From Polytrichum commune (lineage: Eukaryota > Streptophyta > Polytrichopsida > Polytrichales > Polytrichaceae): a stretch of DNA of 64,000 nt. Made by a program: the position numbers and the translations under genes. Positions within the stretch are counted from its first letter, which is position 1. Each line of letters opens with the position of its first letter. This document shows positions 1-64,000 of this stretch, piece after piece. The stretch spans positions 19,220,001 to 19,284,000 of the forward strand of contig OX485804.1 in the NCBI GenBank assembly GCA_950295325.1, written 5' to 3'. Below the pieces are notes generated by a model. It was not told where the DNA came from. It did not search any database and worked only from the letters and a program-made list of their open reading frames with translations.

Positions 1-1774
1 CGAGTCATCTATTTATGGTGGTTTTTATTTATAAACAATTATTTCTAGTATATTACTACATAAGTTACATTGTTATGAAGCATAAGAGTAATTTTCGAAT
101 TATTTTATTTTGATCAAAAAAATTAATAAGTTAATAAAGACTTATTTTTATATGTTATTCTATATAATATTAATATTTTATATCATTAAGATAAATTTTC
201 TACTTTCTGAAATTTTTGCATTAATTTACAAAAGGTATCAACTCAACATATTCTTTGTTTAAACGCTTTTGTTATATTACTATACATTCCAAAAGTTTTA
301 GATTTCATGGTGACTCTAGTTGCATTGTAAATCTATAATTCCCTAAGAGGTATTGCTAAGCAAATCCTTTGCTAAGGTCCCCTACACCTAGGTATGACCA
401 AGGTTTGGTTCATATTCAAATTTTAATAACACCTTGTTTTAAACAAGGTTAGGTTTATACTGGATTAATAGTACCTTGGTCTCGCTAAGATTTGGTTCAT
501 ATTCGATTAGTTTTATCTTGGTATAACCAAGGTTTGGTTCATAATACTGAATTTGAATCGTCTTTTCATTACACACCTAATTGATTGATAATTCCTTTGT
601 GTTGGGTTGAATCATATGCAACTCTTACAAACCAAGGTGTGATTACATTTTTCATCAAATGCTTAGTTGCAAAATTTCAAAACAAATGGGAATCAATGTA
701 TCGTGATAACCATGCAACGATACTTGACTGGATCCCATGCTATGGTTCCCTATGGTCCGTTTGCATTACAAATTAGGGGACCGTCCATGCGGAATTTATT
801 AACCTTGGTTGATCCAAGCACGTTCATCACATATTCATAAGCTACATTGACTTACATGCTTTATAATATTTCTTACCAATAGAAATGTGTCTTATGATAG
901 TATACTTCAATAAAAATAGGAAAATATCATACCTTAAATTCTTTGTATAGGTTCAACTCAATGTAATATATAATATTTTCTAGGAGGTGGGAAAAAAAGT
1001 CGCCATACTTCTTTTTGGTGCATTAGAGGTTTCGAAAGTAAAAAAAAATACCAAAGTACCAAGATGCACAAGATTTTATATGAATGAATTGATTATTAAT
1101 ACATACATACCAAGCTAAGTCACTTGATTTTCAAACCCGATGCTTTTGGTTCAAATTGGATGCTTATATTACCTTGATCTAACTATGGTTGAATACAACC
1201 CGAATGTCTATAAGACCTTTATCTAACCAAGGTTTCATTCACATTGGATTAATAATATCATAGCCTAACCAAGGTTTGGTTCAATTATGAGAAATGGTTC
1301 CTTGGTCTTGTTGTTTCGAAACAAATGAATCAATTTGTTTAAGATAATATTAAATGTTGGGTGTTATTTTTTATTTTTAAATTTACTAGGTGTGAGGCTC
1401 TGAATGAATTGATAACAATGTGCATATAGGTTCCAAACAAATGAATCCATTATTAATACATGTGTTGGATTTTATTTTTATTTTAAAAGTGAATTGAATT
1501 AATACTTGAGGTGTAAGGTTGTTCAAATTGATTTAATACCTAGGTATTGTATTTTTGAGCCCAACCAATTAACCCAACAAACATAGTTAAAGTACTGCCA
1601 ACCTAAGGTATGAATACTTTATCAATAATAATGCAAGTCACCAATATATGACAAATGCCTTTATCAAACTATGGCATATACTCATAACCTTGGGGGTGGT
1701 TGATATTTTGGAGATTTCTATTGGAGGTTTTAATGATTCTTTATACATGTAGTTACAACCAACACTTGCACAAC
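1..1774. other. Gene-less AT-rich flank with dispersed ACCTTGGT/ACCAAGGT repeats
   Basis: I see no convincing gene here; the open frames are short and lack family features. Around 362-560 and again at 1165-1300 a motif of roughly 60 bases recurs, built on ACCTTGGT followed shortly by ACCAAGGTTTGGTTCATATT, so each unit can fold into a short hairpin. The last ~45 bases (about 1730-1774), read on the minus strand, continue the sequence of the older MULE copy that resumes at 8838. This stretch is therefore partly the interrupted inner end of that element. Confidence 0.55.
1765..1774. repeat. Target-site duplication, left copy (CTTGCACAAC)
   Basis: The decamer CTTGCACAAC lies immediately before the first base of the terminal inverted repeat at 1775. 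The same decamer occurs at 8828-8837, immediately after the other terminus. A perfect 10-bp duplication falls in the 8-11 bp range typical of Mutator-like elements, and it fixes the ends of the younger copy. Confidence 0.9.
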
Positions 1775-1860
1775 GGGGAGTGCTATCTTGTGAGCGGTGA
1801 GCAGTGAGCGGTGAGCGATGAGCAGTAATTTGTGAGCGGTGAAGAAAACAAAATATTTGG
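1775..1860. repeat. Left MULE terminus: GCTATCTTGTGAGC plus TGAGCGG heptamers
   Basis: The terminus is seven variable bases, then GCTATCTTG, then TGAGCGG, TGAGCAG and TGAGCGA units in tandem. The same design occurs at 8745-8827, 14907-14960, 15208-15253 and 20130-20202, so it is the signature of this transposon family. Subterminal tandem heptamers are a plausible binding array for the transposase (inference). Confidence 0.85.
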
Positions 1861-2309
1861 TAATAGGACCCCTAGTATCCTATAACCGTGGCCTAAAGAA
1901 ATAAATTTTTAGGGTTCAATAATAAGAAGATTGGGGAGGACAAACAATATGAATGCTAGATTGCAAGTAGTGAGCAATGAAAATACCAATATGTACATGA
2001 CTCGGGGTTGCTAGTATGTGAGCATGCGAGTGTGAACCTGTGAGCCTTCAATTTTTTCCCGGTTATGGTTTGTAAATCTGTTGGGGGCCTATGATTGTGG
2101 AATTACATGTAAGGGTCTATAGTCCAAATGAACAACAAATGAGAATGTTGCTATAACAATTTTGTATAAAAAATGAACTAATATACATTCAACTGTTGAG
2201 ATAATAATAATGTAATTGGAGACAATGTGTAAGCAAACTCATGTTGAAAACAAGTGTAGCATGTTAGAATGTCTCACTATAATACACATGAATGTAAAAT
2301 TTGAATACA

Positions 2310-4110
2310 TCATAACACCATCATGAGGGTGACATTTACGAAGTGCAAAACATAAAGAACAACAAAAGTGAATTGTAGATATAAATCGGGTAGTAGGTTT
2401 AAATTGTTGAAGTTCTTGGAAATCAAATATAAAAAATAAAAAATAGTGGGCACATGATCCATACCATCTGGAAGATAGTTGATGGACATATGCATATTAG
2501 CCACAGTAACATCAAAGAGCTTCTCGGTCTCAATAGCCAACTGCCAAATACAAAATAAATATTAGAAAAATTGAATGATTGAAAAAATATTTTTTTTCAA
2601 AAAACATAAACAAAAAATTATCACCTGAGCCCACCAAGTAGCTTTATCAAGTCACTTAGGAAACTCTATATCATTGAATTTTGGTTTCGGAAACTTGAGA
2701 GCCTCACGAAGAGTAATTGAACTGTTCCACCTCTCAAGCCACTTAATCTTCATAGATGTATCCATTGCCAAAGTTGCTAACATCCAAAGTTTTTTTTGAA
2801 TCATCTCAGGATTCTCATCGTGAGTTTCATAATGAGACTTCACCTGCTTTAAGAACATAGGAGAATGTCTAGGATCTGCAATGGAAAGTTGTTTCTTTAG
2901 TTCCAAATGGGAAGTCAATCCTACCCTCTCCACAGCTTTGGAAACAAATTCACCCACTGCACTTGAAGTCCAATGTGTAGAATCAGGGTATTTCTCATAA
3001 AATTTCCTTTGACCAGTAGCAGCAACATCTCCCAACTCTTGCTACACCAAGGAAAAAATATATAAGAGTATGATAAATCACACATAATAAAAATAAGATG
3101 TAATAAAACATATAGTTATAGAATTCAAAATAAAAAGAAAAAAATAATACAAGAAAAAAAAACGTGAAAAACTAATACTTTAGAAAAATAACCTAATATA
3201 GAAATCCATTAAGAACCTCAACAGTAAAAGGGAACCAAGTTCTATATTTGGATTTTTATTTGGCATCAGCGGCAGTAAGATCTTCTTTGGAGACAACTTT
3301 TAAAAAATATGAAAGTGATTGTCCAACAATGCTTTGAATGCGGCAAAGCTTATGAACAAGATTCGTACAAACAAGATTTTTACTTCCTCATGACAAAATA
3401 AAACAACCAATGATAAGCCACGGAAAAGAAATATACAATAAAAAAATAAACTTAAAAGAAAACCAAATGAACCGAACACATAAAAAGAGAAGAATGAAAG
3501 AATTATCACTTCATGTAAAGCTGCCAACATGGTTGCAATATCTCCCTTGACGTCTAAAATAATACTTTCAACAACATAATGTCAAGCATGATCATGTATA
3601 TGACTCGATTAATAATGGACAACCATGTTTGCAAACGGTGGTTTCCATCCCACATCATAAACATTTTGCGAGAGAAAACTTTGAGGTCCTCATCAGTTTG
3701 TAATATTTTTTAAAAGGCATCATTTGTCCATACCCAATTTTCACTTCATGATTCACTGATATTATCCAGAACATCTATCGTTTTCCCCTCATTGTTTTCC
3801 AAGGCCATGTAAAAAATCCCGTTGCCCTCCATATAACCACATGCAACAAAATGTGCACCCAGATTCATAACGTTATTTTTCAAAAAAGACCTAACAACAG
3901 GCAATGCAACCATTTGACATAGTGGAATGTTGAATTTTAATTTTGCCCTTAGTTGATACCTCAACCGTTCAAGACGGGAAGATGTGTTGACAGTTTCTTT
4001 CTTAAAAATGCATGCAATTCCAATTCCAATTGATCTTCATAAAGATGTACAACTTCCATATCTAAATCACAAAAATATCATCCATAAGAAAGATAAAACT
4101 AAATTAAAAG
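2310..4110 (-). pseudogene. Decayed cargo coding region inside younger MULE
   Basis: Minus-strand coding blocks can be followed: about 4110-4040 (start MEVVHLYEDQ), 3964-3746, 3035-2652 (127 codons, containing WTSSAVGEF, MDTSMKIKWLERWNSS and EALKFPKPKFNDIEFPK) and 2540-2460 (ETEKLFDVTVANMHMSINYL). Gaps between blocks have intron-like AT-rich sequence. The last two blocks recur at 14176-14560 on the plus strand of the older copy with high amino-acid similarity, which supports them as genuine former exons. In-frame stops and the loss of everything beyond 2430 make it non-functional. I do not recognise the protein from these blocks; it may be the N-terminal part of the methyltransferase-like cargo at 15329-17835 (inference). 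Confidence 0.6.
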
Positions 4111-4439
4111 AAATATATACATATGAAAGAAATTACATATGCAAACTTAAATAATATACAAAAATATTTATGAAAGTGAGAGTATACATAATGAAAACCA
4201 CATATAGAATAGAATCTGAAATTTCAATATGGATGGCTGTTAACGGTCACCCTTGTTGGAGGAAAAAAAATGAAGGAAATGAGTGTATACATGAAGAAAG
4301 ATACATATATAGAAAATAATATAAAATTTTAATAAGGGTGGAAATGAATGTATACATGACAAAAAATACATATATAGAAAAGAATATGAAATTTTAATAA
4401 GGGTGAAAATGAGTGGATATATGAAAAAATAAACTTATA

Positions 4440-5700
4440 TACCAATAAATTTGAAATGCAACCAAGGATGGCCGTTAACAACCACACTTTTAGATGGAAC
4501 AGACATAAGAAATATATGTATATATGTGATTTTATTTCAAAGAAATTATGTTGTTAAATGAAGACTGAAACCCAAGAAGGGGTACCCTAAACTAGAAAAT
4601 AGAAATTAGCATCATACAAAGGGTGGCCGTTTGACGACCACTCTAAACTAGAACACAGAAGTTGGCATCATAAAAAGGGTGGCCGTTAACGGCCACACTT
4701 TAAGATGGAACAGACATAAGAAATATATGTATATATGTGATTTTATTTCAAAGAAATTATGTTGTTAAATGAAGACTGAAACCCAAGAAGGGGTACCCTA
4801 AACTAGAAAATAGAAATTAACATCATACAAAGGGTGGCCGTTGACGGCCACCCTAAATTAGAACACAGAAGTTGGCATCATAAAAAGGGTGGCCGTTAAT
4901 GGCCACACTTTTAGATGGAACAGACATAAGAAATATATGTATATATGTGATTTTATTTCAAAGAAATTATGTTGTTAAATGAAGACTGAAACCCAAGAAG
5001 GGGTACCTTAAACTAGAAAATAGAAATTAACATCATACAAAGGGTGGCCGTTGACGGCCACCCTAAACTAGAACACAGAAGTTGGCATCATAAAAAGGGT
5101 GGCCGTTAATGGCCACACTTTTAGATGGAACAGACATAAGAAATATATGTATATATGTGATTTTATTTCAAAGAAATTATGTTGTTAAATGAAGACTGAA
5201 ACCCAAGAAGGGGTACCTTAAACTAGAAAATAGAATTAACATCATACAAAGGGTGGCCGTTGACGGCCACCCTAAACTAGAACACATAAGTTGGCATCAT
5301 AAAAATGGTGGTTGTTAACGGACACACTTTTAGATGAAACATACATAAGAAATATATGTATATATGTGATTTTATTTCAAAGAGATTATGTTGTTAAATG
5401 AAGACTGAAACCCAAGAAGGGGTACCCTAAACTAGAAAATAGAAGTTAGCATCATACAAAGGGTGGCCGTTGACGGCTACCCTAAACTAGAACACAAAAG
5501 TTGGCATCATAAAAAGGGTGGCCATTAACGGCGACACTTTTAGATGGAACAAACATAAGATATATATATATATATATATATGTGATTTTATTTCAAAAAA
5601 AATATGTTGTTAAATGAAGACTGAAACCCAAAAACGGGTACTCTAAACTAGAAAATAGAAGTTAGCATCATACAAAGGGTGGCCGTTAACGGCTACCCAT
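4440..5700. repeat. 210-bp tandem repeat with GGCCGTTAACGGCC palindromes
   Basis: About six units repeat with a 210-bp period; the marker CAGACATAAG recurs at about 4501, 4711, 4921, 5131 and 5341, and a degenerate form near 5554. Each unit holds two near-perfect palindromes of the form GGTGGCCGTTAACGGCCACC, with a TTGACGG or TTAATGG variant in some. The older MULE copy has the palindromes at 13340-13920 but not the 210-bp amplification. The array therefore expanded in this copy or contracted in the other. Confidence 0.9.
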
Positions 5701-6299
5701 TTGGAAGAGAAATACACCTTGATTTGAGTCACTTTCCGGAGTTGCTATAACGTTTTCAAATATTCTAATTTATTTCCAAAAAAAATCAAGTGCATAGATT
5801 ATAGCTTTTCCATTCACTTCAATTTTTTTCAAAGTTTTTGGAGATGATATCAATTGTACATAAATCGCCAAAGTCTATTGAAATTAATATGATTAGATTT
5901 CCTGCATAAAATCTTCATTTTTTGAAGATTTTAGAAGAATCTAAGATGTTCTAATTGTTTTTTTGGCTCTAAAACATGCAAAACAAAATCATTTTGTTCA
6001 TGCTATATACCATTGGAATCATATTCTCGGCGTGCACAATATAGTATACATTACATACCTCCAAATTTATTTTGATTTTAAAGTTATTTTCTTACGATTT
6101 CGTTCGTACAACCTACCTCCATCTCCGCCTCAGAAGATTGTTCTTCTTTTTCGTATTGTGTGGCGTATTTCTCCATGGTTGCACGTGAGCGTATATGTCT
6201 TTTCCATTGGTCTACGAGCTTGGATAAGATGACCCAAAAATATATCAAACCATCATTGCAGTTTCAACACAAGTAATTATGCAATGATTACAAAGATGC

Positions 6300-7920
6300 G
6301 AAAACAATGGACGACGCCGAGACTAAGTATCATGTGATTCGTTCTTGGTGGTTGTCATCCGGATCTGCATCGGAAGAAGGCATCCTTGGCCTTTCAGAGT
6401 GATTGGGTTTTTAGCACTTTCGTTACAGACAATGGGGTGGTCATATGTTATTTGTAAGTACATATCAAAATTCAATATTCAATGTCATTTATTTTTCTTC
6501 TATTATTATATATATCTTCTATTTTTATTATCCTCATATTTATGTGTTGTTCATAGGATATGACAATAGAACAACGTGCGGAAATGCCAACATGCAACCT
6601 TGCAGAGACTGTACACAAAAATGGCTCCAACAGTCCGGCAACAAGATGACTTGTTTATATGAAGCTACAGTGGATGACATGATCCGTGCCTTCATGCAAA
6701 TTACAAATTACCGGACATGGTTGAAAGGGGGTCTGATGGTAAAGGTCTTGATTCGGCATTCTTGAAATTCAAAACGGCTGCCAGGTGTGGAGATCCAAAA
6801 ATGTTGGCTGATGCCATGAAGTCTTATCTAGGGGCAGAAGACGTCAACACTAGAGATTGTGCATTGGAAGGGTCAGAGCTCTTTGGTTCCACCAAACGTA
6901 AACTCAACCTATCACTGGGTGTTGATTGTGACTCTCATCGACCCGACAAAGTGAACTATTTCATTCCTCGTCCCAACACCCGAGCAACTCGTCAACGCAT
7001 AGAGGAATCGTTGAATTTTGCAATTCATGTTGTGGCTCATACCACATCTGTGTTAGAGACTGATTGTCTTGCTTCTAAGTGGCACATTACAAGATTGCCA
7101 CCCAACTCAGCCAAACGATGTTGGGTACTGCAGGCCATTACAGGGACTATGTACAATACCAAAGTCGGGATTGGGAAACATGGCACACCTGCTCCAACAT
7201 ACAAAGGGCTCAAGAAGGAATTTTGCTCTCCCAACAATGTGGAGTATGAATTTTAGTTTTGCCTTGACGATATTAAGCATTGTGTGAGTGGCAGTATGAA
7301 GAAATATGTGTTGGATTGACCTATAGTACCCAACATGTGGCCGGTGAAGATAGGTACCAATCTGTCGAGAGAGGAGGTTCTGGCACTTGAAGATGCTGAA
7401 TTTCAACTACAGCAGAGGGAGGCATTGTCCCCTCGTCGTAGGCTTTCAACAATCGCAACTCTTCCCAACCCTCGCTCGCATTTTTGTATGCCACCAAACC
7501 CGGACGTCCACCCTACATTCAGGTTTGGGAAGACAGTGCGTCGTAATCCAACAGCACCGCTGGCGGATCACAAAAACAAATGGGAAAGCACCGGACTCAT
7601 GGAAGATTACTATGTGGTTGGGGTCACTGCCATTCCATATCCAGGCTTTGGAGTGATAATCAACATTGTCTCCAAGCAGGATATCACGTACCATGTCACA
7701 ATTGGCGATATCCCGCATTGCATATGCCCGGATTTCACGAAAATGTCATCTCATGCATCGGGAAAAAAAGGAAAATGGGGTATTGTAAACATCTTTATTA
7801 TGTGTTTAGATTTTTGTGCAAGGTGGATTACGAGAGTGACAAGTTCATTCATGCACCTACATATACATATAATGAGGTCATGCAACTACTTGAACTTGCT
7901 GATATTGTAAAATGTGAGTA
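6300..7920 (+). pseudogene. Broken MULE transposase with SWIM zinc finger (younger copy)
   Basis: Plus-strand fragments follow the order of the older copy: a segment ending WHFRYRQW-like near 6430, an AT-rich intron ending in AG near 6556, then MTIEQRAEMPTCNLAET and a long frame through 6717-7256. That frame stops at a TAG after NNVEYEF and resumes at 7335-7910. The C-terminal part carries a SWIM zinc finger of CxC...CxH type (CICPDF, then YCKHLYYVF near 7725-7815), typical of plant MULE/FAR1-type transposases. The last cysteine pair is out of frame in the longest reading because of a one-base change near 7785. The DDE catalytic region found at 11169-11354 in the older copy is deleted here. 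It was once a transposase and is now dead. Confidence 0.8.
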
Positions 7921-8039
7921 GTATTGCAAATGTTCGATTAAGCAACATATATTTGAATGTCAATAAATGGCATGTTTTGGTTTGGATTATTATAACAAAA
8001 ATTAGTTATGGATTGAAAGTCTTTCAAATGATTCAGTAA

Positions 8040-8425
8040 CTTCAATTCTATTTAGACTACGATCCAACCGTGAGCGGTTTGATTGAATCACACAGATAAA
8101 TAATAACAAGTTTCTAAAAATAAAAAATAATCAACAAGATTCTACGCACATCCGCGTAGTAACCTCTTCTTGGTATCCGCCTATAGATTATTCCTACTTT
8201 ATCATTAGCTCAATTTGGGATAGCACCAGTCAATGTAACCAACCGGATTCAAACCCGGGTTGATCCAGACCTAATACTAGTCTCTTACACAACTCGTATC
8301 TACAGGCGGATGTCTCAAAATCTAGTAGCTACCTACATATTGACTATTTCTAATATATAATTTCCTTGCTTTTGTAGATTGTGGGCCTTAACTGAGCCCG
8401 TGAGCGGTTTGAGTGGTTCACAATT
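8040..8425 (+). repeat. tRNA-derived SINE inside younger MULE
   Basis: An A-box-like TAGCTCAATTTGGGATAGC at about 8208-8226 is followed some 35 bases later by a B-box-like GGATTCAAACCC, the layout of a tRNA-type RNA polymerase III promoter. The insertion is flanked by a duplicated block that carries the 3' end of the transposase frame (7855-8030 and 8428-8610). The same insertion is present in inverse orientation at 8935-9300, so it predates the split of the two MULE copies. Confidence 0.6.
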
Positions 8426-8744
8426 ATGACACCTACATATACGTATAATGAGGTTATGCACTTACTTGAACTTGTTGGTGTTGTGAAATGTGAGTAGTTG
8501 TACAAGTGTGGGTTGTAACTACATGTATAAGGATGTCAATAAATGACATGTATTGGTTTGGATTATTATAATAAAAATCAGCAATGGATTGAAAGTGTTT
8601 AAAATGATCCATGGCAATAGGGTCCTTTCACGTGTGCTTCATTTTAAATACTGGCAATTTACAATTGAAAATATGCAATTAATTTGTTAAAATTATGGTT
8701 ATGTACCCTAAGCCTGTATGTCTTTACTAAATTTGGAGTCATTG

Positions 8745-8827
8745 CTCATATGTTACTGCTCATTGCTCATGTGTTACTGCTCACCGCTCACCGCTCACTG
8801 CTCATCGCTCATAAGATAGCTTCCCTC
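8745..8827. repeat. Right terminus of younger MULE
   Basis: The sequence reads as GCTCACCGCTCACTGCTCAT repeats ending in AAGATAGCTTCCCTC. It is the inverted counterpart of the left terminus at 1775 and is followed directly by the CTTGCACAAC target duplication at 8828-8837. Confidence 0.85.
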
Positions 8828-8934
8828 CTTGCACAACTACTCACATTCTACAACACCAACAAGTTCAAGTAGGTGCATAACCTCATTATACGTATATGTA
8901 GGTGCCATAATTGTGAGGCATTCAAACCGCTCAC

Positions 8935-9300
8935 GGGTTGAGTTAAGGCCCAGAATCTATAAAAGAAAGGAAATTAGATATTAGAAATAGTCAATATGTA
9001 GATAGCTACTAAGTTTTGAGACATCCACCTGTGGATGCGAGTTGTGTAAGAGACTGGTATTAGGTCTGGATCAACCCGGGTTCGAATCCGGTTGGTTACA
9101 TTGACTGGTGCTATCCCAAATTGAGCTAGTGATAAAACAAGAATAATCTATAGGCGGATACCAAGAAGACGTTACTACGCGGATGTGCGTAGAATCTTCT
9201 TAAATATTTTGTATTTTTAGGAACTTGTTATTATTTATCCGTTTGAATCAATCAAACCGCTCACAGTTGGGTCGTAGTCTAAATAGAAATGAAGTTACTG
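8935..9300 (-). repeat. Same tRNA-derived SINE, inverted, in older MULE
   Basis: This is the reverse complement of the 8040-8425 insertion, with B-box GGATTCGAACCC and A-box TAGCTCAATTTGGGATAGC on the minus strand. It sits at the same position relative to the transposase 3' end. A shared insertion point shows one ancestral SINE event before the MULE lineage split. Confidence 0.6.
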
Positions 9301-9412
9301 AATCATTTGAAATACTTTCAGTTCATTGCTAATTTTTATTATAATAATCCAAACCAAAACATGTCACTTATTGACATTCAAATATATATTGATGAATAGA
9401 ACACTTGCAATA

Positions 9413-12412
9413 CTACTCACATTCTACAATACCAACAAGTTCAAATAGTCGCATGACCTCATTATAAGTATATGTAGGTGCATGAATGAACTTGTCACTC
9501 TCGTAATCCACCTTGCACAAAAATCTAAACACATAATAAATATGTTTACAATACACCCATTTTCTTTTATTTTCCAATGCATGAGAGGTCATTTTCGTGA
9601 AATCCGGGCATGTGCAATGCGGGATATCGCCAATTGTGACATGGTAGGTGATATCCTGCTTGGAGACAATGTTGATTATCACTCCAAAGCCTGGATATGG
9701 AATGGCAGTGACCCCAATCATATAGTAACCTTCCATGAGTCTGGCGCTCTCTCATTTGTTTTTGTGATCCATCAACGGTGTTGTTGGATTATGACGCATT
9801 GTCTTCCCAAACCTGAATGTAGGGTGGGCGTCCGGGTTTGGTGGCATACAAAAATGCGAGCGAGAGATGGGGAGAGTTGCGATTGTTGAAAACCTACGAC
9901 GAGGGAACAATGCCTCCCTCTGCTGTAGTTGAAATCCAACATCTTTAAGTGCCAAAACCTCCTCTCTCAATAGATTGGTACTTATCTTCACCGGCCACGT
10001 GTTGGGTACTATAGGCCAATCCAACACATATTTCTTCTTACTGCCACTCACACAACGTTTGATGTCGTCAGGGTAAAACCAAAATTCATACTCCACATTG
10101 TTGGGAGAGCGAAATTCCTTCCTGAGTCCTTTGTATGTTGGAGCAGGTGTGCCATGTTTCCCAGTCCCGACTTTGGCATTGCACATAGTCCCTGTAATGG
10201 CTTGCAGTTCCTAACATCGTTTGGCTAAGTTGGATGGCAATCTTGCAATGTGAGTATGAGCCACAACATGAATTGCAAAATTCAACGATTCCTCTATGCG
10301 TTGACGAGTTTCTTGGGTGTTGGGACGATGAATGGAATAATTCACTTTGTCAGATCGATGAGAGTCATAATCAACACCCGGTGGTAGGTTGAGTTTGCGT
10401 TTGGTGGATCCAAAGAGCTCTGACCCTTCCAATGCACAATCTCTAGTGTTAACGTCTTCTGCCCTTGGATAACATTTCATGGCATCAGCCAACATTTTTG
10501 GATCTCCACACTTGGCAGCCGTTTTGAGTTTAAGGATGCCGAATCAGGACCTTTACCATCAGACCTCCCTTTAAACCATATCTGGTAATTTGCAATTTGC
10601 ATGAAGGCACGGATCATGTCGTCCACTGTAGCTTCAGATAAACAAGTCATCTTGTTGCCGGACTGTTGGGGCCATTTGTTGTGTATAGTCTCTGCAAGGT
10701 TGCATGTTGGCATTTCCGTACGTTCTTCTATTGTCATATCCTATGGACAACACACAAATATGAGGATAAGAAAAATATAAGATATATATAACAATGGAAG
10801 AAAAATGAATGACATTGAATAATGAATTTTGATATGTACTTACAAATAGCATATAACCATCCCATTGTCTATAACGAAAGTGCCAAAAACCCAACCACTC
10901 TAAAAGCCCAAGGATGTTTTTTTTCCGATGTAGCTCCGGATGACAACCACCAAGAACGAATCACATGATATTTAGTCTCGGCGTCATCCATTGTTTTCGC
11001 GTCTTTGTAATCCTTGCATATTTGCTTGTGTTGAAACTGCAAGGATGGTTTGATATACTTTTGGGTCACTTTATCCAAGCTCGCAGATCAATAGAAAAGA
11101 CATGTACGCTCACGTGCAATCATGAATAGACTTGGGTCACCATCCCCGTAAATCGTCCTCACTGCATTTCAATTAGCTTGAGCACTATCAGCCATAAACC
11201 CTTTGAAATTTATATTTGGTATACTATTTTTTGCCATGACATAATTCAAATTCTTCCAAAATAGAATTTGTGCTACACCATCTTCAGATTGTATGTCACA
11301 ACACGCAATGGTTAATACTTTACAGTATCGACTGTCGTACACATGGCAAGTCATTGTCGTCTAGTCTTTCAAACGTTTGACATGGTCAAACATAATTCAT
11401 GAATTCTCCATATTCTCCCAACTTGCATCTTCTTCAAAAGTTCTACACCACTACTTCGAAGGTCTACAAACATCTTTAAAAAAAACATTTTATTTTTTTA
11501 TTGCCCTGGGAACCGACTACCATAGACGAACTTAAAAGCAGAGTGGTCTTTAAGTGTCATAATACTCTCCATAGTTCCCATTCCATTACGCAAAAAAACG
11601 CTTTGATCCAGATACAAAATTATGATAATTTTGGGGACGCAAGAATGCTGAATTTGTCCATGACCACCTCTAAAGATGAACCAACCAAATAATGGTTTTC
11701 GCCAGTATCGGAAGATTTGATAAGGTAATCGGCCAGAAATTGTTTGCTCGCTGTTATAACTATGGCAGAATTCTTTTGCTATGGATGTTTTCAATACTTC
11801 ATTTGCAACGCATTGGTATGCCATGTCCAATGATTTACAGCATGTGTCATTACCCACACGATGATCATGTACACCAAGATGAATGCAAGCCGTGGACATT
11901 GCAACAAATGTGGAGTGAATGTATATTATTCGAGCATGATACAAAGCAATGCACACAGGTATGGAACGATATACCTTACACTCAATAGTGGACCTAGTAG
12001 GGAGAACATTACCCACAACAAATGGGAAAGAAGTTGAACCAGCCCATTCAGTGTTGTTCCGGAAACCCCCATTGCGATGCATGTAATCACAATAGTCATT
12101 AGGAGATTGGATATGACCTGCACAAGTAGACTACTGAAAGGATAATCCAAAATCATTTTGGATATTTGTGGTTTTGGTGGTACACCAAGGGTGTCCGTCG
12201 CACATCTTGTCCATGCCGTTCTGTTTGTTTATCTTGTTCGAAAGCTTCATATAGTTGATTGTATTATTTTTATTTTTATTATATATATATATATATATAT
12301 TTAGTTGGATTATGATGGGTATTAACACATCTATGTTGTTATGTGCTAGCAAGGTGATGTTGGCGATTTTGTTATGAAGAACCAAAATTTGTAGCAAGTC
12401 CATGACCTCCAC
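9413..12412 (-). pseudogene. MULE transposase pseudogene, near full length (older copy)
   Basis: On the minus strand the coding order is: 12412-12131 (DKMCDGHPWCTTK block), 12082-11498 (194-codon block with cysteines and an HLGVHDHRV motif, like the N-terminal zinc-binding region of MULE/FAR1 proteins), 11354-11169 (CHVYDSRYCKVLTIACCD and FKGFMADSAQAN, the DDE transposase core), 11078-10869, an intron with donor near 10845 and acceptor at about 10740, then 10737-10477, 10495-10211, 10186-9752 and 9736-9413. The C-terminus has a SWIM finger (CTCPDF...YCKHIYYVF, about 9540-9640). Several stops and frameshifts separate the blocks, so it is not functional. It is the best template in the window for what the family encoded: a nuclear cut-and-paste transposase. 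Confidence 0.82.
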
Positions 12413-13339
12413 GAAGACACCCTATCTATGCTGACACCATGGCTTCCGTTTGGAGTTCATAAATTTAGAAGCCAAATTATGATTAACATCCATGAAATGC
12501 ATATTGTTGAGAGTGGACAATGTAGTACAAAGAGAAGTTGAATGCATTTAAATGCAAAAGAACGTCATTTATCCATGTTAATAGTGGTGACTCCAGTGGA
12601 AGGTTGGAAAAAAAATAGGCAAAAAAATAGCTTTTATTTTTTAAATAAGAAACAATTGTCAAGGGCTAGAATGAATAGACGTGTTCCTCGAATGACAGGA
12701 GTGGACCTATTATGTACAATAAGAAATTTGACGTACGAAGATATTGTGGCATGCGAAATGATAACGGAAAATGTCTTCGAACATCAAGCTCCTACATGTG
12801 AAGTTCAACCATATATCGTCTCTGAATGTAATGAGGACGATGAAGGGGATGAAGATTATGACAAAGGCAACGACGAAGAACAAGCCACACAATACGAAAA
12901 AGAATAAGAATCTTCTGAGGCGGAGATGGAGGTAGGTTGTACGAACGAAATCGTAAGAAAATAACTTTAAAATCAAAATAAATTTGGAGATATATAATGT
13001 ATACTATATTGTGCACGCCAAGAATACGATTCCAACGGTATATAGCATGAACAAAATGATTTTGTTTTGCATGTTTTAGAGCCAAAAAATAATTAGAGCA
13101 TCTTAGATTCTTCTAAAATCTTCAAAAAATGAAGATTTTATGCAGAAAGTCTAACCATATTAATTTCAATAGACTTTGACGATTTATGTAAAATTGATAT
13201 CATCTCCAAAAAATTTGAAAAAATATTGGAGTAAATAGCAAGGCTATAATCTATGCACTTGATTTTTTGTGGAAATAAATTAGAATATTTGAAAAAGTTA
13301 TAACAACTCCGGAAAGCGACTCAAATCAAGGTGCATTTC

Positions 13340-13920
13340 TCTTCCAAATGGGTAGCCGTTAATGGCCACCATTTCTATGATGCCAACTTTTGTGTTCTAG
13401 TTTAGGCTGGCTGTCAACGGCCACCCTTTGTATGATGCTAACTTCTATGTTCTAGTTTAGGGCAGTCGTTAACGGCCACTCCTTCTTGGGTTTCAGACTT
13501 CATTTAATAATATAATTTCTTTGAAATAAAATCACATATATACATATATTTCTTATGTCCGTCCCATCTAAAAGTGTGGCCGTTAACGGCCACCCTTGGT
13601 TGCATCTCATATTTATTGGTATATGTGTTTTTCCTTTCATGTATACACTCATTTCCGTCATTTTTTGTCTTTTAACAAGGGTAGCCGTTAACGGCCACCC
13701 TTATTGAAATTTCAGATTCTTTTCTATATGTGTTTCCTTCTTCATGTATACATTCATTTCTTTATTTTTATTTTCTTCAACAAGGGTGGCTCTTAACGGC
13801 CACCCTTATTCAAATTTCATATTATTTTCTATATGTGTTTATTTCTTCATGTATACACTCATTTCCTTAATGTTTTATCCTCCAACAAGGATGGCCGTTA
13901 ACGGCCACCCCTATTGAAAT
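13340..13920. repeat. Cluster of GGCCGTTAACGGCC palindromes, older MULE
   Basis: Seven palindromes or diverged forms are spaced about 50-115 bases apart, near 13349, 13406, 13460, 13575, 13679, 13785 and 13887. Most keep GTTAACGGCCACC on the right arm even where the left arm has drifted. The spacers resemble those at 4250-4500 and parts of the 210-bp array in the younger copy. Confidence 0.85.
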
Positions 13921-14080
13921 TTCAAATTCTTTTGTATATGTGGTTTTTCCTTATGTATATTCTCGCTTTGATAAATGTTTTTGCATATTATTTTAGTTTG
14001 CATATGTGATTTCTTTCATATGTATGTATTTATTTTAATTTGTTTTTATCTTTCATATGGGTGATATTTTTTGTGCTTTA

Positions 14081-14590
14081 GATATGGAAGTTGTACGTCT
14101 TTCTGAAGATCAATTGGAGTTGCAATTGCATGCATTTTTCAAGTAAGAAACTATCAACACATCTTCCCGTTTTGAATGAATGAGGTATCAACCAAGGATG
14201 AGAATCCTGAGATGACTAAAAAGAAATTTTGGATGTTAGCAAATTCGGCAATGGATACATCTATGAAGATTAAGTGGCTTGAGAGGTGGAACAGTTCACC
14301 TGGTCTTCGTGAGGCTCTCAAGTTTCCGAAACCAGAATTTAATGATATAGATTTTCCTAAGTGTCTTCATAAAGCTACTTGCTGGGCTCATGTGACAATT
14401 TGTTGTCTATGTTTTTTATTTTATTTTAATAATTTTCAATCATTCAATTTTTCTAATCTTTATTTTGTATATGGCAGTTGGCTATTGAGACCGAGAACCT
14501 CTTTGATGATGTTGTGGCTGATATGCATGTGTCCATCAACTATCTTCCAAATGGTATAGATCCTTTGTCCATTATTTTTTATTATGTGGA
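14081..14590 (+). pseudogene. Cargo coding remnants, older MULE (partner of 2310-4110)
   Basis: A plus-strand block starts MEVVRLSEDQLELQLHAFF at 14083 and is interrupted by stops. The next block (14176-14370) contains MDTSMKIKWLERWNSS and EALKFPKPEFNDIDFPK, then an AT-rich intron and a block with ETENLFDDVVADMHVSINYL up to 14560. These match the 2310-4110 blocks. About 1.1 kb present in the younger copy is missing between GAGGTATCAAC and GATGAGAATCC near 14190. Confidence 0.6.
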
Positions 14591-14906
14591 GGCAATGCGC
14601 ATATCATTGTAGGATATTGCATTTTTTTCGTGAATTCGGTGTAGACTCGGGGGGTGCACTGTACTAAACATGTACGAGTATACGTGAGTGCACAAGAGGG
14701 GTATTGATTTGGACCTTGCCGTATTACGTATACATATGGTATACATGTTATAATTTATAGTTACGTACATATATGGAAGGCCTTTAAAAAGTATACAATA
14801 ATTGTACTTGTATGGTACTGTTACTATACTACATATCATAAGTTTTCATATTGGATGAAATTATGATTAACTAGGATTAACGATTTTCATTAGCAACCTT
14901 ATAGGG

Positions 14907-15253
14907 CAGGAATGCTATCTTGTGAGCGGTGAGCGGTGAGCAGTGAGCCGTGAGCAGAAAATTTGAATTTTTATTCTTCAAATTTTTGAATTTTTTTCAA
15001 ATGGCCCAATTTAAATAGTCATCATCTAGACATTAAAGTGGTTAATAAGGGTTTAGGGGGTTTAGAGTTTAGGGTTTTAGGGTTTTAGGGTTTTGGGTTT
15101 TGGGGTTTAGGGGTTTTGGGTTTTGGGTTTTGGGGTTTAGGGTTTAGAGTCCTACTTGGTGTAAGAATTAAGTCAAATATTCTGATTTTTTTTTTAAATT
15201 TCAAATTTTCTGCTCACCACTCGCCGCTCGCCGCTCACAAGATAGCGTCGCTG
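14907..15253. mobile_element. 347-bp MULE-derived MITE with telomere-like core
   Basis: Both ends carry the MULE family terminus: left CAGGAATGCTATCTTGTGAG, right (inward) CAGCGACGCTATCTTGTGAG, each followed by TGAGCGG-type heptamers. A perfect 10-bp duplication CCTTATAGGG flanks it (14897-14906 and 15254-15263). The middle, about 15050-15145, is a run of TTTAGGG-like and TTTTGGG units. It has no coding capacity and is mobilisable only in trans. Confidence 0.92.
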
Positions 15254-15328
15254 CCTTATAGGGTAGTATGAACCATGTACAAGGTGTCGAGGTAATATCG
15301 GGGAAAGAGGCAGTATTAGGGTTTTGAA

Positions 15329-17835
15329 ATGATTCGTTCAGCTCAAAGTAACAAGGAGATTGGTTTATGTTGGTATCAAAAAGGGGCTAATAACAAGTGG
15401 ACATATGATCTTACTAATCATTTGAGGGTAGACTTAGAGACAATAATTGCATTGGCTATAATGACATATATTGGTGAATCAAATGTTTATGAGTTACATC
15501 CGGGAGATGAAAAAGTTTTCAACGACTTTGTTGATGATAGCTAGGATATTTTGTTATACATATTATAGGGGTTGATTATTGTTCAAAAGTATATTTGTAT
15601 ACTTATGTTAATGACTATATATGAATGGATGTTTTTTTGTGTATACATATTGTCACTTGTATATTTATTGTTGCAATTGTATGTGTATTACTTCATTTCA
15701 CAAAAAATAACTTGTATATAGGGGGTTTTTAGAGTATGCAGTGAACGCACGTGATTCTAGGTTTTAATGACAGGTGCACCCCCCGAGGGTGTAGATAAGG
15801 AAGTTCACAAAAACCATAACATTGACAAGCAATTTAATTTCAATCCGGCCTGCAAAGGGTGTTTTATAGGTACTTCAAATATGTCATATTTCTTGCTAAA
15901 GCCATTTCCAAATCTCCCACTTTTTTGGCTAATTAATTGGATATCGAAAGTGAAGAATGCATGTTCACAGAGGGGGTCATGAAATCTTGGGATCCTATGT
16001 ATTTTGAAAAATGTAGGTGGTATTTGGATTGTCCTCTTAAATCACCTCTCATTTTTTATATTGCCCTTCGAGATTCTATTCAACCCGCTCTCAATGATGC
16101 AACTAAAATTGCTCCCTCCATAATGGATGAGGATGTAGCCAAGATGCCATAAAAAAAAAGTCTAAGCCTAAATGACCAATCCTCTTAATTCATGATAGCG
16201 ATCACGATGCTCCAATTTAAAGCAGTCTCAACAACCTTCTAGTAACTGAACCGTCTTCTTCAAATCTAGAGGCAATGTTTCATACTTCAAAGCGGCAGAA
16301 AACAACCCATTTTCCTACCTTCGATATGCCTCCCAAGCTTAGAGGTATGATGGATATCTTGCCTCCTTTATCCACAAATCATACATCTTCGGATTTAATC
16401 TTGAATGATTCTTTTGTGAGGGTTATCGAAGATAAGAAGCAAACACGTACATTTCGTGCACCATATGCCGACATTGTGGCTTTATTTCGTACACCAAAGG
16501 TGAGTTCATTTTATTTTACAGTTTTTAATTTATTTCATGTTTTATAAAGTTTCATTCATATTTCATCAAGTTATTTTATTGTTTGTTTTCAATTGTTGTC
16601 TTCATTAATGAATTGTAATATTTATATTTTATCTTTGTAGGTTGGTGAAGATAGACAATTTTTTTTTAATGGCCAATTGCAAAAGAAACATGTTGTGGGC
16701 CTCATTATTGCAGATTACCCAGATGGTCTCGGGTTTTAGGTATCTCGGATTCACCATCTCAAATTTTCCCTTGGAATGCCAACATTCCAATTTTTTCAAC
16801 ATATTGATGGCATTTGCTCTTACCTATCTTCATGATAATGGAGCATTTCTTTTGTTTTAACCTGGCAGTTCTGCGGTGAAGAGAGAAGTGGTAGAATTCT
16901 TCAAGAACTATAAGTTCAAAATCAAGGATGAGTGGACTATCATTAATTGCTTGCACTTGGCAAATCCTATGAATCTGTCCAAAAATGTAAGTAGCAATCA
17001 TGGCATTTCATTTGGATTGGTTCAATTTTGAATTTGTTTTTATGTGGTATATATTTTTAATTTTTAATTTTATTTTGGCTTTCAGACTTTGAAGTTCAAG
17101 GCTTTGTTATTGGTTCGATTATTTTCATTTTCCATTGCGAGGCAACCTCAAGAACTTCTGATCACCATGAATCCTTGAATTCCAGAGGTCGATTTAGCCA
17201 CAGATGACGTTTTCTTCAACTCTATTACTACGGAAACTCAATTATGTAGACAAAGAGATGGCAAGCCATGGAGGGATGCAAAGGAGATGTTTGAAGTTTT
17301 AATGAAGTTATTTGTTCATGGTTTGAGTCATGTAGGCGGTATTGTGGCAGACATGACTGCTTCTACATGTATTGTATTTTACAGTATCCAATTATTAGTT
17401 CATATGTTTTTTAATTCATACTTCAATGTTCGTATTTTCCTAATTAATATTGTGCTTCATCCAGGTTCTCCTATTAGAGCGGCTCATTCATCCAATCGTC
17501 ATATTCTAGCATTAGAAAGTGATGCCGAACTCTTTGATGAGGTACTAAAGCCTCTTCAAACACGTACAACTGATATCTCATGCGATGGTATGGACTTTGA
17601 TAATGATACTCCAATAGAAGACGCCGCACTACTTAACTTATGTGAGTAAGTTTTTTCCTTGTTTTTTTTTCAACAACTTCAGTTACAAATTCTGGATTTT
17701 ATATTCTAATTTGTTGTTACATATTCTAATACATGATTTGTTGTTTGCAGTTGGATGAATCCATCGCCGATACAAACCTCGTCATTTTATCGGCACCGTG
17801 GATTATTGAAAAGCCCCTCCCTTAGTCCTCATAGC
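15329..17835 (+). pseudogene. Multi-exon cargo pseudogene with beta-class DNA methyltransferase-like domain
   Basis: Several plus-strand exon-like blocks occur: 15329-15544, 15767-16152, 16275-16500 (HTSKRQKTTHFPTFDMPPK to VALFRTPK), 16641-16738, 16860-16990, 17085-17380 and 17465-17650. GT-AG-like junctions lie near 16501/16640 and 17375/17464. The block at 16641 reads HVVGLIIADYPDGLGF, resembling a degraded DPPY motif IV. The blocks near 17290-17560 join as GGIVADMTAST then SPIRAAHSSNRHILALESD, resembling motif I (DPFAGSGS) with its acidic partner. Motif IV preceding motif I is the order of beta-class N6-adenine/N4-cytosine methyltransferases. In-frame stops show it is dead. The family assignment is by motif only and is moderate. 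Confidence 0.5.
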
Positions 17836-17859
17836 CTTATGAGCCCAAAATGAGTGCTC

Positions 17860-19400
17860 ATATTTGTTTTATGTTTAGAATTTGTTTAGAATTGCATTTG
17901 GAGTGTTATTGAAACAATCAAAAGTATAAAAAGAATGAGGATTGGTGTGGTTTATGTTTTAGGCTTTAAGCCTATTTTGTGTGGTTAAGTAGAAGCTTAG
18001 CAACAATAAGGAGTGTTTTGGTTGAGTGGGTAGTGTTTGAGGAAGCAAGGGTAAGGTCCTTTGATTTAAATGTTTGTGTTAGAACATACTCTTGTTGGTT
18101 TAAAGGGTGAAGGTTAGTGGATAGGATAAGGTCCTACTAAGTAGGGGAATGTGAAGGGGCTTGTGGCCTTGGGTGCCCTCTCCTCCTCCTTCTCTTCTCT
18201 CTCTCTCCTTCTCCTCTCTTCTTTAGGATTTTGAGCTCTTAGAGTTAGAAAACATGTGTGAATTAGGAAGATGTTATTAGGGGATTTAGTGTGATTAGGT
18301 AGGAGTATTAGTAAGAGGGTCTTGTGGAAATTAGTGAGGCAAGTAGGGGATTAATGTGGCTAATTAGGATTCGAATATTTGGCTAGTATAACGAGGCAGC
18401 TGCAAGCAGCTGGACAACCAAGGTAGCTGATATCCGAGGCAGCCAAGCAGCTGGACAGTTTAAGATAGTTGATATCCGAGGCTGCAAGCAGCTGGACAGT
18501 TTAAGGGAGCTGATACCCTAGGCTGCAAGCAGCTGGACAACCAAGGTAGCTGATATCCGAGGCAGCCAAGCAGCTGGACAGTTTAAGGTAGCTGATATCC
18601 GAGGCTGCAAGCAGCTGGACAACCAAGGTAGCTGATATCCGAGGCAGCCAAGCAGCTGGACAGTTTAAGGTAGCTGATATCCGAGGCTGCAAGCAACTGG
18701 ACAATTTAAGGGAGCTGATACCCTAGGCAGCTGCAAGCAGCTGGACAGTTAAGGTAGCTGATATCCGAGGCTGCAAGCAGCTGGACAACCAAAGTAGCTG
18801 ATATCCGAGGCTGCAAGCAGCTGGACAATTTAGGGTAGTTGATATCCGAGGCAGCCAAGCAGCTGGACAGTTTAAGGGAGCTGATACCCTAGGCAGCTGC
18901 AAGCAGCTGGACAGTTAAGGTAGTTGATATCCGAGGCAGCCAAACAGCTGGACAATCCAAGGTAGCTGATATCTGAGGCAGCTGCAAGCAACTGTACATG
19001 GGGAGGCCGTGGTGCCACATTAAACTTGGCAATAGATAGTTAATTAGGTTTACACTTAACATTAGTTAAGTATTTAGTTCGTTGGCAAGCTAGTAGACAA
19101 GAAGTATTGTATGGTAGAATTCGCAGTTGAATTTAGGTGCGAATTATATTAAGGAGTAATAGGGGGTGTTATGATTGTGATAATAGAGAAGAGCTTTTGT
19201 CAACGCTTATAATATTATCATGGAATGGACTGGTGTGCAATGATTGATGGGAATTGTAATGAAGTCTCACGAATTTGGTAAAAATGGAGTATGGAAACAT
19301 GAATGTGATACCCATTCCCTCACCCGGACTAGGACGCTTAAAGGTGGGTGGTTTGGCCTCACAAACCTCCCTGTGTATGTTGAGGCTTGAGCTGAAGCTT
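17860..19400 (+). repeat. LTR-like repeat, copy 1 (holds the minisatellite)
   Basis: This stretch shares landmarks in order with 22265-23790: a GGCCTTGGGTGCCCTCTCC-type segment running into a long CT tract (18180-18230), an AGAGAAGAGC segment near 19185, and CTCACCCGGAC...GACGC..TAA.GGTGGG near 19318. Shared order without coding capacity suggests a solo LTR or similar non-coding retroelement piece. Exact ends and any target duplication were not found. Confidence 0.35.
18380..19000. repeat. ~41-bp minisatellite (GCAAGCAGCTGGACA / GTAGCTGATATCCGAG)
   Basis: About 15 units of roughly 41 bases alternate two core phrases, GCAAGCAGCTGGACA and GTAGCTGATATCCGAG, with variants such as GAGCTGATACCCTAG. 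It creates spurious open frames on both strands but no credible protein. Sub-variants alternate in pairs, so a higher-order period of about 82 bases is likely in part of the array. Confidence 0.9.
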
Positions 19401-19549
19401 ATGCTAATGTTTCATTTATTTCATCTTCAATTTCACCTTCACCTCGTAGATATTACGATATTAGAGTATGTGCTTATTTTAAACTCAGTGCATCTGAGTC
19501 TGACGATATTTAAGTTTGTATTCATGATTTGATTTTTGATTTTTGATAT

Positions 19550-20202
19550 TTGATTTCCAAGAATTTCAACAATTTAAACCTACTGCCCGATTTATATCTA
19601 CAATCCACTTTTGTTGTTATTTATGTTTTGGACTTCGTAAATGTCACCCTCATGATGGTGTTATGATGTATTCAAATTTTACATTCATGTGTATTATAGT
19701 GAGAAATTCTAACATGCTACACTTGTTTTCAACATGAATTTGCTTACATATTGTCTCCAATTATATTATTATTATCTCAACAGTTGAATGTATATTAGTT
19801 CATTTTTAGTACAAAATTGTTATAGCAACATTCTCATTTGTTGTTCATTTGGACTATAGACCTTTACATGTAATTCTATAGTCATAGGTCCCCAACCGAT
19901 TTACAAACCATAACCGGGAAAAAATTGAAGGCTCACAGGTTCACGCTCGCATGCTCACATACTAGCAACCCCAAGTCGTGTACATATTGGTCTTTTTCAT
20001 TGCTCACTACTTGAAATCTAGCATTCGTATTGTTTGTCCTCCCCAATCTTCTTATTATTGAACCCTAAAAAATAATTTCTTTAGGCCACGGTTATAGGAT
20101 ACTAGGGGTCTTATTACCAAATATTTTGTTTTCTTCCCCGCTCACAAATTACCGCTCATCACTCATCGCTCACTGCTCACCTCTCACGAGATAACACTCC
20201 CC
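19550..20202. repeat. Right terminal region of older MULE (inverted partner of 1775-2420)
   Basis: This stretch is the reverse complement of 1775-2420 with only scattered differences, for example the blocks CATCATGAGGGTGACATTTA and GTAGCATGTTAGAATGTCTC on the other strand. It ends at 20202 in heptamer repeats and CACTCCCC. There is no coding capacity. Confidence 0.88.
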
Positions 20203-20210
20203 AAAAATAG

Positions 20211-20316
20211 ACTACCTACCACTCACCTAGGTGGCACAGCCAAGGGTGGCACCCAAGGGGTTCGAACCTTACACCTAGTGACACCCACACATGTGCCTTA
20301 ACCACTAAGTCATCAC
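20211..20316 (-). repeat. tRNA-derived SINE fragment
   Basis: On the minus strand an A-box-like TGACTTAGTGGTTAAGG at about 20300-20316 is followed by a B-box-like GGTTCGAACCCC at about 20255. That is the spacing of a tRNA-type polymerase III promoter. No cloverleaf with a full acceptor stem is present, so it is a SINE head and not a tRNA gene. It lies just outside the MULE end. Confidence 0.6.
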
Positions 20317-20329
20317 ATCATACATGACA

Positions 20330-20940
20330 TATGTGGAGTGCTTCAAACCTTTCTAGACTAAGGCCACTATTTTCTCTCTACTACCTAATTGATGTATATA
20401 TTTACAGTAAATAAATAAATAAATATTATAAATATTAATATATAATATTATACATATTAATATATAATATTATACTATTATATATATACATATTAATATA
20501 TACATATATATAATATTAAATATGAACTAATATAATATTTATAATATTTACACACCTTTGAATTCGTAATTATTTCCACACCTATACACTTACAAGTCTA
20601 TAAATTGAATCCATAAATTGCAAACGATTCAAAAGATTATAGAATATTCCAAAATATTCCACATTTACTAAAAATTTGTTGATTTGGTCATTGTACTATT
20701 CATATCAACAAAAAAGTAGGCAGCAAACTGTTGATTTTTACAAAAATTCAAAAATCAGTGAAATTGGTCATTGCAGTGCCCAGATTACCATAAATCTTTT
20801 GATTTTTTGTTGATTTGGTCATGATTTTCTAGTAGTGGTATATTGTTTGTTTTTTTCCCTCCTATATTTCTCTTGCCACCAATGATGCGTTGTTTTGTAT
20901 TTGCACAATTTTTTTCGTTTTGCTTCAAATGGACATAGCA
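20330..20940. other. AT-rich spacer with TA microsatellite
   Basis: Between about 20400 and 20545 the sequence is almost pure A/T (ATATTAATATATA-like). The rest is low-complexity AT-rich DNA with repeated TTGATTTGGTCAT phrases near 20680, 20770 and 20810. I see no gene. Confidence 0.6.
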
Positions 20941-21084
20941 TAACATAGCCATCCCTTCTTTTTCTTGCTCATCTCCGAAGGGATCGGAGCATAGCGTTGC
21001 GGCTCCCCATCGCTCCTCTCCCATAAGCGTGGGAGACAACGTGGTTGCCCCCCACCCCTTGATTTTACCCACCCCACCTTTGTC

Positions 21085-21800
21085 GCCTAAAACTTGGTTC
21101 CTGGTGTCAAATCTCAACATGAACTTTGTCCCCAATCCGTGCATTGTCCTAAGGTCCCCATGGTGCCTTTCTGCAAGCCCAAAAACACGAACTACAATGG
21201 CCCCCCTACGTACATAAAAAAAAGCTTGTGTACCTCCGGCTGTGGCTTTAGCGTTTCCTACAGATCGTCCAATCGAGATAGTGGTGATCGTGTGGAGCTT
21301 CATGAAATCCGAGAAAACCCAAGCAGTCGGGGAGTTCATCTTCAAGGGCCTTAAACCCCTTGCTTGTTCCTAAGACATGAGTCTTGTAAAAGTTTATAAA
21401 CCCCCGACAACAAGGTCATCAGGAAGCCCAACAACCTTGTCGTGAATCAATATCTTAAGGTCTTGAAGCCGATTATCTAGGACCGGCATCCCTCTATGGT
21501 CGGATGTCCCTACAACGTTCATCCCACCCTTGACAACATGTTGATGATGGACGACAACGCTTCCAAAAACATTTTGAACCCAACATCCAACTTCATAGTT
21601 TGCCCTACATGAACAGTCGGGAAGGTCCAAAACTACTTATTGTTAGACCTCATTGAATACCTTCAAACGATCGTGGGAAATAGACTACCCGTGCCCCAGT
21701 TCCTAAGTTGTAATCCAATAGGTAAGAGATACATGATACTGAGGGATTATTTGTACAGAGAGTTGTATGCTCACGCAAAATATAAGAAGCTAATTTGAGA
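21085..21800 (+). pseudogene. Decayed duplicate of the HAD/FCP1-like phosphatase gene
   Basis: Read across all three plus-strand frames, this stretch follows the protein of the intact gene at 39629-40402 from start to end. TWFLVSNLNMNFVPNP matches KPFLVLDLNGVLCHTQ, IEIVVIVWSFMKSEKTQ matches FHVVVWSSMIMENTE, DNMLMMDDNASKNILNP matches ENTLLVDDSPTKSVLNP, and LSCNPIG matches VRSNPIG. Frames shift at least three times, stops occur, and the catalytic aspartate region has become NLNM. It is a pseudogene. The neighbouring remnants at 21940-24185 match the gene downstream of the intact copy, so a whole locus was duplicated. Confidence 0.82.
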
Positions 21801-21939
21801 CACATGATGTGCCCTTTGTATAAATATGCTTCAATGTATATCGATTTTCACATGCTTCGTCTCCCTTTCCTTGGGTTATGTTTGTTTTTATTTTGGCATC
21901 GTGTTTAGAGCCCTTGCTTGAGGTCATAAGTGACTCAAA

Positions 21940-24185
21940 CTTGAGAGGCTTCTTCTATGAGACCGTTTATGATGCCACATCCACCACTGACTACTCCAAG
22001 GAACCTCTTGATGCCGACGTCGTCGACAGCCCCCGACCCAAGCAAAGATGCCAACAATCTCCGTCTCTGTCACCACTTAAGGGCACATAGCACAACTGCA
22101 TCTAGGCGTCCCACTCTTGGCCCGGTGATAGTATTCCACCTCAATGGCGGCTGCGGATGGACGCTCGACATGGAAATTGTGAACCCCTCCTTATTCCTTT
22201 GCAGAACGCTTTGCCCTTCCACGCCAACTTGGACGCAAACGCCCATCTGTGAGCCCAAAAGCATGTGCCCACATGTGTTTTAAGCTTGGAAATGATTAAG
22301 GTTTGAGTTTGGATTTATTATTACTTTATCAAAACATAAAAATAGTGAGTATCTCTAGTGTAATTGGAATTAGAGGCGAGGTTAGAGGATTAACATTGTG
22401 GCGTTTGAATGGGGGGGGGGGGAATTGAATTAGAGGTTAGGCAATAGTTTTGATTTAGGCTTGGTAGCCTTAAGGGAGATAGTTGGGTTTGATTGAGGTT
22501 AATTGGGCGCCACGAGTGTTCGTTTAAGGGTAAGGGGGGGGGGGGTTGTCACCCTAGTAAAATCCGGACCAGGGGACCGGTTGGCAGTTGGGAGGCCCTT
22601 GGCCGTCTCACCCTCTCTCTCTCAACTTCTCTCGTCTCGGGGAGGGTTTGGTTGGAAACAGGGGACGAGGAGCGGGGCCATCAGGGGGGCTAAGCCTGTG
22701 GGAATTGATGAGTGAGGATCTGGGTGGTGCTTCCCATTGGCACCTCAGGGAGAAGGCGAGGACATGGAATGAGCATGAAGGCGGCTGGCTAGTTGGAGGC
22801 AACCTCAATGCGAGGCAGGCAGAGAGGTTGAAGGGGAGGAAAAAGGAAGGGCAGCAGCCTCGGTGGCGGGAGCAGGAAGCTCGGAAGAATGCTGGGAATC
22901 GGAACAGAGGGGATGATTGAGCGTTCGCCCAGCCACAGGGTATCTGAATCCACCAGGGCGGATGAATGAGGCAGCGCAGCGAGAGTTGCCTGACCCAACA
23001 TCAAAATGTTGTGTTATTAAGGAGCTGGAAGGCGAGTAATGAGGACGTAATCGGAATTGGGAGATGATGTGCAGGAGAACGACTGGGAGCGAGGTGGAAT
23101 CAGTGGGTGAGAGGAGGAGAATGCGATTAGGTAGCTGGGCTGCAAGTGAAGAGACAACGATGCATGTCTGAGGGGACTGTGGGCAGGGACGGCCAAATCC
23201 CAGCTGGGTTCGGAATCGGTGCAGCTCGAGGCCTCTGGTCATGGCAATCCAGGGGCTGGGACTGTAACGGCTAAGTGTAAGGCGTGGCCCCAGTGGAAAA
23301 ACCGACGGGAGGGCAACCTGTATCCGAGGACCAGCGCAAGGGTGCAAATAGGACTTAGAGTTTAGGACCAGGGGACTAGAGAATTATGGCATCAATAGGA
23401 ATTAAGTGGTAGTTGGATCAGTTAGCCAATGAGGTGACATTAGGACGGTTCAAGGAGAGTTTGGTTGCAATTTTTGGCTTAACATTGGGTAGTTCATATT
23501 ATAGGCTTTAAGGTGTGGATTTGGTGTTGGGAGTTGAAAGGTCGTAGTATCTAGTATTATTCACAAGGGAGAAGAGCATTTCTTAATACTTGTATGTGGA
23601 CTTTGGTGAAAGTAAAGATGTGTGTTTGACATTCATGTGGGGGGGGGGGGGGAAGAAAGAACGGGAAGCCGGATTCCAATGCTACGAACTTCCATTAAAT
23701 ACATGTGGGCTCTGAATTCTCACCCGGACACAGACGCATAAGGGTGGGGGTTTTGGGTTGACACCATCGTGCCAAGGTGACCCCCCACAAACCAACCCCC
23801 CACCCATAGCTAAACCATACATTACAATCCTTCTACCCTAAAAGGAGTGTGTAACATGTTTGGGTTTTTCTCCTCAAACGAACACATGTTTATTGGTATG
23901 ATCAGTTGTAGGTTGCGTCCAACCCTAAATCTCCGCGGTCCAATGTGTCCATCGAGTTGGAGCGTTTCTACGCCATGCCTAGAAATGTTAGATAATCCAC
24001 TTCATCGTATTCAAATTCTTCATCTTATAATTTAGGCGCTCGACGGACTCCAAAATGTGTTATGGTGGGCCCATGTCCTGACCTTGGCTATTGTCGCGGG
24101 GCAGAGATTTTCATGAATGTTGAAGCGATGCTAGCAAAAGAATCGGCGGCAAAACAAAAAGATGTGGTCTCCAAGGCTAGGTAGG
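21940..24185 (+). pseudogene. Decayed duplicate of the 40599-41434 gene, split by a ~1.6-kb insert
   Basis: The first part (21950-22262) reads YDATSTTDYSKEPLDADVVD and RLRMDA, matching the first exon of the intact gene (FSAVDAASAVDYSRDVGIED, RLRMEAPPHE). The second part (about 23930-24185) reads SSYNLGARRTPK and YCRGAEIFMNVEAMLAKESA, matching exon 2 (TTSYNSGARPDN, YSRGPEIFRAMEAAKKKEM). Between them lie 1.6 kb of G-rich repeat DNA where the intact gene has a 173-bp intron. Stops and frameshifts are present throughout. The break falls exactly at the ancestral intron position. Confidence 0.78.
22265..23790 (+). repeat. LTR-like repeat, copy 2, inside the pseudogene intron position
   Basis: It contains poly-G tracts (near 22410, 22538 and 23639), GAGGCCCTTGGCCGTCTCACC running into a CT tract near 22600, and CTCACCCGGACACAGACGCA near 23720, in the same order as copy 1. 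Open frames on both strands (for example 22805-23347 minus) are GC-rich noise without family motifs. It is probably a solo LTR or related retroelement inserted in an intron. Confidence 0.35.
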
Positions 24186-24299
24186 CCATCGTAGGCGTAG
24201 ACATTGCGCATAAGCAAGATGATTGTAGGTCACACTATCCAATGGATGTGTGGCGTTAGTATGCTATTCATTTTACATGCCATACGTTGTATATTTTAT

Positions 24300-24900
24300 T
24301 TGTAATAATATGAGTGTTATATGATTTCCCCTTAAATATGGTCTAATGTTTGGATTGTCCTACCTAAACCATCTAGATATGAGTTCTTAATTGGGTTCTT
24401 GATATGAACACCCACTTTAAAGTATTTGCATCTTAGAACATTCTCCAATATATGTGTGAATTTATCCATAATCTTATATTTGCAAATGTCTTAAAATTCC
24501 AAAAAATCCCAAATTAACAAATATAGTGTTAATTACGTGTTCAATATACCTACCTGCACACTACTTACACCGTCTTCTAAAATATGTAGACTTTTCTTGA
24601 AATGTGTTCTTTCAACATAAATTGCTTGGCTTTGTAGATCAACGTGTTTTCCAAATGTTTATGATTTTTTCCTTCACAAAATTCAAAATTAATATATAAT
24701 GTTGAATCACTTTCACTAACACCTATGCATGGTAACGGAGTTGTATATTTGACTGTGCTTGCGCCTTTGGCTAGTTAGGCCATGTCTCCCCTTTTGTCTT
24801 TGACACAACACAACAACCTAGCCACACATGCCGATGATGTGCCAAATGAGAAAAATATGATGAAAGACAAAGCCTCATCCTATTGAAAAAACATGGTTCC
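24300..24900. repeat. Interspersed repeat family member 1 (others at 47500-47760 and 59080-59310)
   Basis: Landmarks such as AAATTGCTTGGCTTTGTAGA followed by an AACATGTTTT-like segment and TTCACAAAATTCAAA recur at about 24630 and 47575 on the plus strand and, inverted, at about 59190. The copies are diverged and non-coding. No termini were identified. Confidence 0.6.
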
Positions 24901-25562
24901 GGGCACTAGCGTACTAGATGGTCTTATAATCACCATTGATACATTATTTTTCACAAATGCATCCCCAACTTGATCATGCCATTGATGAAGAACATTTTCT
25001 GAAAAATGCTCTAATACCTAAAAAACATGAGCACACAAGGAATGGGAATCACCTAAATTTCTTCTTGCTTCAAGATAGATACTTCTCGCCCTCCAACTTG
25101 TAAGTGCATGATTTGAAAGTCCAAGGCATATTATAATCTTCTCTCATGCTTGGAGGGAACACTATATTCGTTAATCGGAGACTTTTGAAAGTCTCAAAAT
25201 TAAATATGCCCATAGTTTGGGATGCCAATATTGTGGGCATATAGAATATTGGGAACATCAAGAACATGATGATTTATAAATTCGCATGCGTAGAATATTA
25301 TCATTACTAAAAATAGAAAGTCTCAATTACAATGAAAACGTGTAGTCCATGTAAAAAATAACAATGGACTTTTAAAAACAAATTGTTTTTGTCATTTTAG
25401 AGTTTAGGGTGCCCATCCCAAAAGTAAGGGTCTTATAAAGTTGGATGACACATCCCAAACATATGCCACAATGGAATGTGACAAGTCTACTAAGTCTATT
25501 AAAAACCAAGCTTGCTAAGCTCACATGCCTCTCGCCATTAACTCCCACCTAGTATGTTATGT
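24900..25562. other. Gene-less spacer and 3' flank of the DUF7869-type gene
   Basis: No coding feature is supported. AT-rich, unique-looking sequence leads up to the stop codon of the leftward gene at 25563. Confidence 0.5.
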
Positions 25563-28500
25563 TTACCCATCTCCATTTTCCGCTTCATATCCATTGTCCG
25601 AGTCATTTTCCGCAGCTGCAATACGTGCCAAATTGTCCTTGGCAAAATCTATATGTTTTTGGGGGATGGTCATTGATTCTGTTTTGGAACCTTTGCGCGG
25701 CTTCCAAGCACAAAGTATAGTATCCGTGTTTATCCAAACCGGTTTGTACGCTGAGTCCATTGTCCACTTGAAATTGTTTTTGGTGTCCCAACCTAAATAA
25801 GTGCGAAGCACGTTCTGGTCTTTAGTGCTTGGACGGCAATATTCCACCTCAATTTGACGAAAGTTGGGGCTAGTTCGAACAAAATTGGGTGAAGACAATG
25901 CTTTCACCAACCAAATTGGTTTGGGATGCTCCTCATCCCCAACTCGTACGAGCACCATATAACCTTCGTGGCAATCAACCCCAACACGAAACGACGGTGC
26001 CGGTCGATTGCGGGCAGGGCCAACGTAATGTTCATCCATTGCGAACTCTTCACGAACGTCTCCATTGCTAAAAAACATGGTGTCGGACTCGACAACCGTC
26101 AAACGACTTTGTGGCCAAAACCCTTGTGTCAAAGTCGTACGGGTGTCGCCATCAACTGTCACTAGTGCCGAGCGAATGCGATCCCAATATAAAATCAATG
26201 GTTCATGAGTATCTCTAACACGTCTAGTGATGTCCTCCTCACACAACTCCTTCCAATATTTAATGAATCCGGATATGCCTTTGATGATCTCCGGTCCATT
26301 CCTCATGGGGTCGGGTTTACAAGGCTTTGGATCCCCATCCGGGAGCAAACATTTCCCATCATTGTCTTGACGCCATACTAGTATACCATCATCCGGGCCC
26401 CAATTAGGAGATGTGCACAAAAGCTTGAATTGCATGGCCGGGAGACCATCATCCCTTATATAGAATCGGAATTGTTGTCTTTTGGTGTGTCCCACCAAAC
26501 GGTCCCCTCCTTTCAACATGTATGGCTTGATGAAGGCCTTAAAATCTGGTACTTCCTCGATCATGTGCGGAATCACCGGCATATGGTCCAAATCCATATA
26601 CGATTTCATAAGAAGTGGTATGGTTGGAAAATCTTCCTCATGCAACTTCATGCTCCACCATCCGAAGGACGCATCAATGTCGTCATGTGTGTGTCCCACC
26701 ATCAAGAAAGACACAAACACCTCCTTGAAGATACCTTTTGCCACAAGCAAAGACCAAAAACAAAATACGTATCGACATTTGTTGTCCTTTGCGCAATTAT
26801 CAAGTTGAACGTGGAGAGTTGGAGGCAAAGGTTTTGCACAAATAGGCTCTCCGGATGCTTCCGGCAATGACGACATACAAACCTCCTTACCCGCAAGCAC
26901 TGCCTCATAAAGGGGTGTCGTTCCACACCCATCAAACAATGCACGTGAAGACTGTATCGGCGGTTTCTCTAGATCGCGCAAGAGTTTTGCAAATGAACCC
27001 ACCGTGTGGTTAGCATCGCCAGGGTAAAAATCCAAACCATAATGGGCATATTTTACGTCCCCATGGCCGTGGGCAATCATACCTATAAAAAACAAACGAT
27101 GGGTTAATCTCCAAAAAAAATGAAGAGACCACTAAAGTAGAACATTTGGAAAAACCACCCAATAAAATAGGATTTAGGGTGAATATAGGTTTGTTATGCC
27201 ATACAAACTTGTTACAGATACGGGTAACTTGAAAAAACCATTCGTGGCCTTTATTTTGCGAGCATAACAAGGGCATACGGTCTTCGAGTGGTCCATTTTA
27301 TCATGGATAATTGTTAGAACCTCTGTAGGCCTCATTATGGATAGAGCACGGTTCTTGTAGTAATCTTGACGGTGAGCCTCTTGGTTGTTGACATGTTCAA
27401 TATATTTTGCCTGATGCCTGGTATGAGACTCAGTACCTATGGGGTGGGCATCTCGAAGACCTTTGTATTTTTCACACGTCGTGCACCTTGCGAATTTGTC
27501 ACCAGGTCTCTTCAAAATATATTCAGCAAATTGTTGGTTTTTAATGACACTCAACTTGGACAAAGAAATGGGTCCACAACCCACTATGCGACCCACTTCG
27601 TTGATATCCGTTAATATGTTCTTCCATTTTGTGCCCGTGGGCAACACCATTTGAACAACTTTCTCCCCTGTCGACAATGTCCTCGTCTTGTGGGGCATTG
27701 CATCGGCCAATGGCACTATGATCGTGGAGAGTGTGGCGGAGGCTTGGAGTGTAGACTCCCTAGGTTTCTTTGTGCCCGCATTGCCATGAAATCGAGAGTG
27801 ACGACCCAATGATGAATACTTTCTAAACCTATAAAAGTCAGCCTTGGAGACGGCATGAATGGTATACCATGCGGTACAACATACTTCCACATTCTCGAGG
27901 GTCACCACCTTATGGCCATGCACATCAAGGTGCAAATTTCTATGGACCTCGAGTTTCTTTGCTGATCTCATACGAAAATCCGCAAGCCACATCTCCTGAC
28001 GCAAAGACTTAATTTTTTCGCGGGGGAAAAATTGGCAACATTTTTTTGCACAACAGTCCTTGGCGGACACGAGACGGATAGAATCGTCTCCTATTATGCG
28101 ATCCCGTCGACGCTCTTTATCATCAGGAGGCGTGCGGCTAGAATCATATCTACGGAGGCCTTTGCGAGGACGAGTGTTGGAAACCAAGGTTGATTGAATT
28201 TGCTCATGCCGTCGCCTATGATCCCACAAGCTTACTTCTTCATGGAGAACCCGACGAAGGGACCATCGGCGCAATGAAAACCTCCAAGTCACAGGGACCT
28301 CAAGCGGAAGCAAAGAATTCAAGATGCACACCCCAACATCATGGAGACCAAGGGGATTGGCATCAACACATTCACGGGGATCGGAGTTTCTACATATGCC
28401 ATTTGCCACCGGGACACCTAGATCATTAAGTAGAACCACATCAAGGCCCACCCATTTCTCCCTACCATATCCTGCATACAAAGGAATGTCATCGTCGTCC

Positions 28501-28680
28501 ACACCGAAATGTAGAGAACTGTCGTGCACTTGAAAAGAATCATGAGAGGATGTACGCAATGACACACCCTCCACTTTGTGTTGTCAAAACTACCCGCGGA
28601 TGAGGATGAAATTTCACATTCACGAACGGAGGACGACATGTCTGTTGACAACTCCAGAGAACTACCATCCACATGCATCG
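25563..28680 (-). CDS. DUF7869-type RNase H-like protein, two exons
   Basis: The minus-strand model is exon 1 from about 28574 (or an ATG near 28680) to 27209, intron 27208-27083 (GTTTGT...TATAG, phase 1), exon 2 27082-25563. The splice joins KLPVSVT to MIAHGHGD. Conserved features in order are a cysteine cluster (CCAKKCC, about 28050-28030), DKMDHSKT near the end of exon 1, LHVQLDNCAKDN near 26800 and VGHTHDDIDASF near 26690. LDN...N and HTHxDID are hallmarks of DUF7869, a transposon-related, presumably RNase H/DDE-fold domain of unknown function. Exon 2 is a clean 500-codon frame, so the gene may be active. The N-terminus is unclear: a frame open from ATG near 28680 (MAMHVDGSS) shifts to the main frame around 28572, implying another intron or a frameshift. 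Palindrome repeats begin about 110 bases upstream. Confidence 0.72.
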
Positions 28681-28791
28681 CCATCCCACCTACAAAAACC
28701 AAAGGCACCAGGAGACCCAAACGTAAACTAAAGAATGATAGCCAACATGGACGACATTCAACGCAGTATGTCAAATCAGTCAAGTTCTAAA

Positions 28792-30088
28792 TACCAACGT
28801 CCGTTCGTATACGACTGCAATAGTGAATGTGCCTATGTGTGGAAGTCAATAACTTAGAAAGCCTTTCAAAGTGCTATCATATTGATCGCTGATGGAATTT
28901 ACGAAAGTGCGTTCGTTAATTACAGACCATCGACTTGCATGAGCAGAACGTGCAAGTTTTTTATACGAACGTACGTTCGTATAGCATAGGATGAATGAGT
29001 TTGGGTATAAAGGTTTATAAACGAGGAGTTTTTTCTGGAAACCAGTACAGAACTCGCATGTTGTATTAACGACCAAAATTTGTAAACCACAACTATCCCG
29101 AATTTCGAAGAGTATATCGGGACAAAACAAATAGCATGTTTACGAACGCACGTTCGTAAAACCACAGAAATCACTATCTGCAGGTGTACACCAGGAAATC
29201 ATAGATGGCGTACTTACGAACGCACGTTCGTAAATGAACAACCATTATATTTATAATTGCACATACATAAAAGCGTAGATGCCACATTTACGAACGCACG
29301 TTTGTAAATGAACCACCATTCGTATTGCAAATGATTGATATATATGTGTCACAACGTTGACTCTGGTATATTTTGGTAGTTACGAACGCACGTTCGTAAA
29401 CCCACAACATTGCGTCCGATCCAACTGTGCTACTGATGGGACCTCATACTTACGAACGCGCGTTCGTAAAACCATAGCAACCCCCATCTGAATGTATAAA
29501 CTAGGAAATCATAGATGACGTACTTACGAACGCACGTTCGTAAATGAACAACCATTATATTTATAATTGCACATACATAAAAACGTAGATGTCACATTTA
29601 CGAACGCACGTTCGTAAATGAACCACCATTCGCATTGTAAATGATTGATATACATGTGTCACAACGTCGACTCTGGTATACTTTGGTAGTTACGAACGCA
29701 CGTTCGTAAACCCACAACATTGCGTCTGATCCAACTGTGCTACTGATGGGACCTCATACTTACGAACGCACGTTCGTAAAACCACAGCAACCCCCATCTG
29801 AATGTATACACTAGGAAATCATAGATGGCGTACTTACGAACGCACGTTCGTAAATGAACAACCATTATATTTATAATTGTACATACATAAAAGTGTAGAT
29901 GCCACATTTACGAACGCACGTTCGTAAATGAACCACCATTCGCATTGCAAATGATTGATATACATATGTTACAACGTCGACTCAGGTATACTTTGGTAGT
30001 TACGAACGCACGTTCGTAAACCCACAACATTCCGTCCGATCCAACTGTGCTAGTGATGGGACCTCATACTTACGAACGCGCGTTCGTA
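28792..30088. repeat. 310-bp higher-order array of ACGAACGNNCGTTCGT palindromes
   Basis: Sixteen palindromes are visible. Two are diverged (28792, 28898) and one is isolated (28964); then 29141, 29215, 29289, 29381, 29451, 29525, 29599, 29691, 29761, 29835, 29909, 30001 and 30071. From 29141 the spacing is exactly 74, 74, 92, 70 and repeats three times, a 310-bp period. Arms are nearly invariant while the centre dinucleotide is CA, CG or TA. Spacers between palindromes are also conserved within the 310-bp unit. One copy (29289) has a single arm change. It lies in the 5' flank of the leftward DUF7869-type gene. Confidence 0.95.
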
Positions 30089-30420
30089 AGTATCCGGTAT
30101 TTGCGGCGGTATATGCGGGATATGCTATGTCCTGTACCTGTGAGGAATACGGTTGGCGAACAGGAGGGTGGCTTGAGCGCGCTCCGACGACTCTCTAGAG
30201 CGCACACCTCCCGTCAGCCGCAGAAAAGAGCTCTCCCGTGGGGGGAAAAACTTTAAGTACCTCCCCCCGGTGGTTCAAAATCTCTTGGATGCTCTTTAAA
30301 AAGCGGATTCCCGCCCCCTACCTAGCCCTACCAATATGCCATTCCCGCCATGACCAATTATATAAATAGCATTTTGTATGCAACATGTATTGCATGCACG
30401 CACATTATATTGGAAAAAAA
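30089..30420. promoter_or_regulatory. GC-richer stretch with CCAAT/TATA-like boxes
   Basis: Just beyond the last palindrome the base composition rises, with inverted runs GTGGGGGGAAAAA and ACCTCCCCCC near 30240-30275. A CCAATTATATAAATA string near 30353 resembles a CAAT plus TATA pair on the plus strand. No gene clearly starts after it, so a promoter role is weak inference. Confidence 0.25.
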
Positions 30421-30599
30421 TGTAAATCGGTCGCACACCTTAGATGTAACCAAGGTCTGAACCACCAAATCTATATATATATATATATATATATACATAT
30501 ATATGTTTCATGATATTTAAATATTATGAATTTTGACATAGAAGATTAAATGATTTGCAACCAAGGTGTGAAGTCCAAGTTAATTAACAATTCGTATCT

Positions 30600-30900
30600 A
30601 ATACAATAATGGTATATTTGGTAATTGGAGTCATTTAGTTGATTTTGAGACTATTTAAGAACGCACTTTAAATTTCAAATATGGACTTGTAATTACAAAC
30701 TAAAACTTTCATACGTATAGTTTCCAAATCGGATACACCTTATATTAGACATAAAGGCATTGAAGGGAACAAAATTATGAAACATAGTTACATGAAAATA
30801 TTTGCACATGAAATGAGAAATAGACCCCAAAGGAAGGGAACATACCGAGAATTAATGGAACTTGAATCAATTCAATGGAAATACCATCCATAACTCTTCT
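30600..30900 (-). repeat. Interspersed repeat shared with 41510-41830
   Basis: Read on the minus strand this matches 41510-41830 over about 300 bases, with landmarks such as TTCTCATTTCATRYG, CAATATTTTCATGTA, AGTTTTAGTTYGTAATTAC and TTAAATAGTCTCAAAATCA. It is non-coding and its nature is unknown. Confidence 0.6.
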
Positions 30901-31319
30901 TAACCTTGATATATAAAAGAAACTAAATATAGAAACTAAATTTATATCACTCAATAAGGTGGGAGTGGGACTCATGGACCCATGAACAGAAAATCATTGA
31001 CGCATGAATTAAGGGCCTAAGACATGCAAGTTATAATAATATTAAGTATGGATTGTGTGAACAAATTGTATAATAACTATTAAGTTATTATTTCATCAAA
31101 ACTCTTAAGTTTCAAGTTTTATTAATCACATAAACCAAATTTTTGTCTCAATTCAATTAATTTAGAATCTCCAAATGACAATCGGCATGATTCTCAATTA
31201 TTACGATTGATATGAATCGAATAAAGCAATTTCCAATCCATCGAACATCGGTAGATCATTTTGACATGCCCATAGATCACAACATGGCCACATACAAGAC
31301 TACCATGTAAGATACAAAG

Positions 31320-31390
31320 ATGCAGGGATGTAGAGTTTAGGGTTGGTGATAGTGTTTAGGGTTTAGGGTTTAGGGTTTAGGGTTTAGTGT
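31320..31390. repeat. Interstitial telomere-like tract
   Basis: Four or more consecutive GGGTTTA units lie near 31356-31385, preceded by degenerate units. TTTAGGG is the usual plant telomere repeat, so this is an interstitial tract, possibly from repair or an inserted element. Confidence 0.75.
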
Positions 31391-31769
31391 ATTCGACCAC
31401 GTGGCTGCAATGCACAAGTTCAATCTAAAATGTCCTCAAATGAATGACGATAAACAAAATTCAAGCATGTTTACTAAGTTATTGAAGTTAATGTGATAGA
31501 CGCATCCATTACATATAGGGTTTACAAATCATGAATTTAATGTGAACTCATTACTTATACATTCAAGTCGTTATAAGTGTTACATATTGTAGAATGTTTC
31601 AGTCAATTAATACTTAAGTTGAATTATATATACTATCGTTTATGCTTTTTTTGTATTAAACCTTAGGGTCCTAGTTTTAAAAACAATTAGTGTTAATTCT
31701 ATAAATGTTCATGGTTTAGGGTTTTAGTTGTACAAGTGTTACTTGTACATTTTGTATAGTTGTTCTTTT

Positions 31770-32970
31770 TTAAACCCCCCCACCGAAGGCTGATTTTTCA
31801 CAAAGGTTTTGCCCGTCCACGTCCAAAAACCTTGAATTGAAAGGCAAAAAAAATTGCAACCCGTCCCAAAACCGGTAATTATTTCTAAACCAACCCGTCC
31901 ATGGAAAGGTTAAAGAAAAAACAACCCGTCCCAAAACAGGGAATTTCTAAACCAACCCGTCCATGAAAAGGTTAAAGAGAAAAACCAATTAATAAAGATA
32001 AACCGAAAGATGTTGGCATGTGATTGGTTGCACTTGGAAACAATAGGATCTTGCTTCAATGCCATCAATACTATGTCTTTTTGCTAATTTCAGCTGCCAC
32101 CACCAGCATTCCCTCCACGACATTGCCCCCCCCCCATTTTTTCCATTTGAGTTTTGAAGCTCTTCCCATCGAGCAGGTATTGAAGCTCTTCCCATTAACA
32201 AATATAAGTTAGTTAGGTATCTCTTACACACATTCTTTCTATATCTTTTGGGCATGAGGGATTATGAGGTTTTGGGTGAAGGATTTGATTTATTTTTTTG
32301 GAACAAGAACTGGTAGGCTTCGCGGTCGAGGAGATTCAACCTACCTTTTTTGTCATGCACTGCAATATGTGAGAGGGGTTTTCCTAAACAAAACCTAATC
32401 AAAATCATCTACGTACTAGTTTGAAGTTAGAAACTTTAGAAGCTTTGATGCGCATTTCATGTGCAAATATTCCAGTTGAAAACATAAATTGGAATGCAGT
32501 GATGCTTGTTTGGAGAAACATGAAGGATAGGAGAATTCATCCACTTCTTTGAAGGGTAAGTAGGTATTTATTTTAATTTTTTTGATCATATTCATATATA
32601 ATGATTCTTATTCAATTGCTAAGTGTACCTTCAATTATAATCTTTGACATTATGTTAAAAAGGTTCTAAATTTTGTGGTTGATGAATTAATGTATGCAGG
32701 TGAATCATGCACTTCAATTTGATATTTTGATTGGGTATTAGTGCTTTGATTGCATTATGCTTATATTCACATGTCATATATGACATAATGATATTTATAC
32801 CATTTATGTTTTTGAGACAAAAATTATAAAAACATTATTTTTAGAACCCATCCAAAATAAATTTGAAATGTCCAAAAACCAGTTCATTTTCTAAGAACCC
32901 GTCCACTGGAAATGATTTTTTTTAATGAACATGTCCCTAGACATGTTAGGGACCTTGTGAAAAACCACCA
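31770..32970. repeat. Tandem AACCCGTCC repeats; possible TIR element
   Basis: Two to three units of about 64 bases, each with AACCCGTCCCAAAAC and ACCAACCCGTCCATG, lie at 31850-31985, and a related unit at 32835-32910. TTTTTCACAAAGG at about 31793 and the inverted form CCTTGTGAAAAA near 32951-32962 could be terminal inverted repeats of a 1.2-kb element, but the match is short. No coding capacity is seen. Confidence 0.35.
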
Positions 32971-32989
32971 CTGCCCCTACCCCCCTTCA

Positions 32990-33165
32990 TCTACCCATAT
33001 CTACCCATCCCATCCCATCCCCACCCATGTCCCCTCCCCCCATCCCATCCCACCTATCCCCCTCACACCCTCCCATCCCCACCCATCTCCCCTCCCCATC
33101 CCCACCCATCCCCCTCTCCTCATCCCTTCCCATCTCCCATGCTCATCCCTTCCCATCCCATCCAT
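32990..33165. repeat. CCCATCC-type simple repeat
   Basis: This is a pyrimidine-rich array of CCCATCC, CCCACCC and CCCATCTCC units. It generates open frames on both strands (proline-rich or glycine-rich) that I regard as artefacts. Confidence 0.85.
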
Positions 33166-33299
33166 GTTAAGCGCGGTCCAGTGGAGGGATGCCACATGGC
33201 AGCCGCAGGGAAACCCTAGCGGTGCCGGCTACCTCCCCGCGCCCCTCCTCCTCATTCTCATTCCCAGCAGAGAGAGGAGGAGCGAAGTAGAGCGGAGCG

Positions 33300-34613
33300 A
33301 AGCTCTGGCGAAATTTAGAATGCTTTAGTTTATGTGTTTTTTTCGCATCTTAGGAGTCGCATATTTCTCTTCAGTTTGGAACGAATCTGATTAGAGAGCT
33401 TCAGAGTTGTGCGCATCAGGAGTAGAGAGCTTGTGAGCTTGTGCAGGTTGCAAGCTTTCTTTTTTTTGTTGTTTTTGTGAGCTTCATAGTTGCAAGTTCG
33501 GAGAAGACAGCTTGCTAGGTGACAGCTTGAAGTTTGTAGGCTTCAGAGTTGCAAGCTGTGTTTTAGTGGTTGTTTTTGTGAGCTTGATAGTTGCAAGCTT
33601 GGAAGAAGGAAGCTTGATGGTTGCAAGATTGCAATTTCAGTGCACATGAGTAGTTGCTAGGGTTTAGGTCTCATTCAATTGCATACAAGGAGTGTTCCAA
33701 AATTTTCAGCAAGAAGAAACAAGGTCAAGCACATTGCAATGTGAGTGAAGTAATCCTTCTAAACTCGCTTCCCAAACATTCTGAATTTCTGCATTGTTGA
33801 ATTCCATGGGTTTTGTTTGTATTGTCAACTTCTTTAGCATGAGATCTGGCATGTTGTGTATGCTTTATGAATTCTGCACTGATTTGGTTTGAGTATCCTG
33901 GTTCTAATCCAGTGTTGCAGGCACGAACGCAAGCATTCTTCAGAGCTGAAGTGTATACGTATACGTATACATATACATACACGTACATGTACGGACAGAA
34001 CGCTCTCAAGAAGTTCACATTTACGAACGAGCGTTCGTAAATGTGAACACAACCTGCAAACCAGAGCTGTTGTGACCCCTCCCAGTCCATATGTTTACGA
34101 ACGCACGTTCGTAAACACGCAACCCATCCTCTTTTCATGTGTTTACGAACGCGCGTTCGTAAACACCCACCCCTAAACCCCTAAACCCCTAAATTTTACG
34201 AACGCACGTTCGTAAACAAGGAATACATAATAGTCTGAGTATTTACGAACGCACGTTCGTAAGCACATAATCCCTGCCCATACCTCATTATACGAACGAG
34301 CGTTCGTAAATGACTGCCTTGTGCCCGTCAAAAGATTTACGAACGTGCGTTCGTAAACACATGTTGAACAAATTGAAGATATAAATCAGTATAAGTCACA
34401 ACAGAACAAAATAATATAAACACATTGGTATTTAAAACACGCAAACATCTAAAGCCAAAAGAACAGCCTCTCAAACAGAACACATTTACGAACGTACGTT
34501 CGTAAATATCTCAACAACTATTGTTCAAAATATTTGAAAATTGTAGAACTCTGTCTGCTAAATACGAACGCTCGCTCGTAAATACGATCCTGACTACCTA
34601 TGTTGTTTTGCAG
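33300..34613 (+). promoter_or_regulatory. Leader/5' UTR and first introns of the ParB-like gene, with palindromes
   Basis: A G-rich start-like region near 33270-33340 is followed by repeated TTGCAAGCTT phrases (33430-33630) and a consensus donor (AAT, then GTGAGTG) near 33740. Candidate acceptors are TGTTGCAG near 33920 and TTGTTTTGCAG at 34603-34613, the latter directly before the proposed ATG. Nine palindromes occupy the last 600 bases (34022, 34096, 34144, 34197, 34244, 34291, 34338, 34487 and a one-mismatch copy at 34563). Three CCCCTAAA units sit between two of them at about 34170-34193. Transcript structure is inferred, not shown. Confidence 0.5.
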
Positions 34614-37382
34614 ATGGCCATCCCTAACAGAAGCGCGATAGAGATGTTCGGACAGAAGTTGGAGAGTGTCCCAGAGTCAGTGACAGACGACAATAGGAAT
34701 GACAATTATGTCCCACAGGAGGACTTCATGAAAGAGTGGACGGCGCTTCCAGAGATGTTAGAGGATGGAACATTCGTCCTCCGCTTCGTCTACCAGCTCA
34801 ATACCAACGACGATGAACCAGAGCAGTGGGTGCAGATGGCAACATGGGAGATAGATTCCGTGGAGGCACAGGGCAATTACGTAATCCTCAACATGAAGTA
34901 CAACAATGACCACGTCAACGTGTTGCTGGACTACTTGGCATACACCTTCTCCCACAACTACGCGCAGATGCATGTTAAAGAGGAGGGAAAGCGTTTCGAC
35001 CTGCCAAAACTCTTCACAAGATATAGCCTAAGTCAACATTGGACAGCAAGGAAATTGACCGCTTTGTGCTTGAACATCTCCAAGACCAACAATGCTGTGT
35101 TGGAGGCCAACAAGAAGAAGAAGAGTCCCAAGAAACCAACGCAATCCGGTGCAGGCGGATCCAGAAGTGCTCCGCGGCCTGTTCCCACTGCGAGCAGATT
35201 GACCGAAGGTACGAGTAGACATTCCACTCCTTCGAAGAGAACGAGGGACGACATGGAGAAGTCTGGCGTAACTGAGGGCGCAGAGGTCAGTTCCCCGCCA
35301 GTCATGCCGGCTCCTTTGCAGAAAGGAGAGGTACCGGACGGTACGAAGGCCACGCGCATCCTTCGAGATTTTAACAGTTACTCGAAGGACTGCTGGCCAA
35401 TGGGTCAATTTTTCACATTCAACGTCGACTGCTTCAAATGTGAAAAATCTCCAAACAAGTGGGTAGTGAGGTCACGGGAGACCGGGGGTGTGAAGTGGCA
35501 GTTGAATAACCTCTACAACAACGTCAAGTGGGACAGGCAAACAGTTTGTGTGATGCCAAAGGGCTTCACTACCCATCCCACGGAGAGGGATTGGCCACGA
35601 ATCCTTAACGGAGATTTCTGGATCATCGACGGACAGCACAGCTTGGAGGCTGCTAAGATCGTTCTGAATGACGACGCCTTCCAGCACGAGCTGAAGGGCG
35701 ACTTGCGCTATTGGAAGTCGTTTCTGGTGTGGTCAGACGACTGGGAGAAGCTCCGCAAAATATCAACGTATTTGAATAGCGGAAACAAGACGAAAGTTTT
35801 TGAGGCGTCCTGGGCTGCGAATATTGTTGCTGCAAGAGACGTCTGGGTGGCACACGGTAGCCCCCCTAAGGAGAGGGAGAACGCCAAGAAACCTTCTCCA
35901 CAGTGGAATGTAAGTTTACGAACGTGCGTTCGTAAACATCATCTCAATATTTCCTTTCTTGTTTGCATTTTACGAACGTGCGTTCGTAAACATCAGCTCA
36001 ATATTTCCTTTCTTGTTTGCATTTTACGAATGACTGACATCCATTTTAATATGCAGGCGTTCTGCGACGCTATGGTGGACAAATTCTCCTCCATCGACAT
36101 GAAGTCTACTTCAACCAAGTCGGTGCTGGAGTTGAAAGGTGAGCTCAGGCTCATATGCTGTACAACAGACACCTGGGATTTATGGACCCAGTTTTTTGAC
36201 TCCCACACGTCGGGAGATTTAACCAACCCCGACATGGAAGAGAAGTACAATGCCGTTGAGAACTTCGAGTGCCCCCCGCTGCTCAGGGAGTTCTTCAGAC
36301 CCCTCCAAGGGCTGACAGAATCGGAGTTGAAGCGATGCGCCGTGCACGCTCTAATGAAAACAGAGGGAAGGAAACTTCCCTATTCAAAAATATTTTTGAA
36401 GAGACCCAAGCACAAGCCCGGGACGTACTCCATCAAGGAGTGGTGCGAGCATCGAAAGCTGAAGACAGCAGCAATGAGGGAATTGAGCGCACTGGCACCT
36501 CAATACCAAATCTTCGACGTCGATGGCGACGTGAAGTGGAATCACTGGAAGGTGTTCAAGCAAGCCTTTAATATTAGAGGCCCCTCAATGCGAAGTCTGG
36601 TCAGGGAGCACGCCGCATCTTTGAAACTGAAGGGCAACAAACGGACTAAGAAATCCGAGACGGATGCCCAGGAGGTGGGCCTTTATAAAAAAAAATTGGA
36701 GAGGAAGAGGACAGCAACATTCGAAGGAGTGGCGAGGTTTTGCACTGTCACCACCGGCCTGGAGAGGACCACATTCTCTAAGTGGGACGGTAGCTTCACC
36801 AGGGCGGATGTTAGGGAGGACCGACGGGGATGCCCATTTGCCCTGATCGATTTCAGGAGCATCCCGGGTGCGTCGAGCCGCGGGACAAAGGACCTGCCAT
36901 TCTACAACCCATTCATGGCCAAGTTCATGGAGTACAAATCTCCTACCATGAGGGAGCCCCACGTTTGGCTATGGATTGTCGAGCACGAGAGGCTGTCGGA
37001 AATTCTGGAACTGTACGAGAAGACCATCAAGTTCGAGTACAGTATTTACCACAGCACCTATGTTCCCGCCAAGACAAAAGGGATTGTTGTAATCAACGAG
37101 GCCAGGGGAAACAAGCAGGTGGGAGCAGTCAGCCTCGTCTTCCTGACCTTCAACCAACTAAGGGATGGGAGGGTCCCTATCAAGGCTAGCAATGTATTCA
37201 AGAAGATATACAACATCCCGCACCCACCTCCCAAAGATCTATTCCAGGAGACGTTATTTACTGTCATTCCCGCAGTTGAACTCAGGCTGGAATTCTACAT
37301 ATCCATTCTCCAGAGTTTGACAACCCATGGAGAGACGGTGTACAGCGTATACGGGGGCAGCAAGTTTTTGTACGCGGCCATG
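34614..37382 (+). CDS. ParB/sulfiredoxin-like domain protein, main exons
   Basis: I place the start at ATG 34614 (MAIPNRSAIEMF), directly after a good acceptor; the open frame continues upstream only through a palindrome and a TTG codon. Exon 1 is 34614-35909, exon 2 36057-37382, both phase 0. The intron (147 bp, GTAAGT...ATGCAG) is itself open in frame. About residue 167 is a basic KKKKSPKKP stretch that may be a nuclear signal. WIIDGQHSLEAAK at about residues 336-348 resembles the DGQHR/G-x-HR signature of ParB/sulfiredoxin-fold domains. The C-terminal third has conserved-looking motifs (GCPFALIDFRSIPG, FYNPFMAKF) that I do not recognise. Codon use is even and stops are absent over 2.7 kb, so the gene looks intact. 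The function is unknown; a DNA-associated role is inference from the fold resemblance and the surrounding palindromes. Confidence 0.7.
35910..36056 (+). repeat. Intron 1 built from two palindrome units
   Basis: The 147-bp intron consists of a donor GTAAGT, then two near-identical units of about 54 bases, each a palindrome with a TG centre (35917 and 35971) plus ATCTCAATATTTCCTTTCTT or its twin, then a degenerate half-palindrome (TTTTACGAATG near 36022). It ends in the acceptor ATGCAG. The intron is thus mostly repeat DNA, and the repeat could have created it. Confidence 0.85.
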
Positions 37383-37652
37383 GTAAGCCCACTCTCATTT
37401 GTTTACGAACGTTCGTTCGTAATGTTCATTGGTCTATTAGTCTTAGTAATACTAGTTATCATACTAAGCTTGACATTTACGAACGCACGTTCGTAAAGAC
37501 CAAGGTCTGCACCTGAAATAATAGGTTAGACATGAAGTCATTGGGATTGCTGACTTTTACGAACGCACGTTCGTATTTGCTGACATGTTCTAGTTTATGC
37601 TACAGATGCTTGGCTTGGTCGTCAATTCCTATCTGGACGCAACCGACGAAAG
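37383..37652 (+). repeat. Intron 2 with three palindromes
   Basis: The donor GTAAGC follows ATG at 37380-37382. Palindromes lie at 37404 (TT centre), 37478 and 37558 (CA centres). The best acceptor by sequence is CTACAG ending at 37605, but it leads to a stop at 37684-37686. An acceptor ending at 37652 (CGAAAG) keeps the frame into the long downstream ORF. Which is used cannot be decided from sequence. Confidence 0.6.
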
Positions 37653-39047
37653 GAGTACAAGCGTCACAGGGCAAAGGCGTCAATGATGGACCTGGGTGAC
37701 ATGAGTGGCCCCAGGACAGACTTCAGCTTGCCATCGGAGGGGGGAACGCCGGTAATTGACACGGATGATGACGAGCCCACCCCCTCAGCTAACCTTGAAG
37801 CGATCATCCAGTCGTTGGATGTCACTCCTCTGCTGTTACTGCCGCCATCAAGACTGCCTTTAGACCCCCATGGGACTCCTGGGGGCTACACCGGGTCGTC
37901 TGCTGGGGCAACCCAAGATGTCGCCCCCGCAAGAGTATCTGGACTGGATCCCTTCGGCACACCTGGGGGATGCTCGACGTCGGGGTCTCCCAGGACCTCC
38001 TCGGTGCCAAAGATGGAGACACTCGACCTCCTCGACCAACGGTCGCGTCCATCCTTGGACCTCTTCAGGAACACGAGGAGGAGGATGAAAAAGACGCCCT
38101 ACGTGGAGCTGCCGCCGGGGGCAATTATCGATGTGTCCGACGAGGACGAAGGGGACATGGACATCATGTCCGAGCTGGGGGTGGAGTACGACAGGAACAA
38201 GCGGGTGAAGGAGGAATCCCTCACAGTTGCCGAGCTCAACTCCAAGCTGGAGCAGAAGATGAAGGAGGAAATGGCGGCAGCGCAGGAGGAGAGCGCCAGA
38301 CAAATGGCGAGGCTGGAGAAAGAGCTCAGGGATTCCGCCGCAAAGACAGACGCCATCTTCGAGATACTGAGAAGCATGCAGAGCATGTCTGCTCCGGTGC
38401 AACAGCCCTACCCCTATCCCCCTGTAGGACACCCCTCACAGTCCTCTTCGCCAGGAATGTACCAAGCAGGGCCATCCCACCCCCGAGCGCATCCAACACC
38501 GGCTGGAAGTCCCTTTCCACCTGAACTGGCAACAACGGCAGCGCCTTCGCACGATGTGGTCTCTGCGGCGATAAGAGAGGACGAAGATTTACGAACGCGC
38601 GTTCGTGAATCTTCAGGTGCGGCAGTCCTCACCCCTCCCCCATCAAGGGTAGGACTGCCCTCAACTGCAGACAGGGTAGTTGCTAGGAGGGGCGATGACA
38701 CTGCGGAACACACTGACATGCTCATTGTGGAGGACACGCAGGGGAGCCCCAATGATGCGGCATGTATCGCGTGCATGGATGTGGAGAGCCCTGAGCATTG
38801 TCAGCATCCTTCTGCGCGGATGGAGGATGTCCGCATGGAGACTCTCGACCTGGGCGGGGACGAAGACGAAGCGGATCTCATTGAACAGACCCAGGCGTCC
38901 CAGGCTGGCCATGCACCAGAGGCCATGGAGGCAGAGGCAGCTGCTCCGATGGAGGTTACGAACGCGCGTTCGTTAATCGAAGAGGAGGGAACTACTCGGT
39001 CCAGCGCCGCTGCCCCTCCCCCCGATGACGAGGTAACTCATCTCTGA
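37653..39047 (+). CDS. Proline-rich coiled-coil C-terminal exon or separate protein
   Basis: An open frame runs from at least 37584 to a TGA at 39045, with ATG at 37683. If joined at 37653 it extends the ParB-like protein in frame to roughly 1340 residues; otherwise it is a separate 454-residue protein. It has acidic, proline-rich low complexity (TPGG phrases). A predicted coiled coil at about 38220-38390 (LNSKLEQKMKEEMAAAQEES, MARLEKELRD) is followed by a Pro/Tyr-rich stretch (PYPYPPVGHP). Palindromes at 38590 and 38957 lie inside the reading frame and encode LRTRVRES and VTNARSL without breaking it. I recognise no enzyme domain; a scaffold or disordered tail is likely. Confidence 0.55.
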   Translation, partial: EYKRHRAKASMMDLGDMSGPRTDFSLPSEGGTPVIDTDDDEPTPSANLEAIIQSLDVTPLLLLPPSRLPLDPHGTPGGYTGSSAGATQDVAPARVSGLDPFGTPGGCSTSGSPRTSSVPKMETLDLLDQRSRPSLDLFRNTRRRMKKTPYVELPPGAIIDVSDEDEGDMDIMSELGVEYDRNKRVKEESLTVAELNSKLEQKMKEEMAAAQEESARQMARLEKELRDSAAKTDAIFEILRSMQSMSAPVQQPYPYPPVGHPSQSSSPGMYQAGPSHPRAHPTPAGSPFPPELATTAAPSHDVVSAAIREDEDLRTRVRESSGAAVLTPPPSRVGLPSTADRVVARRGDDTAEHTDMLIVEDTQGSPNDAACIACMDVESPEHCQHPSARMEDVRMETLDLGGDEDEADLIEQTQASQAGHAPEAMEAEAAAPMEVTNARSLIEEEGTTRSSAAAPPPDDEVTHL

Positions 39048-39062
39048 GAATACCTCTCATTT

Positions 39063-39513
39063 TACGAACGCGCGTTCGTAACCAACTAACCCCCTCGTTT
39101 GTTATTGGCGCTTCATGTCCGGCGGCATCAGGAGGCCCGCGCGAGCCTTTTCTGCGTGACACCCTAGGCCTGCCAGTTTTGTAGGACACGGAAATTGTGA
39201 TAGATTATCACGTGAGACATTTGTAAATATTCAACGGATTTAATATATGAGCAGTTTATCTCTGCATCGGATTTTCCCAATTTTGTGCATCGTCTATTCA
39301 ATCCCTGTGTTGTGAATGGTCTGGCGTCTCTATAAACTCTTGCATGCCCCTTCCTCAATCACGAACGCTCGTTCGTAAATGTGTGCGACCCAGTGTCCAC
39401 CTCCTTCACGAACGAGCGTTCGTAGATTATGCCTGTAATCTCACGAACGAACGAACGTTCGTAAATGACGCGCACCGCCACCCGCAGCCCTCATTCACAA
39501 ACGCGCGTTCGGA
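39063..39513. repeat. Palindrome cluster between the ParB-like and phosphatase genes
   Basis: Copies occur at 39063 (CG centre), 39361 (CT), 39408 (AG), 39443 (an extended form with a duplicated CGAA) and a diverged copy at 39497. The last lies about 130 bases upstream of the first coding block of the phosphatase-family gene, so the cluster occupies its probable promoter. Confidence 0.88.
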
Positions 39514-39628
39514 AGTGTGCCTTTGAGCGCATTCGCATTGCACTCTAAACCCTCGCTCCCTCGTCATTCCCTTAATGCAATTTTAATTTATTTATTGGAC
39601 CATATCATTGAACTAGTTAAATCGTTAA

Positions 39629-40402
39629 TCACAGGACCCCACGAAGTTAAATCGCAACCCGTCGGCGAGTGGGCCTCAGACCTGTCACAAGCCCTTCCTG
39701 GTTCTTGACCTTAACGGGGTGTTGTGTCACACCCAACACATCCCCAAGGTCCCCACCCGTTCCTTCCGCCAACCCGACGAGATGGACTACGACGGCCAGC
39801 TCGACACTCTGATAAACCGCAAGGCCGTCCGCGCCCGTCCAGGCGTGCGGGACTTCCTTCGAGAGGTGCTCGACCTCTTTCACGTGGTCGTCTGGAGCTC
39901 CATGATCATGGAGAACACGGAGGCCATCGTCGACTTCCTCTTTCGTGGCCTCCCGAGACCATGCCTCGTCCTCGGCCAAGATGCGTGCGACGATCTAGTC
40001 GACGAGAAGGGGTTTCCCGTGCCCAAGTTCGGCGGTCGAGGAGGGGGACAACAGTTCCTCAAGGTCCTCCAGTCCAGGTTGTGGCAAGGCATCCCCATTC
40101 TCGAGGGGGTCCCCCACGGACACTGGCCTACGCCGGAGAACACCCTCCTCGTCGACGACAGCCCAACGAAGAGCGTCCTCAATCCCCCGGGCACCGTCGT
40201 CTTCCCCGACACTTGGACCAGCGATAGGAAAGATACCTTTTTGGTCGATAAGCTAGCACCTTATCTTAGAATGCTAGTGCTCCACCCCGGGAGCATCCCC
40301 GATTTTGTTAGGTCCAACCCCATCGGCAACGCCGCGCTTAGTCCCCGCGACAATGTATATAAGAGCATCGTGCGGCTTGCAAAAATCAATAAATTGATTT
40401 GA
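39629..40402 (+). CDS. HAD-superfamily FCP1/SCP1-like (NLI-interacting factor) protein, 5' end unresolved
   Basis: The frame is open from 39629 to the TGA at 40400. HKPFLVLDLNGVLCHTQ (39686-39736) is motif I of the FCP1/SCP1 family, but with DLN in place of the usual DxD. LFHVVVWSSMIMENTEAIVD matches motif II, and ENTLLVDDSPTKSVLNPP (near 40138-40190) matches the motif III/IV DD region. A plant subgroup with LDLNG or LDVNG is known. Loss of the second aspartate, the general acid/base, predicts weak or no phosphatase activity. The first ATG lies after motif I, so translation must begin in an upstream exon; an acceptor-like ATCACAG ends at 39634. A palindrome cluster lies upstream. The decayed duplicate is at 21085-21800. 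Confidence 0.82.
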   Translation, partial: SQDPTKLNRNPSASGPQTCHKPFLVLDLNGVLCHTQHIPKVPTRSFRQPDEMDYDGQLDTLINRKAVRARPGVRDFLREVLDLFHVVVWSSMIMENTEAIVDFLFRGLPRPCLVLGQDACDDLVDEKGFPVPKFGGRGGGQQFLKVLQSRLWQGIPILEGVPHGHWPTPENTLLVDDSPTKSVLNPPGTVVFPDTWTSDRKDTFLVDKLAPYLRMLVLHPGSIPDFVRSNPIGNAALSPRDNVYKSIVRLAKINKLI

Positions 40403-40598
40403 ATTGCCACCGTGTATTTGTTTGTTTCCATGTGGATCACATTTCTAATTCCTTTTTTGGATGCCTTTTGGTCGTGTTTGTTGTTGTTGTTGTTGTTGTT
40501 CACAGTTTGCCCCGCCTTGCGACGCCCCCCTCCTCGATGGCCCTTTCATTCCCCGCTCGGCCCCTCCCTCCCCCTCGCGCGACGCGTCGAACTTCCGA

Positions 40599-41434
40599 AT
40601 GCCATCCCTCTACCAATTCTCGGCGGTGGACGCGGCGTCGGCCGTGGATTACTCCCGTGACGTCGGGATCGAAGACGGCGTCGTCAATAGTCCTCCCCCC
40701 AAACTCCACTTGCGCACGCGCGCACCCTCGCCCTCTCCCCTCTCCAAAGAGAAACGAACTCTCGTTCGTTTGGCTACGACGTCAAGGGAGGACGGTGTCC
40801 CTCGTCGCGGTCCGAGCCGGCGTCTCCGCATGGAAGCCCCCCCGCATGAAGCCCTCCCCTCCGCCTCCGCTCCTCCCCCTGCCAACTCCTCCCACGTCGC
40901 TCGTCCCCCTTGCATTGATCCCCCCGTCAACGGCCCGAAAGCCAAGGTGCAATTTCTTTTACTCCCCTACCACATTTCCCGCCGTTGGTTTACTTGTCTC
41001 CCATGTTTACATTCCCTTGTGGCCACGATGTTTACGAACATACATCCCAAACTGCCGTCGTTTCCCCCACTCCGTTCAAGCCTTTGATTTAATCCCACTA
41101 AATTTGCTTTCTTTCGCAGGTGGCTACTTGCTCGATGGGTGCCCATCCCTCCTCGACGTCGTCCTTGGATAGGCTGGCACCCAAGGCCACTTCCTCCGAT
41201 TCCGATCGTTGTTTGGCCGTCCGGCGAACCACGAGACAATCTATCTCCCAAACGCAATCGTATTCCACTCACCATACCACTTCGTACAATTCGGGAGCGC
41301 GTCCGGATAATATTATATGGAAGAACGGCACATATTCCGGGTCCGTCAACAATAATGGTTATAGCCGCGGGCCGGAGATTTTTAGGGCCATGGAGGCTGC
41401 CAAAAAAAAAGAGATGGCCGCGACAAAAAAATAG
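40599..41434 (+). CDS. Two-exon gene of unknown function downstream of the phosphatase gene
   Basis: The model is exon 1 40599-40946 (ATG, MPSLYQFSAVDAASAVDYSR), intron 40947-41119 (GTGCAATT...TTTCGCAG, phase 0), exon 2 41120-41434, about 220 residues. The upstream leader likely follows a TTG-repeat intron that ends at CACAG near 40504. The protein is serine/proline-rich, with a C-terminus (YSRGPEIFRAMEAAKKKEM) that is well preserved in the decayed duplicate at 24100-24185, which argues for real coding. I recognise no domain. A palindrome-like AAACGAACTCTCGTTCGTTT lies in exon 1 near 40752. It could also be a downstream part of a longer transcript with the phosphatase gene. Confidence 0.6.
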
Positions 41435-44400
41435 TGGGATGGACTCCCTAAACTAAAAATAGGTTCAAGGCTATTAGATATTATCTATGACTTTAGATTT
41501 TATTTCGTGTTCTCCAAGACATTGATGGTTTTTCCATTATCCTTGTATTTCATTCCAATTGAATTAATTCAATTTCTATTCATCATCCGTATCTTGCCTT
41601 CCATTCATGACCATTTCTCATTTCATACGCCAATATTTTCATGTATGCTTCACATTTTCGTTCAATTCCATGCTTTTATGTCTTATTATTGTTTCCAACC
41701 CTATACATTTCCGAGTTTTAGTTCGTAATTACTAGTTCTTATTTGAAATGTGCGTCCTTAAATAGTCTCAAAATCATCTAAAAGTCTCTAATTAACGAAT
41801 ATAGTGTTAGGGTCTTGCAAAAAAGAAAAGAAAAATCAACATTGGGCAATCCGACATGAATTTGAGACTGTTGGCCCTTCCATGCTCAAGGGTCTTGCAA
41901 ATCCCAGTATTAGAATGTTATTATGAACGTGGACATACCATAACAATGGAGAAATGACCTTGTCAATGGATTTGGCGTTCAGGGAATCTGGAGCAAGTTT
42001 CGCCAGTTTAAGATTTCAGATGCACACCAATGCTAAGGCAATGATGAGCACTAGTGGTTATCACTAACATACCTTCAACTATAGTGGAGCAACGTAGTAT
42101 TCAAAGATGAAAAGGCAGTAGTTCATGAATTCTTAGAGCAATCTGGTTGAATGCATGATGCCACAAGAAGGCCTGAGGTGTTTGTATACTATTTGAGAAA
42201 TATGTGGTGGTCTATTCCAACAATTACAAATTCATCTTCAGAAAACACTGCAATATTCTTCTATTGTACTGCAAATATAGGAAGGAATAATATTCTAAAA
42301 CAAATAGTTGTGCCATTCGGCGGACTTTGTCTCAAATGTTGGCAGCAATTATTTGGAAATTTAAGTTGATTTGGAAGTTGAGCGTGGAGCATATTACACT
42401 CCTTGCTTAGATGGCGTAGGTGAAAGGATTTGTTTTGTGTTGGTTTGATTTGCAAATTGGTAAGGTGAGGATGATATTCCTATTTTGGCTTTTGAAAATA
42501 GGCAACGTGATGAAAAGGAAACCTGCGAATGCCAAATTATGGAGCACAAATCGTGGCAAGGAATTGCGTATGCAAAAACATGATCTGGGGTTGAGGGTCG
42601 TAGCTCTTGTGGCTTATTATTGTGATGGGGTGGTTCAAGACAGATTTGAGTTCATAAAACTTCGAGAGTCCCACACAAACCTTCAGCCTTCCATCACAGA
42701 GGTTGGATTCTCATCATTGCAAACCCTTGCAAGACACCATGATGACAACATATATGCTAAAATATAGCTATTGGATATCTTTTTCTTTAAAACTTGACTT
42801 ACATTTCAAAGCTTCTTCATAGCCTCTTTCCACTTTTAGTCCACAAACATAAGGTGGATCATCTATTGACAAAGTCAAATGTTCACCAACCTTCTTATTC
42901 ACTAGAATGATAGCTCCTCAATAAGAGTTGCATCGCTAAGACAAAGAACATCATGCCTCTGACACCACTAAAAGTTCTTCTCCAAGGCCATTGTTGGAGA
43001 CAATGATTTTCATTTCAAGTTTTGAAGAGAGCAACATTGGCTATAACGATTGGAGTGAAGAAGCCACATATAAATGATCCAAAGGGAGGCAATCTCATCC
43101 AATTTTAATGATTTTTAGGGATATTTCTAGCTATGTCAACCACAAAAACCATGGAATAATTTGTAGAATACTTTATTTTATTTTTTTAGAATATTGTAAA
43201 TCACCAACACATAGCTGGCTTAAAAATCATTGGTTTGACACTTTAGCTGGGATGAAAACCACTGCCGATTCCCCATCTTCGTCCCTTCACCCTTTGCATA
43301 AAGCGAATTGAAACGGAACTCAAATTCAATGGTAGGGAAAAAGCCTCAATCAGTGTTGACGCCGATTAAGCCATTTGGGAAGTGCTTGTCATCCATCCTC
43401 CCGGCTAAGAATCCTTGTCCTCTAACAACAAATGCAGGCACCGTTGGCCTCAGTCTACCGGTTCCATCCCCAAACCAGCTTGAACATGGGAAGTGGAGTC
43501 CACCTCCACTTCCTTTAGGGTTAAGGCTGAATGCTCAACATTACAAGCCACACAAGTGGACATCATGTTCAACCTGGGAAACAACTTTAGATCCTCAAGG
43601 TGCAATGTTTCAGTCACGGCCCACGGAATTTACCCATACAAAATCCAAAATTAAAATGGTTCATCAGCTCTTAGACTCCACTTCGGAACTACTGCTAATA
43701 AGCTTACAGGTAGAACTGCATGATGTTATCAAACCTGCCTAGATTGCATTGAATGTTCAGGGACCTACCAGGACAGACCTCATTCATGATCCATAAAGGC
43801 ACCTCAGGAATTCACAAACATACATTGGCGAATTTACAGCTAGTCTTAAACAAACACCGGATGTGGCCGATGTAAGTCACCACAAGTACAACAGCTTCTT
43901 ATTACTTGCCAGAAGCAGAACCTTTAGCGTGTCGTGTGCTGATTGGATGTGCTTCTTCTTGGCCTCACAGAGGCTGCCACTTGTATTGAAGTATAAGAAC
44001 TGCGGCCATTTCAACCACTCCCAAATAATGAGGAGGCAATAAAAACTTCTGCTTTACCTGTTAATTAATGGTCCAGCCCCCTTGCAGAGAGACTCAATCC
44101 AAAAGACCTAGGTACTCATCACTCCTGGGCATTGAATCGCACGAAGTGCTCAGGAACCAACCGATCCACTGACAATCCCAACACTAACTTAAGTTAGGTG
44201 CACTCCTCTCGTAAGTTAATTAATCACGGAGCAATTAAATTACTCGATCGGGTTGAAACCTGGCCGCATCGGAATCCGGATGTGCTGAAGTAAGCTAACC
44301 TCATCACTTACAGTGGAGTTAACTTAGTGTGATGTGTTCCCTCTCACCCACTTCTTGAAGCACTTTCGAAAGGACACAACGAAAGGAGTCATGACTCATC

Positions 44401-44560
44401 ACCGGGGTTGCTACAAAAGTCAAGAATGATCTACCTGCCATTTCACTGACTCGCAGGGAGTCATCCTTGCATTTTAATGGGACATGTGAGCTGGTTCCTG
44501 ACTGACTACCGAAGTGACTGCAGAAATACCTTAACTCAAAGCCAGACCTCACTGGTGCAG
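41435..44560. other. Gene-poor stretch; copy of the 30600 repeat and unassigned ORFs
   Basis: 41510-41830 is the plus-strand copy of the repeat at 30600-30900. Open frames at 42420-42767 and 43308-43742 (the latter lysine/proline-rich, from ATG about 43329) have no recognisable motifs and no duplicate to support them, so I do not call them genes. The remainder is unique-looking and moderately AT-rich. Confidence 0.45.
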
Positions 44561-44568
44561 GTAAGTTA

Positions 44569-44850
44569 GTGGGCGTTATTTGGTTTGTTTTCCATGTTCT
44601 TTTACTTCTACCCATCAGATTGACACAATGAAACCTTGCTGGCTATCAGAAGTGCATGATTGTTGATTCTCTAGTGGAATATAGAGGCCCTTCCGAATGT
44701 GTTATTATGGAGTGTGAAGTAGTTAATAAACTCCAAAGATGTAAGTCCAATCTCTCTAAACGCGTGCCTTTGTGGTGTTTGTTCTTCGATCCTCACCGAA
44801 CCACACATCAATCAAATATAGGTGTCCAAATAAGAAAAGGAACCAAGTAA
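44569..44850 (+). repeat. Diverged direct repeat, copy 1 (copy 2 at 45720-46110)
   Basis: Landmarks in common order are GTTTGTTTTYCATGTTCT, ACTTCTAC, AATGAAAC, GTTTGTTCTTYGATCCTCAC and ACCAATCAA-like segments. The spacing is about 1.15 kb. Both copies are non-coding and diverged by roughly a fifth, so the duplication is old. Confidence 0.6.
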
Positions 44851-45719
44851 CACCCGCATACCTTATAAGGTATAGGCCCTATCGTGGGCACATCTAACTC
44901 AACTCCGAATGTAATTTGACCATTGGATCAAATTTGGAATTGGCCTAGTTAGTTAGTAGTTGTAAATCACCAAGATTGTTGTTTCCATACTTGGAATTAG
45001 AGTTAAGATACATAAGTAATAAGAGATCACATGGAAGGTTCTCTTTTCTCCTTTTAAGTGGTCACATAAGCCCTCCCAATTATGTTAAAGATGAACTTTA
45101 ATATGGTTAATATATCTCGAGCACATTTTGTGGCCCAGTAATCTGAACCACAAACATTGTCATCTATATATATACCACTCAAACACAGCTGTTCATACCT
45201 TATCAATATTGGTTCAAACTATAGCATCAAATCAATGCCCACATTGTTCACATCGAATGTTGAAGCATTGATGCGGTGACGTTGTAGTTTGACTGCCCAC
45301 ATTGTTCCAGTGCTCACTCCAAGTCAACGAATAACTCATTCATCATTGAGTTACCTCATCAATACACCTAAAAGGCCTGGGCAACTATGCGATATTTCAA
45401 GCAAATGGTTAGAATTGCGACCTTGTGTTTAAAGGTAGGTGTTCTTTCAACGTTTGTGGGTTGATGCATGTGAATGATTGAATTGCTGTTTACCCATTCT
45501 TGATACACCTTCAAAAGCCGCTCTGAATATATGGAAGTAATTTACGGCCTATTAAGCTACTGAGCTGCAACAGTGGAGGACTCCTCTTATTATGGTGCAG
45601 GAGAGTTGTCAGCATTGAAGTCTCATTCATGTGTGGGGAATCAGACCATGTTCTGCAGTGTATCTTTTGCGAGCAAACTCCTGCACTTTGAGGTGCGGCG
45701 ATATGTCAGGATTGGGTGA

Positions 45720-46110
45720 CACTAAAGTATGTGGGTGTTAGTCTGTTTGTTTTTCATGTTCTCCAACTTCTACTGAATAAATTTGAACAATGAAACGTGT
45801 GTTGCATTAGAAAATCTACAATGAAGGATCAATAAATCTATATATCTATACATATATATATAAACGGATTGGAAATCAGACGTTCTTTGTTTTGGTTATG
45901 CTTATGAAAAGTGCAGGTTTGTGGATTCCTTGACTAAACAGGTAGGTTCTCCCAATTGTGTTGCCTATTGTGTGTGAAATAGTCAATAACAATATTTCAT
46001 AACGTACTAGTCCGATCTCTTTTAAACATGTGTCTTAATGGTGTTTGTTCTTTGATCCTCACCCAACTACAGACCAATCAAAAATATTGGATGTTTGATC
46101 AAGAAAAGTA
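45720..46110 (+). repeat. Diverged direct repeat, copy 2
   Basis: This is the partner of 44569-44850, with an inserted AT-dinucleotide tract near 45840-45870. Confidence 0.6.
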
Positions 46111-48329
46111 GCATATATACCTAAGGAGAAAACATGTTCCAAACAACAACAAAGGAAGCGACCTGTCCTAAGATGGGTGTTGATTGGGTATGCCTATTTA
46201 GTAAAGCTTTTATTTGGAATCATTTTATTTATTTATAACTGAATAACATGTAAGGACCTGTTGCATTGCCATCACAAGCATCAGAATGTTCATTAACACA
46301 TGGCTATATTATGACGTAGCTGTACGCTAAAAAATGAAACATTCTATTCTGACATGTGACAAAGCTCCAACTTCATAGCATTCTTAACAGTGATCGGGGA
46401 GATTTTTTTGCATAACCGGTTGAGATCCTAGTGTTTGCAAGTCCAACCGGTTACTTGTTGACATCCTCTGGTTGTCCTTTACTAGATTGGGGTATATTCT
46501 ATAAATTCCTCTAAAATGATGGGTAATTTTCCTGCAGTCTTGAACTTCAACTGGTTCACTTGTAACTAACTGCCAGTAATCCCTGATCATAGATTCTTAA
46601 GCACAAAAGATGCAACTCCCATGATCCAAATAATAACTTTCGGATTATTTTGAAAATATTTATTCTAGAATGTTGTGTTTGTTAATCAAATTTGAGATTA
46701 GGACGTCCATTATATTATAAGTAATAATCTTGGACATGCAAGACTTGCAGACCATGCACCCATGACCCAAGTGTTTGATAGAAAGAATAAGAATGGATGT
46801 TGCATAACACTATTAAGTTGTTATCAGCTGTTCCATTCTAATGATATCATTGATGTTACTTCACCCAAGTTTATTAAGCTGAATTTGTTCTGCTACAAGA
46901 ACAAACATAGTATAATTTCAAATAGAATCGAGCTTATTCTTGACCCCACCTAGTGTACATACTCAATTGGATAATGTTATGTGTATATGACTATACGAAT
47001 GTTATAATGTTCTCTTTGAACAACAAAATTGTTTTAAAAATCATGGTCAGAGCGAGACTCACATTATTATGTTATGTTTGGACTCTTAAGGCTTTATTTC
47101 TATGTGATCCAACTCACACTAATGTGTCAACGACTCGAATAGACACATGAACAAACTCTCAGTTACTTTATTCTTGGGATCTAAGGGTGAGCTCCCATGT
47201 AGGTCGCTTGCCCACCAAATTATGGTCATAATAAGGAAAAATGTAGATGGGATATGATGGGGCGGTGTACATATATGTCAACCAACTATTGACATTTCAA
47301 GAGTTTAATGGGCGCATGGAAGTCTAGTGGACCAAGGTCACGGCCCTCCGGCCTCCACGTTTCAGTAGGCCACCAATATGTGCTTGCTTGCTTGCTTTTG
47401 CTTATCTGCATGAGAACACCTCCAACTCATCATTATGTAGAATCTAATGGGCAAGCAACCTACATAGAAACTCACTCTAAGTTTTTGACAGTTACTTGTT
47501 CAATATCACTACTTGTACAACCACTTGTAGCATCTTTTAAAATATTTGGACATTTTTTATTTCTTTTGTCAACACAAATTGCTTGGCTTTGTAGAGCAAC
47601 ATGTTTTTAGAAACGATTATGAATTTTTTTCACAAAATTCAAACTTCATATATTTTTTTGAATTACTTTCACTTAAATGTGTGCAAGGATCAAGAGTTGT
47701 CCACTTGACCATGCTTGCACCCATGTACATGTCCAAAATTTCAAAAAAAAACATAAGCTAAGGTATTGAGGCCTTAAAGTAACACCTTCCTATTGGCAAC
47801 ACTCCTATTTTTCATCCTTAAGCAAGCAACAAGTGAATGCAACTGTGCCATCGAATAAGTCATTGTTGAAAACGATTAATCAAATGCCGCATGAAGTACA
47901 AAATAACACCACTTTGGCCATTTATAGTTGCGTTGTAAGAAGGATGCAAGAACGGTTTCAGAAGAGCACCAACTTTGGCCAATCACAATGGTTAATTGGA
48001 TATCTCTCCTCCTTACGAGGCGATGTAAAGACGTGATCCACAAATGGGGGACAATGCCTTCATTTGATAGAAGATCCTCAGCCCCTCCCCCCAATAAGAT
48101 TGATTTTGTGGTGATTCTCACCTAACAATTCAACATCAATGCCCCCCCCCCTAGTGTAGAGTAAAAAGCTCATTTCTTAGAACAACTTTGTTAATTTTTG
48201 TAGGTTGCATATGAATTTCTTATTTTTTGAGATTTTTTTTTATAGATTTGCTAATCTATGGAATTTCTTTGATATTTTTCCAAGCTATTTAAATTGCTTG
48301 AAATAGAAAAAGTTTCTTAAAGTGTTGCT
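46111..48329. other. Gene-less AT-rich stretch with family-member repeat
   Basis: 47500-47760 is a copy of the repeat at 24300-24900. No open frame has family features. A C11 tract lies near 48143. Confidence 0.5.
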
Positions 48330-49575
48330 ATAAGGCCTCTCTCGGGGGGGGGGGGGGTGAATTCTTCATACCACGTACAAATTAATGTGAATGTGAGAGG
48401 GGTAGTATTGAAGGCGCTAACGTACATAAAAGTCGTGAGGGAAATGTATTATTTTCTCTAGTATGTACATTTAAAAAGGTTATTAAGAATTCTGATGTAA
48501 CGGTAGATGTACAAAAGGGGGCCCTAAGGTTTAAAGAGAAAGTTGACAATAGATTTGTTAGTTCATCCAATTCACATTTTTATTCAATGTTATGATATGG
48601 TAAAGGTCCTTAATAACTAGCCCCTAGGGTGTGGACTCTTCATTGGAAACCCAAATGACGTGCTTGAGTCATTATGAAACTAAACCCCCTATATACAAGA
48701 AATTTACATAGAACAACAAATGTACATGTACTAACCGTAAGCTACAGTATGGAATCATGTGTTTAGACTACTCTTTTTAATATAATGTGGTAAATGCCTC
48801 CACTACATATTAAAAATATAATTGATGAAATAAATAAGCATTTATTGTAACATATACAATCCACTTTCACTTTCCAATAAGAAAATTATTGAACATTCTT
48901 TCATCTATAGGATGTAACTCAATGATTGCATCACACAAAAAAAAGGCAAGAGCACAATAACTTAGCCACAATCTAGAGAGCAAAACTCAAGGGAGCCAAC
49001 AAGCGTTCCAACTCCATGAACCTCTAGTTTGTAAAAATCTAGAACCCAAATGCAAACCCTATCAAGAGTGGATAGGGTAGTCAATGGGCACCATTACCAT
49101 ATGACAATATTGCATGAAAATGTAAATTTATTACTACACATCTATTATCATTTTTTTCTCTAAACCTTAGGGCCCCCTTTTGTACATCTGCATTTACTCC
49201 AACGTCATTAATAGCCTTTTCAAACGTACACACTAGGGATTGTGCTCTTGTCTTTGTTTGTTTGATGCAATTGTTAAGTTACATGCTCTTAATAAAAGAA
49301 AATGTTCAATGAATTTCTCATTGGAAAGTGAAAGTGGAATTCATATGTGACAATGCTTGTTTGATTCAAAAAAAATATTTTGTATGTGTAATGGAGGCAT
49401 TTATCACAATAAATCTGAAAAAATAATATAAATAAATGAGTCCATTTTCTAGCTTGCCGTTTGAATGTATACATTTGTTATTCTTTGTATTTAGCTTCTC
49501 GTATACATGGTGTTAATATAAGAGTGACCCATGCACTACAGTTAAGCTTCCAATGAGGAGTCCATCCCCTAGAAG
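48330..49575. mobile_element. Self-nested inverted-repeat element (A-B'A'-B structure)
   Basis: Compared with the simple copy at 59826-60540 (blocks A then B), this locus reads A (48350-48590), B inverted (48636-48960), A inverted (48960-49230), B (49240-49570). That is what one element inserted in reverse between the halves of another of the same family would give. Ends carry a TGGACTCTTCATT-like inverted repeat next to G-rich tracts. It is non-coding. A G14 tract at 48345 marks the left end. Confidence 0.65.
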
Positions 49576-50680
49576 GCCTCTATACCTATTGCAAGTCATG
49601 CACACCCATCCTTTGAAAAGTCATATTGATCAAAGCAAACCTAGTATTGTAGCACCATAGTTGGTTCATGCAATAATAATTCCCAAATAAAAAACAAAAA
49701 AACCCAGAAATTATGAACCCAAACAAACGAATAAGTGAACAATGATATTAGGGAAAAAAAACTAATTACTGGAGATTTTGGACTCTTTTAAGCTCCAACC
49801 ACGTCAACACGCCATAAGAGGTTGCATCCTAATGCGTTAATGGCTCGGCCCCCTGCTCACTCAAAGCGGCAAACTCTCTTTCTTTATCCATCTCCCTCTC
49901 CTCCTTGCTAATAGGGATAGAAGCAAAATCAACCCGTCGTTGTTTTGGTGCCATTTCTAACACTCTTCTCACACATGTCAAAGCACAAATACCTACAAAA
50001 GACCTAACACATACACTGTGCAAAGACAAACAAGAGCCACACTAAGTAAGGTTAAGGTGGATACTTAGGTTTAAGGCCAAGAAGCCGCCATGAATGAATG
50101 AAAAAAACAACAACTTACTTCTAGTACTGTTGGACCTTACCAAAAAAACGAATGAAATATTTTTAAATCATAGGAGTGACAAAATTTCATAAATTATATT
50201 TTTAGTTGACGAACCTTATTTTTCAATAAATAAATAAATTTTTGTTTTGAGGTGCACGAACCAGCTATGGTGCTACGGTACATATGATCAGGAATACCAT
50301 GAACACAGAATTGGTGGATTTGAAGCCATTGTAAGAGGATGCCCACCAAATTGAGTAGACATTATTTGCTACCAGGGTGCAAGCATAGTAAAGCGGACCA
50401 AAAAAATGTTGTAGTATACAAAAAGAAGTTTTTTTATTGTCCAATGCCTAAAACTAGTAGAAAAATGTTTTTTATATGGATTTTTTTCATGGTGCCCAAT
50501 GTTGTTGTGTTAAGTAGCCAAATATAGAACATCAAGATAAGAACTTCAAAATTCATTATTAAAAGTAATGGTCGAGACAAATTCGCAAATTTTGGTTTTG
50601 GACATAAATTTCATGACCTTGAATATTTTGAACTTGGAATTTTCTTTCATATTCCTTGGATTTATTGAAAATTTGAAATT
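49576..50680. other. Gene-less spacer
   Basis: AT-rich DNA without supported features. The 66-codon minus frame at 49829-50029 has no recognisable motif. Confidence 0.45.
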
Positions 50681-52440
50681 GTTAAGATAAACATAAGAAT
50701 AATCAATTTTTTTGCAAATTTATCATATTTAAAAAATAATTAGAATCATATCCAACATACTTGGACTCTACAACATTAAAAGTAAAAATAGCCCAACCCA
50801 AACTAACCCCCCTAAGAAAAATTAATAAAATACTCCAAGGCATGGCATCAAGCCCCACAATACAACCACCCAACACATCCATTACCAATAGAATTATACA
50901 AAATCCATTCCCTTAAATTCAAACCCCAACAGTGCATATACACCAACGGATCATTCATACCCCCCCCCCAATGAGCATGGTATAGGTAACACAACGGATC
51001 CAGTGTATACTCCCCCACCAACAACCTTAGGATTGCGGAAAGGCTCCTAGGCCTACAAAACATCCTCAAAGCCGAACTAAACACCATACTAATAGCAATC
51101 CAGAATATACAACACCACACGCAAGATATCCATATCCTTACAAATAGCCTCAACAGTATATACCTAATAAATAACCACATACGACACCCATCATTCCAAT
51201 ACAACCACCCGGACAAACTACTTATAGCCGCTATAGTTAACCTCATAACATGGTCTGTGCACAATATCACAATACAGAAAGTTAGAGCACACATAGGCAT
51301 AACATGCAATGAAATAGCAAATCAATTAGCAAATGAAGGAGCCCTCTTAAACAAACATACCAATACCCCAAGAATACATACGGCCCATACTCTCCCATAT
51401 TGGCTCAACGGGGTCCTAACAAGTACACACACAGATGCCATACGAAACCTACAAACATACATCAACAAAGAACATGGGAACCAAGAACTAAGAATAGCAC
51501 AATCCAAAATTACACACATAGACAAATGGACGTCTAACGACCAAATAAACCACAAACTCTCCAACCAATTTTGGAAAAACCCCGGGACCACATACGCTCA
51601 AATCATACAAACACTCAAAATTTTGATACGCCCAATACATGGGTAACCATCCTAAACATATATTTTGGCCTAACCTATACCCAAATCTGAATTGTACGCT
51701 ATGCTCCAACAATACCATAGATACATGGCCACACTTACTATCTACATGCTCAAACCCACACATAAAGGGACTGCGAATAGCACTCCATAATAAACCAGTA
51801 CACCAAATCGTACATGCGCTTCAATCAAATAAACACACAAGATATTACACACTCATGAATGCATGTCACCAGAACTGTAGACTACAAGACAACACAGTCC
51901 CACAATGGTTACTACAATGCACCTACCCCGCTACACCATGCGCATGCCTAGCTAGGCTACGACCTGACATACTATGCGTACTAGGCGCCCCCACAGATAG
52001 CCAACCCCCCCATAAGGCACAACCCATCACATACCATACAATTCATTGAATTCACCTATTGCCATGATATATTCTCAGAAAAAACCCCGTAACGAAAAAA
52101 ACTGCCAAATACAACGCATTCATACACAAACTTAAAAGAGATGGCTGGCAAATCAACCTCTTCATCACCATTACAACAGGAGTTAGAGGAGCTATTCATG
52201 AACAACCAATTAAAGAATTAGAAAAATTAAAAATACCCAAAATTGAAGTAAAAACACTTATGAAAAACTTACACCTAATTGCCATCAAATACCTCACATT
52301 TTTCATACTAAACAAAAGAAAGTTAGACAACAAACAACCCCCAGTAGACCCCCCCCCCCCCCAACATACTCCCATATACCCCAATGGACAGTAGGAGCTA
52401 TACTCCCCTCGGATTATTATTAAAAAAAGAGCCCACCTCC
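50680..52440 (+). pseudogene. 5'-truncated LINE (non-LTR retrotransposon), RNase H region
   Basis: Plus-strand frames read IYTNGSF (about 50937), then ERLLGLQNILKAELNTI, ILTNSLNSIYLINNHIRHPS and KVRAHIGITCNEIANQLAN (51270-51330). This is the order of an RNase HI domain in a LINE polyprotein. A downstream frame (51639-52049) has CTLCSNN...HLLSTC, a zinc-knuckle-like pattern common at LINE C-termini. Frameshifts at a C-run near 50960 and at 51640, and the absence of reverse transcriptase upstream, show a dead 5'-truncated copy. Its C-rich, A-rich codon use differs sharply from the flanks. Confidence 0.78.
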
Positions 52441-55400
52441 CGAGAGGGAGGAAATACTCTTATGGTGATGCTTGGTCAAACATGAACACGGTAGAGAGGA
52501 ATGGGCTCCCATTCACGTCGGAGTACAAGTAAAACTCCAACGTTACTTTTATTTATTCATTGTATCATATGCTTGCATTTGTCTTATGTGGCTAGCTAGT
52601 TTGGAGTTTCAATTGGTAGATTTCATTCACACATAAATTGGCTAGATTTTAATGATAGTTGTATCTTGAGTAATCACGGTATTCAAGGCATAGTTGTACA
52701 ACCTTGAAGCATATGTCCACTTCCATTTATGGAACCTCATGCCAACGTTTGGAGAGAGAGAAAAATCCGGGACCAATTTTGATTGAAGAAGTAGCCTTAC
52801 TTGCAACCACTTTGGGACCACTTCCATGTACCCATAGGCATAGAGCCAAACACAAAAAACACGACGTTGTTTGAATATGACAAAGTATTCTCTTACACAT
52901 TGTTTGACACCCAACTAGGCACATGTGACACACATGACACACATAAATGCCATTCTAAGCACATGTGAACCTCAACCCCTCCCCCCCCCCCCTGAACACA
53001 CACACACACACACACACATACATACATTGCACAATCACTGTACGAATCATTAGAATTTATATTTTAATTGGAGATCCGAAGTGGCATGTGAATTGCGTTT
53101 GCGAATTTCTTGCCTATCTTCACTCTAATATGTTGATAGAAGGGTTTTGTTTGATTCATCTCAATTGCGATCATGATGGAATGACTCCTAGTCTAATCCA
53201 ACAACCCTCAAGGGTCCCTGACGCTAGGTTGAAACTACTTGCTTATATATATAAAACTTTGTAACATAGATCTAAAAAATGTTTATAATTTTACCAATTT
53301 ATCTTCATGGTCAGGCAAATATGATATATATTCTAGACAAAAAGATGGTAACTAGATTTGGTGATCTCTTTCTTGTCTAAAACATGTTGTTTCTAACTAG
53401 AATGATGCAAAACTCAATTTTAGAAACCACCAAGGATTTGATGATAGTTGAAATGTTCAAGAACAAATACAAAATATGATGTCAATGGTTTCATAGCTCT
53501 AATACAAAATATTTATAAAAATATTATATCAAATATTAAATATTATAAAGAGATTTTGCATTTCATTTCTAAATGTGCACGGAATGACTTCCTCGAGCAA
53601 CAACCATAATTGTTTGTGGAGTTCAAAGTGCCCACAACAAGTGGCTCATCATGTAATAATGGCTCAATGTGTATATGCCCAAAAAAAGGCAATTGTCTTT
53701 GGAATGTGTCTATTTGAGAATATCCATTCACTGCCAAACTTCAAAAAAATTTAAAAAAGAGAGTTGAAAGTCAAGTTTGCACATTAAGTTGACAGTCAAA
53801 TCTCGGTGGTACGCATTTAAAAAGAGGAATTCCACTATTTATGGATTTTTTGTGCAATTCTAGACGAAAGTCGGATTTCCACAAATACAATTTAAGACAT
53901 AAAATGTTGAATTTAATATATAATATTCCATATGACAAGAAGGTGCATTCATGATCGGGGTACTACTTTTGGGACAAAGGAACCAAGGAATATGTTGCAT
54001 TGGATCTCGAAGTTTTATTATTATTATTTAATATTTAATAAATAAATAATAATAGATAAGTAGATAGGTCATAGGACTTATCAAGAAATATATTATTTAT
54101 TGTTAAATAATAACCAATAATAGATAAATCCTTTATGAAATGAGTAGATAGGTCATAGGTCTTGTTTGGGCCACATCAATAACAATTTTATTATTGAACT
54201 GTACATCGGAGGTGAATTATTTCTTATTTTCCATCCTAGTACCTTGGTGTAATTATCATGTGTCCATACTTATATTTTATTATGTCCAATTCTATTTCTA
54301 AACATTCCTTTTTCATGTAGCCATGTTGTTGTGTAATGTGGCCCATGTTTGGTGTCATATGTAAAGCTATACAATTGGTATGCAATACATATTTAATTTT
54401 ACTGGTACACAATTAAATGACAAGTGTGAGGAAGAAAATTGGAATCAGTTTAACTAATTTTTGTAGTTCTTTTCATTCTTTAATCCTAAGGTCAACATTC
54501 ATGACAACAATCATAAATAAAAGTTAAGAAATCAAAATGATATCTTAGATAACCCTAATCCTTGTAAATTAACTGCCGTTGTATTAAATTATAGAATATT
54601 AAATATAGGTATGATCCAAAATATGCTCCACAATACAAATCTAAGCACACCAACTATGTAAAGTTATCTTCTTTAGTGCGTTTTATGTTAGACACTCATT
54701 CTTGGCATCCCAATCGTGAATGGCCCCAAGACAAGAATAGTACATTGGATATATTGATTCCTCACAAATTAGGACCATTTACAAATTGGAAACCGATACT
54801 TGTCCATTCACCCATGTGCAATACTGTAATGTTGTTTTTATAATTTAAACCTCAAATCCCCTATGTTACACCCTCAAACTTCAACCCTACACAATACAAA
54901 ACAAACTTCCATCAAAAACACAATTCTAAATATATTTCAAAAGATACAATATAGGGTCCAACGCCATTATTGGATCCTAGATGATATGCTGGACTATGAA
55001 ATGTTAGAATGACATGAGTCCCCAGAGCAGCAACTCAAATTTATAGAATTAGTGAAAGAATACATTATATGCACAATAATATATATGCATGGTTGGTAAT
55101 GCACATTTGCATAAATTCAAAGCCAAGCCGCTTTTGTTGAAGTATAGTCCGTATGTGCTACTAATCAATATCAAGATAGGAACCCAAAATTTGTGGAATT
55201 AGGCTTTGCAATCCTCATTAAGGTCTACAACAACACATGTAGACATCATGTTTGCCATCGCAACATTCATAAATGTTTTGGAGAAATTGCGTTGTAAGTG
55301 GCCCTAATTTTACATAAGATGACATCATGTGATAAATAGGACAATTCTATAATGGATGACCTTGGGAAGACTTGCTTCTTTTGTCCATTGCTTCGTCCAA

Positions 55401-58400
55401 CATTCTCTAATAATGGCCCTTTTGCCATTTTTTACCCACACAAAAGAATTCCATGATTATACTTTAAATTTATCGTAATTGATCCCTTCAGTTAAGCCAA
55501 CACAACTTAACACTCATCCCACCCATACTAAAAGGTAATGTTAATCACCTAGGCAACACAAAACGAAGTCATTGAGTAGAATGTCTATGTAAGGATTGAA
55601 TAGGGCCTTTGGTTTTTCTTTAGCTATACCCCAATAAGGATAAACCTCTAGTTCATCCTCAAGAGTAACCTCAACCACATTAACATGTATTTGATTGTCC
55701 AAACAATTAAATGTGTGATCCATCTTTGAATTAGAGAGTAGCTAAAGTTCATCCTATATTTTTTTGTAAATGACTAGTAGAGGAGGTCCGATGATCTCCT
55801 TATGAATGTGCTCCCAATATGTGACATACCCAAACACCCTTGAGTAAACTTCTCATTCCGAGTCATACCATGTTCTCAATACTCAATATATTTGGCACTT
55901 TTATTGATAATGCAATTTTATTTTCTTTAATACTTCTGGTAGTCCTCATTGTCTCATTTTCTACATTGATTTTGAGTTGATTAATTTCCACACTACCCCA
56001 TAATGGTTTCATTGGGATAGATTAGGGATCGCCTACTGGAAGAAGACACTTATCATTGTAATACATGTTCTCCACATTCTAAAGGCTCTCCCAAAAGGAA
56101 GCCACGAATATGTTGTTGATTGTTTTTTATTCTTATTTATTTTATAAATATCATGAAGACAATGAGCAACTTGAGCAAATATAAACTTTCATTGGCTTCT
56201 ACCCAATACAATAGCAAAAATGTTGCATGAAATTTACATCTAAACATTGAACTTAATTGATGGTCATTAATAAGCGCATGCACCTTGTATTGCATGATTA
56301 GCCATCCGCAATTTAGACCATTATTTTCAATATAAAACTTGAATAGATGCATCTCATGAAGTTTCAATAGTTTATTGTTGCCATGCTAATGATGGAAATT
56401 CTCTAATAACAATCCCCTTCTCATGTTAATAATTCAAAGAATGAACTACTTGACGTATTTTTTAATGACACACCTATCTTATCTTATGTTAAAAGGTTAA
56501 TGAAGATGGGGATGTCTGTAAGATTTTCATCAAATATATTGGAATCAAACCAACTTTGCAACTTGTCATGTGTCACACAAAGGCCAACATTGGTTGGAAT
56601 AATGGAAGATATTGGCCATGAAGTCTTGAAAAGCTTGTTAAAGCCAGTGTTGGAATATGTGTTGCTTGTAAATGGAGTAGGTGGAACCAATGTCACGGAC
56701 ATAACAGTGGTGTGCAATAACTATTTTTTTTTAACATCTTATTTATCAGTTGACATTATATATGTTTAAAGATATTATGCACAGTGTGATGAAGATTTTT
56801 GTATGTTATATTAATAATAAATAATAGAATTTCTAAATTTTCTGTAAAGATGTGTTGCCTGGTGCTTGAATTCATACATATCAATTAGAAAATAAAAGAT
56901 GTTTAAAAGTGTATTGTTTTGTCAATGTGTTTCATGCCCAAACAAAACCCAATGCAAAGCATACAAAACTTGTATGAATTTATAAGACAAAATATACATA
57001 ATAATTATGAACATATGTTGGAGAAGACACAAGCGGAGGAACCTAGTTCAATCTAGTTTCAATCCAGTTCAATCTAGCACATAGGATTATATAAATAAAC
57101 AACTTTGAATGGTGTTGATATCATAAGGAATGAGCAAACTCCTACATAAACAGGAGACGTACCACCTGATACAATGAATTATCCAACTCCTTTGGTTGCT
57201 CTAAATAAAATTATGACATCTGCACGGGAAAAATGAATTAAAGCATTTTAAGAGATGTTTAAGGGATCTTATTAAGAAAAAAATGAAGACCGAAAATGAA
57301 TGTGAAAAAACAATTAGATGTATGATAACAAAGACTATTAAACTTGGTATGAAGGTTTTCAAATGAAAACATAATATCAGTGTTTAGCAGAAGGAATCAC
57401 AAGATGATCTTTATCCTATTAAATTAAAAATGCCTATAAGTAGACTCTCTCCCACAAACCTTAAATATAGAGATGACTAATAATATAAATACTATAGGTT
57501 AATCTTCATAGAAAACCTAGTCTAATAGTATTTAGAATTATATTACATTTTTTTATAAATGATATAATAGCATAGTAAAGTAGACATCAACTAATATAAT
57601 TTTTATCATACATCATCCATACTAGATTTTTGAAAAAAAAAATTGTCCATATTTTAGTGTTATTTTTTATATTATTAAATATATAATATAAAGTTCATAG
57701 TGATGCTAAGAATGATTAGTCGTCAATTCCCGTGTATCAGGCATTCACCAATATTCAACAATTATGTTGATAAAGTATTTGTATCATTCATTATTTAGAA
57801 AAAACAATTACAACTTACCAATAATGAAATTGGTTTGAATTTGAGAATAAAAAAATTCATGAAGAGTAATGTTTTTCAAACCCTGTACTCATGACAATAT
57901 CTAAAGTTGATGAAATGAATACGGATGGATAAGAACATTTACATCATACTACACATACATTAATGACTGAGATTGGAAGAAAAAATGTGATCCAAGATGA
58001 ATTTATGATGAACAATCCATCTTCAAGTATTAGACCTTGCCCTATAAATATGAAGGTGATCAAACATTCTAGTGTTCTAATTTTTAGTAATTAGGGCATC
58101 ACATTTATATATGATTTAAATGTGTGCATATGGTCAAACATTGGCAAGCAGATAAATTTCAACTATGATTTAGGGATGCACTTTAAGAATTCTTCTTTTG
58201 TTTTTTACAAAATGCGCTGCTTTTTGATTTCTTGCAGGAAAAATAATTAGAAACCTACATTGATTTACTCCAAGAATATGTGCCAGAGTTTTCATATGGA
58301 ATGTTTTAGATTTTAATTAAATTGGTGTAATAGGTATTTGTATAGAGACCTTGATAATTGTGAATACCCTTAATGAATGAAATGCTTGACTTTGTTGGTT

Positions 58401-59079
58401 GGTCCAATATACAAATACAAGAATTTGGTTTCATGAAAGATAATACCATGCTTCTTGATGATTCACCACACCAAAAACATCTTGAACAACCCCTATAGTG
58501 TTGTCCATCCAATTATTTTTACCGTTGATAATGAAGATTGTGATTTTCACGTAGAGGAGTTGATACTTTTTTTACAAGGATTGAGGACTTTAGTTTACAT
58601 GTTCATAGATATTATTAAATGAAGGTTGATTCTAGAAGACCACATTGCTTCAATGGCTCCTTTAAATACAACCAATTCGTTAAAATTAATCCTTGAGACA
58701 AAATTGGCTATTGGATTATTCAATCATTGTAATAGTGGTGCTCTACATAGTTGATCAAAGTTGTATGCTTTTTGTTTACGTCAATCCATCGTCGTTAAGA
58801 CTGGACCCTGATTATGTATCCTACATTCCTTGGCCATTTACATGCGAGTTATCACATCCAATACAAAGCAACTTCATTCCAATTGTTGCCACTCGTTTTT
58901 CAACCATTCATATATTATTTACATAAATTTGAATTCGTTCCCGAATACATGAGGATCGCTAAAAAAAAACAAGGCAAATGCATTGTGAACTTGCACATTA
59001 TATCAAATACCACCGCCAAGATTGGGCTAGACTTTTTTGGTGAGGTGTTCAAGTATTAGAGGCAAATGCAAACACGGTA
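52441..59079. other. Long AT-rich gene desert
   Basis: I find no gene, tRNA or structured repeat I can support. Local features are a C12 run and CA microsatellite (52980-53020), short tandem phrases with TAGATAGGTCATAGG at 54060 and 54150, and very AT-rich tracts (57540-57700). Open frames are short and unsupported. Confidence 0.5.
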
Positions 59080-59310
59080 AAGTGGACAATTCTTGTTTCT
59101 TGCACAGGTTCAAATAAACATGATTCAAAACAACATACTGACTTTAAATTTTGTAAAAAAAATATCATAATTTTTTTTAAAAACATATTGATCTACAAAA
59201 GCAAGAAATTTATGTGGAAAAAAATTCAAAAAAATCTACATATTTTAGAAGATGGTGCAAATGGGTGTGCAAGTGCTAATATTAAACAAGTGGTTCTCAA
59301 AATTTTGGTA
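59080..59310 (-). repeat. Inverted member of the 24300/47500 repeat family
   Basis: The minus strand carries the same landmarks, including a TTTGTAGATCAATATGTTTT-like segment and the upstream TCTTCTAAAATATGTAGA segment. It is diverged and non-coding. Confidence 0.55.
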
Positions 59311-59825
59311 ATAATGTGATAATTCTACATTGAATTGATAAGTTTTTACAAAACATATATTTAATGATGGCCTCAAGTGCGTAATGAATTCAAGAATTAT
59401 GGGAAAAAAAAAACCTCAAAAAAAAAACCTCAAAGAAGAAATAGTTGAGGTCATGAATTTTACACCCAAAACCAAATCTAGCAATTTGCTTTTGGAGAAA
59501 TATTTCTTAATGATAATTTTTGAAGATATCATTTTGGTATTTTTGTATTTGAGTACTTGACATAACAATAGATGTCACCCTGAATGTTTTCAATTTAATC
59601 AACATTTTGCTACTACTTTTAAGCATTTGACCATAAAAACTATGGGTTTAAAGATACTGGAGTTTTTTTGGGGTCCACTTTACCATGCTTGCATCCAATC
59701 ATGCTAACAATCTCGTCAGCATTGAAGATTATGAACATGTTTTGGGGAGGTACCAAAGTATTGGAGGTTGGCTAACAAATTCCTCAACATTGCATATAAT
59801 GAACATGACTTGGTGAGGGAACAAA

Positions 59826-60540
59826 GCCAAGGGTTGGACTCTTCACACTATATACAAAGTAACGTGAGTGTAAGAAGGGGTATTGTTTGAGGCATTAGCG
59901 TATATAATATACATGAGGGCGAGGTGTAATTTCTTTCTAGTGTGTACATTTAAAAATACTATAATTTTTTTAAAGTAAGGTAGATGTGCAAAAGTAAGCC
60001 TTGAATTTTACAGCAAAAATTAACAATACATGTGTAGGTTTTATCCAATTCACATTTTCATTCATGGCTATCGTATGGTAATAATCCTTGATGACTACCC
60101 TATCTCTTGGTAGGGTTTGCAATGGGGTTCTAGGTATTTATAAATTGGAGGTTATTTGAGCGTTCATGAGCTCCCTTGAGTTTTGTTTTATGGATTAAGA
60201 CCAACGTATTCTGTTTTTTTTTGTCTTTGTTTGTTTGATGCAATCGTTGAATTACATAATGTGGATGAAAAAAATGTTCAATGACATTTTAATTATAAAT
60301 TGAAAGTAGATTTTAAATGCAATAAAGGCCTACTTTATTGATGAATTCTATTTTGTATATGTGGTGGAGGCATTTATCACATTAAATCGACAAGCTTAGT
60401 ATAAATACATGAGTCCATTTTCTAGCCTACCGTAAGTCCATATACATTTTTTTTTGTCTATAAATTTTTCGTATATCATATTGCCCCATGTAGGTCATTT
60501 AGGTTTCCAAATGAAGAAGTCCAGCCCCCGTATATCGAAG
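59826..60540. mobile_element. Simple copy of the A-B inverted-terminus element
   Basis: It starts GGGTTGGACTCTTCAC and ends GAAGAAGTCCAGCCCC, giving a terminal inverted repeat of roughly 14 bases. Block A (59830-60190) and block B (60220-60540) match the rearranged copy at 48330-49575. It is about 715 bases, non-coding and MITE-like. The target duplication is not clear. Confidence 0.6.
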
Positions 60541-60606
60541 TATTGGAGACCGGCCAATAATCTCCCAAACATTGAATAACATGATGGAGCTATCAAGATG
60601 CATACA

Positions 60607-61556
60607 TAATTACCGTAGTTTAATAGCAGGTTCGGCACAAAATAATTCTAAAAATAGATGCCTAAAATATTGGAATATTATTGGCATTTTTTGCCGAATA
60701 TAAAATTATTATTTTTCAAAATTGCCTAAAAGTAAGAAATTTTTACTTCTCACTAGAGTTTTACTTACAATGGAAGCATATGTGAATTTTGAAGGAGAGA
60801 AGGTGCTCCTTTTGTAATCAAGCTCACGTACATTAGTCCACAAAGAATATGGGTGAAGTAGTAGCAAGACTCTAGGCGAGGCTTTTCAAATGTGTTGTAC
60901 ACAAATTTTTGGAGTCCAATTGAGCATAGAAGATGAAGTTTTATAGAATTTTGTCGAACTAACAAAAGTTGAGAAATCAATCCTTCTTCCACCTCCAACA
61001 AGTTTTGTGTCAAAATAAGTCTTTATGCAAAAGATATGGACAAAACATTGCAGCCGTGTAAAGATCAAAAAATTAAAATGCGTTCATAACAGTTTTTTGG
61101 AGCTCATTTGTGCATAGAAGATCAACTTTTTTGGAATTTTGTTGGTCTAAGAAAAGTTTAGAAATCAAGTAATCTTTCACCTCCAACAAATTTTATGTCA
61201 TTTGAAGACTCTATGCAAAAGTTATGCGTGTTATAAAAATGACGTCTAACTAGGTGCTTCACCTCAAAGTTTACATATCCCATATGCATTGTTGAACACA
61301 ACTCCACTCTACTTGCATAAAGCACAGAGCATTCTCAACTCTTCACTCACATCTTACTTGTCATTCAATGCAAGAGAGATGTACAAGATATAAGTTGAAA
61401 TAGAAAATTAAAAATGAATGTAAGCTGAATTTTTAAAAATTAAAAGAGAAAATTGCCGAAAATATGAATATACTATTTTAAGGTGCCGAACCTACTTTAA
61501 GAACTTTAATTAAATATTAGGCAGCAAGTTGCCTAACCTGTTAGTAAACTACGGTA
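60607..61556. mobile_element. ~950-bp TIR element with internal duplication
   Basis: The left end, TACCGTAGTTTAATAGCAGG, and the right end inward, TACCGTAGTTTACTAACAGG, form an inverted repeat of about 27 bases. Inside, two related units of about 170 bases lie in tandem (60890-61070 and 61080-61250), sharing GCATAGAAGATSAASTTTT and CACCTCCAACAA. There is no coding capacity. A TA duplication is possible but not certain. Confidence 0.7.
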
Positions 61557-62400
61557 GTATTGGGAGATAAATCTCAACTTCTAGGTAGTTTGCAGCAGTA
61601 CTTAGACTATCTATACACAAATGCACCTTTGGTCACAACCTATAATCTAAGAAATTTGAATAATACAATAGAAATTTCTTCTTTTCAATTCACCGAGTTT
61701 GTCGCAAAATGGTTGATATGAATTCTAAACTCTCTTTTTTGTCTTCAATTAGTTAGATATTAGTTTTCAAAAATTACCCCTAGTTTGAGAAACTGATCTT
61801 GAAGTTGAGTCCAAAAGTAAGGTCTAGTATAGGATGTTTCGGACCCCAAGTTTCTTGGACTTGGACCTTAATGTAAACAAAGGAATGTGGCCTTGCACGT
61901 GAGGCTTGGTTGTAAGATTACATTAAATTGAATATTCAAGTTTATCAATGTTTATATGAATGGAAATGTTGATGGTTTGTTGATAAATACTGGAAGATTA
62001 TTTATCTTGGAGCTTCCACTAAGCTTCATTGAACTTTACCAAACCTTATTCATTAAGTTATGACATGCATTACCTTAGCCCTATTACCACCCAAAAATAG
62101 TCTCCACAATACCTCTGTCCCATGATATGGGATAGAATTAACAAACCTTAAGTTACAAAGTTTCAACTCTTTGCACATGCAATTCATTGTAAGTTACACA
62201 AGTTTCAACCCTGCCCACATGCAATTCACCATAAGTTACACATTTTTGTGACAATTCATCCACGGCAAAGTGTTCCTTATGGGCGGAGCTCTTAAACCCT
62301 AACCCTAAACCTGAACCTGAACCCACGTACCTTCATGTGATCAGAGGATTCAAATTTCAATACCTGATTGGACGTGCCAATGCATCAGCTTTCTGTTGTA
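61557..62400. other. Gene-less spacer
   Basis: AT-rich DNA with near-duplicate phrases AAGTTACA.AGTTTCAAC around 62150-62230 and a short CCCTAAACCC tract near 62295. I see nothing further. Confidence 0.45.
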
Positions 62401-62750
62401 ACTCGTTGTGTACTATCCAATAACGACGGTCCCAGATCAGCTTCACTTGAAGATTTGGAACGATCTGAGTAGGATTCGAGGAGAGATGAGATAGTAAAAA
62501 TGAAGCGGCGTTTAATGGGCAGTGAATGATAGCCGTATCTGCTTACACATCTCATCAAGACCGGATGCTTGAAAGCCTGCAGCACCACTGATTATGTAGG
62601 CACACTGATTGCAACCACCTTAAAAACACACAGCGTGACAAGCCGGGGTCACCGCACAAATGGGCGTAATCAATAAAGACGAAGGCAGCAGGCGGGCCGG
62701 AGTCAGGTACTGTCGCGGTGTAAGTAATTAAGGTTGGATTGTACAGACTT

Positions 62751-63116
62751 TTATTGCATGGAAGAATCCAAGTCGGTGTCACATGTATAAGTATATCCTG
62801 ATGCAAGGACTAACATCACATGAGTTAATTTGGCCAACGCCTGGTCGTCGTTCGCCGGCCACGGATGTGCATTCATTACCGCACGCAGAGCTAATTTTAT
62901 TGATTCAAGGGCACTATCATCTATTTTATCTCTTACCTTCCAATAAGGGTTTACCTCCTTCATGGATTCGAGTTTATAAGAAACCCTAACTGGAAGTTTG
63001 GTTTCTCGATCGCGGCATCCATCGAAATGGGTTTCACCTCGGTGATTGAGTGGGGAAGAACGCCGACGTGATCCCTTCAACTTGGTATTTTTACACTTGA
63101 AGGAATCGAACCCCAA
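62751..63116 (-). CDS. Possible first exon of a small leftward gene
   Basis: A minus frame is open from 63116 to 62751. The likeliest start is ATG at 62963 (MKEVNPYWKVRDKID), leaving about 70 codons. The text SALESIKLAL...ANDDQALAKLTHVMLVLASGY faintly resembles the N-terminal domain of the PI31 proteasome regulator, but the similarity is by eye and weak. AAACCCTA-type and AGGGTTTC elements just upstream (63010-63180) are common in plant 5' regions. No convincing next exon was identified. Confidence 0.25.
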   Translation of the reverse strand: MGFDSFKCKNTKLKGSRRRSSPLNHRGETHFDGCRDRETKLPVRVSYKLESMKEVNPYWKVRDKIDDSALESIKLALRAVMNAHPWPANDDQALAKLTHVMLVLASGYTYTCDTDLDSSMQ

Positions 63117-63316
63117 GGTGTTACTGAAACCTAAACTCTAAACCCTAGCTCTGATCATTCTGCCAAACCCTAGTATATTCGTAGCTGCTGCTGCTGATGC
63201 CGCTGGTGATAATGTTGATGATGCGGATGTCAACCAGGAAAAAATGAATCGTATGTTGTTGAGAAAAGTGGATCCCTATGTCTACGCCAAGAATGTGGAT
63301 GTGTGCATGGTTATTC

Positions 63317-64000
63317 CTATTTAGTGCTAAGATCGCGATGTTGGACGGTAACGCGCGGATGGAGGGTAACTCGCAGGCCGTGCTTCATAATGAGCGTGAG
63401 TGAAAGCTTGTATTCGACTTTGTGGCCGGGGACGAGCTTCACATGGTAATTTCGGAGGATGGCACTCGCAACGGACTTCATTTGCAAGTAAGCGAGCTCT
63501 TTGCCCAGGCACAGCCTTGGCCCTGCGTTGAAGACGGTGTACTTGAAAGGGGACTCCGGCGCGAAGACACCATTGCGTAGCCACCTCTCCGGCCTGTATT
63601 GTAAGCAATCCTTGCCCCAAATGGACTCCATGCGACCCATGGAGTAGATGGAGTACATGAGGCGGGTGCCTTTTCTGACGAATGTGCCATCCGGGAGGAC
63701 ATCATTGGCTGTCACATCTTTGTTGTCAATGGGAACAGAGGGGTAGAGACGCATCGACTCCGAAAGGGCCGCATGCAAGTAGTTCAGCTGCTTGAGCTCC
63801 TCGAAGTTGAAGGCTGATGAGTCATCCTCTTTCACCCTAGACTGAAGAGTGGTTCGAATTTCTTGCAAAATCTTTTCCTCCACTGCGGGGTGCTGCGTGA
63901 TGAGCCAGAAGAACCATGACAAGGCCACTGCCGTTGTGTCCCGCCCAGCCAGGACGAAATTGGTGGTCACATCCCGCAGGAATTTGTCTGTGTATGCGTT
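63317..64000 (-). CDS. Cytochrome P450, CYP86-like fatty acid omega-hydroxylase, 3' part (cut by window edge)
   Basis: The frame is open from the window end to the TAG at 63317-63319, about 227 codons. In order it shows the I-helix oxygen-binding motif AGRDTT (about 63949-63932), WFFWL, the K-helix ExxR in ESMRLYPSVP, PERW, the heme-binding loop FNAGPRLCLGKE with its cysteine ligand (about 63540-63505), and a C-terminal LTLIMKHGL. AGRDTT.VALSWFFWL with NAGPR.CLGK.LAYLQMK is the CYP86 pattern. These endoplasmic-reticulum enzymes hydroxylate fatty acids for cutin and suberin. No stop, frameshift or intron interrupts it, so it is probably functional. The N-terminal half lies outside the window. 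Confidence 0.9.
   Translation of the reverse strand, partial: NAYTDKFLRDVTTNFVLAGRDTTAVALSWFFWLITQHPAVEEKILQEIRTTLQSRVKEDDSSAFNFEELKQLNYLHAALSESMRLYPSVPIDNKDVTANDVLPDGTFVRKGTRLMYSIYSMGRMESIWGKDCLQYRPERWLRNGVFAPESPFKYTVFNAGPRLCLGKELAYLQMKSVASAILRNYHVKLVPGHKVEYKLSLTLIMKHGLRVTLHPRVTVQHRDLSTK

Follow-up and report, generated by a model that had tools for sequence, protein, structure and literature searches.

A transposon carrying three genes and a dense palindrome

The 64-kb stretch of DNA analysed here (the window) includes a single DNA transposon of 16,651 bp, located between positions 25158 and 41808, with 29-bp inverted ends and a 4-bp target duplication (AGGG). Its cargo comprises a DUF7869 gene, a ParB-like gene and an ORF for a NIF-type phosphatase, and it holds a cluster of copies of the palindrome ACGAACGNNCGTTCGT. 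The initial annotation had described the cluster and overlooked the element with defined ends to which it belongs. The features of the locus, by position and strand, are the following:

25154..25157, no strand: left target site duplication AGGG (comparison of ends)
25158..25186, plus: left terminal inverted repeat AACACTATATTCGTTAATCGGAGACTTTT, 27/29 identical with the right end
25563..28583, minus: DUF7869 gene, probable transposase (ORFs 25563-27131 and 27174-28583; PF25273)
28793..30089, no strand: palindrome array upstream of the DUF7869 gene (exact and one-mismatch matches; repeat search)
30600..30882, no strand: inverted internal copy of the region at the right end, ~79% complementary to 41552-41816
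34023..34579, no strand: palindromes in the leader of the ParB-like gene (8 exact, 1 with one mismatch)
34614..35909, plus: exon 1 of the ParB-like gene, with motif IIDGQHSLEA (ORF; splice donor GTAAGT)
35910..36056, plus: inferred intron 1, palindromes at 35918 and 35972 (GTAAGT...CAG; exon 2 in frame)
36057..37382, plus: exon 2, ending in a methyltransferase-like GGSKFLYAAM stretch (in-frame translation; alignments)
37383..37605, plus: inferred intron 2, palindromes at 37405, 37479 and 37559 (sequence comparison)
37606..39047, plus: exon 3, coding palindromes at 38591 and 38958 in different frames (sequence comparison)
39064..39512, no strand: palindromes in the gap that separates the ParB-like gene from the phosphatase ORF, at 39064, 39361, 39408 and 39447, with a degenerate one at 39497
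39629..40402, plus: NIF-type (HAD) phosphatase-like ORF, motif DLNGVL (PF03031, E 1e-15)
41780..41808, minus: right terminal inverted repeat (comparison of ends)
41809..41812, no strand: right target site duplication AGGG (comparison of ends)

Ends and target duplications were examined in two copies of the element, that of the window and a second one on C7, in which ATGT flanks both ends. Terminal inverted repeats and a target duplication, the hallmarks of DNA transposons, are present in both copies; genes and palindromes belong to a single DNA transposon, which is repeated across the genome. CACTA/EnSpm elements have CACTA ends and a 3-bp duplication, and their subterminal repeats are bound by TnpA. 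The element resembles them in having CACTA within its terminal inverted repeat and repeated internal sites. Unlike them, it has ends reading AACACTA... and a 4-bp duplication in both copies examined, and its sites are located 2.3-3.8 kb from the ends. A 4-bp duplication fits Sola2, as far as the available portion of its description goes (PMC3627910), but AGGG is not AT-rich. The initial annotation would have yielded to an explanation by one known satellite or transposon: a transposon it is, and a literature search found no description of it.

The first DUF7869 ORF matches PF25273 with an E value of 1.1e-39. Both ORFs appear to form one gene, the probable role of which is that of a transposase; its protein has 83 scored matches in its own genome, and the ParB-like gene has 53. 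Resemblance to ParB comes from the motif (D/N)GQH(S/T)L, read by eye. Profile searches with the ParB-like protein against Pfam, PHROGs and PDB identified it neither as a ParB, with no match to the ParB/Srx N-terminal domain, nor as a methyltransferase. The best match, a weak one to TrfB/KorA (E 0.017), covers query positions 83-151 of exon 2 and bears on a possible helix-turn-helix after the N-terminal domain. Methyltransferases of the type considered usually carry a DPPY motif. DPPY was not seen in the ParB-like protein, where, by eye, a conserved DFRxIPG stands in the expected place, unlike in the ParB-methyltransferase accessory proteins discussed below. Single-sequence structure models were uninformative (pLDDT 33 and 36). 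When compared with genomic copy L012, exon 3 of the window shows a one-base frameshift near its start; the NIF ORF is free of stops in 140 of its best-scored 148 copies. A Pfam scan of the element ORFs returned DUF7869 and NIF only. A search for phage relatives of the ParB-like part gave no match. Viral origin was rejected upon scanning viral contigs with the ParB alignment, none of the 132 pattern-matching stretches being a relative; the DUF7869 protein had no match in viral contigs either.

Palindrome copies within the window

An exact-match count over the whole window gave 32 copies of ACGAACGNNCGTTCGT, all of them between 28965 and 39462 and within the transposon, and none in any of 100 dinucleotide-shuffled versions of the window. 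Five more copies carry one mismatch (28793, 28901, 29290, 34564 and 40754), two carry two and two carry three, some of these weaker copies overlapping an exact site. The initial annotation had spoken of about 40 copies, which is fair; it was also right in finding the palindrome almost nowhere else in the window, as no exact copy lies outside the cluster, and in assigning at least four CpGs to each copy, as the arms of every exact copy hold 4. Its placement of sites in an exon stands for 38591 and 38958, in the coding third exon, and fails for the pair 35918/35972, which is situated in an inferred intron.

The centre dinucleotides of the exact copies are CA (15), CG (6), AG (3), TG (3), TA (2), TT (1), CT (1) and AA (1), and the arms mostly extend beyond ACGAACGNNCGTTCGT to TTTACGAACG-NN-CGTTCGTAAA. 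Thirty of the 32 exact sites are noncoding. The array upstream of the DUF7869 gene lies mostly within a 310-bp tandem repeat (29140-30089). The exact sites closest to the transposon ends are 3,807 and 2,346 bp away from them, hence not subterminal, and subterminal transposase sites were rejected as an explanation on this ground. A separate repeat in the window contains a third palindromic array, TGGCCGT-NN-ACGGCCA; no ParB-like gene was detected there.

Genome-wide distribution and conservation

Across the genome, ACGAACGNNCGTTCGT is present in 5,602 copies, versus 4 for the reversed control. This count, along with that of the window against its shuffles, led us to reject a satellite or random scatter. 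The initial annotation had proposed counting the palindrome genome-wide and looking for clustering near homologues of the gene at 34614, and such clustering was found: among the best 30 of the 53 matches, all 30 loci carry ACGAACGNNCGTTCGT. Each has between 3 and 15 exact sites, and any other 7-2-7 palindrome is present at most twice in a locus. When arm pairs with spacers of 0-8 bp were considered, the spacer was exactly 2 bp in 5,602 of 5,615 (control, 21 pairs). LEAFY matches at three loci mark this genome as that of a land plant or a close relative.

Conservation was measured in two groups of copies, using a local-homology mask and treating related copies as independent. Non-CpG arm bases were changed in 1/1,095 cells versus 324/21,407 in noncoding sequence (18 copies), and in 1/606 versus 102/11,553 (8 copies). 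The mask was adopted because truncated copies misalign; without it, no difference between arms and centre is seen in the 8-copy group. With it, the centre of that group was changed in 2/202 cells versus 15/808 for CpG arm bases, the centre being not more variable. The arms are kept while flanks diverge among copies. The earlier suggestion of a two-fold symmetric protein site is supported by the 2-bp spacer and by the conserved arms.

A second family with its own palindrome

A second syntenic family carries a palindrome of its own, CACGGGTGNNCACCCGTG, with 953 copies genome-wide (control, 0). ACGAACGNNCGTTCGT is absent from the second-family stretches examined, and both words were found together in no examined genomic stretch. 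The ParB-like proteins of the two families are 21-22% identical; tblastn against the family-2 locus alone gave values of 6e-8 and 3e-9 for the syntenic ParB-like match, and the family-2 NIF ORF was matched with an E value of 1.6e-8. The ParB-like gene of either family contains a GG.K motif, after which comes a phase-0 intron. CACGGGTGNNCACCCGTG is placed like the palindrome of family 1, that is, upstream, in both ParB introns, in the third exon and before the phosphatase; the intron 1 site carries one mismatch. Its spacer is 2 in 953/1,005, less strict than in family 1, and among the matches listed its centres are AA, TT or AT only. A distant relative with another word in matching places suggests that every family has an address tag of its own. 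For a family-2 ParB copy of 70% identity, at C1:33085431, the surrounding ~0.9 Mb contained no exact copy of the family-2 palindrome.

Of the 53 family-1 ParB matches listed, 14 have a DUF7869 match at 20 kb or less, divergent in all 14; 47 of the 94 family-2 matches listed have one from the second list of DUF7869 matches, divergent in all 47. For 3 family-1 ParB matches listed, the nearest DUF7869 match of the second list is not divergent. Among the matches listed, a ParB match is found near 34/38 DUF7869 matches of the 692/677/689-aa class and near 2/49 of the 502/504-aa class. The one stretch of the latter class that was sampled, L053, has neither word; neither is present in the 3-4 kb upstream of the DUF7869 loci L053, L055 and L056 (one locus each). 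The co-variation between the two families fits the ParB-like protein and the transposase alike as binder.

Discussion

The arrangement recalls the VANC/VANDAL anti-silencing system of Arabidopsis, as presented in the available portions of two reports (PMC5735166, PMC10398659). In both cases a short family-specific motif is dense in noncoding parts of a DNA transposon (introns, upstream regions), often in tandem repeats, and a related family has a different motif. VANC21 motifs, according to the same portions, are 9 bases long and in a single orientation, in contrast to the palindrome described here, which is 16-22 bp long and has a 2-bp centre. The transposase is of another type, no MULE-type transposase having been found in the element ORFs with Pfam, and the candidate protein is unrelated.

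Among algal giant transposons, Sola1-1 of Ectocarpus has ParB-like and N4C/N6A methyltransferase accessory genes, as described in the accessible part of the source (PMC12477816). A ParB-like motif, a methyltransferase-like C-terminal stretch, location on the strand opposite the transposase gene and giant size are shared with the moss element. That part of the source reports no cognate DNA site (PMC12477816); a candidate one is at hand here. VirB is an anti-silencer of the ParB family that loads at a recognition site and spreads, as outlined in the portion of the source considered (PMC10653881). Loading of a ParB-type protein at a specific site and spreading to undo silencing would be the same logic. 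VirB is bacterial and counters H-NS, and the likeness is one of logic.

The analysis establishes the element and its sites, how these are built, conserved and distributed, and that the word changes from one syntenic family to the other; the identity of the binder and an anti-silencing effect are inferred. We favour, with moderate confidence, the reading that the element encodes a protein which binds the palindromes as a dimer, that these sites are private to each family, and that the protein, for which the ParB-like one is the best candidate, keeps the element active. As a dimer, this protein would recognise the fixed arms and so be loaded, within its own family only, onto promoters, introns and the sequence between genes. 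It would protect these against silencing (CpG methylation, repressive chromatin) or reverse it, either by ParB-type spreading from dense sites or by marking through its methyltransferase-like part, and the transposase and companion genes would thereby stay expressed. Each transposon family would have its own palindrome, so that each protein would act on its own family.

The dense sites upstream of three genes, with the geometry of a dimer site, would also suit ordinary transcription factors, an element-encoded or host activator driving the element promoters with no role in silencing. We regard this as rather doubtful: each of the two families also has sites inside two introns and one exon, where activating a promoter would not by itself need them, and the use of two words in one nucleus would not be accounted for by one host factor. 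It is unlikely that the sites serve DNA movement, pairing or segregation through the DUF7869 protein or a ParB-like clamp. Palindrome arrays accompany a ParB gene at parS/sopC-type loci, which the locus recalls, and serine-recombinase sites have an exact 2-bp centre, as do the palindromes. Against this stand the lack of exact sites within 2.3 kb of both ends, the concentration on gene leaders and introns, and the absence of a recombinase or ParA-like domain from the element ORFs scanned.

Self-spreading hairpins, mobile or made by slippage, which invade the element with no binding function, had been left open by the initial annotation. High copy number and tandem arrays would agree with them. 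The fixed 2-bp spacer, arms kept while flanks diverge, arm changes that were single in 80 cases and double in 9, of which 1/9 was compensatory, the lack of a clean empty-site insertion at unshared sites in one leader alignment, and the matching placement of unrelated words in two families make them very improbable. Still less credible are RNA hairpins acting on splicing or small-RNA production, for which many sites do lie in a probably transcribed leader and introns, as spacer and compensatory counts disfavour structure as the conserved property (sequence, not pairing, is kept) and transcription need not extend to the arrays that lie between genes or ahead of the transposase gene.

Returning to the ParB-like protein as binder, it is possible, and we propose it tentatively, that a ParB/parS-like loading system operates in a plant nucleus. 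Several giant transposon families would each have a private palindromic word resembling parS and a ParB-like, methyltransferase-derived protein that is loaded there and then spreads along the element or marks it, by which each family would recognise itself and escape silencing. If this were general, the 16 further ParB-like matches found in the genome, which are 24-28% identical to family 2 (for example C6:38177160, C1:37774595 and C1:61422041), would predict further, as yet unseen palindromes. For the accessory ParB-methyltransferase proteins known from algal transposons, a candidate kind of DNA site is offered. How a transposon escapes silencing without waking other transposons is an open question, to which VANC/VANDAL is, to our knowledge, the worked-out plant answer. 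The moss families appear to represent an independent solution beside it. Their sites are very clean and can be counted, and as one genome uses two words or more, specificity is directly testable by word swap.

A palindrome of fixed form

The 16-mer ACGAACGNNCGTTCGT is present in 32 exact copies at positions 28965–39462 of the window, with five further copies that carry one mismatch, and was never found in 100 dinucleotide shuffles. The initial annotation, which had counted about 40 palindromes with fixed arms and a free central dinucleotide around three genes, is thereby largely borne out. Most copies have the longer arms TTTACGAACG-NN-CGTTCGTAAA, and the three positions to the left of the word carry T in 267, 280 and 249 of 287 exact sites from 30 related loci.

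A search of the 408-Mb assembly (seven large contigs) returned 5,602 copies, against 4 for the pattern read backwards. LEAFY gives matches at 3 loci of this assembly, which places the host among land plants or their close relatives. When spacers of 0–8 bp were permitted, 5,615 matches were obtained (control, 21), all but 13 of them with exactly 2 bp. The ParB-like protein has at least 53 matches in this genome and exact sites, 3–15 per locus, accompany 30 of the 30 best, which supports the clustering near homologues of the gene at 34614 that was proposed as a check. A further subfamily occupies C1:639147-643272 of contig C1 (stretches L001–L008); L008 is 75–78% identical to parts of window 30070–31357, and the palindrome centres in L001 are CC, CA, TC, TG and GG.

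The element and its genes

When the window was aligned to another copy, on contig C7, an element with sharp borders emerged, which we term family 1:

25158–41808: window element, 16,651 bp, from the alignment with the C7 copy
Within the element, minus strand: DUF7869 gene (E = 1.1e-39)
Within the element: ParB-like gene, three inferred exons
39629–40402: NIF-type phosphatase ORF (E = 1e-15)

The terminal inverted repeats are of 29 bp (27/29 identical), start with AACACTATATTCG and are flanked on both sides by the 4-bp duplication AGGG; the C7 copy has ends of the same kind and the duplication ATGT. The DUF7869 protein probably acts as transposase. All 32 exact palindromes lie within the element, 30 in noncoding and 2 in coding DNA, the outermost being 3,807 and 2,346 bp away from the ends. 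Window 30600–30882 is an inverted internal recurrence of the right-terminal region (41552–41816), which would fit a former separation of the DUF7869 part from the part with ParB and phosphatase. In four copies, DUF7869 is 96–97% identical to that of the window and the adjoining ParB only 72–74%.

Conservation of the arms

Changed bases were counted in alignments masked for local homology, in a group of 18 copies and in 8 closer copies. Among the 18 copies, non-CpG arm bases were changed in 1/1,095 cells, against 324/21,407 non-CpG cells outside long open frames, and CpG arm bases in 20/1,461 against 33/1,044; the 8 closer copies gave 1/606 against 102/11,553 and 15/808 against 26/648. As related copies do not count as independent, the respective Fisher values (3e-6 and 0.003; 0.065 and 0.016) serve as rough indications. 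Centre bases were changed in 17/366 and 2/202 cells; in a first, unmasked count of the 8-copy group, arms and centre did not differ. CpG transitions make up 45 of 80 single-mismatch sites, and one of nine double-mismatch sites is compensatory.

Between subfamilies at about 74–75% protein identity, the leader outside palindromes is identical at 418/617 positions. Of the eight leader sites of the window, four have an aligned counterpart in the other copy, whose leader has 6 sites; the same holds for 2/2 sites of intron 1, 2/3 of intron 2 and 1/2 of exon 3. The two exon-3 palindromes encode LRTRVR and VTNARS, that is, they are read in different frames, and therefore it is the DNA word that is kept, not the peptide.

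A second family with a different word

The first palindrome was absent from the 3–5 kb upstream stretches of five other DUF7869 genes (L052–L056). Two of these contain exact copies of another one, CACGGGTG-NN-CACCCGTG (7 in L052, 6 in L054); neither word was found in L053, L055 and L056. Genome-wide, the second palindrome has 953 copies (control, 0); allowing all spacers from 0 to 8 bp raises this to 1,005 (control, 1). The right part of one such family-2 element, L057, contains it 11 times exactly and the first palindrome not once, and in none of the stretches analysed do both words occur together. On C1, groups of two or three copies of the second word, two of them about 394 bp apart, lie away from the larger clusters listed (2256636, 28021449, 29501590), and are perhaps short non-autonomous derivatives keeping the word.

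Gene order in L057 is that of family 1, with a ParB-like gene, an acidic third exon and a NIF ORF:

L057 6645–7310: family-2 NIF ORF (E = 1.6e-8)

The ParB-like proteins of the two families are 22% (exon 1) and 21% (exon 2) identical, with tblastn values of 6e-8 and 3e-9 against the L057 locus alone. In both families intron 2 comes after a GG.K stretch, with identical phase. Family-2 palindromes are placed as in family 1: upstream, in the inferred intron 1 with one CpG-type mismatch, within intron 2 and exon 3, and ahead of the NIF ORF. Among the matches listed, no exact family-2 word is close to one family-2 ParB copy, that at C1:33085431 (70% identity). Further ParB-like families are indicated by 16 matches with 24–28% identity to family 2.

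The usual motif at the HAD active site is DxDx. Both families have DxNG instead (DLNG, DVNG), which puts phosphatase activity in doubt, yet no stop interrupts 140 of the 148 best-scored NIF copies.

Linkage was counted within 20 kb over all best-scored matches listed, with one set of matches to the DUF7869 of the window and a separate second set. Among these best-scored matches, family-1 ParB lies near the first set in 14/53 cases (14/14 divergent) and near the second in 9/53 (6 of 9 divergent), and family-2 ParB near the second in 47/94 (47/47 divergent) and near the first in 2/94 (none divergent). Likewise among the best-scored matches, ParB accompanies 34/38 DUF7869 frames of 692, 677 or 689 aa, 2/49 of 502 or 504 aa and 11/63 of the remainder. 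On C1, 10/17 family-1 DUF7869 copies are accompanied within 20 kb by a NIF copy at the position and on the strand expected.

Candidate binder and possible function of the words

The literature searched (bioRxiv and most subscription papers lying outside its scope) yielded no description of the element under DUF7869, ParB-transposon or giant and moss transposon terms, no Polytrichum genome paper, nothing on DUF7869, and no mention of the palindrome word, the last a weak test.

A third word, TGGCCGT-NN-ACGGCCA, also with a 2-bp centre, has 18 window matches with up to two mismatches (0.08 by chance), 17 of them at 4.2–13.9 kb (4234–5695 and 13353–13907). It is often enclosed in AGGG...CCCT, within tandem repeats of an inverted-repeat element whose longest arm match is 92% identical and which has a weak SWIM zinc-finger match under Pfam's cut-off. 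No ParB-like gene was detected in this element of the window; either words of this kind are not confined to the ParB link, or the partner went unrecognised.

Algal transposon proteins joining ParB and methyltransferase are reportedly treated in Iyer 2011 and Petroll 2025. In this genome the cytosine-5 DNA methylase family has 123 scored matches on all seven large contigs, most of them short segments within long open frames whose lengths recur (1386, 1366 aa); the pattern suggests a land-plant multicopy element that codes for a cytosine methyltransferase. For the ParB-like protein of the palindrome-bearing element, the ParB and methyltransferase assignments derive from visual inspection of motifs, and no profile gives them firm support.

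The ParB-like protein is the best candidate binder, because proteins with ParB-like and methyltransferase domains are reported from giant algal transposons, with the proposal that they attach to the element encoding them and modify it (PMC12477816), and because VirB is an anti-silencer of the ParB family (PMC10653881). Two families cannot separate it from the transposase as binder.

The closest parallel may be VANC of Arabidopsis VANDAL elements, whose motifs are dense in noncoding parts and tandem repeats; a related family has another motif, and VANC causes methylation loss (PMC5735166; PMC10398659). Similarly, the two syntenic families described here have different words, with sites in noncoding parts. 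Because the site is fixed and two-fold with a 2-bp spacer, is kept in promoters, introns and an exon, and differs between syntenic families in one nucleus, the palindromes are best read as family-private candidate binding sites of a self-encoded dimer, which would bind the palindrome of its own family in a VANC-like manner.
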